Source: Posidonia oceanica
Lineage: Eukaryota; Streptophyta; Magnoliopsida; Alismatales; Posidoniaceae
NCBI GenBank assembly: GCA_037176725.1
Contig: JAZBRS010000054.1
Span: forward strand, 10,310,001 to 10,374,000
Direction: 5' to 3'
DNA: 64,000 bases
Part shown: positions 1-64,000 of the stretch, piece by piece
Numbering within the stretch: the first letter of the stretch is position 1
Layout: every line of letters begins with the position of its first letter
Translations under genes and position numbers: made by a program
Notes under the pieces: generated by a model
The model's database searches: none
Seen by the model: only the letters and a program-made list of their open reading frames with translations
Told to the model about the DNA's origin: nothing

Positions 1-31
1 GATTTTCAGAAGATGGATGTTCTATCCACTA

Positions 32-830
32 CACTAGTAAATAGGTTTGTAAATGGGAAGGATATTTTACCCGCCTTGATTATATAGACAAAGTCGAAAT
101 AATTTTACCTTATTATCCATTTATCTATCACTCATTGTATCTATATTCTTATAAGTTCGGGTAAGTGTAGTTATGTAATCATTAGTCATTTACCTATTTA
201 CTTTTATTCTTTTAATCACTTTGTTTTTTTTTTGTTAGTTTTCTTCTAAAAAAATGAAATAATGATCAATATATAATATATTTACTTAACAATTTTGATT
301 TGAATTTGTAATGAGACATCTAAACATAATGCTTTAAGTATGAATTCTTAAGTATCAATAGTTTATATTGAATGTAGTAATAGAGTGTAATTTTTGTTAT
401 TTGCTTAAACACTCAATTGTTAAATTATTTGTTTAAATAAGAATTTATCCGTTTACTTATTTTATAGATTAAAATAGAGTTGTACACTAGTACACAGTTA
501 ATATGATATATATGAAGAATCAATCATCATTAGATTGCTATCTTATGGTTGTAATATAAGTAGGAAAAAAACAAAAAAAATCATTGAAAAAAGACAAAAA
601 AAACCATTGCTATCCATCATTCATAAAGAATCAAAGGGTTAACAATTTATGTACAGTTATGTTGATTATGTATTAGTGTATAGTCTTATTGGATTGTATT
701 TTATGTTGTACTGTTGGTGACAGTAGTTAAAGGTAGAATCATAGAGAATATAGGTTTATATCAGCCTCGTTACCCATCTTAATTTAAATAATAAGGATAT
801 GGATATAGTTATATGACTACATGTAAACTA
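32..830. repeat. Decayed non-autonomous hAT-like element (candidate)
   Basis: The left end (TAGGTTTGTAAATGGG at 42-57) and the right part (GCCTCGTTACCCAT near 763-778) resemble the two ends of the better preserved element at 55665-56130, in the same order. TCCACTAC at 24-31 and TCCACAAC at 831-838 could be a decayed 8-bp target duplication, which would set the ends at 32 and 830. The interior is AT-rich with no credible ORF. The boundaries are uncertain. Confidence 0.3.
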
Positions 831-1328
831 TCCACAACAAGAGACATAGATGCATCAGATGCACAAATGGTGGTGATCTTGAATCCTTGGGTACTCCACC
901 TTAGCTTCAAACCATTTGCATCTTGCTTAGCAGTGTTGTTCATTACAAAAGGAGTCTCTAATGTGCAACTTAGGTTCCGTTCTGTTGCACTTTTATCTAT
1001 ATCCTACATCTTTTCAAGAAGTTGGCTTGTGAAGTCATTTCTAGAAATTGACTTCTATTATAATTTGACGAATCTTATTTGGTAAAATGAGAGCATGAGA
1101 TTATGAGCTTCAATACTAATGTTAATAGACCAATTTGGAGGAAAAAAGGAATAAAACCCATAACTTTTGGTAGAAGTAGTTCAACAATATCTTCTTAGAA
1201 TCTATGTTTAATACATATTTTTATGTGATACATAAGTTGTATTCTATTGCCTTATTTGGAATAACTTTTAGGTATTTTTGAATCTACATCTTAAAATCTA
1301 ACCAAAAGCTAAACCAAAAGTAGCCTTA

Positions 1329-1622
1329 GGGCTCATTTGATTGAGACAAAGGCCTTGTAGATAGTAGAATAATTAAGATAACGTGTAATAGTTGAATCAA
1401 ATACGTCATGAAATGATCGATTTTACACGTTAACCGAGACAAAATTGATTATACTTTTATACTTTCTTTGAGAATCCAATGTTAGATTGATTACGAGAGA
1501 ATCTATCTTTTACATCAAATAGATTTTATATCTATAATCTTACAACTATTCTACCTCGATTTATGTGTACAGAATCAAGATTATACATCTAAAATCTATT
1601 CTAAAATTTTTACCAAACAAGG
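1329..1622. repeat. Tourist-like MITE (candidate)
   Basis: An AT-rich block about 290 bp long opens with GGGCTCATTTGATTG and closes with CCAAACAAGGTC, a loose terminal inverted repeat of the GGCCTTGTTTGG type. TTA precedes it and TCA follows it, a possible decayed 3-bp duplication. No coding capacity is seen. The rest of 831-1890 is AT-rich intergenic sequence in which I see no gene. Confidence 0.35.
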
Positions 1623-1891
1623 TCAAGAAAGATGTCCTATTACCTTTGGTTCCTTTGGGGTTTTGAACCAAGAAGGTTTTAGTTGTCTAGCTCTAAGGAT
1701 TTTCTGGTTGATTCAAATGCATCTCCAGATGCATGTGCCTCTCTGATTCAATCAAATTCTATTCAGGGCTTCCGAGTTTGGACGTAGACGAATGAAGATG
1801 CCAATTAACCATGAAATTGACCCTGCAATTGCGACGCCCACAAAGCAACCACTCTATATAGCAAATTAGCAACAAGGGTTCCTTTACAGAC

Positions 1892-1892
<1 letters not shown>

Positions 1893-1923
<31 letters not shown>

Positions 1924-1929
1924 CGAGAG
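1893..1929 (+). repeat. GA-rich tract in the BOLA2 5' leader
   Basis: An imperfect (GA)n run ends directly at the BOLA2 start codon. GA/CT runs near transcription starts are common in plant promoters and leaders. SEC5 has a similar run just upstream of its own start codon, seen as CT repeats near 54878-54893. Confidence 0.7.
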
Positions 1930-2424
1930 ATGGGGGTGACGAAGGAGGACGTGGAAGGCGCGATCACATCGGCGATGAAACCCACCCATCTGGTAATCCT
2001 TCTCCTCCTCTCTTCCGATCACTCCTCCTCCAAATTTCTCGACTTCCACTTTGATTTTTATTTCTTCATCATACCCAAACCCTAACAAAATTCCTCTTGC
2101 TCCTCCAAATCGGGATTCAGCAAGTGGTTGACACATCAGGAGGGTGAGTTCCCTTTCTTCCCTCGATTTTTTCGATTTTTTATCATTAGAACTAACCATA
2201 CAAAAAAAAATTTTGATTTTTTGCAAAGATGTGGTGCAAGTTTTGAGTTAGAGATAGTAACGGAGCAGTTCGAAGGGAAGAGGCTACTGGAGAGGCACAG
2301 GATGGTGAACACTGTTCTGGCAGAGCAGATGAAACAGATCCACGCCCTCTCCATCAAGAAGGCTCTCACCCCGTCCCAGTGGACTCCTCCTCCTCCTCCT
2401 GAAGAAGAACCCACCAAAGCATAA
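1930..2424 (+). CDS. BOLA2: BolA-like protein 2 (3 exons, 93 aa)
   Basis: Exons are 1930-1992, 2121-2143 and 2229-2424, joined by GT-AG introns of 128 and 85 bp. The phases close to an open frame of 93 codons plus stop. The protein begins MGVTKEDVEGAITSAMKPTH and contains the BolA core in exon 3, including FEGKRLLERHRMVN with the conserved histidine, then HALSIKKALTPSQW. Length and sequence match plant BOLA2, a cytosolic/nuclear BolA protein. The family is known to pair with CGFS monothiol glutaredoxins (GRXS17 type) through a shared Fe-S cluster. The tail is proline-rich. Exon 2 is only 23 nt, so simple ORF scans miss the N-terminus. The start is fixed by homology to the family N-terminus. 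The gene looks intact. A GA-rich leader lies immediately upstream. Confidence 0.93.
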
Positions 2425-3304
2425 TTGCATTCAACACTGGACTATAAATTCTCTATATCACAGTGAGGGGATTGCTTCTAATGGGGCGTTTTCTCTAGCT
2501 GTGGTGGTTTATGTGTGAAGTCAGCTGCTGTTCGTGTTTAACTTTTATTTTCTTACTTCTTGCTATGAATTTATGCTTGGCTAAGGGAGTTTCTGGTTAC
2601 AAACAAAGAACATGTGTCTGGTTTAAGTGATGCCAGATATTCATATCATGCAACTTGAATGTGATGGTGTGCACCGAATATTTTTGTTTGTTTAATGTTC
2701 TCACTTTTTCATTGGAAAACATGGTTAATGATGAATTTTTTGGTTGTCGATTGGTTTTTGCTGATATCTGTGAAGAGTTAGAGGAAATTACATGTTCGAA
2801 TGCTGTGGGAAACCAAACTGAATGGAACAATGCTTCTGGTTTATGCGTTCTGATTGCTCTGGTGATTGTTTAGGTGATCATGACCTTCCATGAATTCCAG
2901 ATTTCCACCTGCTAAGTTATTTACCTTTACTGTGACACTTTTTTTTATTATTACAGCCTTTGAGGCATACATACATGGAAAGCGGCCTTTACACGCATTG
3001 AATCTTTAAATATTTTTTGAAAAAGCAAGAGTTTAAATGGGAGTTTAATTAATGAAAAAACGGTTGAAATTAAAAAAAATATATATATATATGCATATAA
3101 CCAACAATATTCAATAAATTACCTCAATATGTGGAAGTATTCTCTAGCTTTGGAAGTAATTTAATAAAAAAACATTACTTAAATACATGTAATTATCATT
3201 CAATCACGAGTGTGTAATTATCATTTAACTATGATAATTTAAAAAATAAATTAAATAACTAAACAAGTGACAAACATAAATAAACAAATAAGTAGTTAGA
3301 TAAT
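2425..3304 (+). other. BOLA2 3' flank
   Basis: The proximal part is presumably the BOLA2 3' UTR. Further on the sequence is AT-rich with an (AT)n run near 3079-3092. I see no second gene. Small ORFs here show no recognisable domain. Confidence 0.5.
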
Positions 3305-5205
3305 TGTGACCCTGGCAAGAGAATTAGGGCACAGGATGGAGCTGCACGCGCTTAAGGCCATGAAAGGTGGTGTCTTCAAGTCAGATTTCAACTCGAAATC
3401 CAAGAAAAGCAAGAGAAAAGGATAAGGAAAGAGTCGCCATCTAGTCTACTTAAAGCAGGAGATGAAGAAAACTGCAAGCAATCAAGCTCAAAACAAAACA
3501 AAACTCCGAACCAATGGAAAAGACATACATGGTCCTCGCGGTTAAAGAAAAGGTACGAACTTCTATTACGTATAAGGAAGGGATTAGGCACCCCTGCATG
3601 TTCGACAACGTCGATCTCTCTATGTATAACTACTCATGTGTGCAACAAAATGAATAAACATAGGCAACAAGAAGGGATGCTAAAGAGATGGATGCAAAAT
3701 GTTAAACAAGTGTAAGTAAACATGCAGAAGGAGAAATCCAGAAGTGGGAATCTAAAAGAAAACACTGAGAGAAACAACACATGTGCTCTACTGTGGTTGC
3801 CAGAAACTGGGCCAGGGGACTACGTTGGGGAACCATGCGAGTAAATCGCGTTGAATACTCACGTAGGATACCCACCCACCCAACACACCCAGAACCTCTG
3901 TTCTGGCTCCGACTGTGCTGACCATCGCATATACAATCGAATTTAAGAAGTTAAATTCAAGAGAAGAAGCAAGGCATTCAAGAGCGATGAAAAGCAACGT
4001 GAGAAGACATCCAAACCAAATCAAAACAAATCGGAGCAAGCATACGTCAAACGACCCATCGTCAACCTTTGGAATCCACTTAAGTCCTGCCTCCATGTTT
4101 CCATGGATGATCGATCTACGAGAGTCCTATAGCTGGGACCACCTCAGGTGGACTTCGAGATTCAAGAGGGAAGAAAGAATGGAGAAGAAGTGAAGAATCA
4201 CACATGCATTACAGTAAAACAGCAAGAAATGCTATAAGAAACACATGAACCCAACTCACGTGGCAAACTAGATCAACGCACAGCATGGACGAAATCAAAT
4301 GAAAGAGGGCTAGGAGAATAAGGAGGCATTGTAATACAATGGTAGTGAAAGCCTACGTTATTGAGTGAATGGGCCTACTTTGCACGTAAACTTCGGATGT
4401 TTCCCTCTCGATGCTCACGGTGGTTTCCTACGTTGAAACTCCTCCGGGATGCTACCTCCACTCTTCATGCTGTAACGAGGCTGGCGTGAGGGAGTGGGGG
4501 AATTGTGGTGGAAGAAGGATATGGTGGAGGCTCTCAATCACTCATATTACTCTTTCTTTCTCACTCTCGTTCACGGTTCTGGTAGTTAGGTCGGATGAAG
4601 AGAGGAAGAGGGAGAGTAGGAGTTGAGAAGAACTTAGATAGTTGAGGAAGAGGAAGCCCACCCCCCAGCATGGGTAGATGTGGGTGTTTTATAGGTATTT
4701 TGGCAGTTAATAGTCATTGGATAACAAGGTGGTGTGAGATGAGTGGTTGGGATTGGATTTAAAGGATTGGATTGGACTTTGTGTGTATGAAAGGGGGTTT
4801 GATAGTCCAAACACATCAAACAACAACTTTAGATCTGTAAGAGCTAATGATAAGTCTCAAAATTCACGTCCATAAGTGGTAAGACAAGTTTACCCCTTTG
4901 GAGTGAAATTGGGCTAGGACACAGCGCAAGCAAACCGCGTCTGTGACCCGTACTTGTGACCCACGCTGGAGAGGCACGCCTGAGACACATGCCGGTGACC
5001 CGTGCTAGTCCACTACACCTGATCTAGTATGAGGTTTATTTCTACATATCTTTGGATAGAGTTTGACTGTTTGGACCAAGGGTTGACTTGGTGCTTGGTG
5101 GTGGATTCTAGGTAAGTTTGTAATGTGTGAGAGCCTCGTCACGGCTAGATTGGGCTCTTCTGGAGGAGTCCATCGGTAGATTACTGCAAAGTCAGGGTGT
5201 CTACG
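3305..5205. mobile_element. Probable solo LTR, about 1.9 kb
   Basis: The block starts TGTGACCCTGGCAAG and ends GGGTGTCTACG. It is flanked on both sides by ATAAT (3300-3304 and 5206-5210); the match extends to GATAAT if the last G of the element is counted. The base composition differs from the AT-rich flanks. There is no pol or gag similarity inside. This fits a solo LTR whose terminal CA has mutated to CG. The ORFs inside are short and unrecognised. An alternative is an unrelated repeat with a coincidental 5-bp flank. Confidence 0.55.
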
Positions 5206-5210
5206 ATAAT

Positions 5211-5582
5211 CAAAACATGTTAATGACAATAAGTTGTTAACATTATATTAAAAACAATCGTTTTTACTCAAAAAATAGTGTCGTGCGTGTAAAAAACGGC
5301 TGTTTTTTGGAACAATGTGAATCAGCATTGCCCCACTATAACCTCCAGAAATATGCCCATTCATTTCTACCCTTTGTATGTTTATTGGTATTGAGATATC
5401 ACACTTTCCATGTTCTTGCTTAAGTGAGCTTGCAGCCATGACGATAAAAGGGTTTTTTGTCAATTTACCCTCAATAAACCTAACAATGCTCCTAATACTC
5501 TTCTATTTCTAAGATTTCTCTCAATATCCTCATTAAATCTAAATCCTTATCCCCGTACCCTTACAGTAACTTTTTGTCCAAC
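5211..5582. other. Intergenic gap between two insertions
   Basis: This is a short stretch between the solo LTR and the gag-only element. No gene or repeat structure is recognised. Confidence 0.4.
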
Positions 5583-5587
5583 TCTAT

Positions 5588-6990
5588 TGATAGGGGTGTT
5601 GGATCCTGACCTGACAACCCGAACACTAAATAGAAGAAGGTGCAAATACTCCAAAAGTGAACTCGCTCGACAACTAAGCCTACTTAGATAGCTCAATGAG
5701 CAAAGCATTGGCAATCTACTCGGCCTACTTTGATAGTTCAGCGAGCAAAGCATTGTCTATGAGTCGAGTCAAATGGGTTTGACTCGAACCGTTATTTTAG
5801 AGTATGGGTTGAAATTTAGACCTTGTTGGACCCGTTGACACATAACCTGTCAACCCTGTCCACTAACGGATTGAGTCATGGGTTGACCATATCACCCGAC
5901 CCATTAACCTGTTAGATGTTATAATTCATTATTCCAAACATGTGTTTCCTTGTCTCTTGTTTTTATAGTATCAATATTAATTTAATAATGTATATTGTTT
6001 ACTTTGTAGGATAGAAGACTTTTGCATCATGGAGAATATTAAAGATCCAGACTATTAATTAACCATGTTGGTTGTGTATGACAATAACTTGTAGGATATT
6101 TATTTGGTTTTATTGGTATGGATTATTAATGTTGAAATTATTAAACTATTAGTCTTATAGACTATATTTATTTGATTTTATAGGTGAGGATTGATGATTA
6201 TGTTTACTATGTTTATTTTGTAATTTATAATACATGTTTACATATACTTCGATTTACCATAAGTATACACATGTTGATTTATTGTATAATAACCCATTTG
6301 ACCTGTTAACCCAACCCAACCCGTTAGGGTAAAACGGGTTGGGTCGGGTTACGGGTCAAGGGTCATAACCCGGCCCGTAACATGTTAGGATAAAACGGAT
6401 TGGGTTACTAGTTGACTCCTAACTTGGCCCAACCCGACCCATTGACACCCCTAGACCTACCAAGACAGGGCTTGCTCGGCCTGCTCGGATAGCTCATCAA
6501 GTAAAGTGTTAGTGATCTGCAGGCCGAGCACAACAACCACGTCGAGCAAGACAAGCCCCAATGCCCGTTGGCAGTGTTTCGTCTGTGGGACTCAATGAGC
6601 CATACTGATGAACGCATCTTACTTCCTAACTTGCCATGTGTTTAGATCCTAACGGCCAAGGACATTATCGGTAGGGTATAGAGAACCCTGTCCTTATAAA
6701 TACCAATGTAACTCCCAAGGTATTCAAGCTTATCTAATTCTAAGCATCTAAACCTGATTCTTTCTCCCGAGCTAACTTAGGCATCAGAGGAGACCACGTT
6801 GACCCGTCAGTGCCCTCTGACCTTATCTTCTCTTACTGGTCGCAGGCCCCCAAGCTCTCCAACCTCAACTAGTGCTCAGTTTAAGCTCACCGACCTCAAT
6901 CTGTGTAGCAGCCCGAACTTCCCAACCTCAATCTCCCTGGTTGAGCCAGATTCAGACTGAACTGTGATCCACAAGCACCAAGCAAAATCA
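5588..6990 (+). repeat. 5' LTR of the gag-only element
   Basis: This copy is 1,403 bp against 741 bp for the 3' LTR. The difference is explained by an insertion near 5761-6453. Matching landmarks in both LTRs include GAACGCATCTTACT, GGACATTATC, ATAAATACC and GAGCTAACTTAGGCATCA. Confidence 0.8.
5761..6453. mobile_element. hAT-like non-autonomous insertion inside the 5' LTR
   Basis: This segment is absent from the 3' LTR. It opens with GTCGAGTCAAATGGGTT and closes with CCATTGACACCCCTA, whose reverse complement TAGGGGTGTCAATGGG is typical of plant hAT ends. Both ends are rich in GGGTTGGGTCGGGTT-type sequence and the centre is AT-rich. No transposase ORF is present. The target duplication is too decayed to fix the ends closer than about 10 bp. 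Confidence 0.55.
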
Positions 6991-7010
6991 GTTGACGTCG
7001 TCTATAGGAA
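6991..7010 (+). other. Primer-binding-like site
   Basis: GACGTCGTCTATAGGAA directly follows the 5' LTR. It resembles the TGGCGCCGTCTGTGGGAA primer-binding site of many plant Ty3-type elements, with several substitutions consistent with age. Confidence 0.55.
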
Positions 7011-7031
7011 ACTTTCACTCCAAACGATCAC

Positions 7032-8018
7032 ATGTCAATCCATACCCAATCTCAAGGACCTTCCACAACAACCACCATGGAGATCACCCCTCAGGCTTTC
7101 AAAGCACTACAAGACAAGGTAGCGTTTCTATCAGAAGAGTTGGCAAGATGGGATGCTGAGAAAAGGAAGACCACACAGACCGAGCCATCTGCACCTTCCC
7201 CTATTGAAAAGGTGTTGGCTACTCTAAGTGTCACACCCGAGCAAACGGAGCATAGCGACCACTTTGACTTGGGGGTGGAAGATCACATGGCACAGATGGA
7301 GGAGCATTTGAGACAGATGCAAAAGGAAAAGAACACTCTCTTTGGTAGCATGGAGAAAGCCACATGTTTACCCTTCACGAAAGTAGTGAAAATTGAGCCA
7401 CTACCAACTGGGTTCAAGATGCCCCATCTTGAATCGTACATTGGGATGGCTAACCAGAAAGCCACATGTTTACCCTTCACGGAAGCAGTGAAAACTGAGC
7501 CACTACCAACTAGGTTCAAGATGCCCCATCTTGAATCGTACAATGAGATGGCTAACCCGATCAATCACGTTATGGCCTTCAAAGACTTGATGGGAGTGCA
7601 AACTTGTAGGATATTTCCTACCACCCTGAGAGGACCAACTCAAGTATGGTTTTCTAGTTTGAGGAGCAGCTTTGTATCCAAGTTTGAAGATCTAAGCCAC
7701 ACTTTCTATGCTCACTTCGTCGAAAACAGGAGAAGGGTAAAAGTCTCGAATCATTTTTCTCTATTGGTCCAAAAACCGAAGGAGACGTTGAGGAGTTTTG
7801 TGCAGTGCTTCAATGTTGCACTCATCGACATCCCAGAACCAAAAGAAGACGATGCTCTCGCTACCTTTCAGCAAGGTTTGACACCATCCAAGCTCACCTG
7901 TTCATACAACTTAAACAAAGTGACCACGCTTGCTGAAGCCTTGGAAAGAGTGAACAAGTATATAATAGCAGACGAGCTAGACAAAGCAAAGGTGATTATG
8001 CAGAGGGGGAACAAGTAA
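7032..8018 (+). pseudogene. Gag polyprotein fragment with internal 34-aa duplication
   Basis: This is a 328-aa open frame. It has a hydrophilic N-terminal third, then a retrotransposon gag domain (about residues 170-320) with features such as AFKDLMGVQ, FPTTLRGPTQVWF, FVSKFEDLSHTFYAHF and ETLRSFVQCFN. Residues of the KATCLPFT...MAN block occur twice in tandem: DNA 7355-7456 and 7457-7558, a 102-bp, in-frame direct duplication. The second copy carries the gag-like MPHLESYNEMANPINHV junction. After the stop at 8018 the reading frame decays. A zinc-knuckle-like region (YYDSHRDTRHTTEDYKQLKE near 8266-8325) and an IDVIFGGSAASG-like motif near 8460-8500 are recognisable in other frames, so the original gag ran on to about 8500. 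Confidence 0.75.
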
Positions 8019-8500
8019 GAGCTGAGTTCCAGACAGACCCCCGAGCAGATCTCGTAGGGATCCATAAGGAAGAGCATCGGCCACATCCTCATGATGATCA
8101 AAGGAACAACTGAGCTCCCTTTCCCTACCGAGCCGAACATCGTTTCCACTACTTCGCACCCCATAATGTCTTCCGTGCACAACTACTGATGGAGATTAAG
8201 AACACCGAACATATTCGGTGGCCTATGCCCATGTGAGCTACCCCTAGTCGGAGGGGAGACAAAAATGCCTACTATGATTCCCATCGTGACACCAGGCACA
8301 CTACAGAGGACTACAAACAGTTGAAAGAAGAGGTTGAGGCCCTCATAAGAAGAGGACGACTTGCTCATTATGTGGACACACAAGGAAAGAGGGATGACTG
8401 ACGCGAGCAGTGAGCATCACCTGCTATGGCTGCATCAACCGAGCAACATCCCCAGGTCATTGATGTTATCTTTGGTGGATCTGCTGCAAGTGGTACTAGC
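8019..8500 (+). pseudogene. Frame-shifted gag C-terminal remnant
   Basis: Translation in shifted frames shows the histidine-rich zinc-finger-like segment HRDTRHTTEDYKQLKEEVEA and, further on, VIFGGSAASGTS. The latter resembles the segment that precedes the protease in plant Ty3-type polyproteins. Several stops interrupt it. No protease follows. Confidence 0.55.
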
Positions 8501-8879
8501 TCATAGGCAAGTGGGTAGAGGCAGGAGAGGATAACGGTGCAGACATATTGTCGAGTGCTTAGCCAAGAGTATACCTTGCAGAGGAGACCACCAAAGATTA
8601 GCCAAGAGCGCCAAGGAATTCAACCACAGGAGGCTACGAATTAGAGTAGCTCTTCCGCCAAAGGTTCCCTCCATTGAATCCTAGCAAACAACAATTGAGC
8701 CGAATGAAGAAGACCATTGGGATCTCCCTCGTCCTTAGAACATTACTAATTTAAGCAAATATTATCAGTCATTTTTGCTCACATGTGTAATTTCGCTTGG
8801 TCCTACACCAGAATAGTTCTTTTTATCCTTTGCTTCGAATGATACAGAGCCTTATTCATTTCCAGTAATAGCACGTTTC

Positions 8880-10040
8880 TCGATAGTCGAGAAGAAGTCA
8901 TCGATCGACAGAGAGCTACGACTTAGAAGATCCCCTCGAGCAGAAAAGACCTCAGTCGATGGAGAGCTACGACTCAGAAGATTCCCTTAGCAAAAAAGAT
9001 CTTGGTCGACGGAGAGCTACAACTCGAAAGACAGCCCCCCCCCCTCGAGTAGAAAAGAACTCAATCGGTGGAGAGCTACGGCTCAAAAGAATCCCCTGAG
9101 TAGAAGTCCTCAGTAGGTAGAGAGTTATGGCTCGGAAGAACCCTCTAAGCAAAAAAGTCCTCGATAAGTGGAGAGCTATGGCTTAGAAGAACCCCTCAAG
9201 TAGAAAAGTCCTCAGTCGGCGAAAGCTACAGAAGATCCCCCTGAGCAGAAAAGACCTCGGTCGGTGGAGAGCTACGGCTTGGAAGATCCCTACCAAGCAG
9301 AAAAGACCTCTGTTGACAAAGAGCTATGACTTGGAAGAACCCCCCAAGCAGAGCAGACCTCGATCAGTAGAGACCTATGGCTCCGAAGATCCCCCCTGAG
9401 TAGAAAAGAACTCGATTGACGGAGAGCTACGGCTCAAAAGATCCCCTCGAGCAGAAAAGTCTTTAGTTAGCGAAGAATTATGGCTTGGAAGAAACCCCCA
9501 GGCAGAAAAGACCTCGGAAGAACCCCCTAAGTAGAAGTCCTCAGTAGGTAGAGAGATATGGCTCAGAAGAACCCCCATGAGCAAAAGTCTTCGGTCGGTA
9601 GAGAACTACAGCTCGAAAGAATCCCTTGAGCAGAAGACCTCAGTAGGTGAAGAGCTACCGTTCGGAAGAACCCCTTGAGCAGAAGTCCTTGGTTGGTGGA
9701 GAGCTACGACTTGGAAGAACCCCCCGAGCAGAAGTCCTCGGTAGGCGGAGTGCTATGACTTGGAAGAACCCCTCAAGCAAAAGTCTTTAGACGACGAAGA
9801 GCTACGACTCAGAAAAACCCCAAAGCAGAAGTCCTTGGTAGGTGGAGAGCTATGGTTCGGAAGAACCTCTCGAGCAAAAAAGTCCTCAATCGGCGGAAAG
9901 CTACAGCTCAGAAGATTACCCCAAGTAGAAAAGACCTTGGTCAGTGGAGAGCTACAACTCAAAAAATCCGCTTGAGAAGAGCAAACCTCGGTCGATGGGG
10001 ATCTACAACCTGGAAGATCATCCCTGAGCTACACGCCCAT
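8880..10040 (+). repeat. Minisatellite, about 51-bp unit, roughly 22 copies
   Basis: A degenerate unit recurs throughout, built from the blocks GACCTCGGTCGGTGGAGAG, CTACGGCTCGGAAGA and CCCCTCGAGCAGAAAAG. Unit length drifts between about 48 and 54 bp. It lies in the noncoding 3' half of the gag-only element, between the gag remnant and the 3' LTR. Translation in any frame gives low-complexity sequence and frame breaks, so it is treated as noncoding. Confidence 0.85.
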
Positions 10041-10347
10041 AACCCCTCGAGCCTTCAACATCAAACGAGAAAGCCCAAATAACCCAGATCACAGAAAACA
10101 GAAACACTACAAACGGAAATAACAAAGCCACTAGAGGAATATTATCAAGTAATGAGAGTGCTGCTTGGAATAAACTGAGCCAAAGTTCACCCAATGTATC
10201 AACTATACAAACCCCCTTAGAACAAATCGAGCAAGATTACTTGGTGTCTTCGAAGAAGGACATGTCCAAGTTTGGGTATGAGCATCAAAATCACATTACT
10301 ACTTCGCAAGGCAACCCTCCAACTCACTCTACGAAGTGGGAGACTCC

Positions 10348-11088
10348 TGATAGGGGAGTCAAATCATGACCCGACAATCTGAACATCAAATCAAAGAAAG
10401 TGCAAATACTCCAAAGTGAGTTTGCTCGACAGCTCAGCTTGCTCAGGTGGCTCAACGAGCAGAGCATTGGCAATCTGCTCGGTCGGCTCGAATAGTTTAG
10501 CAAGCAGAGCATTGTTGATCGGATTGCCAAGAGAGGGCTCACTCGACCTGCTTGGATAGCTCATTGGGTAGAGCATTAGTGATCTGTAGAAGAAGCTGAA
10601 GAATAACCTCCAGGCTGAGCACAACAACCACGTCGAGCAGAACAAGCCCCAACGATCGCTAGCAGTGTTTCATTTGTAGGATCCTTCGAGCCATACTGAT
10701 GAACGCATCTTACTCCCTGACTTGCCATGTGTATAAATCCTAACAGTCAGGGACATTATCAAAAGAGTACAAAGAACTCTATCCCTATAAATACCGGCAT
10801 AACTCTCAAGGTACGCAAGCTTATCTAATTCTAAGCATCTAAACCTGATTCTTGCTTTCGAGCTAACTTAGGCATCAAAAGGACCACACTGACCTGTCAA
10901 CACCCTCTGACCTTCTTTGCTCTTATTGCTCGTAGGCCCTCAAGCTCTTCGACCTCAACTGGTGCCACAGTCTGAGCTCCCCGACCTCAATCTATGCAAC
11001 AGTCTGAGCTTCCCAACCTCAACCTCCTTGGTTGAGCCATATCCTGACTGAGCTGTGACCCACAAGCACCGAGCACTGAGCAAGATCG
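10348..11088 (+). repeat. 3' LTR of the gag-only element
   Basis: This 741-bp copy is preceded by a purine-rich tract ending GGGAGACTCC and followed by TCTGT. It contains CTATAAATACCGGC, a TATA-like box near 10785-10800 that is also present in the 5' LTR (CTTATAAATACCAATG near 6693). Confidence 0.75.
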
Positions 11089-11093
11089 TCTGT

Positions 11094-14018
11094 TAACAAC
11101 TACTAACAACAACTTGATCAAGCTTAACCTCAAGCACTAAACTTACTTTCACTTAAACAACCTTTACTCACCCTCTCCTCCAAATGTGGTCCATACTAAG
11201 ATTTTAGTATTTTTTTAAAACATTAAATTAAAGTTTTTGATATTTGAAGATTTATTTCATGTTATTTGGTAGGAATTATACCTATTATTATTATCATGCT
11301 AAGCAACTAGGATTTTATGATGTAATTAAAACACTAAAAATAGAATTGTATTAATTTAAGTTTGACTTAGTATTTTATGTAAAACTTGTTATAATAATAA
11401 TTATTATCATCAAACTTAATTTAAGGATTTATATTAAGTTAAGAATTTCCTTTTTGTTAGTCTACTTTATGTAGTATATTTACTTTCTTAATTTAGTTGA
11501 CTTTGATTCAAATTCTGATAAGTATGTTTTTCTTTTGTTTAATGGTAGATTAAGGTTTTTAATCTCATGTATTCAACTTTAGTCACTTACTAACTAATTT
11601 TATCCATGCTAATTTGCTAGTATTAATACCTTAATATAAAAATTAAAATTTTTGATATTATTATGTTAATTACAGTTGTGTAATTATAGTTTAATATATT
11701 GTTAATAGTGATCATGTTGTTATTCTAGTTTCATATGATTTAATATTAATTTGGTGTATTCTTTAGATATAGTTAATATATGATGCAATTTGAAAGAAGA
11801 ATGAAAAATAATGATTATTAAAGGTATTGAAGCAAGATGTGGATGGATATTTTGGTAAATTTCTTGTCACATAACATCTATCTAACACAATGTCAATCAA
11901 ATGCTAACATGCTAATGGAAACAAAGAATTGAACTCAATGAGGGTATTAAGAGAAGTATACTAAGTAAAAGACTATTAGGAGAATTGTCAAGTTTTTCAT
12001 AGGTATTAGAACAAAAAACCCATAATAAATTTCAAACCTCTTGTTGTTCCGAAAATCTGAAGCTTACGTTTCAAATGTTCTCCTTGATCTTTTGCCCAAA
12101 AAAGGTGCTCCTGTTTTTACGCAAATAATCATTAATTCAGTTGGTGAAGCAAATCTAATGTCTATTAGACTGAACTGAAGATTTATTTGTCTGCTAGAAA
12201 CAAAAATCATGTGACAGCTGATCTGAACTACAGGTTGAATCCTTCCAATGCAGAAGCTCCCTTTCATCCCAGAAATTTTGCACACTCCAAATAGAACCCA
12301 TATGACGCATTGAACGGTTAAAATACTTCATCACTCAACTAAGCGGATTCTGAAAAACCGTATGGGTCCTTGATGAACCCAACCACCATGATAGTTTACA
12401 CACACACACACACACAGACAACACTCTTTTAACCATCACGATTGAACAAAAGGACTACCAATTTCTTGCACTCGACTCAGCTGCGACCAAGGAAAAACAC
12501 CCAAACCAGTAGACCACAGATATAAACAACAAAGCAGGAACTAATGAGCTATATAAACCAGATACAGTCCAGATCCAAAGTGAAAGTAACGAGGACCCCT
12601 TTTATTGGGTCATCACTGATATCCATTAACGGATATGGTTACCAAACAACAGATTCCATTGGTTGCAATATTAAGCACAGGCAGGCAGGATAGCTAGGCA
12701 CTTCCACTTCTGTTTTACAGATAAGAAATTTTTGATAAACCGAAGAGAAACATGTGCTCCTCCCTACATACAAATGTGCCATATCATAACGTACTGAACA
12801 AATTACATACATCACAGTAGACACTGCTTTCTCGAATCAAAAAAAAAAAACAGACGCTGCTTTCCACTATACAAATGCAACAGAAAAAGGTTGCCCTGTC
12901 GACATTCATCTGTATGTATCACTACTACTATTTTCTCACCCCTTCACAGTTATTTTTTGAAAAGATACATCACAATATGCATGTTGACAAGTAAAATAAC
13001 CAGCATTATTAAGATCTACTTAAGTTAAGTAGCCTTCAAATTAACATATGCTTACCTCCATAAATGCAGGTAATTCATGAATAGGTAAAAATAATAGTGC
13101 TGTCATGCCTAGGAAATTCAATGGAGTAAGTGTAACAATACAGCGTCAAAGAAGAATAAAAACATTATAAGCAGAGATTTTCAAAGAAAAATCCAAAGCA
13201 ACTGTCTCAACTAAAAGCTATAAACAACTAAGCTCTCATTAGAATTCTGTGCCATACTGTCTTTGAATTCATGGCCGTCAGAATGATCTTTCTTTACATA
13301 CATGAAAGGTGAATACCTATACCATGACCAATCTGGCTAAGAAGCAGAAACATGTGGCAACTGGTGATACTCCTTAGCCTTGCTTCACCAGTATGAATAA
13401 TGCTTCTACGGTGAATATCAATACCACGATCAATCTGGCTATGTAGAAACATGTGGCAACTGATGATACTCCTTGGCTTTGCTCCGCCAGTATGAATAAT
13501 GATTCTAACAGCTAACAGCCACATGATCAATTAATAACCAATACGTCTAAGTCTTTGCCAAAAAAAAAAACAGAGACGAGGATTTATGAAGGAAAAGATC
13601 TGGAATCATCAAAAGATACAGAGAGTCAATGAAAATCTTTCGCCACATATGTGCAGGATTGTATGATACAGTTCTGCAACTAGTGTGACTGGCTTACTGC
13701 ACATCATTATATCAGTTTACTACTAAAACTAAGCAATTATTCCCAGCTATATGAAAACTCAAAGCCTCACTCAAGAGTCAAGAAAGACCAGATGTATGTA
13801 AACAACACCAACGCCAACAAATGCATTAAAAAAAGCAATATTTTCACTTCATCAGAGGGTTCAATACCATTAAAAATCTCAATTAGCAGCAAAGGTTAAA
13901 GCTTACACAATTAACCCTTGTCTTGTGGATTTCTATCAATACCAAAGGAATACAATTTTAACAAACTAAATAAAATCACCAGAAAAGTTACCACATTACC
14001 TCAATCACAACTGCAGTC
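11094..14018. other. Intergenic and ISY1 3' flank
   Basis: AT-rich intergenic DNA runs to about 12000. Mixed sequence then reaches the ISY1 stop codon. There is a short (CA)n at 12398-12416 and a tandem duplication at 13309-13510. GAGGTAATG just after the ISY1 stop (reading minus) could be a 3'-UTR splice donor, but I could not fix an acceptor. No other gene is recognised. Confidence 0.4.
13309..13510. repeat. Tandem duplication, 102-bp period, two copies
   Basis: Copies at 13309-13410 and 13411-13510 share GTGAATA, CAATCTGGCTA, GAAACATGTGGCAACTG, GATACTCCTT and CCAGTATGAATAATG, with scattered substitutions. They lie downstream of ISY1, possibly in its 3' UTR. No function is evident. Confidence 0.8.
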
Positions 14019-14927
14019 CTATCTCTGAACATTAAGCATAGACTTGGCTTCGCTCTGCTCCACCATCAGCTCGTCACTCGTATACTTGCTCAACAACTCC
14101 ACCTTCTTCTTCTCCAAAACCATCCTCTCAATCTCCTTCTCGTCTGGCAACGGCACGTGAACAACAAACTCCTGTTCCTTCCTCCTCTCCTTCTCCTCCT
14201 CCTCCTTTTCCTTCCTCTCCTCCTCAACCACATCCTCCTCCCCCTCGAACAGTATTTCCCCAACCGCCGGCCCAATGCTCGCCACCTCCCCGCTCCTAAC
14301 CGCCTTCCTCGCCTCCTTCCGTATCGCCTCCATCCTCTGCCACTCCGCCACCGCCTGCTTCCTCATCTCCGCCTCCGCAGGCCCCTCCAACTTCTCCAAG
14401 ATCCCGTCTTCATCGTCCCTGTACCCGTAGTAACTCGCGTCGATCCTCTTGTATATCTCGTACCGCGTCCTCCGCTTCCTCAACTCCGGGGGCTTCTCAA
14501 ACAGCTCCTTCACACCGGGCAGCTTCTTCGCGGCACCGAAGTAGCGGTATCCGGGGCCTCGGCCGCTGGGGTTGGGGACATCAACGATGTTCCCCTCGAG
14601 ATCCGTCATCTTGGCCGTGTGCCTGATGTAGTTGGGCCCGCCGAGCTCGATGATGCGTCGCTCCCAGTGGACGCGCTCGCGGAGGAGCTTGTTGATCTCG
14701 TCGTTGAGGTCGCGGAGGCGGTGCTCCCCGAGCCCCTCGTTCTGGATCTCGGCGACCTTGACACCGATCTCCCGGAGGATCTCGCCCCGCCACCTGTCGG
14801 CGTCGGCGAGGTCGCGGCACTCGGAGGCGAGGTAGGGGCGGCGCTCCCTGGGCTTCTTCTTCTCCTCGTTCTTCATCGTGATGAAGCGGTTCAGCATCGA
14901 CTGCGCCTTCTCCTCGTTCCGGGCCAT
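14019..14927 (-). CDS. ISY1: Pre-mRNA-splicing factor ISY1 homolog (302 aa, single exon)
   Basis: One uninterrupted frame begins MARNEEKAQSMLNRFITMKN, the conserved ISY1 N-terminus. It continues through SECRDLADADRWRGEILREI, NDEINKLLRERVHWERRI, GGPNYIRH and RGPGYRYFGAAKKLPGVKEL. The C-terminal third is charged and probably coiled (EEERKEKEEEEKERRKEQE). Length matches plant ISY1, which is also intronless in Arabidopsis as I recall. The family is part of the NineTeen complex (Prp19-associated) of the spliceosome and acts in the nucleus around the first catalytic step. GC content is very high in the 5' half and falls toward the 3' end. The antisense strand carries a 278-aa leucine-rich ORF that is only a shadow of this composition. 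The gene is intact. Confidence 0.95.
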   Translation of the reverse strand: MARNEEKAQSMLNRFITMKNEEKKKPRERRPYLASECRDLADADRWRGEILREIGVKVAEIQNEGLGEHRLRDLNDEINKLLRERVHWERRIIELGGPNYIRHTAKMTDLEGNIVDVPNPSGRGPGYRYFGAAKKLPGVKELFEKPPELRKRRTRYEIYKRIDASYYGYRDDEDGILEKLEGPAEAEMRKQAVAEWQRMEAIRKEARKAVRSGEVASIGPAVGEILFEGEEDVVEEERKEKEEEEKERRKEQEFVVHVPLPDEKEIERMVLEKKKVELLSKYTSDELMVEQSEAKSMLNVQR

Positions 14928-15399
14928 CTTGGCGGGAGAGGTGGAAGAGAAACCCTAGGTTCTAGTGGAGAAGGAGAGTCTGGGCGGGGGTGAGTTGAGA
15001 CCCAAAGCTAGTACCAGAGTCGAATATCTGGCAGTGTGTTTTGTAATATATATACTGCCCGACTCATCTGTTCAGAAGCACCTTGACAATCGTGTCCCAT
15101 TTCATCTCACAACAATTTTTTTTTTTGTAACAATAATATGTTTTTTTTTTAGGGATTGTAACAATAATATGTAGATAGATAAATCTCGGAGCATAAGATT
15201 TTGCAAAGGTTAATGACTTATATTAATATATGAGTATTATCACAAGATAATGTTTTCGTGATCACAAAAATCATATCCTCAGGTAAATGAGGGATGACCG
15301 CAAATATAATACTAACAAAGTTAAGACCGTAGAAATAAGTCCATAACTCAAGAATAGGCTATGAAAAAATGGCCAACCAAAAAGAAAAGTTAAAATTGC

Positions 15400-17640
15400 C
15401 AAAAAACTTTTCAATTTCCTGAAGATAGTCAATTGTTAGAACCATTTAAAGAAGGAGTCTGACTCAATTGTCAAATTTGGGCCTCTAGGAATAACCTTAA
15501 GAGTCATGAATATACCAATAGAAGTGGCAATAGTTTGAGCTGCATGGTTTACTTAGACTTGGTCCCACTCCTGCTGCATATCCTGTATAGTTTGAGAAAT
15601 AGTCTCAAACTCTTGACCTGATAAGAGATTATCTACCCAACTAGTCATTAGATTTAAAATCTGAAATAAGATTGAAAATAAATTCCTACACTGATTTCTA
15701 AAAATCATAAAATTCCTATTCATCCATATACTCCAAATAACAGCTACAATGAGCATGTTCCAGCAATACAAACTCAAATTAAACTTAACACAAGTAAACA
15801 AGGAGAAGATATCACTGATATAGATATTACTTATGTAGTTATAGTTATGAAGAAAAAAACCCCAAACTGCCAAAGCAACCGGACAGTACAAAAAAATATG
15901 AGTCGTAGTTTCCAAATCATATACACAAAAAATACAATTAATTGGGTCAGTCCACCCATTCCTAGCTAAATTTTCTCTAGATAGAATTTTATCGTGCATA
16001 ACAAGCCATGCAAAAAAAATTATTTTTAATGACACAACTTTTCCAAATATTATACCTGAACTGAAATCTAAATCCTCCATCATTTAACATAACATAACAA
16101 CTTTTAATCGAAAAAATATTATCTACTGTGAGAGTCCATAGAATATTGTCGTCCTCAAAACTTAACTCAAGGGACTCCATAATGTTAATAAATTGATGCA
16201 GCTGTAATGAAATTCGGTTGGCATTAAAAGATCTGATACTGTGGCTGTTAAAAATACCACTGTGATTTGTCTTGAATTTTGAAAGCATTCTATCCACAGT
16301 ATATTTTTTATTTGTAGAGATCTTGTTTAGATTAGGTAATGCATATTTCAAAACAATGTTGTTGACCAATTTGCTTTTCCAGAATATAGTTTTTTCCCCA
16401 TTATTCACACTAAATAGAGAAAAAGCATTTACAATAGGAAAGCAGGTTCTAAGTTCTTGTCAAAGTGGAGAAGTCTTGTTTGACGCCACATTTAAAAGAG
16501 TATCAGATTGATTATGAAAGAAATATTTACTTTTAACTAACTCAGGCCACTTGAGATACAAGTTATTTGCAAGCAACTGCCAAAGCAATTTACAATTTAG
16601 TACTAAGCTAAAATTCCTTAAATTAATAATACTCAGCCCATACTGTTCCTTACTTTTACAAATATTATGCCACTTAGCCAAATAATAACCTCTAGTAGCA
16701 CTTGAAGAGGACTTTCAAAGGAATTGACGGCGAATTCTATCAATTTCCTGCTCCACCTTCACTGAAAGGTGAAGGATAGATTAGTAATAAGTGGAGATTG
16801 CTGACAAGACGGAGTTGACTAAAGTTAATCTACCTCCAATGGATAAGTATTTGGCCTTCCAAGTGTCTAACTTGGCTGTAAGTTTGTCCAATACTAGTGA
16901 CCAATCATTATAAGATGCCATTTTGTAGTGTAGAGACAAACCCAAGTATTTGATTGGAAGGGACATAGCATTACAGTCTAAAATACTACAGAACCTATTG
17001 AGCAAATCTTTTGAAATGCCAATTCTTGTGAGAGACGATTTACTAAAGTTTATTTTCAAGCCCTAGCAAGTCTGGAAGCAACAAAGAATTCTTTTGAGAT
17101 TAACCACACACTCCTCAGTAGGGACTATAAAAATAAGAGTGTCATCAGCATATTGGTTATTTATTACATTAGGCATAGAGTGGGGGAATTGGCTTCCGAT
17201 AATAAGCTTATTTTATCTCCCCAAGTGCTAGCATTCTATTAAGTATGTGAGTGGTAATAATGAATAAAAGTAGGGATAAAGGATCACCTTACCTAAGATC
17301 ATTGGAAGCTCCAAAGAACCCCTTGAGAGATCCATTGACTAATATAGAGAATTTGACTGTACTGATACACATCCTGATCCATTTTATCTATTTTTCTCCA
17401 CATTTTAATCCTCTAAGTGTGCTAATGATAAAATCTCAATTGACATTATCGAAGACCTTCTCAAAGTTAAATTTGAATAGAATACCATAAATCTAAGAAT
17501 TGTGCATAAAATACAGTGTCTCTTGAGTAACCAAAAAACAATTACTAATATTACAATCTCAAACCATAAGATTAGAGTCAACAACTTCACCGTAAGACTC
17601 ACAGTACACTACTCTTGCACCCATTGGTGCGTCTTGCTTG
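15400..17640 (-). pseudogene. 5'-truncated LINE: RT C-terminus and zinc-binding domain
   Basis: Reading minus, the order is a broken RT piece with EKVFDNVN and ISTLRGLK near 17400-17470; then 17059-16781 with the LINE RT C-terminal segment LPIKYLGLSLHYKMASYNDW and LTAKLDTWKAKYLSIGGRLT; then 16681-15989 with KSKEQYGLSIINLR; then 16083-15553 with the zf-RVT-type zinc-binding region (FAWLVMHDKILSRENL, CIFCVYDLETTTHIFLYCP). Several frameshifts and stops separate the blocks. The endonuclease and the first part of RT are missing, the usual product of incomplete target-primed reverse transcription. The 3' end was not located precisely; T-rich sequence near 15118-15150 is a possible poly(A) tail but may be unrelated. 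Confidence 0.8.
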
Positions 17641-18586
17641 ACATCCATTATTACGGTGTTCATATCTAATTCTCGTATTTAAGTTGCAAGGATTGACTAA
17701 AATGATCATTCGTGGTAGCTCAAATACAATTCTAAAACGGTGGAAAAATGTCGTGCATCTTAGTGTTGAAAATTCTTTGCTAATATTGTTGTGAAACAGA
17801 TTCGTATCAATTTGTTGCTATGTCCCTGTCAACGGTCTTAAATTGGTTAATTACAGGATTGTACATAACTTTTCATAATAACGAGTCTTTTTGTTAGGCT
17901 TGTCGATAGTAATCATTTACCCATCTTTACTATGACATCAAATTCTTGCTAGAGCATGCAATGGTGTCGAAACAATTTCATACAAAGGACTACCTTTTAG
18001 TGACAAAGATGAACAAAGCAGAAGCAATTGCTTGTTAACTAGTATACAAAGCCTTGATCCGGTACGATCTGGGTTTTTTTTATAACAGTGAAAACAACGA
18101 TAATGTCAGTCGGACCAGTATGAGCCCAAACCGTAGTGGAATTTTTGTTATAGTATGCATTACAATTGTGGACTCTTAGATCCAGTGTAAGATCGTCATC
18201 CCAAACAAGGACGGACCAGCATTTTCCTGTGAAGTATGGAATTGTTTTTCTCTTTCAACAAGGCAAAACATGAAAATAAACAGAGATCTGAGGACCAAGA
18301 TCTTGTAATTGAAAACGTGTGAAGCATGAAACTGTAACCTATACTGTTCTAAATATCCACAACACCCAAATGCCTATCCAAAAGTCTTATATTTCACGTA
18401 CTACATGTACACATCTAAAACAGATGTGATATTTTTCCCCTGTATTCCGAAAATAATAAAAATAAATATGCAGGTAAATGATATACACGACTTTACACCA
18501 GAAAATAAATATGACAACATGGATACCAAATAATAACACGAAGAAAAGAACAAGAAAATGTAATGACCAAAAAAATCATCTGTTTC
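17641..18586. other. SEC5 3' flank
   Basis: The sequence between the LINE remnant and the SEC5 stop codon shows no recognised coding potential. The part next to 18586 should contain the SEC5 3' UTR and poly(A) signal (minus strand). Confidence 0.4.
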
Positions 18587-21500
18587 TCATCTGCGTCTTT
18601 GCCGGGAGAAGGAACCCACAGGCTGAGCTGTTCGGTAACTTAGCGAATTTGCTGGCTGTTTGAAAGAAGTGTAAGAATAAGCAGGTTTTGGAACTTCCTT
18701 TACTGGGGTTGGACGAAGAGAGGGCTCCAGGAAGCATGATATATTTAGACGAGTCCTTCCAATTTCCTCTTCCAAGAGCTCATCTTTGAATTGTAGAGCG
18801 AGGGCCTACAAAACGAAGAAGGCATGAATGTTTTGTTAAACACCCGTCATAGCAGTGTTAAAGATCTTTAAAAGAAATCATGCACAGAATAACCAGAGTC
18901 AGCAGTAAATGTGCTTCATCAGTATAATCTCAAAATGAAGTGCATAGAAAAATATGTCCCTGCAACCGGAATTCTATAAAGATATTTCAAATGTCTATCA
19001 CAAAAGTCAAATTCTTAAATAACAAGATATCTCATAAATATAAAAGTATAGTGTTACCTTTTACAAAATTGAACTATTGTATGAAAAAATTCTACACCAA
19101 TTGCAATTCAAACCCACAAACCCTCACTCGGCACAATAGTCACTTGGGATGAAAGTACGATAATTGTTGTTCTAGTAATAGCAATAGTCCCCAACTATTA
19201 AACTACTAAACCATTCGCCGTTGCCTACAAAGAAATGGCAATACAACTCCTAACTAGTAAATCATCCACTTTTGTCTACAAGGAATAGAAAAAACTACTT
19301 GCATCAGCAACACTTCAAGAAAACTTTTTGTGATGCTAGTGTAGGTCATTAAAAGCTAAACAGTTTCTTTATTTTTGAGTGACACAAGCTTACTCAAACT
19401 TGTGCTCATTACACTGCATATTGGCTGACTGTAAGAAATCGGCAAGGTTATTTAAAAGTAGCCTGGTTTCTGGATTTTTTATTAATATACCATCCCCGGT
19501 TAAAGAGGCAACTGAAACAATTCTAACAAGGACAAATGACAGTGGCATTCCACAAAGAAAGTTTTGGCAAGTAAAAAACAGAATATAGAATACTAACAAG
19601 CTACAGTATCTTACAATTAAGTCATCCGGAGACACAGTTCCAGCTTGTTGTCTGTCATCAATCATTGCATCTTCGCTTCCACGGGTAGGTCGGCGGTTGT
19701 GTCCTGGAGTTTCAGAGGACTCGATCACACTTTCAGAGGCTTTGTTCAACAGCAAATCTTGAAAAGACTTGAATGATTCACTTGCTTCAGAAGAGAAATA
19801 AGCACCCAGAACAGTTTCAAAGTAATCAAGCTGCAGAAGGGATAAGATTGACCATTTATATAAATGATCAGATTCTCCAATGTAAGTGCAGTAAAATTTC
19901 GTTAAAAACCCATTCTATATTTATACACTAGATAAATTCATATATAACAAAAAAGGTGTGGAATTTTTTCTATTGTACTATATGTTCACCTCGAGCATGA
20001 GTTGACAAAAGCCATTTGAGTCCAGTGATTTCAAGTGTTTTCCACTGTGTTCATGAAAGAGGCTGATAAAAGTGTCCATCAAGCCTTCCACCAAGGTACC
20101 TAAAGTCTTGTCTAAAAGGGGCTTGGCACCAGAAGAAACCTGAAACCGAAAAATATGTAATATGATTACTTAATCACAGGCATTCATGTGACTAATATAG
20201 ATACTAGCCATTAGTGAATTCACTAAAAAAGAAGCTAAAGACTTCTTTCAAGCTAGGTAGATTCTGTTCAAAAATTGCATAGAATGCAAGGAATCTGCAA
20301 CATGTGATACCTCTGCATGTACAGACACAACAGTGTTCATCAACTCAATAGTTGCATCTCGGATACCCTGCATGGTTTAGACCATGAGTACTCTAAAAGT
20401 AAATATAGAGGTTAAGATGAACAACAGTTAAAAGTATCGTCAAAACATTCACCAAAATTTCCACTGTAGCTTTACCTGGACTGCAGGTGCCCCTCCCCAT
20501 TGAATACCAGCATCAAACAGATAGCTTAAAGCAGCAGTTCTAATATTTTTTGCCTGGTAAAATAAAAGTAACAGCCTTTAGAAGCAGCCAGATAAACATG
20601 TACAAAGAGAAGATAAGAAATGGGAGCTTGCTCATACTAGGCAAGAAAAGGGAGAAAAGATGCAAATAAATTTCCTTAGATGTTCACATCAGGTTTAAAG
20701 TGGTTGAAGGCTGTTGTGAATAGCTTGAATCACATATAGATCCTTTAGACTGATCAGTCACGTGATATTATAGGAAAAAGTTGTCTGTAACTGCTCAAGT
20801 TGAAAAGTTTCTCAAAGACACCTTGGAGCTTAGAAAAGGATTATAGCTTGAAATAACCTAGAATGTGGACCAAATTCAAAAATACTTTTGGGGGGTCCAA
20901 CACAGGTTTTAAGATAAACTTGTCCTAACTGCCTCTTCAGGGAAAGATCAACACACCTTGTACACAAGATGCAGCATAACTAAGATATGCTCTTCCTAGA
21001 AGTGCTGCTAACATCTAATGCCTAATTTTAAGTTTTATAAAATATAAACATGAGGTGTTATCTAATTCTGGACCAACCATCCCATTTATAAAATAAAAAT
21101 ATGTGCAGCAATTTTTTTATTATTGCTTGGTCCAGGATATTGCCTCCATCACATTATTCAATTAGCTATGACATAAATTAATGAACGATAACAAGCTCGA
21201 AACTCACAGGGATTGGGTCCACTAACTTGATTATTCTGTGATGAATCTTACTTGTCATATTCCCAATCAACAACACAAACATTGGAAGCAGGAAAGTTCA
21301 ACATTAAATAAAGCAATTAATTTTTGACATAAAAAATTAACACGAGTTTTACACCTTTATCTTAGAAAGACAATACCTTTGCAAACGTGTATTGTTCGAG
21401 AACTTTTTCTTCAAGTGCCGAAAATGACATCACCAAGTCACGGATATCGGCATACTGTTCATCCTTTCCTCTAGAGTGATCAGGTAAATCAGGAGAAAGT

Positions 21501-24500
21501 AATAGAACTAGTGAGTAAAAGAGTATGACAAAAATGCATACTGAAAGCACTTCTCAGCAATTAACATGTTGCGACAACACTCTTTCTTCATTGCTTCTTA
21601 TAGATCCAAATTTCACAGAAACAAACTTACAATATCAAAACTTATTATCAATTTATATGACTGTGACTTCAAAAGCAATCCACCACATATACCAAAATGG
21701 TCAAAAAAATAGAGTCCATTCCCATCTTAGGCCCCGTTTGGAACTACAAAGCTATATATTACAGCTTTTATTTCAACAGCTTTTTAGCTGGAACTGTTGT
21801 CTAATTGTGAAATAAATAGGATAGCTTTAAACCAAAGAAATTATTAGAATAGTTGGGTCATATGGATCCATATATGGGTATCCATTTACTATTATCATCT
21901 CCTACATATATGTGTAGGAGTCTTGTAATTTGCATTTTAGAAGTCTTTTAATAACAACAACATGGTATCAAGAGCCAAATCCTAATCCTAACCCACCAAC
22001 ACCCACTGCTGTCGCTGCAATAGCAGTCAGAGAGCCCCTTTTCCTCCATTGTTGCCACTATAGTGGCTTTCCAACGCTATCGCTGCCACCATAGCAACCA
22101 ACTACCATCGTCCACCTAGTAAGGACCCGTCGCCACCGTGCCACCACCGTTCGACCAGCCCATCCCTTGCTCCTCCCCTTCTCTTTGCCGACTGGCTAGT
22201 CCACCACCGCCGTTGACCCCCTCCCTTGCTCCACTCCTCTTCCCTAGGCCGCCACTAGGAAGGGTCGATTAACAGGCAGCTCTACCTGTGGTGATGTGAA
22301 GAAGCCTTTGCTCTTCTCATCCCTCTCTATCGCTCCACAACACCGTCATTATCGTTGTGTAGAGCCTTCTACTATTTGCTCCACACCGCCTTCCATGTAG
22401 AGCATTTGCCTATTCCACATGGCTGACGGATCAAAGCCTTTTATCGGTTCCACATCATCAAATTATCTGAGGAAGAATTTGGTTGGAACAACTATAAAGT
22501 TAAATGATACCAACTACATGATCTAATCTCAGTCAATCAAGATCTATTTAGGAGCTCAAAGAAAACTAAAACACATCAATAAAGACTCCTCCTGATGAGA
22601 AAGATCCCTCATATGAAGACTGATTTGCAAATGATTATTGTGTTCGATGATGGTTAATCAACAACTGAGAGGAACACATGTCCTTGTTTTTCTACCAACT
22701 ACAAAAAGGATCTGGGATATGTTACATGAACTTTATGGTCATGAGAAGAATATATCACGTGTATTTGAATTGTATAAGCAACTCTTCTCACTACAACAAG
22801 AAGAAATGTTTGTTACTGAGTTATACACAACTCTTCGTACTATTATAGACGAGTTGGATATCCACCAACCACTTGTTCTTGATGAGGAGAAGTTGAAAGA
22901 GTATCGCAAAGGTCTTGCTGTGACCAATTATATGTCTGCTCTTCGTCCAAAAATCAGTAGTTAGATCAGAAGTCAGATTTTTGGAGGCGACTTTGTTCCA
23001 TCACTGTCGTCGCCTTTCTCACATGTTCTACGCATCTTTACGGCAACATCGTCTTCCACACCAACAGTTGGATCCATTGATCGGTCTACTATGGCTGCCA
23101 CCTACAGTCGACGTGGTCGCCATCGAGACTCAAAGGACAATCATAGAGATGGAGAAAAATATATTCACTGTAGATGTACAAATCATGCTTAAGAGTAAGA
23201 GAAATGTTGGAAAAAATTTAGCAAACTTGCATGGACACAGATGATGATAGGCGATGTTGATTCTTGTGTTCAAGCACCGATAAAACTCACTCTTGATTCA
23301 CCCACTATGCATATTACTCAGGCAGAATATGAACAATTTCTACAACTCAAGGCAAGTCGGATTACACCCACTGCATTACATGCTACGACTTCAGGGTGCT
23401 TTCTTAGACTTTTCTGAAAATTCCTAGGTGTTAGATTCTAGTACTTCATCTCACATGGTAGATAGTAAAAATCTCTTTGTCACCAGTGTCCTATTATAGG
23501 AGTCGTCAAAGCTTCTCATTTTTCTCTTAAAAATGTTTTGTTGTTCCTAAATTTCCAATTAATTTGTTATCCATCAATAAGATAACCAAATCTCAAAATT
23601 ATTTTGTGACATTCTTTCTTTATCATTATACTTTTTAAAATCTGCAAACTAGAAAAAGGATTGATTTGAGCCATGAATGTAATGACACATAGCTACTGGA
23701 TCATGAAGATACTCCCAATTGTCTTGGTGCATCTACATCAGAGTCTCCCTTACTATGCCATTATGAGTTGGACCATCCATCACTTCAGAAACTTTAATAG
23801 GCTCTTCCATGAATGTCGTTCTCTTCTTTTGATTGTGAGTTGTATCAATTGGATAAGCATCATCCTGCTACCTTTTGAAGTAAACCTAATCCAGTTAATT
23901 ATAATAAGTTTGAATTGATCCCTTCATATATTTAAGGGCCTTGTCATCTTCCGTCAGAATATCGTTATTTTATTATTTTCATTGATGATTTCTCTAGAAC
24001 CACTTGGTTGTACCTTTCAAAGGACGGATATTATTAAAAAATTCTTCAATGAAATAAAGACCTAATTTTGTACTTTTGTTCATATACTTCAAATTGATAA
24101 TACTCTTGAATTTGTTCAACATTATGTAAAAAATTTCTACTCTTCTCAGGGTAATATTCTTCAGACTAGTTATGCTTATACATCCCAACAAAATGAGATA
24201 TTTAAGAGCAAACATCTTCATATGCTAGATATTGCTCGTACAATCATAATACAAATAAATATACTGAAATACTTATAGTCTGAGGCTGTTATGATTGCTG
24301 CCTACCTCATTAATAGGATGTCGTCTGTTGTTCTTCATGAGGGCATTCCTTTTTGAAGACTATGTCCTGATTATCCCACGTTTCACTTGCTACCTCATGT
24401 GTTTAGGAGTGTCTGTTTTGTGCAAACTTTAACTCCTAATCTTGACAAAATGTTTCCCAAGGTTGTGATATGTGTTTTTGTAGGCTACTCTAAGACTCAG

Positions 24501-27500
24501 AAGGGGTATAGGTGTTATGATCCTACATCAAGAAAGTACTTTACTTCTACTGATGTCACTTTCTTTGAGTTAACACCTTATTTCAATTCTTCACAATCCA
24601 ATGTTCCTCTTCCTTTGTAGTCAATATATCAGTCGACAATTTGCAAGTGCTTAGTACCTGCACTATTGTTCCTTAGCAAGAGTATACACGTCATCAACGA
24701 GTACAACCACCACCTCAAGCTCGTACCACTCCAATGCCCATGCCTATAGATCCATCTCCGTCACCTCCTGACAAATATTCCAATTGCCTTGCGTAAAGGT
24801 AAAAGGCATGTCACTGCTCATCCTATGTCAAATTTTGTTTCATATCATCACCTTCACCCTATGTACCATCAGTTTGCTATATCTCTTTGTTCTGAGTCTA
24901 CTCCTAGGAACTACACAAAGATTATGCAAGTACCATACTAGAAGACTGCAATGGATGAAGAAATAAATGCATTGTTATCTAAGGGAACATGGTAGTTGAT
25001 TTCTCCACCAGCAAATACAACTATTAGTGGAAGTTGATGGGTCTATACTATCAAGTACAAATCAAATGATTCCTTAAACAGATACAAAACAAGATTGGTT
25101 GCAAAAAGGTCCGCTTAGACATTTGGTGTAGACTACAGTGAGTCATTCTCTCTAGTGGCTAGACTCAATTCCATTCGAGTTCTGCTTTTTGTCGCTGTCA
25201 TTCAATCTTAGAGTATGCATCAATTGGATGTCAAAAAATGCCTTCCTGTGTGACAATATAACAAAAAAAGTGTTTATAAAACAACCTCCAATGTATGTTG
25301 CTCAGGGGAAGAGCAAAATTTGTCATCTCAAGAAAACTATTTATAGACTCAAATAAAGTCCAAAGGCATGGTTTGAGAAATTCAGTCAAGTTGTGCGTCA
25401 AGTTGTGCTAGACAATGATTTTCGTCGTTGTACAGTAAACCACTCTATCTTTATCAAGCAGGGCAGCAAAGGTTGTCATATTCACTATTTATGTTGATGA
25501 TATTCTTCTAACAGGTAATGATATCTCTAGATTAAAGAAACAAAGAAATATCTCAAAAGACACTTCGTTGCAAAGAACATTGAAAACTCAAATATTTTCT
25601 GGACATAGAATTCACTCACAGCAAACATGATTTAGTCATATATCTCAGAGGAAATAGGTTCTTGATTTGCTTTAGGAAATCCGATTGTTGGAATGCAAAC
25701 CTGAAAGTACACCTATCGAGCAAAATCTAGATTTTTAGAATGATTCGTCCGAACTGTTTGATGATGTGGGTAGATACAAAGTCTAGTTGGTAAACTTATC
25801 TACCAGACAGTTACACGACCAAATGTTCCCCTTGCAATAGGGCTACTCAGTCAATCCATGCAAAAGTCTAGGATGATTCATTGGAAGGGAGCACTAGAGT
25901 ACTTGCCAAAAAGGCCTTATCTATAAGAAGCATGGACATCTCAAAATTGAAGCATATTCATATTCCAATTATGCAGGAGATAGAGGAAACAGAAAATCTA
26001 CATTTAGATATTACGCTTATATAAGAGGAAATCTAATCACTTGGAGAAGTAAGAAACAAAATGTAGTGACTAAATTAAGTGCAAGAATTAGAATTCAGAT
26101 CCATGACACACAATGCTTGCAAGATGACGTGGCTTAAATCTCATAGAGTTGAAATTTTCCAATCAATCTCCCATGCCAATGTATTATGACAACCAAGCAG
26201 CAATTTACATAGACAACAATCCAACATTCCATGAATGTACAAAACATATAGATGTGGATTACCACTATATCACAGATACTATGATGAATGGCTACATATC
26301 TACTCCTTTTACTTCATCCTTTGAGCAATTTACATATATATTTACTAAGGATTTACCCTCAAGTCGTTTTGAGGATTTATGTAACAAACCGGGCATGTAT
26401 GATATATATATACTTCAACTTGAGGAGGAGTGTTAGAATAATTGGGTTACATGGATCCTTGTATAGGTATCCATTTACTATTATGATCTACTATATATAT
26501 GTGTAGGAGTTTTGTAATTTGTTTTTTAGAAGTCTTTTAATAACAACAGCAGAAATGAATTAGGTGACAAAACATCAACTCTAAAGTTATTGACCGAAAA
26601 TATGGATCTTCCAACCCATTTTATATATAAAAATACACTAATCTAGAAGGAAAGATAGTAGAATCTTATACACCTCATAATGAAGACTTCTTTTTTGAGA
26701 AAGTATAAGAATTTTCATTAAATGTGATCTCATAATTTAAAAAGAGAAAAAATTTGCTTTCTTACGTAGGTTGTAGCCAAATGTGCATGTACTTCCTATA
26801 CAGCTCATCACAAAGTTCATCTTTGCAGTATCCAATATTACTCAGAACTATCATGATCCTTTTATGAGGATCAGTAACAGCACATCCAGAATGAAAAGCA
26901 GAACCTCCTCCAGATTCAGACAAGTTTCCTTGTTGTAGAAGTGAATATTCCCTATTCGATCTATTCTGAGAAAGCTCACTTCCAATATTTTCAAGATAAC
27001 CTGATTTTCAAGACAACCTTTAAGATAACTATTTTATGAGATAATTTTAAGAATGATTTGTCTATTCCAACAAACCTGCAAAATCCAGGAAGGTGTTCAA
27101 AAATGCAAGTCTAACAGAATCCTGTATATCTTGAATTTGCACAAACATGCCATTTGAGTTTGTTGCTTCACTTCTCAGCCTCTGAATCAACCTAGAGTAC
27201 ACAAAACAAAAGCTTTGTCAAACATCTTTCATTAAAAAAATGCAAAACATTTTGTTTTTTATGCATTATATGATTGCTCCTGATTAATTACAATCGAGAA
27301 AAGGACCACATTCTAGTATGTTGCATTTTCTAAAATAGCAACAATCATACAATACGATGTTACCTATGAAGAAGTAACACACTACTCTTTTAAGAAAAAA
27401 TACATGCAGGAAGTTGGTATATCAGGCACTTAGTGGAAACACTTACGTGTTGATCTGGTCCATAGCTGCGACTGAAACTGTTCGGAATTCCAATGGCAAG

Positions 27501-30500
27501 AAAGATATTGTGTAGGGTGACCTATTTCTTTCCAGAATAGACAAAGGAATCCATGTTTCAGAGAGTTCTTTAATTGTTGTGCGCATCCATGAGCAGAGCC
27601 TCACAATATAAATATTTGCGATCTCAAAATGAAGATTGTACAAAGCTGTAACTGGCATGAAGAAGAAAACATAATGAGACTAAAGCAGATGCTACTCGAG
27701 AAAATGCTTCATTTGACTTAAAGGAAAGGAACTTATATAACAATCCAAGTATGGAGCAAATGATACTAAAGCAGATGCAACTGGAGAAAACACTTCATTT
27801 GGCAATACAGCAACAGCATTATTTTTTAGCACAAAACATGTGCCGAGCAAAGGGACTCATTGAGGGGTGATTTGATTTTTTAGTTTGATTATTTTCTGGT
27901 TTCCTTTTGTATCTTAATGTAGATTTTTGTGCTTTGCATCCTTTTGATGATGCTTATTTGTTTTAATAAGAATCATCATATCCTTTTCTCAAAATGGAGC
28001 AAATGATATGAGGCAGCTGAAATACAAACAAACCTTCAAACATACATAAAAAGTAGAGCTTAAAAGGACAATTACCAGCACTTGAAGGAGCAGACTCCTT
28101 CCCTTCAATAGCCTGGCATGCTTTAGCTATTTCTTTTATGACATCAATCATGAAAGGGCAAAGAACATTTGATTCTTCAAAATCTCGAAATGTATTGAGA
28201 ACCTGAAAAGGAGTGCGATTAAATGACTTTCACTCTAATATATTAGTTAATAGCTGACTACACTAGGTTCCATATAAGTACAGTCTGGAACAAACAAACA
28301 TTAAAATCTAAAGATATGAAGATGAACTGATGTGAAGATGAGCTGACAGCTGATAAGCCCATAATGTTAAGAGTTCCAGTGAAAAGTAGACTAAACTGCT
28401 GAACATCTGATTTAAACAAAATGTTAAAATCTTAAGATGTGAAGATGAAGTGAATAAAAATGTCAAACCCAATAGTGTATAATTAGATTCTTATTCAGGC
28501 ATGGGAAGTTACTACAATTGATCCAATTTCCAGGTGTAAAGAAAATTCAAAATTGTGTGCAGATATTTATCCACTTTTTTGGTGAGGAAGCCACTGAATG
28601 GGAAAAACTCGGTTAAATGACAAAGAAATAACACAATTACTTGTCCCTCTCGGCCATAAAAGACTTAAAAACAAAATCATACCCCCCAACGATGGACGAA
28701 AAGAACAAGAACAAACTCATACCTTGTCTTCATAAACAGAAATGGTACCATGCACCATCTCAGCAACTTCTTTTAACGAGTGACTTGAGTATTTCATGAC
28801 TTTTTCGTCAGTCTTATTTGCATAAGTTTTGGCATTTGGTTCAGGATCAAGAAGCAAATTACCAGCAGAAACCTGTAATGATAATCCAAAGATCCTGAAT
28901 ATCTCATCAATATTCTATCACAGAAATATAGAGGAGCATGAGTAAGCAAAACCTTTACGCTAAGTGAAACATGTTCAAGCTTTTCAATACCCAAAGTACA
29001 GTATGCCAAACAATATTAGATTATAAAGATCTGAAATTACTAGTATATGCCAGACCATTATGCAGGAAGAAAAATTGAAACATAATGATTTCTGAACTCC
29101 TAAAAAATAAGAAAGCACTTACCTACCATACAGTGTTCCTTTTAGAGCAGTCAAGAATAAATTTTATAGGAAATGAAAACAAGTAAAAATCCTCAAGGTG
29201 ATAACCCACAACTCGAAATTGCAAGACAGAATCGGAAAGAAAAACAAAAGCAATAACAGCCAAAAAATCACATTAGGTGCTCCACTCAATCTTTAATGCT
29301 CAAATCAGTCACAGAACCATCCCCAAAACTGGCAACATGCTCCAGGACAGATTCAAGGATCTTGACCGATATGTCCCAAGTGTGATGCTGCATGCCTTTG
29401 CACCATCGTATATCCCAAGCATGGGTCACCATATGGCATGAGGTAGCACCATCATATATCCCTCCATCTCCCATGGCATCATGCAGCCTTTTCCAATGCT
29501 TCACAGAAGCCACAGATATCACCTTGGACAGTCACTCCATCTGCATGGACTCCCAACAATCCTTCCTACTTAGAACTATTGCATGCATTTAGAAAGATAA
29601 CTTCTGTTTGTCATTGCAAGTGATTGGATACTTAGTCTAATGTGTAACTTCAGATCCTCCATCACAACTATATTTTCACTTCAGAAAATTTTATATAATA
29701 GTATACTCAAACAATCAACTCCGCCTGTGGAGAGAATGACTCCACACAGCTGGTCCCAAGCCCGGGTTGAGGAGGAGGGTGTCTTAGGTTGACAACGAGC
29801 ATAAACTAAGTCACTTCCTATGAACATGAATACATTCAAACAACCGAATTCACAACTCCTGTAGTCTTCTCCTGATGATTTAGATAAAAGTTTCAGTTTT
29901 ATAAATATGCTATGAACATATTCTAAAATAAATATTACTATGTTAAAGACCCATTTCTACACTCAAAAAAAGGTGCTGGATTTTTTAGCAAATGTGTCTT
30001 ACTGGTGGTGACATAAAACACACTAGTAAGTGAAATTATTTACCAGCATGTATTTGTTACAGCATACAAGAAAATGAAGGATGATTTTTTTTACGTTTGC
30101 TAGTCATGTAGAGAAAGACAAAGCAAAAAATTGTACCTTTGCAAACTTCCCGCTGAATACAGATAACGCCAATCTCCAAAAGGTAGGAAGGTGGTGGAGA
30201 AGAACACCAGTTAACCTGCGGATATACCTCTCCCTAAGGGCATCTTCAGCTTTAGAATCCACAGGAGGGGAATCTACTGGAAATTGAGAATCCTCAGGAT
30301 TGGACGAGTCAATATCCAACTGGCAAAACAATTGAGGTGTACATCAGTGAACTTAAAACAACTTAATTCTAACCGACTGCCAAAAGGGAGTCACATGAGC
30401 ATAATTTGAAGTAGATGCCTATGTGCCAAAAGTGAATGTTTTTTAAATGGTATTGTGGCTGGCTAGCTGTCTCTTGCAGCCACCACATGAAAGACCCAAG

Positions 30501-32548
30501 TTTGAAATCCTCTCATTTGAAAATAAAAACATGAAAATAACCCCGTGCATACAGGCTGATGTCTGTGGGGTTCGAACCTCACCCCCCAGGGTACAATCAC
30601 AAGGAGTCTCTACCACTTGACCAAGAGGTTGAGGACAAAAATTGAATGTTCATAGGAATAACAAAAACACTGGGTAGGAAATGATGCCTCCACATTTATG
30701 TTCATGAAAAGTTCAAAATGTTACAACAACAAAGTTGAATCAGAACAATTAAAACCTTACCGACTTATTTGAATCCTGTTGGAGTTGCCTCCATCTTGCA
30801 TCTGACAGTTCTCTCTCTCGGATCTCATTATGGAGAATTTCCATGCGTGTGTCATGGTCTACAGTGCATTTTTCAAGCAATCCTCTTATCCTGCGATTCT
30901 GCCAGAAGAGATGACACTTAGCAATCAAATCAACATCATGCTAACAGAGAGTAAATCAATCGAAAAAGACCAAGACTAACTGAGAAACTGGTATAGATGA
31001 ATAAATCTAGTAAAAGGTTAAAATCCAAAAAAAAATGTACAGGACTTCCCAAACCTGTATGTTGAGGTAATGCCAGATTGGATCTGAATCAGGTTCCAAT
31101 TCCAGCAGCAGCCTAACAGTATTTTCAACCTGAAACAAGAGTACAATGTTATATGGTAGACATGAAGACAAAAGAAAAGGATTGAGAAGAATGTACTGGA
31201 TTTAATTTAAGTAAGAAGAGAACGAGATGGAAAAATAACTTAACAGACTTAACAAAGCAGAAAACAACATAGGACTATTTGCAAGTCTCATCCCACAAAT
31301 TACTCATTTTCTTCAGAAAATTCTTTAAGTCTTGTATGTTGTATATTGCATTGTGTTCCAAATAATGTTCTTCGTTTTATAATACAGGACAATACAAGAA
31401 CAGAATTAAAAAGAAGAAACTCAAATTCCAAGCAACAAAGAGCACCACTGAACAGCTTAGCAGAGCTGAAAAATTAAGGCCAAGATACACCCTTTGAACA
31501 TTCTTCTATCTCATTCTATAAATGATATATAACAGCTGCAGAATAGCCTGAGGAATAAAAACCGAATCCCGCAGATCAGAAGCATGCATCACAAAACCTG
31601 ATGTATAAAATAACAAAGTCAAAACTCCAAAAGAAGGATTTGATCTTTCTTTGGTTACAATAGATATTATTAGAAATAACCTGGGTTAATCCAAAATGAT
31701 ACATCGGAATTTCAAAAGCCAAGCCCAGGTTAATCCAACATGGATATGTCAGAAGTTCAAAAGTCATCTCTAATCTGCCTCTGTGTGTGTTAAGTGTTTG
31801 AAAAAGGGTGAGGTGAGATCTTGGGCATGTTTGTGTCAAGGAAACCAAAGAAAAGGAAAATGTGAGGTCAAGAAAAGAATGGAAATTGAAGTCATAAGAT
31901 TTTTTTTTTTAACCCCAACAAAGTGTTTGTGCATGTGTTGAAAGCAAGGGAAATTATTTTCCCTCTAAATTCCACATTTATGGGTGGGAAAAGCAAAGAA
32001 ATATTTTAACAAGATTGGAAATCAAAGAAATTTACTTTTTAATGGAAACTGTACACAAACACCATGATTTTGGACACACTCTTTGGTTGGAAAATAAGAG
32101 GCCTAGAGACAAATTTATCTTGAAACAGAAAAGCATAAGTTCAAAAAACAGCTGAGAAACCTTTAATGCTGACTAGTCAACATAAAAAACAGCAGAAAAA
32201 TGCTTACATCAGCATGTTCAAGTTGTGGATCCTCCAAAGATCTATGTAGCATTCCCTTGAACTCATGCATCACTTTTTCCACTTCTTCAAGAACTCGTTT
32301 TAGTATTCCTACCTGGGAGTATAAAACAGGGGAAATCTGTCATTGAGGTATACAATTTCAGAAGAAATTGAGATAATCCAGAACAATAGAACCTAAGCAA
32401 CAGGATCAATAATATATAGAATACAGCCAAGCAAGGTAAGGGACTCACAAAGTAACACAAAAATAACTCTAGAAGAAAAGTTATCCGAATGACAATAGGA
32501 AAGAAACATATATCTGAAATCACATGTCAGAATGAGACATCATACCTC

Positions 32549-32618
<70 letters not shown>

Positions 32619-35600
32619 ATTGTGCATCATTACTGTTGTCTATGGATTAAAGAGATAAAAAAAACTCCGTTCATTTCCTTCTCATCATGCCATTACTACA
32701 GTGCCAATCCATTGTCAGCCAATGCCATTACTACAATGCCAAACTGCCAATGCCATTACTCCACACTCACCATATAGCAGTAATCACTAATTCCATTGGC
32801 AGCCAACTCATAAGTCCTGTTATTTTTTTCCATTTTTAATTTTCTTTCTTAGTTATTCAATAGGTTCTATGTCCATTTGAATTTGAACAATAATTTGATT
32901 GGGAACAACATACAATTGATCTGTAAACTTGCTACTGTTCTTGTTAATTTTACTAGGCCATAATATCAATTATACAAATATTGTTACATTCTAACTTGCT
33001 TTTGACATTAGCTTTTTTATTTCGAAGGAAGTCTCAATCGTAAGAATTCTTCAAGAAAACCAGTCCAACAAAAAATAAAACTTTGTCATTCCTCGATTGA
33101 TATATGTCAGCACACTAGTCACCAAACCCCTCTTTGGATGTAGAATAAGAAAAATAAGAATAAGTAGAAAGTGGTATTGGTATTCTAATAATATTGCTAT
33201 TCTGTTTGGAAGTGATTTATTTTTAAAAGTGAATAAGTGTGTATAGGAAGATATTCTGGTTTAAATGAAAAATAGAATAAATATCAGAATAACTGTTGGA
33301 ATAAGTAAAAGACATGTAGATTAATAATAATCAATTTGATTATTAAAATATATATCTAATTTAAAATATGTATGCATCATATTATATATGTATTAATTTT
33401 TAAACAAAAAATAAACACATCATATACATACATGTATCAGAATAACTTAGCGGAATAACTTTATTCCATCCTTTCCGCGGAATAGCTATTATGGAATAAG
33501 TAAATTAGAGTAAGAATGACTATTCCGCTTTTATGCCACTTTTTGACTTACCAAATAGAATTGTAATTCCAACTCTAGCTTTATTTCTAGCTTTATCGAG
33601 GTTCCAAACAAGGGCCAAGAGTTTGGGCTGACTAATTTTGACTAGTCTACTTGAAAACCATGGATAAATCATCAATGCTTGACCACATTACCTCGGGATG
33701 AGGAAGTAAGGAACACAAAGATCAAGAAAAAAATTTGGAAAGATAGAATAACACCTAATTTATCAAAAAAGGAGGTACATCCAAGGTTTGAAAAGAAACT
33801 AACATAATCATGAAGTTTCTGAAATTGATAAATTTCCAAGGACAAGCGATCAAATAGAAAAATAACATGAGTAAACTAAATTTTACATAAACAAGAAAAT
33901 AAAAATCAATGAACAAAGGTTATTTGTGAAGAGGCAATATGAACAATAAGAAGAAGAACAGAATTTTACATGAGAAGGAAGGACTATTGATTTTGCTTTT
34001 CTGTATTCTCTAACAGCCAAATCATATTCACCCTTGCTAATGCTTCCACGTATTGCACTTGGTAAATTAAATAGTGTCCTGAATCTCTGAAGCATTCCTT
34101 GGACAGATCTGATTTTCTCAGCTTGCACCTGTGCCAAGTCATAATAGATCAGAATGAAACCTCACTTAAGTACTTAAATACATAATTAAATATGATGACA
34201 CAAAGAAGAAAGGGGTATAAAAGTTTTTTCCGTTGCAGACTTCATTTTTTTCTTCTTTGCCTTAGCATTTTATTTTTCTTTGGTTCTCTCTGAATTATTT
34301 ATATTCTCATCCATGTTTGGGGTCCTCCTCCTCTGCAACTATTTCTGTAAAATAAATCTTGTAAACTGGAAGCAGAAAGAAGTGGAGATGTGAAAGCAGG
34401 AAGAAAGTTCTACCTGCCTCTCGAATAGTGGCTGAAAAGCACGATTTGCCAAGACATTGATCTTCTGTGTGGCATCATGCAGTTGGGCTGTTCCTGCACC
34501 TTCAGGATCTTCTTCTATCTGCCTCAATTTCGATTCAATGTCTGCAAGAGATCAAATCATTTTTTAAAGTGGATTACCAACCGAATTGATATGCATGCCT
34601 CTAGAAAAGAACAGGGATGTCCTTAATAAGATTATATAGAGAAAGATAGAAACAAGGATGCTACCATGAAACATAAACATGTACAATTGCCTTTAACATA
34701 CCGTCAATAGTTGTTTTGCATGAAACAAAACAATCAAAATTCTCCTTAACTAATTGCTTCTTCTGTTGTGTCCTTCCTTTAAGATCTGTCTTTAATGATA
34801 GAGCACCAGCTTCTAAATCTGCTGCACTTGTATCTTTGTGCACCCGTGATAGAAAAAGTTTTGCATCAAATTTTTCAGAATAATAACCTAGCTTTTCTGC
34901 AAACATAAGAAACACATTCCTGTTAGATTTAATGGAAACAAGGGTCTCCGAACATCCTTACATATGTATAGTACAATATTTAGTAGATGTGACTCAATAA
35001 GATATAAGTGAATGAAGCATTTGTAGGATCGAAAGACTTCTCTAAAGGAGGGTGAATAGAGAAGTTGAGTAAATATAAAACTTATTTGTTGTTTTTAAGT
35101 TTTATAATAATTATAAGTACAAGTATATTGTTAGAGATCATGTATATATGTGTGTAGTATGACTATATCGGTAAACGGATTGTTGGATATTCAGTCAAGT
35201 CTAGAGTATCTAATATACTCTATATATATGTACCTACACATGTTCAATAAGATATACGATCTTTTTCTCCCTACTTTGTCTCAAGTCTCAACATGGTATC
35301 AGAGCAAGGTTAAACCCTAGAAAATCCCTATTCAGCCGCCGACCATCCTTCCCGCCGCCTGCATTCCTCTCCAACGCCGTCAGTCCACTCTGGAGTAATT
35401 TCCAGCGCCGCTAGCCACCTTTCCCACCGCCTGCACTCCTCTCCGGCGCCGTCAGTCCACTCTAGATTGATTTCCGACGCCGCCAGCCATCATCGGACGT
35501 CCCAAGAGTGCAGTTTCACGCCGCCGAGGGTTCTAGCAACCACCTACAGCGCCGACAGGGCCTCCTGCCCTAGGATCCAGAGGCATCCGTAGCCTCAGGC

Positions 35601-38600
35601 CCCTCCAGGGTTTTTCGGCGGCTACTCCAGGCCCTTCCAGCCTAGCTGCCGGCCAAGCCAAGCATCACCGGCGCATGTCAAGCCACCGATGAAGGCTCCC
35701 GTCCGTTCTAGTCTGTTCGTGGGGGCAGTCCGGCCCCTCCCGTGACGTAGTTTGTTGGTTCAGGCCATGTTCTAGGCCTCCAGTTCCCTCTGGCCTCTGT
35801 TGTGTGTTGGTGAGCAGTTCGATCCATATAATTGCTATTTTCAGATCATATATTGGTGTTATTTCTCAGTTTCAATCCAGTATGACCTATCGTGAATCAT
35901 TGGTTAAGCATCTTGTGGCACTTCTGAGAAACTCAATGGCACAAACTATTTTCTTTAGTCCCAAAGCTTCGAAACCTTCATTGTTGCACATAGAAAATTG
36001 AAGCATCTTACACAACCTCCTCCGGACAGTAAAAATGCTGCATATAAAGATTGGTGTGCGGATGATGCAGCTATTGTGACATGACTTAGGAAGAACATCT
36101 CCTGGATTTTCGAGGTCTATGAGCAATTGTTCATCATCCGTCAAGGTGAACGTTCTTTACAGGAACACTTCACTCGTTTACGTGCCTTACTTGATGAGAT
36201 TGAGATGTACCAATCCCTTACCGATGATGTGAGTCAGATGAAAAGGTATCGGGAAGAACTTACAGTATCTATCTATCTCTTCAGTTTAAATTCTGACCTC
36301 AGTTCACAGATTTGCGGACAGATTTTAGGTGCCAACAGTCTTCCCAATCTACAGACGGCTTTCTCCAAGTCATTATGGGTCTCCACAGGGACTTCTACTT
36401 CGACTCCAAAATCATCTGCGATGACTACTACTAGGGGACATGGCCGTGGAGGTTACCACGGCAATGGATGTGGTCGTTCTGATAGTGGTGGACGTCTAAA
36501 ATATACACATTGTGGCAGACTAGGACATCAGGTCGACCGATGTTGGGATCTAATTGGCAGACCACAGACAATGCATGTTACTACAGAGTCTCCACCTGTC
36601 GCTCCAACCAATGATGATCAGACGTTTACTGTTTCTCAGACTGACTATGAGCGGTTCTTACAGCTAAAGATCACTGACTCCGCTGCCACTACTATGCAAG
36701 CAACCTCCTCAGATACTAGTGCTCTCCTTGCATCCAGGGAGTTTTCTTGAATTATTGATTCCGATGCCTCCTCACACATGTCAGGTATAAAAAAATTGTT
36801 TACTAGTTTATCTCAACTTTCTGATATTCGATCAGTGACAATTGCTGATGTCCGATCTTGTCCTGTCTCTGGTGGAGGGGTTGTGCAAGCTTCTTCACAA
36901 CTGTCTCTTGCAAATGTTTTTTTTGTGCCTAATTTTCCTGTTAATTTGCTATCAATTAGTGCCATTACTAAATAATTACGTTGTTCTGTCACTGTTTTCC
37001 CTTTTCATTACACCGTTCAGGATTTGTAAACGGAGAAGAGAATTGATTTAGACCGTGAGTGAGGAAATGATGTGTATCAGCTGGTCTGCGATGATATACC
37101 TCGAAAATTAGCGTCTGTGGCATCTACATCTGAATCTTCCTCCATTTGACACTACCAGTTAGCTCATCCATCTCATCAGAAGTTACAACAGACTTTACCT
37201 TGGTATTCTGTATCTCGTTTTGATTGTGAGTCGTGTCAGTCAGGTAAGCACCATCGTGCTTCCTTTAAACATTTGCATCTTGTATCGAGTCCTACTTTAT
37301 TTGAGTTAGTTCATTGTGATGTCTAGGTCCTGCAGTCAGTGTCTGGTCATAGATATTATATAATTTTTATTGATGATTTTTCGAGAGCGTCTTGAGTTTA
37401 TTTGCTTAAAGATCGTAGTCATATTTATGATGTACTCAAAACCTTTCTTTTTGAAATAAAAAATCAGTTTGATGCTACTCCAAAGTTTTTACATACTGAT
37501 AATGCTCTTGAGTTTGTACAAACAAAAATTGCATCTTTTTGTACTTCGTTAGGCATTATACATCAAACTTTGTACCCTCATTCTTCACAACAAAATAGGG
37601 TCGCAGAGCGTAAGCATAAACATATATTAGATGTTACTCGTACTATTATGTCACATATGTATGTCTCAAAATATCTGTAGTCTGATGCTGTCCTTACCGC
37701 TACATACCTCATCAATAGGATGCCTTCTGATCCTCTAGGGAGTGAGATTCCTATCCGTCGTCTTAAACTTGACACATGTTTGTTTTTTTAACCCCTCGGG
37801 TTTTTTACTGTGTAGCTTTTGTTAAGGATTTATCCCTTGGACTGGGTAAGTTGTCTCTTAGGTCCATAAAATGCATCTTTGTAGAGTATTCTAAAACTCA
37901 GAAAGGTTATCGATGTTTTCATCCACCTATTCAGCGGTATTTTGTCTCGACCGATGTCACCTTTTTTGAGTCTATGCATTATTCTGAGGTGTCTCCCACT
38001 CCAGTTGAGTCTGTTCCCCTTTCATCTGTTATTGAGCGGCGTCAGGATGTCGTATCTCCAGAGATCTCCACTGTGCATACACAAGTCTTGCAGGTATATC
38101 ACCGTCGCTAGAGCACACCAGCACTTCTCATGACTGAACGAGACTCCTCTACAGCTACAAATCCGCCGCTCAGTCCCTAAAGCATTCATATTATCCTTCG
38201 AAAAAGTATTCGCTCTTCCACTGCTCATCCCATCTCCAATTTTGTATCTTATGCTTCTCTTCACCCTAGATTCCGTAGTTTTACCTTGTCTCTTTCTTCA
38301 GAGTCCATTCCCAGGAATCATCAAGAGGCATTGTCCCTTCCTTACTGGAAGGCAACAATGGATGAGGAGATTACTGCATTAACCACTCGTGGTACTTGGA
38401 AGTTAGTGACCCGCATTGTTGGAACTACAGTAGTCACCTGTAAATGAGTATACACTATCAAGTATAAGGCAAACGGCAGCATTGATAGATACAAGACACG
38501 ATTGGTTGCTCGAGGCTTCACTCAGACATATGGCATTGACTATGCAGAGATTTTTTCTCTTGTTGCCCGTCTTAATTCTATTAGGATTATTTTGTCTCTA

Positions 38601-41600
38601 GCTATCAACCACTCTTGGGAGTTATGCCAGTTGGATGTCAAAAATGCCTTCTTATATGAGGATCTAACCGAGTTTGTGTATATGGAGCAACCTCCAAGTT
38701 ATGTTGCTCAGGAGGAGGATCGTGTGTGCAGACTGAAGAAGGCGATTTATGGCCTCAAACAGAGTCCCCAGGCATGGTTTGAAAAGTTCAGTCAGGTGGT
38801 CCTAGCTGGTGGATTCCAGAGGTGTGCTGTTGATCATTCAGTTTTCTACAGGAAGACTACTAGTGACTGTGTTATTCTCGCAATATATGTGGATGATATA
38901 TTGGTGACAGGCAGTAATGTGAAGGGCATTACAGAGAACAAACAACAACTTCACACTCATTTTGTCACGAAGGATATAGGAAAGCCATGTTATTTCCTTG
39001 GGATTGAGTTCGTCTATGTAAATGGAAGAATGACATTATCACAGAGGAAGTATGTCCTAGATCTCCTACAAGAAACAGGCCTTCTGGGGTGCAAACCAAA
39101 GAACACTCCTATTGAACAAACATCGGTGTTCTGAGATACCAACTCAAACTTGTTAAAGGATCCTAGTCAGTATAGACGATTGATCGGGAAGCTCGTCTAT
39201 CTGACAGTGACTCGACCTGATATTTCATATACAGTCAGTCTTTTGAGCCAATTTATGCATGAGCCTAGGAAAGTACACTGGACTGGAGCCCTTCGTGTCC
39301 TGTTTTATGTTAAAGGTGCTCCAGGAAAAGATCTAGTCTGCAGAAGGAATGGTCACATAAGGATCATGGCTTATTCAGACTCAAGATATGCAAGAGATTG
39401 TAAGGACAGAAAATCCACGTCTGGCTTCTGTACTTCTGTAGGAGGTAATCTTGTCACCTGGCAAAGTAAAAAGCAAACTGTAGTGTCGAGGTCCAGTGCA
39501 GAGGCAGAGTATAGGACCATAGCACAGACAGCTTGTGAGATGATATGGATCAAGTCACTCTTGAAGCAGCTTGGTTTCGATGTTGAGCTTCCCATGTCCA
39601 TGTGGTGTGATAACCAAGCAGTTATATTCATTGCAAACAATCTCACCTTCTATGAGCGCACGAAACACAATGAGGTTAACTATCACTAGTGAGAGATCTG
39701 GTAATGAATGGGGTTATTTCGACACCTGACACTCAGTCTTCAGAGCAGTTGGCAGATATCTTCACCAAAGGCTTAAGTGTTGGTGTTTTTCATTTTTATG
39801 TATCAAATTGGACATGATTGATATGTATGCTCCAGTTTGAAGGGGAGTGTTAGAGATAATGTATATATGTGTGTAATACGAATATATGGATAAATGAGTT
39901 GTTGGATATCAGTCAAGTCTAAGGTATACTCTAATATATATGTACTCTATATATATCTAATATACTCTATATATATATGTACCTACACATGTTCAATAAG
40001 ATATACGATCTTATTCTCCCTATTCTCTGTCTCAACATATATCAATGATGATTAAAACAACGAAGTAAAACAAACATAGAAGGGGATGAGAGACAATGAA
40101 AACACTATAAAAATACTATAGATTTATAATGGTTCGGTCAATTCCAGCCTAGTGCAATCCTTGAGAACCCCTCAAGAGTTTCCTTAATCTTAATAAACTT
40201 ACTTGTATGACGATCCCCTCGCCTATTCTGCAAAAACTGCAGTACTTTCTCACAACCAGAGAAGCTCTAGACCTTTTGAGACTTTTACATATTTCAACTT
40301 GAACACCACCAAGCTATAAGATCTCCCAACAATACAATAGAATGTAATAGATGTGGATATTAGGCTCACTTTCCTTTTCTCAATGGGACTTAGCTTGGAA
40401 TGCTCTCTTTTGATGTGGAATGGAGTTTTGGAGCTTGAATAATAACAACTAGGCTTGTAATATGCTTAGAGTGGAATTGGTGCCTTTGGAAGGGAGGAAT
40501 AGGGTCCTATTTATAGGAAAATCCTAAGGAATATTCGTGTCTAACGACTAATTCCCCCCCCCAACGTTCACAAACAGCTAGTAGTTCGACGTACCGAAAT
40601 TCTTCGATCGCTCATTTTGCCGTTAACGTTCACAAAAATCGACTAGTTCGGTATACCGAAATGTTTCGGTGTGCCGAAGGTGCTCTTGATTGTGAACCTA
40701 TATTCCAGATTTCGGTATACCGAAGTTTTTTGGTATGTTGATTCTATTATCTGTTATGAACTCTGATTTCCCTAGAGTTCGGTACACCGAAATTATTCCG
40801 TCTGCCGAAATCAACCCTTGAACCAATCTTTAAGGATTTTTCTAAGATTCCCTCTTAGGTTCATGGATATTCCTATTTTTTTAGGATTTTAACATGTTTG
40901 GGAGATCTTTACACATCCTAGATATTACAAAAAGAGAAATGAAAAATTACATCAATGATTTTACAATAAGCTCAAACGCATTCTTTTGGTCTTGATTTTC
41001 TTTGATTTCTCTTTGATTTCTTCCAAATGTCTCCACGTTTCTTCCTTCATGGTATGTATCTTCCTTATAAGTCATTTCTTGGAGTTTGTTCACTTTATAT
41101 TCTAAGCATTTCTCACATAGTAATATTAGTCCGAAAAACAATATACATGACTTTGTTATCATCAAAATAAAATATTCAGGTGTATATTTCCAACAATCTC
41201 TTCATTTTTTATAATGACAAAAACTTAAAATTTTAATCTATATACTCCCCCTACTAATAAGCATGGGTTTGATAAAATTTTATCAATAATTATCTTCCCC
41301 TTGTTATTGAAGTATATAAGCAACAATTTTCAGCTTTAAAATTCTATTTTGAGTAAGTACATTTTTTTTTAAACCATTGCTCCCCTTAATTATCATAATT
41401 TTAGTTAAATATGCACAATATAATATCTTCTCCCTTTTTTTTGTCATGAGCAAAAAGATATAAGTATTTAAATCAAAATGGGGATGTATATTTCCAAAAA
41501 ATGTTTATTTAGCATATGTATACAAGATATAGTACTCCTTGATATTTTCACAAGATAATTGAATGTGATACTTAAGTTAAAAAATCAACAATAAAAAACC

Positions 41601-44600
41601 AGAACTTTCGACATACCGAACAGAAACGGTAGACCGAACCAATAATTATCTTCCCTTTGTTATTGAAGTATATAAGTAACAATTTTCAACTTTAAAATTC
41701 TATTTTGAGTAAGTACTTTTTTTTTAAAACTATTGCTCCCCTTAATTATCATAATTTTAGTTAAATATGCACAATATAATATCTTCTCCCTTTTTTTTGT
41801 CATGAGCAAAAAGATATAAGTATTTAAATCAAAATGGGGATGTATATTTCCAAAAAATGTTTATTTAGCATATGTATACAAGATATAGTATTCCTTGATA
41901 TTTTCACAAGATAATTGAATGTGATATTTAAGTTAAAAAATCAGAACTTTCGACATACCGAACAGAAACGGTAGACCGAACCAAAGCATTTTTATTTGTT
42001 ACATTTATGCTCACAAATGTCAGAAACAATTATCATATATTTGTATAATCATTCATAACCATTCTCAATCATATAATTTCATAGATAATCATAAAATTCA
42101 TACATAATCATCACAAAGTCTTATATATAAGCATAACATTCATTTAAACATAATGTTTACATAAACATACAAACATGACTCATAATCACAAGACTATAGA
42201 GGTGGAGGTGGTGGATATCCGTGTAGATATTTGATTATCTCATAATGGTAGGAATCCATATTTTCTCCAAGCTGTGTGATTTGATCTGAGTGGTATTTCA
42301 ATTGTTGGTCTGAATGAGCAATATATGAGTCAAAACAAGTGGAGAGGGAGTTTAGATTTTCTGTGAATTCATTTCTCTATTCATACGACTGTTTATGTAA
42401 CTCTTCTTGTCGTAAATGAATATCGGAGATTTGATTTCTCAATTCTTCAATTACTCCCTTATTGACTTGATCCTCGTCTTCTTCTTCTGAACTTTCTTCA
42501 TCCTTCTCTTGAGTCCCAGAGTTGATGCCTTAGAGGTCAGAACTTTCTTCATCCTTCATACTTTTTGCTCTTTCTAAAGCTTGTTCCATCTTATCAATGG
42601 CGACACTATCTAAGTGTCTGGACTTAACAGTGATTGAGGGATCATTAGCTAATGGGACATTATAGTGCTCAAAAAAGTAAATTAGTGAAGGTCCATAGAA
42701 TAGTTTGGTCTTTACATGTTCCATACAATGGAATATGACTCTAGACCAGTTTACTAGAATTTTCTTGATAATGGCATAGACAGTTTTACTGGATAGTTCG
42801 CTAAGTTCATCATTGTGGTATTTCTTTTGTATGATATTAGCCGCTACAATATAGACTATGATCCTAGATTGTTTTGTTAATTGGTTTAATTGATTTGGCT
42901 TAAATGAACTTCTTTTGTTGGAGGAAATGATTTTGTTTATTTCTTGATATGACCAACCTTGTTCCTTAAAGGTTAATGTGATATCTAACCCTATGGATGG
43001 GATTTTCAATTGTCCAATTAAGATTTCATCAAATGGTAGTTCTATACCAGATAGAAATGATTCACAAATGTATTGGGAAATTCCTAAATTGACATAAAAT
43101 TCGGAGACTAAGTGAGGATAGTACTTTGTGTCACCAATTGAAGATAGATAAGGAACAAGCATTTGTTTTTGAAAGAAAGATCCAATGGCTCTAAGATCAT
43201 GGAAGACTACCTTTCTTACAGTGAGTACTTCACGATTTGCGAATCTCTCGTTGTGAGCTTTCATGACTGCATCGTCTATAAAATAGAAGTATCTGATGAA
43301 TACATAATTTATTCATAATTCATACATATTTTATTCCTCATATTTATTTGATTATTGTATATAAATAATGCTACTTGGGGTGTTTTTAGTTAATTTTGCA
43401 AGAACCTTAACTATTACAAGCAAATGCAAATAAAAAACGAAAGAGAAGATCAAAAGATCAATTATGTTGCAAACATGGGAAGAAATCTCAATCCAACTAG
43501 ACTCCAATTAAAGATTCAATTTGAGCACATAGCAAATTCAAATTCAAATTCAAATGGATTCTAGATATGCACAGTATTCTCAACAAGCAATCAAAATTAG
43601 TGGTGGTTGGTGGCTCTTACTATATATGGAGAGAATTCCTAAAATCTAGGGATGTCTTTTAAATCGAAGATATTATTCATATTTGTGATTTAAATTTTTA
43701 AAAAAATGTAATCCTTATTCATGTCTATAAATATAGGGATTCTCTATGTATTTCATCATCTTCTACTTTGTATACTTCTTCTCCTGGACCGCTTCTCCAA
43801 CTATGGAGTTGAGTGCTTGAAGTTGCTTGTATCGGGTTTGAATGATAACATTATTAATTTTATTTTATTATATTTCCTTCTTTTTATTTTTGTTTCCCTT
43901 TTTCAATCATGTGCGAACTTTTTTTTTTAGAATTAGATGAAGCTATGGTAATTTCATGATGATGTAATTAGTTTTGCTCTTTTCTCTCTTGTGCTTCATG
44001 TCATGATCAAATATGCTAGACTAGCACAACATTGATTTCCAATTATTTCGATAAACTTTGATAGGCTAATATTAAGTACATCTTTTTAGCCTATACTTAG
44101 GAAAGAGTAAATTAGAGATCGTGTGTATTGTCGTAGTTATATTATTTTATCATTTAATTAAATCATGCTTTTATTTTTATATTCATGTACTTGATAATCT
44201 ATCATGTGTTCCATATAGACTATGCTTGTTAGAGTAGAATTCTTTAATTTGATTTTTGAGATTGAAAAGTAAGAGAAAGTGAACTAGTTGATTATCATAT
44301 TAATTGCATAGTGAATTCATGATCCTAGACTTCATTATATAATTTTAAGTATCAAAATCATCACGTTTTCTTTTATTTCACTAAATTCCAATTCCATCTT
44401 TATATCTTCCATCATAATTTGACAATTAGAATTAAAATCTAGAATTCACTATTCTCTGTAGGATCGACCCGTACTTGCATACGTACTACATAATACGTCA
44501 TGCACTTACGGTTATTTAAAATTCACATCAGTATCTATCACCGTGGGCACGCTTGTCAGAGGAGGAGGAGGTGTTCGGAGCTTGCTTCCTCCTTGACCTC

Positions 44601-47600
44601 GTGGCATGCATCTTTTTGGGCGGCATTGTTGGAGAATGAGGTGGAGAATGAGGAAAGGACGGGATTTGAAGAGGAAGTGAAAATCTTAGGGTTTGAGGAG
44701 GAATGGAGACGATACAGGATAGAAGGTTGAAGGAGAAATGTGTTTTTCATTGAAACATAGGGCTTAAAACAGGTTTATTTGTCCTGATGTAACAAAATCG
44801 GTATACCGAAAACGAACGGTATGCCGTTTTGCTCGAAACTAAGACACACAACTAAGAGTATGTTCAGTCGACCGGACAAAATCGGTAGGCCAAAGATACC
44901 TCCTGTCCGAAAGTGCACTCGGTAGGCTGAAGAATTTCGGCAGACCAAATTATCTATGGACAGAAATCTGACAAAGGAGTTTGATAGACTGAAGAATTTC
45001 GATTTGCAGAACACACATATATATTCAATAATTTTAAACTATATCATTCATTGTACAAATACCTAAATTTCTTCTAATTTTAATGAATTATTGTTCATCC
45101 AAGGGTTTTATGAATGTCTGTTAATTGATCTTTTGTAGAAATAAATTCTAATTTTATATCATTTTTAAATACATGATCCCTTAGAAAGTGATGTCATACT
45201 TCAATGTATTTGGTCCTAGAGTAATGTACTGGGTTTTAAGACAAGTTTATTGCACTTGTGTTATCACATAGGACATATGTTGTGTTGAATGATAAATCAA
45301 AATCTTTTATAGTTTGCCTCATCCACAGTATTTGTGTACAACAACATCCAACTGCAATATACTCAGCCTCAGTGGTTGATAGGGCCACACTATTTTGTTT
45401 CTTACTAAACCATGAAACTAATAAGAGTCCCAAGAATTTACATGTACCACTTGTACTCTTTCTATCCGTTTTGCATCCGACAAAATCAACATCACTGTAG
45501 GCTACAAGATCTAGATTTGAATTTCTAAGGAAAAATAAACCAAAGTCCTTAAATCCTTGAAGATATCTAAAAATTCTTTTAACGACTAAATGTGATTCCT
45601 TAGGAAAGACTTAATATCCAACATAAACATACACTAAACATTATATCAAGCTTACTAACTGTTAAATATAGTAAAGATCCAATCATTCATCTGTATCGTT
45701 TTTTATCAACATTTACTTCATCTCCATCCTTATTTAGTTTGGTAGTTGTACTCACTGGTGTTTTAGCAATTTTTGAATTGTCCATATCAAATCTCTTTAA
45801 CAATTCATTTGTGTATTTTTCTTGGCAAATAAATATTCCTTCTTTCATTTGTTTTATTTAAAATCCAAGAAAGAACGTTAATTCCCCCATCATACTCATT
45901 TTAAATTCTTTTTGCATAGTTCTTACGAATTCTTTACACAGATTTTCATTTGTAGATCCAAATATAATATCATTCACATAAATTTGGACTAATAAAATAT
46001 CTTTGTCAACTTTCTTAATGAATAATATGATATCCACCAATCCAATAATAAATCCATTTTCAACTAAGAATTTCTTCAATTTATCATACCAAACTCTAAG
46101 TACTTGTTTTAGTCCATACAAGACTTTGTTTAGTTTAAACACATGATTGGGATGAATTTCATCTTCAAATCCAGGAGGTTGCCTAACATAAACTTTTTCT
46201 TCAATGACTCCATTTAAGAAAGCATTTTTTACATCCATTTGAAACAATTTGAAATTCATATAACTAGCATAAGTCAATAGCATCCTTATTGACTCTAGTC
46301 GGGCAATTGGAACATAAGTCTCATCAAAATCTATTCCTTCTTCTTGACTATAACCTTGTGCTACTAATATAGCTTTATTTCTAACCACTATTCCTGATTC
46401 ATCCAATTTATTTCTAAAGATCCATTTTATTCCTATAACTGGGTGATCTAAAGGTTTTGGAATTAATTTCCAAACATTATTTATTTTAAATTGATTTAGT
46501 TCTTCTTGCATGGCAAACATCCAAAACTCATCACTACATGCTTCATCCACATTTTTAGGCTCAATAGAGAACATGAAAGCATATGTAACACAGCCATGAT
46601 CTAAGTTTGAACGTGTAAGGATTCCCTTGGAAACTTCACCAATAATGAGTTCCTTGAGGTGTCCAGACATTTATTGCCATTCTTTAAAATTGTTTTTAAG
46701 CTCTATCTTATTTTGCGTATTTTCTTCATTATTTGAGTTGTTTAAAGTATTTTCAATAATGTCAGATTCATCTTCAACATTAATTGTTTTAGTTATGTTT
46801 CCATCAAAGTCTACATGTATAGATTCTTCTATAGTTTGAGTTTTTTTATTAAAGATTTTATATGCCTTACTCCTAGAAGAATAACCAATAAGGATTCCTT
46901 CATCAAATTTAGAGTCAAATTTGTTCAAAACATCCTTGATTTTTAAGATAAAACATTTACACCTAAAAACTTTAAGATATGAAATGCGAGGAATTCTTCC
47001 AAATCAAAGTTCAAAGGGAGTTTTGTTTAAGATAGGTCAAATAAACCCGTTTTAAGCCCTATGTTTCAAATGAAAAATGCATTTCTCATTCAATCTTCTC
47101 TCCATTGCCGATGACTCCCTCTCCTGTGCCGTCTCCATTCCTCCTCAAACCCTAAGCCCCTGTTTAGAACCTGGAGCCAGAATTTGAATTACAATTCCAT
47201 TTGGCAAGTCAAAAAATAGAATAAAAGCGAAATAATAATTCTTATTCTGATTTACTTATTCTAGAATAGCTATTCCCGCTAGAATAGCTATTCCACAGGA
47301 ATGATGGAATAAAATTATTCCGCTAAGTTATTCTGATACATATATGTATACGGTGTATTTATTTTTTGTTTAAAAATTAATACATATATAATATGATGTA
47401 TGCATATTTTAAATTAGATATATATCTTAGTAATCAAGTTGATTATTATTAATCTATATGTTTTCCACTTATTCCAACATTTATTCTGATACTTATTCCA
47501 CTTTTCATCTAAATCAGAATATCTCCCTATATACACTTATTCACCTTTAAAAGAAAATCACTACCAAATAGAATAGCAATACTATCAGAATACCAATACC

Positions 47601-50600
47601 ACTTTCCACTTATTCTTACTTTTTTTATTCTACATCCAAAGAGAGGCTAACATTTTCACTTCCTCCTCTTCAAATCCCGTCCTTTCCTCATACTTCACCT
47701 CATTTCCACCTCATTCTCCAAAAATGCTGCCCAAAAAGATGCATGCCACGAGGCCAAAAAGGAAGCAAACTCTAGACACCTCCGACAACGACAACGACGA
47801 GCGCGCCCACGATGATAGATACTTCCATTTCATAGACGATGTAGCCATGAAAGCTCACAAATAGAGATTCGCAAATCGTGAAGTACTCACTGGAAGTAAG
47901 GTAGTCTTCCATGATCTTAGAGCCATTGAATCTTTCTTTTAAAAACAAATGCTTGTTCCTTATTTATCTCCAATTAGTGACACAAAGTACTATCCTCACT
48001 TAGTCTTCGAATTTTATGCCAATTTAGGAATTTCCCAATACATTTGTGAATTATTTCTATTAAGTATAGAACAACCCTTTAATGAAATCCTAATTGGACA
48101 ATTGTTGAAAATCCCATCCACAGGACTAGATATCACATTAACCTTTAAGGAACTAGGTTGGTCATATCAAGAAATAAACAAAACCATTTCCTCCAACAAA
48201 AGAAGTTCATTTAAGCCAAATCAATTAAACCAATTAACAAAACAATCTAGGATCATAGTCTATATTGTAGCGGCCAATATCATACAAAAGAAAGACCACA
48301 ATGATGAGCTTAGCGAACTATCCTGTAAAGCTGTCTATGCCATTACCAAGAAAATTCCAATAAACTGGTTTAGAATCATGATCCATTGTATGGAACATAT
48401 AAAGACCAAACTATTCTATGGACCTTCACTAACTTACCTTTTTTAACACTATAATGTCCCATTAGCTAATGAACCCACACTCACTGTTAAGTCCAAACAC
48501 TTAGACAATGTCGCCATTGATAAGATGGAACAAACTTTGGAAAGAGCAAAAAGTCTGAAAAACATCAATACCTCCAAGACATCAACTTTTGGGGCTCAAG
48601 AGAAAGATGAAGAAAGTTCAGAAGAAGAAGACGATGATCAAGTCAATAAGAGAGCAATTGAAGAATTGAGAAATCAAATCTCCGATATTTATTTACAACA
48701 ACAAGAGTTACATAAATAGTCATATGAATGGAGAAATGAATTCACAGAAAATCTAAACTCCCTCTCCACTCGTTTTGACTCATATATTACTCATTAAGAC
48801 CAACAAATGAAATACCACTCAAATCAAATCACACAGTTTGGAGAAAAGATGGATTCCTACCATTCTGAGATAATGAAATATCTACACGGATATCCACCAC
48901 CTCCACCTCCATAGTCTTGTGATTATGAGTCATGTTTGTATGTTTATGTAAACATTATGTTTAAATGAATGTTATGCTTATATACAAGACTTTGTGATGA
49001 TTATGTATGAATTTTATGATTATCTATGAAATTATATGATTGAGAATGGTTATGAATGATTATACAAATATATGATAATTATTTCAGACATTTGTGGGCC
49101 TAAATGTAACAAATAAAAATGTTCTGTTCGATATGCCGAAAGTTCTAGCTTTTATTGTTGATTTTTTAACTTAAGTATCACATTCAATTATCTTGTGAAA
49201 ATATCAAGGAATACTATATCTTGTATACATATGCTAAATAAACATTTTTTGGAAATATACATCCCCATTTTGATTTAAACACTTATATCTTTTTGCTCAT
49301 GACAAAAAAAAAGGAGAAGATATTATATTGTGCATATTTGACTAAAATTATGATAATTAAGGGGAGCAATAGTTTGTTTTTTTTTTAAATGTACTTACTC
49401 AAAATAGAATTTTAAAGTGGAAAATTGTTGCTTATATACTTCAATAACAAGGGGAAGATAATCATTGATAAAAAAAATTCAAACCCATGCTTATTGGTAG
49501 GGGGAGTATATAGATTAAATCTTTAAATTTTTGTCATCGTTAAAAAAGAGGAGATTGTTCGAAATATACACCTGAATATTTTATTTTGATGATAACAAAA
49601 TCATGTATATTATTTTTCAGACTAATATTACTATGTGAGAAATGCTTAGAGAATAAATTGAAGAAACTCCAAGAAATGACTCACAAAGAAGATACATATG
49701 AAGGAAGAAACGTGGAGACATCCGAAAGAACTCAAAGAGAAATTAAAGAAAATAAAGACCAAAAGAATACGTGTGAGTTTATTGTAAAATCATTGATGTA
49801 ATTTTTCATTTCTCTTCTTGTAATATCTAGGATGTGTAAAGATCTCCCAAACATGTCAAAATCCTAGAAAAAATAGGAATACTCGTGAACCCAAGAGAGA
49901 ACCTTAGAAAAATCTTTCAGTAGACCAAATAATTTCGGTGTATCGAAATCTGAAAAAATCAGAATTCACAATAGATAACAGAATCGACATACCGAAAAAC
50001 TTCGGTATACCGAAATCTAGAATATAGATTCACAACCAAGAACACCTTCAGCACACTAAAACATTTCGGTATACCGAACTGGTCGATTTTTGTGAACGTT
50101 AACAGCAAAACGGGCGATCGAAGAATTTCGGTATGCCGAACTACTAATTGTTTGTGAACGTTGGGGGGAAAACTAGCCGTTAGACACGAATATTCTTTGT
50201 GATTTTCCTATAAATAGGACCCCATTCCTCCCTTTCAAAGGCACCAATTCCACTCTATGCATATTAAGCCTAGTTGTTGTTATTCAAGCTCCAAAACTCC
50301 ATTCCACATCAAAAGAGAGCATTCCAAGCTAAGTCCCATTGAGAAAAGGAAAGTAAGCCTAATATCCACATCCATTACACTCTAAGCATCATAGCTTAGT
50401 GGTGTTCAAGTTGAAATCTGTAAAAGCTTCAAGAGGTCTAGGACTTCTCCGGTTGTGAGAAGATATTGCGGTTTTTGCGAGATTGGCGAGAGATCGTCAT
50501 ACAAGTAAGTTTATTAACATTAAAGAAACTCTCAAGGGATTCTCGAGGAGTGGACTAGAGCGGGATTGGCCGAACCACTATAAATCTATAGTATTTTCAT

Positions 50601-53600
50601 TGTCTTTCATCCCCTTCTTTACTTGTTTTACTTAGTTGTTTTAATCATCATTGATATACTTGTGTTTATAATTATTAAAGAACTTAAAAACAACAAATAA
50701 GTTTTATATTTACTCAACTTCTCTGTTCAGCCTCCTCTAGAGAAGCCTCTCGATCCTACAGCATTTACCATACTTTTTTTGAAAAAAGAATAAGGAGATT
50801 TTAATATATATGAAAAATCCAAGCAAAAATCACAGCCCCTGAGAATGAACTAAGGGCAAAAAAAAAGTTACAGCCTCTCAAAAATAAGTCCTTTCAGAGC
50901 ACTAAAACTTGCTCCATTTCACTATCAATGCCTGGCAGGCCTCAAAAAGAACCGAAGAGTAACCTGGCTCATTGTTAAACACCATGCTAGCATTTACTGT
51001 ACTAGTGACTAAAATGAGCATTCAATAATAGTGTTTTTTAGTGATCAACAAGGTCTACTTCTTTATTCATTAATAACCACATTTTACAAATATCCCATTA
51101 CAGTGTTTTATTACGAAGATGAAGTTGATGCAATTGCTGTTTTAACTCATCCATAAAACTCTAACCGACCTGGTACTTAAATTAATATATTATCAGTTCT
51201 TTTTTAATTGGAAATTCCCAAATGGATTTGCATCCTTGCCTCCTAAATAGTGAAGGCTTAGATGTCAGTTCGTGGACTCAATCAATAAACAGAAGGGGGA
51301 AATAGGATAAAATTCTCAAAACCATTACCTTATTGTTTGATTATTTCTCCTCAAGCATGAAAATCATACACTCTCAAACGCATATCTATATATAAAAATC
51401 ACATATACACTCCCTGTTTCAATTTTCATAGTCTATACCAGCTAACTTCGGTTTATCCTTGACCATAACTTGCACTATCAGTTATTCAGATGTCACAAAA
51501 AATGTTAATTGCCCATTTAGGTTACCGAGATCAAAGGATGATCGGAACAATAATTAGCTCTATTTCTATCTCCTCAAAGAAACTGAAAAGGTTGAAGCTC
51601 TTTTTGGAAACATTGGATCTAATTCCTGATTTCCCTGCTATTAGCGAATAATAAGCACATCCATCAAGTCTCATCCACCTGCACAGCATGTGCACCTTTG
51701 GCTAGTATATAACAGTGACACTTCTGATGCTACCATTTTTTACCAACATTGCCCTTGAACAATTTAGCTTACTCTTCTTTCCTTCTTTTTTTTAGTGGTG
51801 ATTTAACTTATTCCTAGTAATGGTATCTCCTCTCCATACCCAGAATAAAATGGTGCAGCAACTGCTTAAAGAGAACCAGAAGGAGACAATGAGAACACTA
51901 AAATTATCTAAACCAGTAGAAACAAACGATAATACATGAATTTCTCTTGCACCAGTTTTTTCTTTGAAATCCCTGTCATATAATTGATACATGTCTATTA
52001 AGCAAGTAACAAACCAGCAGCAGCTATGTTAATTGTTGCGATAATATAATTGTTTATATATAGAAACTAGGATGTGCATAGCACGTGCTTGACTGCTAAT
52101 TTCCTAAAAAGTAATAAAATGGGATCAAAATAAGTATACCTCGAGTTTTTTGGTCCAGAGGTTCTTTGCTTGTTTTAGATCCAGCAGTAGTAGGGGAACT
52201 TTCAGAAGCCTCAGTAATTAGCATCAAGGACCTACTGTCTATTATCCTACAATAATGCACGTATAAACATAGGTTGAGACTCACAAGACGGAAACATATA
52301 TTGTTTATGAGAAATATCAGAAATATCATATGGTACAACAAAAATAAAAGTTTCAGCATATCGAAGGAGAAACCCAGAAGGCTGAAACACACTGTTAATT
52401 AGCTAATTATATAGCATCCCAATTTACATTTCCTTCATACTGAAGGCATGTCTTTATTCATCAACATATGTATCGGATTACTTTTACAACAATATATATG
52501 TGATCAAATCTGTCTTGTTCCTAGTCAATTAGATGATATAAAACAAGAAATATAGTTGTTAAGGTGACGCCTAGAGACGACAAATCACCCGTGCCTAGCA
52601 AGGTGTTGGGTGCCTGAAAATGTTACTAATAGGCATCACCTTCTTCTTGCCTTGGTCATCTAGGTATCGCCTTGTCCCTCATCTTGTGCGCCTAGAATCA
52701 ACTTGCACACCTAGGCAATATTCATTCTAGCATAGGCAATATTTACTGATAGTTAAAAAAAAAAATTATAGTTGACATTATAGCATTAATTGACTTTATA
52801 CAATAGTATACAATTATAACTTCATATTTTAATTTACAAGTTGGAGTATTTCCTTTTTGTTTAAAACCTTACAAACTTAAATTGCAAATAAATATTTGCA
52901 TTTTATGTAATTAAAAGATCTGATTTTGGTGCCTAGGTCATCAAGACAACGCCTAAATGCCACGGCACTCTAGTCATTGCCTGGGCACCTTAATAACCTT
53001 GACAATAAGTCAAAACATAACTTGAAAAGCATATTGACAATATTTTTTAGAATCTTAAGTTCACTTATTGCCAAAAATTTTAATGTCAAAGAATCCCTCT
53101 AATAATAACACAAGTATACACTATTCGGAGTGTATGAAAATAAACCTTTTATATTCATTTGAAAGAAGTAGGATACATGCATACAGGAATGGGAGCATAT
53201 GTTAGTATAACTTTTATATTCATTCAAAATAAGTAGGATACTGTCCTCAGTTTCATCCATACATGTCATCACATCTTATATGACCCACATTCAATAAACA
53301 ATGTACGTTTGCCAGGTCAAGAGACTCTAGTTTTCCTAGGTGTCCTAAAGTGTTCATTCAAGTAGTGAGAAGGATTTATGTTATACATAATAGAAGCTTT
53401 AAGTTCTTGAGTTGTTTGTATCCACAAGCAGTATATTTTTTATATCATAGTATTACATCTAAAGGACTGGAAATGTTTACCTGAGTAACGGATGTGATTG
53501 CTGTACTGTCTTTCATACATATGATTAAAGCAGTTAGAAATCAGATGACATGCCTTTGCCTTTCAGTATTCTTGTAACATTTCTTTTGGTTTAACATTGG

Positions 53601-54860
53601 CCTTTGGTTTTCAGTATTCCCACATGATTTATTTTAATTTCTTCATTGGGAGGCAAGCAAGTTTGTAGTGCCAGTTTGAAAAGTAAAAGTTTACTGTAGA
53701 TGATGAATCTCTACATGGTGGGAAAGAAATGCAAGCATGGTAGAGTGAATAAGTATTTACTGAAGGTTTTCTAGAAAAAGGTGGGTATTTTATTTGCTGC
53801 ATAATGATTTATATCTTTAACAGATCAGTGAAGTCTGGCAGCAAGTTATTTACCCTAGTCCTAGTGGATCGAGTGCCTCCACACCTCGGGGCATTGACTG
53901 CATGTTGGTGAGCCCCTTACGACCTAAGGCCGATGCTTTGCGGTCAAATGTTGGAACCACTGGTGTTGCTCTTGTGTCCCTCATTTCACGGACTCTACGA
54001 GCAAGCTAAAAGCAAAGAAACAAAACCATGGTTCAGATCCATTAAACAAATTCGCAGATATGGTGAAGAAAAGCCAGATATGCATGGTGCAGCAAGATAC
54101 TAGAATTATTGAGTTCTTTAAAAACAATCCAATATGGTGATGCATTCTAACGACTCTACAGACTAAAAATTGAATCAGCAACAAAATGAGATGAAAAGAT
54201 CCTTGATTTCAGTGAATCAATCCAAAGAATTATCACTTCGTTAGTGAATTCCTATGACAAAAAGGTAAATACAACAAAAGCAAATTCCCTTTTGGGAGAT
54301 GCAGAGGTTTTACATTTTATAAACTATCGTGCTTGTTAATATTGCGATGTTATTCCTATTTATAATGGTATCGACAGAACGAGATTGAACGTTGGTCGAA
54401 GTCCAAAACCCAATACCTCAGCTTCGTCAACATACTTCCAACAATTCGGCTCCTCTCCATCCCACCCCTGATCCCCACCATTCCCAACATCCGCCCTCCC
54501 ACCTCTCCTCTTCGGATCCACTCCCCTCCCTTTCTGCACCCCACCCCTCTCCCTGGGCACATCCTCGTCCCCGGACGAGATGCTAAGCAACTCGACCTCC
54601 GAGTCGTCGTCATCCTCCACCCGCCCCGGCGGAGGCTTCCTCTGCTGCTGTTGATGCTGCTGCTTCCCGGGTCCGCGATTGGACGGCGGATGCGGCCTCC
54701 TCTGGTTGGTTGAAGACGACGGAGGTGGCGGAGGGCGCTGGACGAGGTTGACGACGGGCTTCTTGGACGGTCGCTGGTAGCTGAGATCTCTCTCGGATTG
54801 CTCGCGCAAGGCGATCTGGAGGAGCTCGTCCTCGTCCAGGTCGTCGCCGTCGCTCGACAT
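18587..54860 (-). CDS. SEC5: Exocyst complex component SEC5 (21 exons, 1,110 aa)
   Basis: Coding exons, 5' to 3': 54860-54417, 54005-53854, 52246-52140, 34896-34702, 34541-34414, 34128-33970, 32312-32208, 31129-31055, 30898-30761, 30319-30137, 28872-28723, 28202-28076, 27651-27447, 27191-27076, 27000-26766, 21470-21377, 20553-20476, 20367-20311, 20139-19990, 19830-19615, 18805-18587. All introns are GT-AG, phases agree at each junction, and the total is 3,333 nt with one terminal stop. Arabidopsis SEC5A is about 1,090 aa. Landmarks are MSSDGDDLDEDELLQIALRE and ELLSISSGDED (exon 1, disordered acidic and proline-rich), KLFLSRVHKDTSAADLEAGA, AEKIRSVQGMLQRFRTLFNL, GEYDLAVREYRKAKSI, RLCSWMR, PGHNRRPTRGSEDA and a basic C-terminus ending RQRRR. 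SEC5 is a subunit of the octameric exocyst that tethers secretory vesicles to the plasma membrane. Introns 3 (17.2 kb) and 15 (5.3 kb) are swollen by retroelements but no exon is damaged. Confidence 0.93.
21730..21836. repeat. Short MITE-like fragment at the edge of the intron 15 copia
   Basis: GGCCCCGTTTGGAACTAC follows a TTA at 21727-21729. The sequence ends AGCTTTAAACCAAA just before the copia target site; its reverse complement TTTGGTTTAAAGCT loosely matches the left end. It could be a small MITE next to which the copia element inserted. The boundaries are weak. Confidence 0.3.
21842..21962 (+). repeat. 5' LTR of intron 15 copia
   Basis: It is 121 bp, ending AATAACAACAACA, and pairs with 26431-26551. 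Its first bases are TATTAGAA where the 3' LTR has TGTTAGAA. Confidence 0.9.
22419..23260 (+). pseudogene. Degenerate copia gag (intron 15 element)
   Basis: The frame starts MADGSKPFIGSTSSNYLRKN and continues in broken frames. The clearest part is the 108-aa ORF 22638-22964, which contains the UBN2-type gag segment (LPTTKRIWDMLHELYGHEKN, FVTELYTTLRTIIDELDIHQ, EEKLKEYRKGL). Stops occur before and after it. A zinc knuckle was not convincingly seen in any frame. Confidence 0.75.
23660..26430 (+). pseudogene. Degenerate copia pol: integrase, RT, RNase H (intron 15 element)
   Basis: An integrase-derived stretch lies at about 23740-24330. The 24387-24620 frame holds the post-integrase segment (KMFPKVVICVFVGYSKTQKG, YDPTSRKYFTSTDVTFFE). 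RT traces run from about 25000 to 25780 in several frames (KYKSN, LVARLNSIRV, HQLDVKK). RNase H traces follow, with DNQAAIYIDNNPTFHECTKH at 26187-26246. Many stops and frame changes show it is dead. It resembles the copia element at 35129-40037 in both motif choice and PBS. Confidence 0.8.
26431..26551 (+). repeat. 3' LTR of intron 15 copia
   Basis: It is 121 bp, starts TGTTAGAATAATTGGG and ends AATAACAACAGCA, and is followed by the GAAAT target duplication. Confidence 0.9.
30541..30640 (-). mobile_element. tRNA-derived SINE (head region)
   Basis: Reading minus, CTTGGTCAAGTGGTAGAG resembles a pol III A box, and about 30 bp later GAGGTTCGAACCCCAC is a near-perfect B box. Together they form a tRNA-like head followed by CATCAGCCTGTATGCACGGG. 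The 3' end is uncertain. It lies in SEC5 intron 9, in the same strand as the gene. No intact tRNA cloverleaf is formed, so it is called a SINE and not a tRNA gene. Confidence 0.6.
32552..32617. repeat. (GA)n microsatellite, 66 bp, SEC5 intron 6
   Basis: An uninterrupted AG/GA dinucleotide run of 33 units. In the SEC5 transcript it reads as (CU)n, a long polypyrimidine tract about 240 nt downstream of exon 7's acceptor-side flank, inside intron 6. It is likely to be length-polymorphic. Confidence 0.95.
33126..33615. mobile_element. Tourist-like MITE copy A (SEC5 intron 6)
   Basis: A 490-bp element with ends ACCCCTCTTTGGATGTAG and, on the other strand, GCCCTTGTTTGGAACC. It is flanked by CAA on both sides (33123-33125 and 33616-33618). 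It is clearly homologous, in inverted orientation, to the 492-bp copy at 47156-47647. It is AT-rich with internal runs of GGAATA/TATTCC and no coding capacity. Confidence 0.85.
35294..35305 (+). other. Primer-binding site of the nested copia
   Basis: TGGTATCAGAGC directly abuts the CA end of the 5' LTR and is complementary to the 3' end of initiator-Met tRNA, the usual plant copia primer. Confidence 0.9.
35336..35490 (+). repeat. GC-rich tandem duplication in the copia leader
   Basis: Two copies of an about 80-bp unit with CCGCCTGCA, TCCTCTCC, CGCCGTCAGTCCACTCT and GATTTCCGACGCC-like blocks lie between the primer-binding site and gag. The leader is far more GC-rich than its surroundings. Confidence 0.6.
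35880..36750 (+). pseudogene. Nested copia gag, broken
   Basis: The first part (35881-36001) ends at a stop. Gag then resumes in 36127-36750 with FIIRQGERSLQEHFTRLRAL, YQSLTDDVSQMKRYREEL and a glycine-rich stretch. A zinc-knuckle-like YTHCGRLGHQVDRCWD follows; its expected first cysteine is a tyrosine. The region closes near the protease-like SREFS* / DSDASSHMSG segment, where a stop interrupts the polyprotein. Confidence 0.8.
36740..39847 (+). pseudogene. Nested copia pol: protease, integrase, RT, RNase H
   Basis: Protease traces are near 36757-36975. Integrase spans about 37190-37760 (HTDNALEFVQ, LYPHSSQQNRVAERKHKHIL). The post-integrase segment is at 37776-38111 (FVEYSKTQKGYRCFHP, YFVSTDVTFFES). 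RT is at about 38343-39134 in an open 210-aa frame from 38502, with VARLNSIRII, CQLDVKNAFLYEDL, LKKAIYGLKQSPQAWF and the catalytic YVDDILVTG. RNase H is at 39150-39689 (LIGKLVYLTVTRPDISY, WQSKKQTVVSRSSAEAEYRT, WCDNQAVIFIANNL). Single stops separate the domains (for example at 39132-39134), so it is recently dead. Confidence 0.88.
41285..41990. repeat. Tandem duplication in the 3' UTR of the left arm, 356-bp period
   Basis: The block starting AATAATTATCTTCCC at 41285 recurs at 41641. Each copy ends with a CGACATACCGAACAG / AACGGTAGACCGAACC palindrome pair (about 41608-41640 and 41947-41982). The right arm has only one copy, so the duplication occurred after or during formation of the inverted structure. 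Confidence 0.8.
42194..44626 (-). pseudogene. Post-pol ORF, left copy (broken)
   Basis: Reading minus from an ATG at 44626: MPPKKMHATRSRRKQAP, acidic stretch, then interruption by the 43294-44530 solo LTR. It resumes with FANREVLTVRKVVFHDLRAI, YYPHLVSEFYVNLGISQYIC, PFDEILIGQLKIPSIGLDIT, KLFYGPSLIYFFEHYN and ERAKSMKDEESSDL. The 244-aa open part is 42530-43264. The C-terminus (IKYLHGYPPPPPL) follows a stop and ends near 42194. The family is the plant envelope-like / putative plant transposon protein group (YPxLVxxFYxNL signature), known downstream of pol in Sireviruses. Its function is unknown. Confidence 0.8.
43294..44530. mobile_element. Solo LTR, 1,237 bp, inserted in the post-pol ORF
   Basis: It starts TGATGAATACATAATTTATTC-like sequence (first 20 bases only considered) and ends AAATTCACATCA, with GTATC on both sides (43289-43293 and 44531-44535). 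The right arm shows the empty site, GAAGTATCTATCATCG on the same strand sense, so the insertion is exact. Near its end is TCTGTAGGATCGACCC, which I have seen in long plant Ty3-type LTRs (Athila-like), but lineage is not certain. No internal domain is present, hence solo LTR formed by LTR-LTR recombination. Confidence 0.88.
45035..47035 (-). pseudogene. Sirevirus-like pol remnant (RT, RNase H) between the arms
   Basis: Reading minus: the end of integrase (NKTPFEL near 47015), then 46928-46671 with the post-integrase linker (GYSSRSKAYKIFNKKTQTIE), then 46670-45858 RT with NVWKLIPKPLDHPVIGIKWI, YVPIARLESIRMLL, QMDVKNAFLNGVIEE and LNKVLYGLKQ. RNase H is at 45433-45236 (VSWFSKKQNSVALSTTEAEY). The RT catalytic box reads YVNDIIFG where YVDDIIFG is expected, so one catalytic aspartate is lost. 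Stops and frameshifts separate the parts. No gag or integrase core is attached. Confidence 0.88.
47030..47042. other. Junction between pol and inverted right arm
   Basis: The pol side (sense minus, end of integrase) changes abruptly at about 47036 into the inverted copy of sequence that in the left arm ends near 44783. The shared AAATAAAC at the switch suggests a short microhomology. Confidence 0.6.
47156..47647. mobile_element. Tourist-like MITE copy B (in right arm)
   Basis: A 492-bp element opens GCCCCTGTTTAGAACC and ends CCAAAGAGAGGC, with TAA on both sides (47153-47155 and 47648-47650). The left arm provides the empty site: CAAACCCTAAGATTTTCAC on the matching strand. A 3-bp TAA duplication plus GGCC-TTGTTTGG-type ends points to the PIF/Harbinger (Tourist) class. 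It is homologous to 33126-33615. Confidence 0.9.
47724..48914 (+). pseudogene. Post-pol ORF, right (inverted) copy, broken
   Basis: The frame starts MLPKKMHATRPKRKQ at 47724 and contains YYPHLVFEFYANLGISQYIC, PFNEILIGQLLKIPSTGLDI, QSRIIVYIVAANIIQKK and the acidic EEEDDDQVNKRAIEELRNQI heptad-like region. It ends KYLHGYPPPPP at 48914. Stops interrupt it at about 47864 (AHK*RF), 47941, 48446 and 48717. It is the inverted partner of 42194-44626 and reads away from the centre, as does the left copy. Confidence 0.8.
49556..50760 (+). repeat. Right LTR of the palindromic element
   Basis: It starts TGTTCGAAATATACACC after the purine tract AAAAAAGAGGAGAT (49542-49555) and ends CTCTCGATCCTACA. The length is 1,205 bp. 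Perfect TTCGGTATACCGAA palindromes lie at 50001-50014 and 50065-50078. It is followed by the GCATT duplication. It is the inverted counterpart of the left LTR, not a direct repeat. Confidence 0.85.
50766..52139 (-). other. Remaining SEC5 intron 3
   Basis: Intron sequence between the composite element and exon 3. No gene or defined repeat is seen. With 34897-35016 this implies an ancestral intron of about 1.5 kb. Confidence 0.6.
52553..53004. repeat. MITE-like element in SEC5 intron 2
   Basis: The left end GTTGTTAAGGTGACGCCTAG and the right end, read on the other strand, AAGGTTATTAAGGTGCCC form a terminal inverted repeat. The interior is full of GCCTAGG-type words. I recall GTTGTTAAGGCGCCTAGG repeats as common in plant introns. 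Flanks ACAAGAAAT and ACAATAAGT could be a decayed 9-bp duplication, which would suggest a Mutator-like origin, but this is weak. Confidence 0.5.
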
Positions 54861-55264
54861 CTCTGGTTTCTTCTCTCTCTCTCTCTCTGGATTTTCTCCG
54901 CGTTTCGTTCTGGTGTGGACGACAGGCCTTTCGTTTTTCTAGATCTGACGGTGAAATTGGAGAGTAGTTGTCTACAAGGGAGTGAGGGACAGGATGCAAC
55001 GAAATTTGGCACACGTCGACTGTAAATTCCTTGTTTTTTTGGTATGTAATTTTTTTTTAAACTATTTTTTGGTATGTAATTTGGTGGTGGTGGTGAAATT
55101 TGTTTAGCGTAAGTTACTTGATGTACCTCTGACTTTTATGGATTTTCATTTTCATATATACTTTACTACTTCCATTAATACTCAATTAGTTCATAAACTC
55201 GATCTTGACTAAAATGTCCTCTAATTGATGTCATTATTGTCGTTATCACCACATCTACGAGAGA
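54861..55264 (-). promoter_or_regulatory. SEC5 5' UTR and promoter region
   Basis: Immediately upstream of the start codon (minus) is a GA-rich leader, seen as CT repeats at 54878-54893. The sequence is then mixed to AT-rich. No TATA box could be assigned with confidence. Confidence 0.45.
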
Positions 55265-55273
55265 ATGACGAAG

Positions 55274-55624
55274 TCATCTATGATGATGTCGATTACAATC
55301 ACCTTGGTTATTCTCCCTTCCTTGTGTTTCTAAGGAGTCACCAACAAAGAAGAAGAAATAGTAGATTTTGGTATGGTGTTGGGAGAAGAGTAGACTACCA
55401 TTTGTTGCCGTTGGGGACATGAGCGTGAGAAATGACGAGGGAGTTGGAGTTGGAGTTGAAGTTGAAGTGGAAGTTTCACGATATTGATCCATGTGGTTCA
55501 CTGATGACACTAATACAACCTGAGTAAATGGCTGGACCATAAAGAAAATGGTTGAAATGAGAAGCAAAAGCAAGGCAGACGACGAGGAAGGAGGGACGGT
55601 GATAAATAGGAGATTGGAGGACAC
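55274..55624 (-). CDS. Small ORF with signal-peptide-like N-terminus (uncertain)
   Basis: A 116-aa frame begins MSSNLLFITVPPSSSSALLL, with a hydrophobic core LLLLLISTIFFMVQPF that could be a signal peptide. A Ser/Thr/Pro-rich middle (STSTSTPTPTPSS) and a basic C-terminus (NNQGDCNRHHHR) follow. I recognise no mature-peptide motif (not CLE, IDA or PSK as far as I can see). It lies upstream of SEC5 on the same strand and close to a hAT insertion. It may be a secreted-peptide gene or a chance ORF. Confidence 0.25.
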   Translation of the reverse strand: MSSNLLFITVPPSSSSALLLLLISTIFFMVQPFTQVVLVSSVNHMDQYRETSTSTSTPTPTPSSFLTLMSPTATNGSLLFSQHHTKIYYFFFFVGDSLETQGRENNQGDCNRHHHR

Positions 55625-55664
55625 ATTGAAGTCCTAGAGGTTAGGGAGGCTGAGGGTTGAGATG

Positions 55665-56130
55665 TAGGCCTGTAAATGAGAAATATATTTATACGTAAAT
55701 TGTCTCGTTCACTCTATTTTATATGGATAATAGTTAAAATATTTTTATCTTGTTACTTATTTATCTGTCATCTGCTTTACCCATGTTCTCATACGATACA
55801 GGTAAGAGTTACCATCTACCTGACTACTCGCAACCCGTTTACCGATGATGTATGCTTAAACATTCTGACATACATTGTTACTAACTTTTATGTATCATTT
55901 GAATTTGAATTTAATCTGATATACGTTTGTATGCTTAAACATTCTTTTTTTTCTTAAACATAAATATACGCAATTACTCGTTTACCCTACCCGTTCTATA
56001 TCCTACTACGAGTAACGGAGCGAGTAAGGGTAGAAACTTAGATAATGCAGGTCTATACTCGTCTCGTTACCCATTAGAATTTAAAGAGTAGGGTATGGAT
56101 AATGCTATATCCGTCCCATTTATAGACCTA
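55665..56130. mobile_element. Non-autonomous hAT element with 8-bp TSD
   Basis: A 466-bp element with terminal inverted repeats TAGGCCTGTAAATGAG and TAGGTCTATAAATGGG (right end read on the other strand). TTGAGATG flanks both sides exactly (55657-55664 and 56131-56138). An 8-bp duplication is diagnostic for the hAT superfamily. There is no transposase ORF. Subterminal CTCGTTAC / TACCC words recur at both ends. Related decayed sequence is at the start of the window. Confidence 0.92.
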
Positions 56131-56179
56131 TTGAGATGGGTCTAGAGATTTGGTTCTCATCGAGGCAAAAAGTGAGGAG

Positions 56180-56941
56180 GTGTAACTAGACTTGTAAATC
56201 GTACCGATTTGGTCAGAAAAGGACGTGACCCAGACGAACTTGGACTGGACCGAGTCAAATTTAATAGACCCCTGGTTCGACACGGTCCATGGCCCGCCAC
56301 TAGACCAAGTCGTGGGCCTGACGAGCCGGGTCAGGCAGGGTCGGTCTAATTTTTAAAAAAAAATTTAAATTTTATTTATTATTAAATATTTAAATATTTG
56401 ATATATACATAAAAAAATTAAAAACATACATAAGATATTCAACCTTTTACATTTTTACATTAATATAAATTATCCATAAGTAGAGCTCGTTGAAATTGAC
56501 GTCGTATCCTCGTCTTCTGATTTGTCGTTTAAACTCAGCCCTTGAAGATGATCAACCGCATCGTACCAGTCCTTCAAGCATACAGAGACTTCTATAGACT
56601 TTTCTGATAATTTACATCTTTTATCACTTAAAAATCTTTTACCTACAGAAAATGCAAACTCCGACGCCATCGTAGACGCCGGAATCGTTAGTAAATCTTT
56701 AGCCATTTTAGAAACAATAGGAAACCTAATTGCGGAACTAGACCACCACTTTAATATATCTAAATTATCCATTTCTAGTTCACTAAAAGCAAACTCACAT
56801 TCAAAATAATTTTAGAAGTCATTATTTGTGGTTCATTTTATGTATTTTTCTTTTTTTATTCAATCTACTCTAAAATGAACTACTACTACTACTAGTAACA
56901 TATGTTCCTACAAAACTAGATGTGTAAATACTAGAACTACC
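56180..56941 (-). pseudogene. hAT transposase C-terminal part
   Basis: The 100-aa frame at 56772-56470 reads DNLDILKWWSSSAIRFPIVS, then IPASTMASEFAFSVGKRFLS, DKRCKLSEKSIEVSVCLKDW. This is the hAT C-terminal dimerisation domain of the plant ricesleeper-like group. Degenerate upstream sequence to 56941 belongs to the same gene. A hAT-type terminus (ACTTGTAAATCGTACCG) lies near 56188. The N-terminal part lies at 62881-63545 beyond an inserted copia element; about 200 or more residues between the two parts are missing. Confidence 0.85.
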
Positions 56942-58256
56942 TGTTAGGATCGAGAGGCTACTCTAGAGGGGGGTAAATAGAGTATTTAAGTTTAAAAGGA
57001 ATTTTAACCAAATTTAACAAATCAATAAGTAATATTCAAAATGAAAGATATAAGTTGAGCAGTTTGAATAATTACTACAACAATCACAGAAGGGGAAGAG
57101 AGGCAATGATATAAGACACAGTATGTATAGTGGTTCAGCCAACCCGGCCTAGTCCACTCCCAGATCCCCTCAGATCCTCTCTAGAGTTCCCTTAATCTTT
57201 ATCAAATAAACAACACTTACTTGATGAAGAAAAACCTCATCTGCAAAAACCCACGGAACTCTTCTCACAGCCTAAGAAGTATGTTCCTTGTTTACAATAA
57301 GTTAAGTAGTATCTCTTTTGATCTCTCGATGGAATTTGCTCAAGATATCACCTCTTTGGATGTTTTAGGAGTATTCTCACTGGTTTGGAGTTTGTAGCTT
57401 AGAAAATGAGTATACACAATCTTGTCAGTGGTGGTATATCTTGGTGGGTCTAAAGGGGTCCTATTTATAGATATATCATGACCCAAGGTTGTGTCTAACG
57501 ACTAGCTCAACGTTCACAAACGGCTAGTATAATTGGTATTCCGAAATAAATCGGTCAACCGAAAATCTCCAACTTTTGACTAAATCGGTATTCCGTTAAG
57601 AAACGGTGTTCCGATATTAATCTGAGCTGTAGATATATACTACCGGTGTTCCAGTAGATATCGGAGTTATGGAACCTATTTCAGGTATCGGTATTCCGTT
57701 ATAAATCGATTTTCCGATTTTGCTAAACTGTTACATTTAAATAATATTTCTACTGTACCTTTTACAGAAAACGGTATACCGGTGGAAGTCGATTTTCCGT
57801 TTTCACTCAACGGTTATACTTAAATGATATTTCTACTGTTTAACCCTATAACCCGTAGAACGGTATACCGGTGAGAATCGGTATTCCGTTTCTAACCTGA
57901 CTTCTAAATTTTGAAGTTTTTCTAAATGTATTCATCAGGTTTAGGTATGAATGTTTTCCTAAATGTTTTTGGGATGTTCTTGGAGATCTTTTACATTCTT
58001 TCTTAGAGTACAATGATAAAGAAAAATACATACAAATAATTACAACATTAATACATTTTGTCTTGATCTTTCTTTTTGTCTTTATGTAGTATCTGATCTC
58101 TTCTGCGTTCCATGCTATACTTGATATTCTTCAATGGTTGACTTTTCTCAGATAATCCACTTATCTTAAAATCAACTGAATAGTATAATCTCAAGTAATA
58201 TCATTAATTCCATTTGTTATCATCAAAATTAAATATATCATAGATATTTTTCAACA
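56942..58256 (-). repeat. 3' LTR of the truncated Sirevirus-like element
   Basis: On the minus strand it starts TGTTGAAAAATATC at 58256 and ends at 56942. The terminal part (plus-strand view TGTTAGGATCGAGAGGC) and the CTCTAGAGGGGGGTAAATAG block nearby match the ends of the palindromic element in intron 3. The U3/R part carries many half-palindromes such as GGTATTCCG and CGGTATACCGG (57538-57890). Confidence 0.85.
57530..57895. repeat. Palindrome cluster in the LTR (CGGTATxCCG type)
   Basis: Repeated words GGTATTCCGAAA, TCGGTATTCCGTT, CGGTGTTCCGATA, CGGTATACCGGTG and TCGGTATTCCGTT are spaced about 20-60 bp apart. They are imperfect palindromes on the same theme as those in the intron 3 element. 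Confidence 0.75.
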
Positions 58257-58717
58257 ATCTCCCCCTTTTTGACGATAACAAAAACTATACATAAACATAT
58301 TCATTTTTATCCTTTGACAGTAACAATATTGATAATGTAATAATCATGTAAATAATTTTCAATTTTGTATAAATGCTCCCCCTTACTACAAGCCTAAATA
58401 AGCATATATATGCTCCCCCTTACTATAGGCTATACATTAAATATGTGATATTAATTTCTCCATCTTTTTGTCATAATACAAAAAGAATCCCGATAATAAC
58501 CATAATATATTTATAATTAAGATTTTTCAATAATTTTCTAAAATCAAAAGAGATATATCAAGATGCTACTAAGATTTAAATCTTGATACCTTTGTCAATT
58601 ATGACTGTCTTTTCAAAATACTTACTAAGATTCTTTCATAAAAAAAACATTCACATAGGTTAAGCTCATAATAGTAAACATGTCCACATACGAAAAGTCA
58701 TAATGTTAATATTTTTT

Positions 58718-59848
58718 TTAACATATCTCAGAAGAAATATATAGAAATAATAATAATAAGCTCCAACTACTGGTGGATGGAGGAGGCAGATGTCCATGAA
58801 GATATCTCATTATTTCGGAATGCTGATCATCCATCTTATTTTTCATTCTCATTTGCCAGTCATCTACATTGCTTTGCCAAATATTGCTTTGGAGTTTCAT
58901 CTCTTCTATTTCTTTTCTCAATTTTACTAATTCTTCTTTATTTTCCTCTTCTTCTTCTTCAGAATTCTCATCTTGAGGTACTTGAGAGCTGGAGGAATAA
59001 GGACGAGCACTCTTGAGAGTTTTCGCTCTTTCCAATGCTTTTTCCATTCTTACTATGGCGACATCATCTATAGGATGAGCCCTAATGGGAAGGTTTGGCT
59101 CATTTTCTAAAGATATACCAAAGTGGATAAATACATAAGTGAGAAGGGGCCCATAAAAAAGTTTTGTTTTGATATGTGTCATGTGATGAATTATGACACG
59201 AGCCAAATTAACAGGAATCTTTTTAATTATGGCATACACAGCTTTACAGGTCATGCTACTCAATTCATCGAAGTGTCCTTTCTTTTGAATAACATTTGCC
59301 ATAAGAATATATACTATAATCCTAGATGTCCTGGATAACTGATTTATTTTATTTGGGATAAAGGTACTCTTTTTGTTTTGAGAAATGGTTTTATTTATTT
59401 CTAGATAACTAATGTCTAATTCCTCTACGGATAATGTGATGTCTATACCTGAGAAAGGAATTTTTAGTAACTGACCTATTAAGACTTCATCAAATGTCAT
59501 TTCTGTACCTAAAAGATATGAGTTGTATGTATCAGCTAATATCAAGAGGTTGGCATAAAACTGGGATACTAGGTGTGGATAATACTTATTGTCGCCCATA
59601 GACGCTAAAAATGGAGTTAAAGATTGTGCATAAAAAAGAGAGCAAATTTCACCCAAAGAGTGGAAGTTTGCTTTTCTGCCGGTGAGGACTTCTCGGTTTG
59701 CAAATCTCTCTCGGTGGACTTTCATAGCTTCCTCATCGATGAAGTGGAGGAACTTGTTTTTAAGAGTGTGGTCGTCATCGGAGGAGTCGCTGCCAACGGA
59801 CGGAGCCTTCCTCTTGGGCTTCTGTGCTTGGCTTTTCTTTGGCGCCAT
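58718..59848 (-). CDS. Intact post-pol ORF of Sirevirus-like element (376 aa; 415 aa from an upstream ATG)
   Basis: The ORF is open from 59965, but the two related copies start at MPPKK/MLPKK, which aligns with the internal MAPKKSQAQKPKRKAPS at 59848, so that start is preferred. The order is a basic nuclear-signal-like N-terminus, acidic serines, then the core with FLHFIDEEAMKVHRERFANR, YYPHLVSQFYANLL, FDEVLIGQLLKIPFSGIDIT, SRIIVYILMANVIQKKGHFD and TKLFYGPLLTYVFIHFGISL. An acidic coiled-coil-like stretch (EEEEENKEELVKLRKEIEEM) follows, then RYLHGHLPPP. The tail SWSLLLLFLYISSEIC is hydrophobic and absent from the other copies. It belongs to the plant envelope-like / putative plant transposon protein family. 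Its function is unknown, and an envelope role is unproven: no signal peptide is evident at the preferred start. Confidence 0.75.
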   Translation of the reverse strand: MAPKKSQAQKPKRKAPSVGSDSSDDDHTLKNKFLHFIDEEAMKVHRERFANREVLTGRKANFHSLGEICSLFYAQSLTPFLASMGDNKYYPHLVSQFYANLLILADTYNSYLLGTEMTFDEVLIGQLLKIPFSGIDITLSVEELDISYLEINKTISQNKKSTFIPNKINQLSRTSRIIVYILMANVIQKKGHFDELSSMTCKAVYAIIKKIPVNLARVIIHHMTHIKTKLFYGPLLTYVFIHFGISLENEPNLPIRAHPIDDVAIVRMEKALERAKTLKSARPYSSSSQVPQDENSEEEEEENKEELVKLRKEIEEMKLQSNIWQSNVDDWQMRMKNKMDDQHSEIMRYLHGHLPPPSTSSWSLLLLFLYISSEIC

Positions 59849-60109
59849 TAGAAAATGGGGAGGAGTAGGAGGAAAAGCCGACTGTAAAGGAGTCTTGAGA
59901 GGTGACGATGAACAGTAGAGAGACGTCGGAGGCTGGAGAAGCGATGGAGGTCGGAGACTCGCCAAAGATCGGAGAAGAATCGCCGGAGAACCAAGGAGCG
60001 CGCGAGGGTTTTGGTGGCTTAAGGCTTAGGGTGGAAATGTCGGCCAAAAACGGAAGATACACTATTTATAAAAAAAGTTTGAAATCTAGGGTTTACAACT
60101 AAAAAAATG

Positions 60110-60600
60110 ATTAAAACGGTATACCGATATTGGACGATATTATGATTTAATATATATAAAATACCAATTCATTCTTCCAGAGCAAAATGATCTTCCGAAT
60201 CAAGGAATTTCGGAACACCGATTATAATCGGTTTATCGACGAAAATTCATATAATTTTTGTTTTAAATACAAATCGGCACACCGGTCGAAATTGAACTTC
60301 CGAATCAGGGAATTTTGGAAAACCGGTGAATATCGGTTCATCAAAAAATCTGCAGGTTTTTCGTTTTTCTGCATAATCGGTACACTGGACAAAAATGAAC
60401 TTCCGAATCAAGTATTTTCGGAAAATTGGTCAAAAATGATCTTCTGAATCAGGGAATTTCGGAAAATCGGTCAAAAATGATCTTCCGAATCAGGAAATTT
60501 CGGAAAACCGGTCAAAAACGGTGCTTCAAAAATATTGTCAGATTTATACAGAAATCGGAAAACCGATGAATTTCGGTATACCGATTTTGATTTCTAAGAT
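60110..60600. repeat. Palindrome and direct-repeat cluster between RNase H and the post-pol ORF
   Basis: Many variants of AATTTCGGAACACCG, CTTCCGAATCAGG, TCGGAAAACCGGTCAAAAA and one perfect TCGGTATACCGA (60573-60584) lie in about 490 bp. The unit CTTCCGAATCAGGAATTTCGG recurs at least five times (about 60190-60510). A matching but shorter cluster lies at 44798-45005 in the intron 3 element. Confidence 0.8.
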
Positions 60601-60619
60601 GATAATTTTTATAAAATGT

Positions 60620-62880
60620 TTATTTAAGATCACAAATCTTGCATATACCTAGATATCTTCTAATTTTTACAAATTGTAATTCATTAAAAGGTTTTATAAA
60701 GATATCTGCTAATTTATCAAATGTTGAGATAAATTCTAATTTTATATTATTGATTACAACATGATCTCTCAGAAAATGGTGTCTCACTTCAATGTGTTTG
60801 GTTTTTGAATAATTTACAAGATTTTTATAAAGATTTATTGCACTTGTATTATCACACATTATAGGTGTTGTGTTAAATATTAAGTCAAAATCTTTTAATG
60901 TTTGTTTCATCCATAATATTTGGGCATAGCAACATCCAGCTGCTATATATTCTGCCTCAGTAGTGGATAGGGCAACACTATTTTGTTTATTACTAAACCA
61001 AGAAACTAAAGAATACCCTAAAAATTGATAAGTTCCACTAGTACTCTTTTTATCAGTCTTACATTTAGCATAATCAGCATCACTATAACCTATTAACTCT
61101 AAGTTTGTATTTTTAAGATAAAATAGACCTAATTCTGTAGTTCCATGTAGATATCTAAATATTCTCTTAACTGCAATTAGATGAGACTCCTTTGGTGCAG
61201 CTTGATATCTGGCACAAAGACATACACTAAACATAATATCTGGTCTACTAGCAGTTAAATATAATAGAGAACCTATCATGCCTCTAAACATCTTTTGATC
61301 TACATTTTTCCCATTTTCATCATTGTCTAACTTAGTATTTGTACTCATAGGTGTTTTAGCATCCTTTGAATTTTCCATTCCAAATCTTTTCAATAATTCT
61401 TTCATATATTTTTCTTGGTAGATGAATATTCCTTCATTCATTTGTTTACTTGAAATCCAAGAAAATAATTTAATTCTTCCATCATTCTCATCTCAAATTC
61501 TTTTTGCATAGTGTTTGAGAACTCTTTACATAGATCTTCATTAGTTTATCCAAAGATGATATCATCAACATAGATTTGGATTAATAGAATGCATTTTCCA
61601 TTTTTCTTGATAAATAAAGTTGTGTCAATTACTCCAATAACAAAGTCTTTTTCAATCAAAATTTTCTTTAACCTATCATACCAAGCTCTAGGAGCTTGTT
61701 TTAGACCATAGAGAGCTTTGTTCAATTCGAATACATGATCTGTATATAATTCATGTTCAAATCCAGGGAGTTGTTTCACATATACTTCTTCTTCAATTAC
61801 CCCATTTAAAAATGCACTTTTAACATCCATTTGATATAACTTGAAGTTCATTGAACTTGCGTAAGCTAATAACATTCTTATTGATTTTAGTCTGGCTACT
61901 GGAACATAAGTTTCATCAAAATCGATTCCTTCTTATTCATTGTATCTTTGTGCCACTTACTTAGCCTTATTTTTAACTATGTTTCCAGATTCATCTAACT
62001 TATTTCTGTAGATCCATTTTGTTCCAATAATTTGATGATCTTTGGGGTTTGAAACTAATTCCCAAACATTGTTTCGTTTGAGTTGATTTAATTCTTCATT
62101 CATAGCAATCATCCAAAATTCATCATTGCAAGTCTCATTTACATTTTTGGGCTTAATGGATGAAATGAATGCATATGAGGCACATTCGTGATCCAATTTG
62201 GATCTGGTCAATATACCTTTGGAGATTTCTCCAATGATTTGTTCTTTAGGATGACCTTGAATGAATTGCCAGTTATATGAGTCATTTTTAACTTCTTCAA
62301 GTTTATTTATGTTTTCATTGTTTTCAAGTTTTCTTACTTGATTTTCTTGATCATTTTCTTTATTATCTAGATTTATGATTTTGTTGCAATTTTCATCAAA
62401 GTTTACATGCACTGACTCTTCAATAGTGAGTGTTCTTTTATTATATATTCTATATGCTTTGCTTCTAGAGGAATATCCAAGAAATATTCTTTCACCAGAT
62501 TTGGGATCAAACTTATCCAAATTATCTTTGGTGTTTAAGATAAAACATTTACAACCAAAAACTTTGAAATATGAAATTCTTAGAGTCTTGCAAAACCAAA
62601 GCTCAAAATGAGTTTTATTGAAAACCGGTCTAAGTAAAACTCTATTTAAAATATAACAAGTTGTATTGACAGCTTCGGCGCAGAAATGCTTAGGTAAATT
62701 GTTTTTACAAAGCATTGTTTTAGCCATTTCTTGTAATGTTCGATGTTTCCTTTCAACAACTCCATTTTGTTGGAAAGTTCTAGAAAAAGAGAAATTATGT
62801 TGAAAACCGTTTTTTTACAAAAAATTTCAAAAACTTCATTCTCAAATTCTCCTCCATGGTTCTTAAAAGCTATGAATTAT
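60620..62880 (-). pseudogene. Sirevirus-like pol: partial integrase, RT, RNase H
   Basis: The integrase end is frame-shifted (HGGEFENEVFE near 62850, QQNGVVERK near 62770) and then open in 62727-61957 (MAKTMLCKNNLPKHF, GYSSRSKAYRIYNKRTLTIE, NVWELVSNPKDHQIIGTKWI). RT follows in 61875-61546 (YQMDVKSAFLNGVIEEEVYV, LKQAPRAWYDRLKK, catalytic YVDDIIFG). The end of RT and RNase H are in 61441-60620 (FGMENSKDAKTPMSTNTKLD, YLTASRPDIMFSVCLCARYQ, VSWFSNKQNSVALSTTEAEY, LCDNTSA-like MCDNTSAINL). Breaks near 61960-61876 and 61545-61442 are single stops or frameshifts. The RT catalytic pair is intact here, unlike in the intron 3 copy. Confidence 0.88.
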
Positions 62881-63545
62881 GGTAGAATTTTACCAATTTT
62901 CATCATTTAACAAATAAATAGATTTTGCATTATAATATGTTGTAATTATGTTACTATAAGGTAAACTTGAACTTAACATATCATTAGTTGAATTCCATCT
63001 ATATTGAATATCTAATTTAATTTTTTTTGGTTTTAAACCATTTTCTACACATAGATGTCTAAATTGTTGATATCTTTTAGTTGATGTTTAAATAAATAAA
63101 ATAACTGATCTTATATTTTCTATATAAGGTCTAATGCAATTTATACCATCTTGTACAATTAAATTTAAAATGTGACAACAACACCTACAATAAAATAAAT
63201 CACCATTTAATATTGGTCTTATATTTCTTTTTAATATTTATATTGCAATATTATTATTAGAAGCATTATCAAAAGATATTGTATTAATTTTATAATATAT
63301 GTTATATTCTTTAGCAATATCATCTATCATATTTGTTATAGCTTTACCAGTATATGGATGATCAAATACTTTAAAAGCAATTAATCTTTTCTGTAAATTC
63401 CATTCTATATCTATCAAATGTGCAGTTAAGCATAAGTATGGAAAATTATTAGGGCCAGTCCAAACAGCATAGGTTAATAATATTTTACATAATAAACTAA
63501 AAAATATTTGCATTAAATTAAATTTGTCTTTTTTAATTCTCCACA
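62881..63545 (-). pseudogene. hAT transposase, central part
   Basis: Reading minus from about 63520: ILLTYAVWTGPNNFPYLCLT, IDIEWNLQKRLIAFKVFDHP, TGKAITNMIDDIAKEYNIYY and ISFDNASNNNIAI (63480-63240). After a stop it continues ILKRNIRP, FYCRCCCHILNLIVQDGINC, LDIQYRWNSTNDMLSSSLPY and YYNAKSIYLLNDENWKIGKI down to 62881. This is the RNase H-like catalytic core of a plant hAT (ricesleeper-like) transposase, with stops. It is the missing upstream half of the fragment at 56180-56941. Confidence 0.85.
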
Positions 63546-64000
63546 GGGACCGTCGTCTTAGGATACACGGGTTGGTGAGCGAGAGGTCCATGATGTTCTC
63601 AGGTGTTGGGCAAAGGGGGTTGACCTCTTTTCTACTAGCTGTGTTGGCTCTATTTGTCACAATCAGGTGTCTTTTCATTGAATGTTGCCTACATTCTCGA
63701 CAGAGACCGTCGTCTTGTGACCCGGAATCAATGAACGATGGGTCCACTAATACCTTTGGCTTTATTCGTCAAAATTAAGTGTCATTTCTTCGAATGTTGC
63801 CTACATTCTCGACAAAGATCGTCGTCTTCTGACCCGGGAGTTAGTGAACGATGGGTCCACTAATACCGTTGGCTTTGCTTTATTTACCCGATTGTACTCT
63901 AGGGTTCTTTGCTTTGTTTACCCGATTGTGCTCCGGAAATTTTTTCTTTGTTTACCCAGTTGTGCTCCGGGACTTTTGCTTTGTTTACCCGGTTGTGCTC
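63546..64000. repeat. Tandem repeats at the right edge, probably LTR sequence
   Basis: A unit of about 110 bp occurs twice (about 63668-63779 and 63780-63888), sharing GAATGTTGCCTACATTCTCG, GACCCGG and AACGATGGGTCCACTAATAC; a third, partial GACCGTCGTCTT unit is near 63547. Next come four copies of a short GCTTTGTTTACCCGGTTGTG-type unit (about 63870-64000) that runs off the end. Composition changes sharply from the AT-rich hAT relic at about 63545. It is likely part of a long LTR or another element cut by the window. Confidence 0.6.

What the first reader, a model, noticed from the sequence alone, without database searches (positions are those of the whole stretch)
35022..50760. An LTR retrotransposon built as a head-to-head palindrome yet integrated as one unit
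Seen: the outer ends are inverted copies of the same LTR end (TGTAGGATCGA...), not direct LTRs. Both flanks carry GCATT. Each arm holds LTR, polypurine tract, UTR and post-pol ORF, and a single pol remnant lies between them. Known: normal integration joins two direct LTRs and makes a 5-bp duplication. Inference: a palindromic cDNA with the same LTR end at both termini, made by strand switching during reverse transcription, was used by integrase. The switch point near 47036 has short homology (AAATAAAC). This would be a natural fossil of an aberrant reverse-transcription product accepted by plant integrase.
Basis: partly seen in the sequence, partly recalled or inferred. Interest (0 to 1): 0.88.

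Follow-up and report, generated by a model that had tools for sequence, protein, structure and literature searches.

The report
Head-to-head retrotransposon inserted as unit
A plant Ty1/copia retrotransposon sits in an intron of a SEC5-like gene as a head-to-head palindrome whose two outer ends are the same (U5) LTR end, flanked by a 5-base repeat, which is best read as a mis-made DNA copy that the element's integrase nevertheless inserted.

Summary
At 35022-50760 two inverted arms of a Ty1/copia element (3' LTR, polypurine tract, post-pol ORF) flank one pol remnant; both outer termini are the U5 end and both flanks read GCATT. It lies in one intron of a SEC5-like gene whose exons stay in order across it, which speaks against a large genomic inversion. 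The junction, 47038|47039, was found only here among 40 scored family copies. It sits on homology between pol and UTR (TTTTGTTT and GGGTC blocks), not on AAATAAAC as first written. The arms are sisters on the ORF tree (94/84), but the LTR tree does not group them. A second U5-U5 palindrome of the family exists elsewhere (L010; 1246 bp; flanks ATATG/AAATG). Best reading: one integration event using two U5 ends, on a palindromic cDNA made by strand switching during minus-strand synthesis. Not excluded: two truncated cDNAs integrated together and then joined by host repair, or two independent insertions fused by deletion with a chance 5-base match (about 0.0015). A joined-flank search of this genome showed no empty site.

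The parts
35017..35021 (.). left copy of the 5-bp flank repeat GCATT
50761..50765 (.). right copy of the 5-bp flank repeat GCATT
35022..35128 (-). outer (U5) end of the left-arm LTR, up to the nested copia
   Evidence: 92% to 50654-50760 inverted
35129..40037 (.). nested copia element in the left LTR, TSD TATAT (35124-35128, 40038-40042)
   Evidence: LTR-LTR K2P 0.127 +/- 0.030 over 164 sites
40043..41195 (-). rest of the left-arm LTR; inner edge TGTTGG
41196..41209 (-). polypurine tract, left arm (one T in it)
42530..43294 (-). post-pol ORF, left arm, cut by insert 43295-44529; PF20167 at E 2.9e-11, 1 bit under the curated cut-off
44537..44797 (-). left-arm stretch homologous to the start of the right arm
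45236..47003 (-). pol remnant in broken frames: retroviral SH3-like domain, reverse transcriptase (RVT_2), and a frame that looks like RNase H (no Pfam match)
47021..47038 (.). homology at the switch (window TTTTGTTTAAGATAGGTC); breakpoint 47038|47039
47039..47155 (+). start of the right arm (UTR downstream of pol)
47156..47647 (.). MITE-like insert in the right arm, TSD TAA; paralogue at 33127-33580
47648..48719 (+). post-pol ORF, right arm, in broken frames; PF20167 at E 9.6e-11 (47943-48446), under the curated cut-off
49542..49555 (+). polypurine tract, right arm (ends in T)
49556..50760 (+). right-arm LTR, ends at U5 (CCTACA); no PBS beyond it
34897..52139 (-). host intron of the SEC5-like gene that holds the element (gt at 52139, ag at 34897; exons to 52140 on the right and from 34896 on the left)

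Best explanation
One integration event inserted a head-to-head palindromic DNA of a Ty1/copia element. Shown: two inverted 3' halves, both outer ends U5, 5-bp flank match, one junction, host gene colinear. Inferred: a minus-strand cDNA growing from U5 through the LTR, post-pol ORF and pol left its RNA upstream of the RT region, annealed by the TTTTGTTT..GGGTC homology to a minus-strand cDNA (its own or a sister's) in the UTR, and copied that strand back to its tRNA-defined 5' end. The product has two U5 ends; integrase used both and made the 5-bp duplication. The inserted DNA lacks PBS, gag and the 5' part of pol.
For: Structure and flanks. Of 40 scored copies (974 candidates) only the window spans the junction; the other 39 match the pol side only, none past 47055. 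Homology ending at the breakpoint: exact blocks of 8 and 5 bases; as good a score in 0.0003 of random position pairs, 0.0003 with the acceptor fixed, 0.00095 with the donor fixed (20,000 draws each, one pol copy against one UTR copy). Peptides of exons on both sides join to 255 aa that align end to end with a Tasmannia SEC5A (74%, one 1-aa gap). Arms sister on the ORF tree: 94/84 (17 rows), 99/96 (12 rows), 93/85 (16 rows) (bootstrap/SH-aLRT). Nested copia LTR divergence 0.127 +/- 0.030 is about the arm LTR divergence 0.114 +/- 0.011, as expected if the arms were near identical at insertion and rates are alike. Family TSD: ATAAA/ATAAA in one canonical pair, GACAC/GATAC in another. Second U5-U5 palindrome L010. 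Purified retroviral integrases join pairs of U5-type ends in vitro, Rev-A with 5-bp duplication (PMC3790719, passages).
Against: Five matching bases can be chance (0.0015). The LTR tree does not group the two arms and they share no unique site there (forcing them together is not rejected, AU p 0.5), while six pairs taken as LTRs of one element by position group at 90-99. One of three canonical pairs checked lacks a matching TSD (GCAGG/GCGGC). L010's flanks match at 4 of 5 and its arms do not group either (AU p 0.466). No empty site. ORF trees that put either arm with L067 instead are not rejected at 0.05 (p 0.056 and 0.051). No palindromic cDNA has been seen; a snap-back hairpin alone gives one U5 end and needs a further step to give two.
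Confidence: 0.65

Rival explanations
1. Two separate, incompletely copied cDNAs, each with a finished U5 end, were taken up by one intasome and joined to the target together; their loose inner ends were then joined by host microhomology-mediated repair.
For: Concerted joining of separate U5-type end DNAs is what the in vitro assay measures (PMC3790719, passages). The GGGTC block at the junction fits end joining. Explains flank repeat and U5-U5 ends without an odd reverse-transcription step.
Against: The homology reaches further upstream (TTTTGTTT) than a 5-base microhomology needs. The nearly abutting arms of L010 look more like a fold-back than two chance truncations at the same place.
Confidence: 0.2
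2. Two independent insertions in opposite orientation in the same intron, fused by a deletion between pol of one and UTR of the other.
For: A relative lies close by at about 57076-62814, so such elements can cluster here. Microhomology is usual at deletion ends (general knowledge). The LTR tree does not group the arms.
Against: Needs a chance 5-bp flank match (0.0015), two copies in one intron of a family with 253 U5 termini at up to 1 mismatch in 2.96 Gb (decayed copies not counted), and closest kinship of the two arms on the ORF tree.
Confidence: 0.12
3. A later genomic inversion or gene conversion inside an ordinary element.
For: Inverted repeats are prone to rearrangement (general knowledge).
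Against: An ordinary element has a U3 end at its other outer edge; conversion would have to stop exactly at the border of LTR and flank. Host exons are colinear.
Confidence: 0.02
4. Assembly error or chimeric read.
For: Fold-back palindromes are a known artefact class (general knowledge).
Against: The arms differ by K2P 0.075 to 0.151 by segment, carry different nested inserts, and a 300-bp duplication is in the left arm only.
Confidence: 0.01

Closest known systems
Template-switching complex LTR retrotransposons (Sabot and Schulman 2007, PMC1950507, main text read)
   Same: One insertion with flanking 5-bp TSD, built from two cDNA parts joined during reverse transcription
   Different: There the parts stand in direct order with a third, internal LTR; here the parts are head to head, there is no internal LTR and both outer ends are U5
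Ordinary Ty1/copia insertion
   Same: RVT_2 pol, PPT, TG..CA LTR, 5-bp flank repeat; PBS in other copies of the family
   Different: No U3 outer end, no 5' half, inverted arms
Circular MLV DNA with an inverted segment (Shoemaker 1980; only its title seen, as a reference in PMC12789967; the autointegration reading is recalled)
   Same: Retroviral DNA with inverted parts
   Different: Circular and cloned as unintegrated DNA, not a flank-repeat insertion with two U5 ends

Membership tests
Ty1/copia LTR retrotransposon | RVT_2 reverse transcriptase | tested here: met
   E 8.9e-60
Ty1/copia LTR retrotransposon | integrase before RT in pol | tested here: inconclusive
   a retroviral SH3-like domain (E 1.9e-20) lies upstream of RT; no integrase core is present in the remnant, and the relative's frame 61960-62814 gave no integrase-core hit either
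Ty1/copia LTR retrotransposon | LTR TG..CA, PPT, PBS | tested here: met
   LTR and PPT in the window; PBS only in other genomic copies
Single concerted integration | flush 5-bp direct flank repeat | tested here: met
   GCATT both sides; chance 0.0015
Single concerted integration | empty site without the element | tested here: inconclusive
   joined-flank search found the two flanks and two weak partial matches (4 of 4 candidates); no related species could be searched
Template-switching complex (direct, 3 LTRs) | direct order with an internal LTR | tested here: not met
   arms inverted, no internal LTR

The most novel reading that the evidence does not exclude
Strand-switched palindromic cDNAs with two U5 ends are a recurrent by-product of this plant copia family, and its integrase joins U5+U5 pairs in the cell often enough to have left at least two independent fossils (this window and L010).
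Probability: 0.5. Interest if true: 0.7.

Novelty: new variant of a known kind. Interest (0 to 1): 0.58.

Why it matters
If true, it shows from natural sequence that a plant Ty1/copia integrase accepts two U5 ends in vivo, and that minus-strand cDNA can switch onto minus-strand DNA. Such insertions would escape programs that look for direct LTRs (general knowledge). They would also be a simple natural source of long inverted repeats, which can give hairpin RNA if transcribed (inference).

Tried and rejected
AAATAAAC as switch homology: rejected, it is UTR sequence and pol copies differ there. Assembly fold-back: rejected by arm divergence and arm-specific inserts. DNA transposon with long TIRs: rejected by RVT_2, PPT and LTR structure. 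Further copies of the junction: none among 40 scored of 974 candidates. Further U5-U5 pairs: a pattern search gave 253 U5 termini at up to 1 mismatch, of which 100 were listed; reading the list by eye I saw no minus-then-plus pair within 20 kb. This is no fair rate: the window's own left end has more than 1 mismatch to the pattern, and L010's pair was not among the listed rows. Of the 40 scored U5 hits (760 candidates) one such pair, L010. A loose local alignment of pol against the 3' half gave a meaningless long alignment and was ignored. Rows dropped before trees: LTR matches under about 480 bases; ORF matches under 500 bases, and L069 and L070 with no match; only the best ORF piece of each copy; the left arm enters the LTR tree with its inner piece only (40043-41198); 3 rows that repeat a locus were dropped from 28 before the LTR tests. 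Papers: nine searches; their listings showed no report of a U5-U5 palindromic insertion. Read beyond the listing: PMC1950507 main text, passages of PMC3790719 and PMC12789967. This library lacks most subscription journals.

Full report
Observation. The window lies at G000:C53:10310001-10374000 of a 2.96-Gb genome; its SEC5-like gene is of plant type. Self-comparison shows inverted arms from 35022 to 44797 and from 47021 to 50760, 87-92% alike in the main blocks and 74-79% in two short gappy ones. Both outer ends are the same LTR end and both are flanked by GCATT. In many other copies the LTR starts at or near the equivalent of 49556 and ends at the equivalent of 50760, and where it is a 5' LTR a PBS-like ATTGGTATCAGAGC with small changes follows. 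So the shared outer end is U5, each arm is a 3' half, and the U3 outer end and PBS are missing.

Host. The element sits between exons of a SEC5-like gene on the minus strand. Peptides from exons at 54440-54414, 54002-53853, 52245-52144, 34897-34703, 34542-34414 and 34122-33970, joined in this order, align end to end with a Tasmannia SEC5A (255 aa, 74%, one 1-aa gap). A longer join of 687 aa gave 566 proteins; the 120 listed carry PF15469, and those with an organism name are plants. Of 10 left-side frames scanned, 5 hit Pfam Sec5 at E 0.01 or better, in ascending profile order, and 5 do not; the 2 right-side frames scanned gave no Sec5 hit, so the right side rests on the protein alignment. The intron is 34897-52139, about 1.5 kb without the element and one GCATT.

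Junction. A 276-base query over the junction matched whole only in the window; the 39 other scored copies (of 974 candidates) match the pol side only. In the 24 such loci that were cut out, pol reads GAGTTTTGTTTAAGATGGGTC then TAAGTAAAAC, with small changes. UTR copies read TTTTGTTTCATCGGGTC then AAATAAACC, with small changes, in 9 of 13 loci examined; 4 gave no usable match (L066, L068, L069, L070). The break is 47038|47039. Homology ending there scores as high in 0.0003 of random position pairs (0.00095 if only the acceptor is random). Looser similarity also continues past the break.

Kinship and age. ORF tree with the closest copies: arms sister at 94/84 (17 rows); other sets gave 99/96 (12 rows) and 93/85 (16 rows), bootstrap/SH-aLRT. 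The arms share 5 to 7 sites with no other row. Tying the right arm to L046 or L057 was rejected in the 12-row set (p 0.021, 0.041); tying either arm to L067 is not rejected at 0.05 (p 0.056 and 0.051). By plain distance the left arm is not the nearest row to the right arm: L068, L067 and L066 and three others are a little nearer. Against: on the LTR tree the arms do not group, nor do the L010 arms, whereas six pairs taken as LTRs of one element by position group at 90-99 (L007/L013, L011/L046, L014/L050, L015/L018, L016/L059, and the two neighbouring LTR pieces of L019); forcing the arms together is not rejected (p 0.5, L010 0.466). K2P of arms: ORF 0.075, UTR 0.076, LTR 0.114, outer 107 bases 0.091, a short gappy piece 0.151. 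The nested copia in the left LTR has LTR divergence 0.127 +/- 0.030 over 164 sites, so the host insertion should be at least about that old if rates are alike, which leaves little room for arm divergence before insertion.

Second case. L010 (C56:55519593-55522792) holds a 1246-bp palindrome of LTR halves, 88.6% alike, arms meeting with almost no spacer upstream of the TATA-like TATAAATAGG, both outer ends U5, flanks ATATG and AAATG. Its centre was found whole nowhere else among 40 scored of 47 candidates. The 4-of-5 flank match is suggestive only.

Mechanism. The window plus strand read left to right is the minus-strand cDNA in order of synthesis: U5, LTR, PPT, post-pol ORF, pol. A switch onto minus-strand DNA in the UTR then runs back to the 5' end of that strand, which is U5. 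Both ends are then proper integrase substrates. The order is shown by sequence; the switch itself, its partner (own or sister strand) and the timing are inferred. The right end carries no copied PBS, so the tRNA had gone or the tail was trimmed (inference). Joint integration of two truncated cDNAs with later end joining gives the same scar and is kept as the main rival.

Prior work. PMC1950507 (main text) describes TSD-flanked direct complexes from template switching, not inverted ones. PMC3790719 (passages) uses DNAs that mimic U5 ends in concerted integration. PMC12789967 (passages) states that RSV integrase is stricter about the U5 end than the U3 end. No report of a U5-U5 palindromic insertion appeared in the listings.

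Noticed in passing
57076-62814: A related, more distant copia element on the minus strand with a long open post-pol frame (435 aa, PF20167, E 2.1e-16), upstream of the SEC5-like gene
   Followed up: partly
L010 (C56:55519593-55522792), 1503-2748: Second U5-U5 palindrome; by eye one arm has a 47-bp tandem duplication at the centre
   Followed up: partly
33127-33580 and 47156-47647: Two copies (85%, inverted to each other) of a MITE-like element with TAA TSD at the second, one of them in the palindrome
   Followed up: partly
41284-41583 and 41640-41939: 300-bp duplication (97%) in the left arm only
   Followed up: no
8885-10017: Long stretch of diverged tandem repeats
   Followed up: no
56470-56811: hAT dimerisation region (PF05699, E 1.4e-20); the frame at 63241-63768, which looked hAT-like to me, gave no Pfam match
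   Followed up: partly
23498-26442 and 36876-39860: A second copia element (65-68%) resembling the one nested in the left LTR
   Followed up: no
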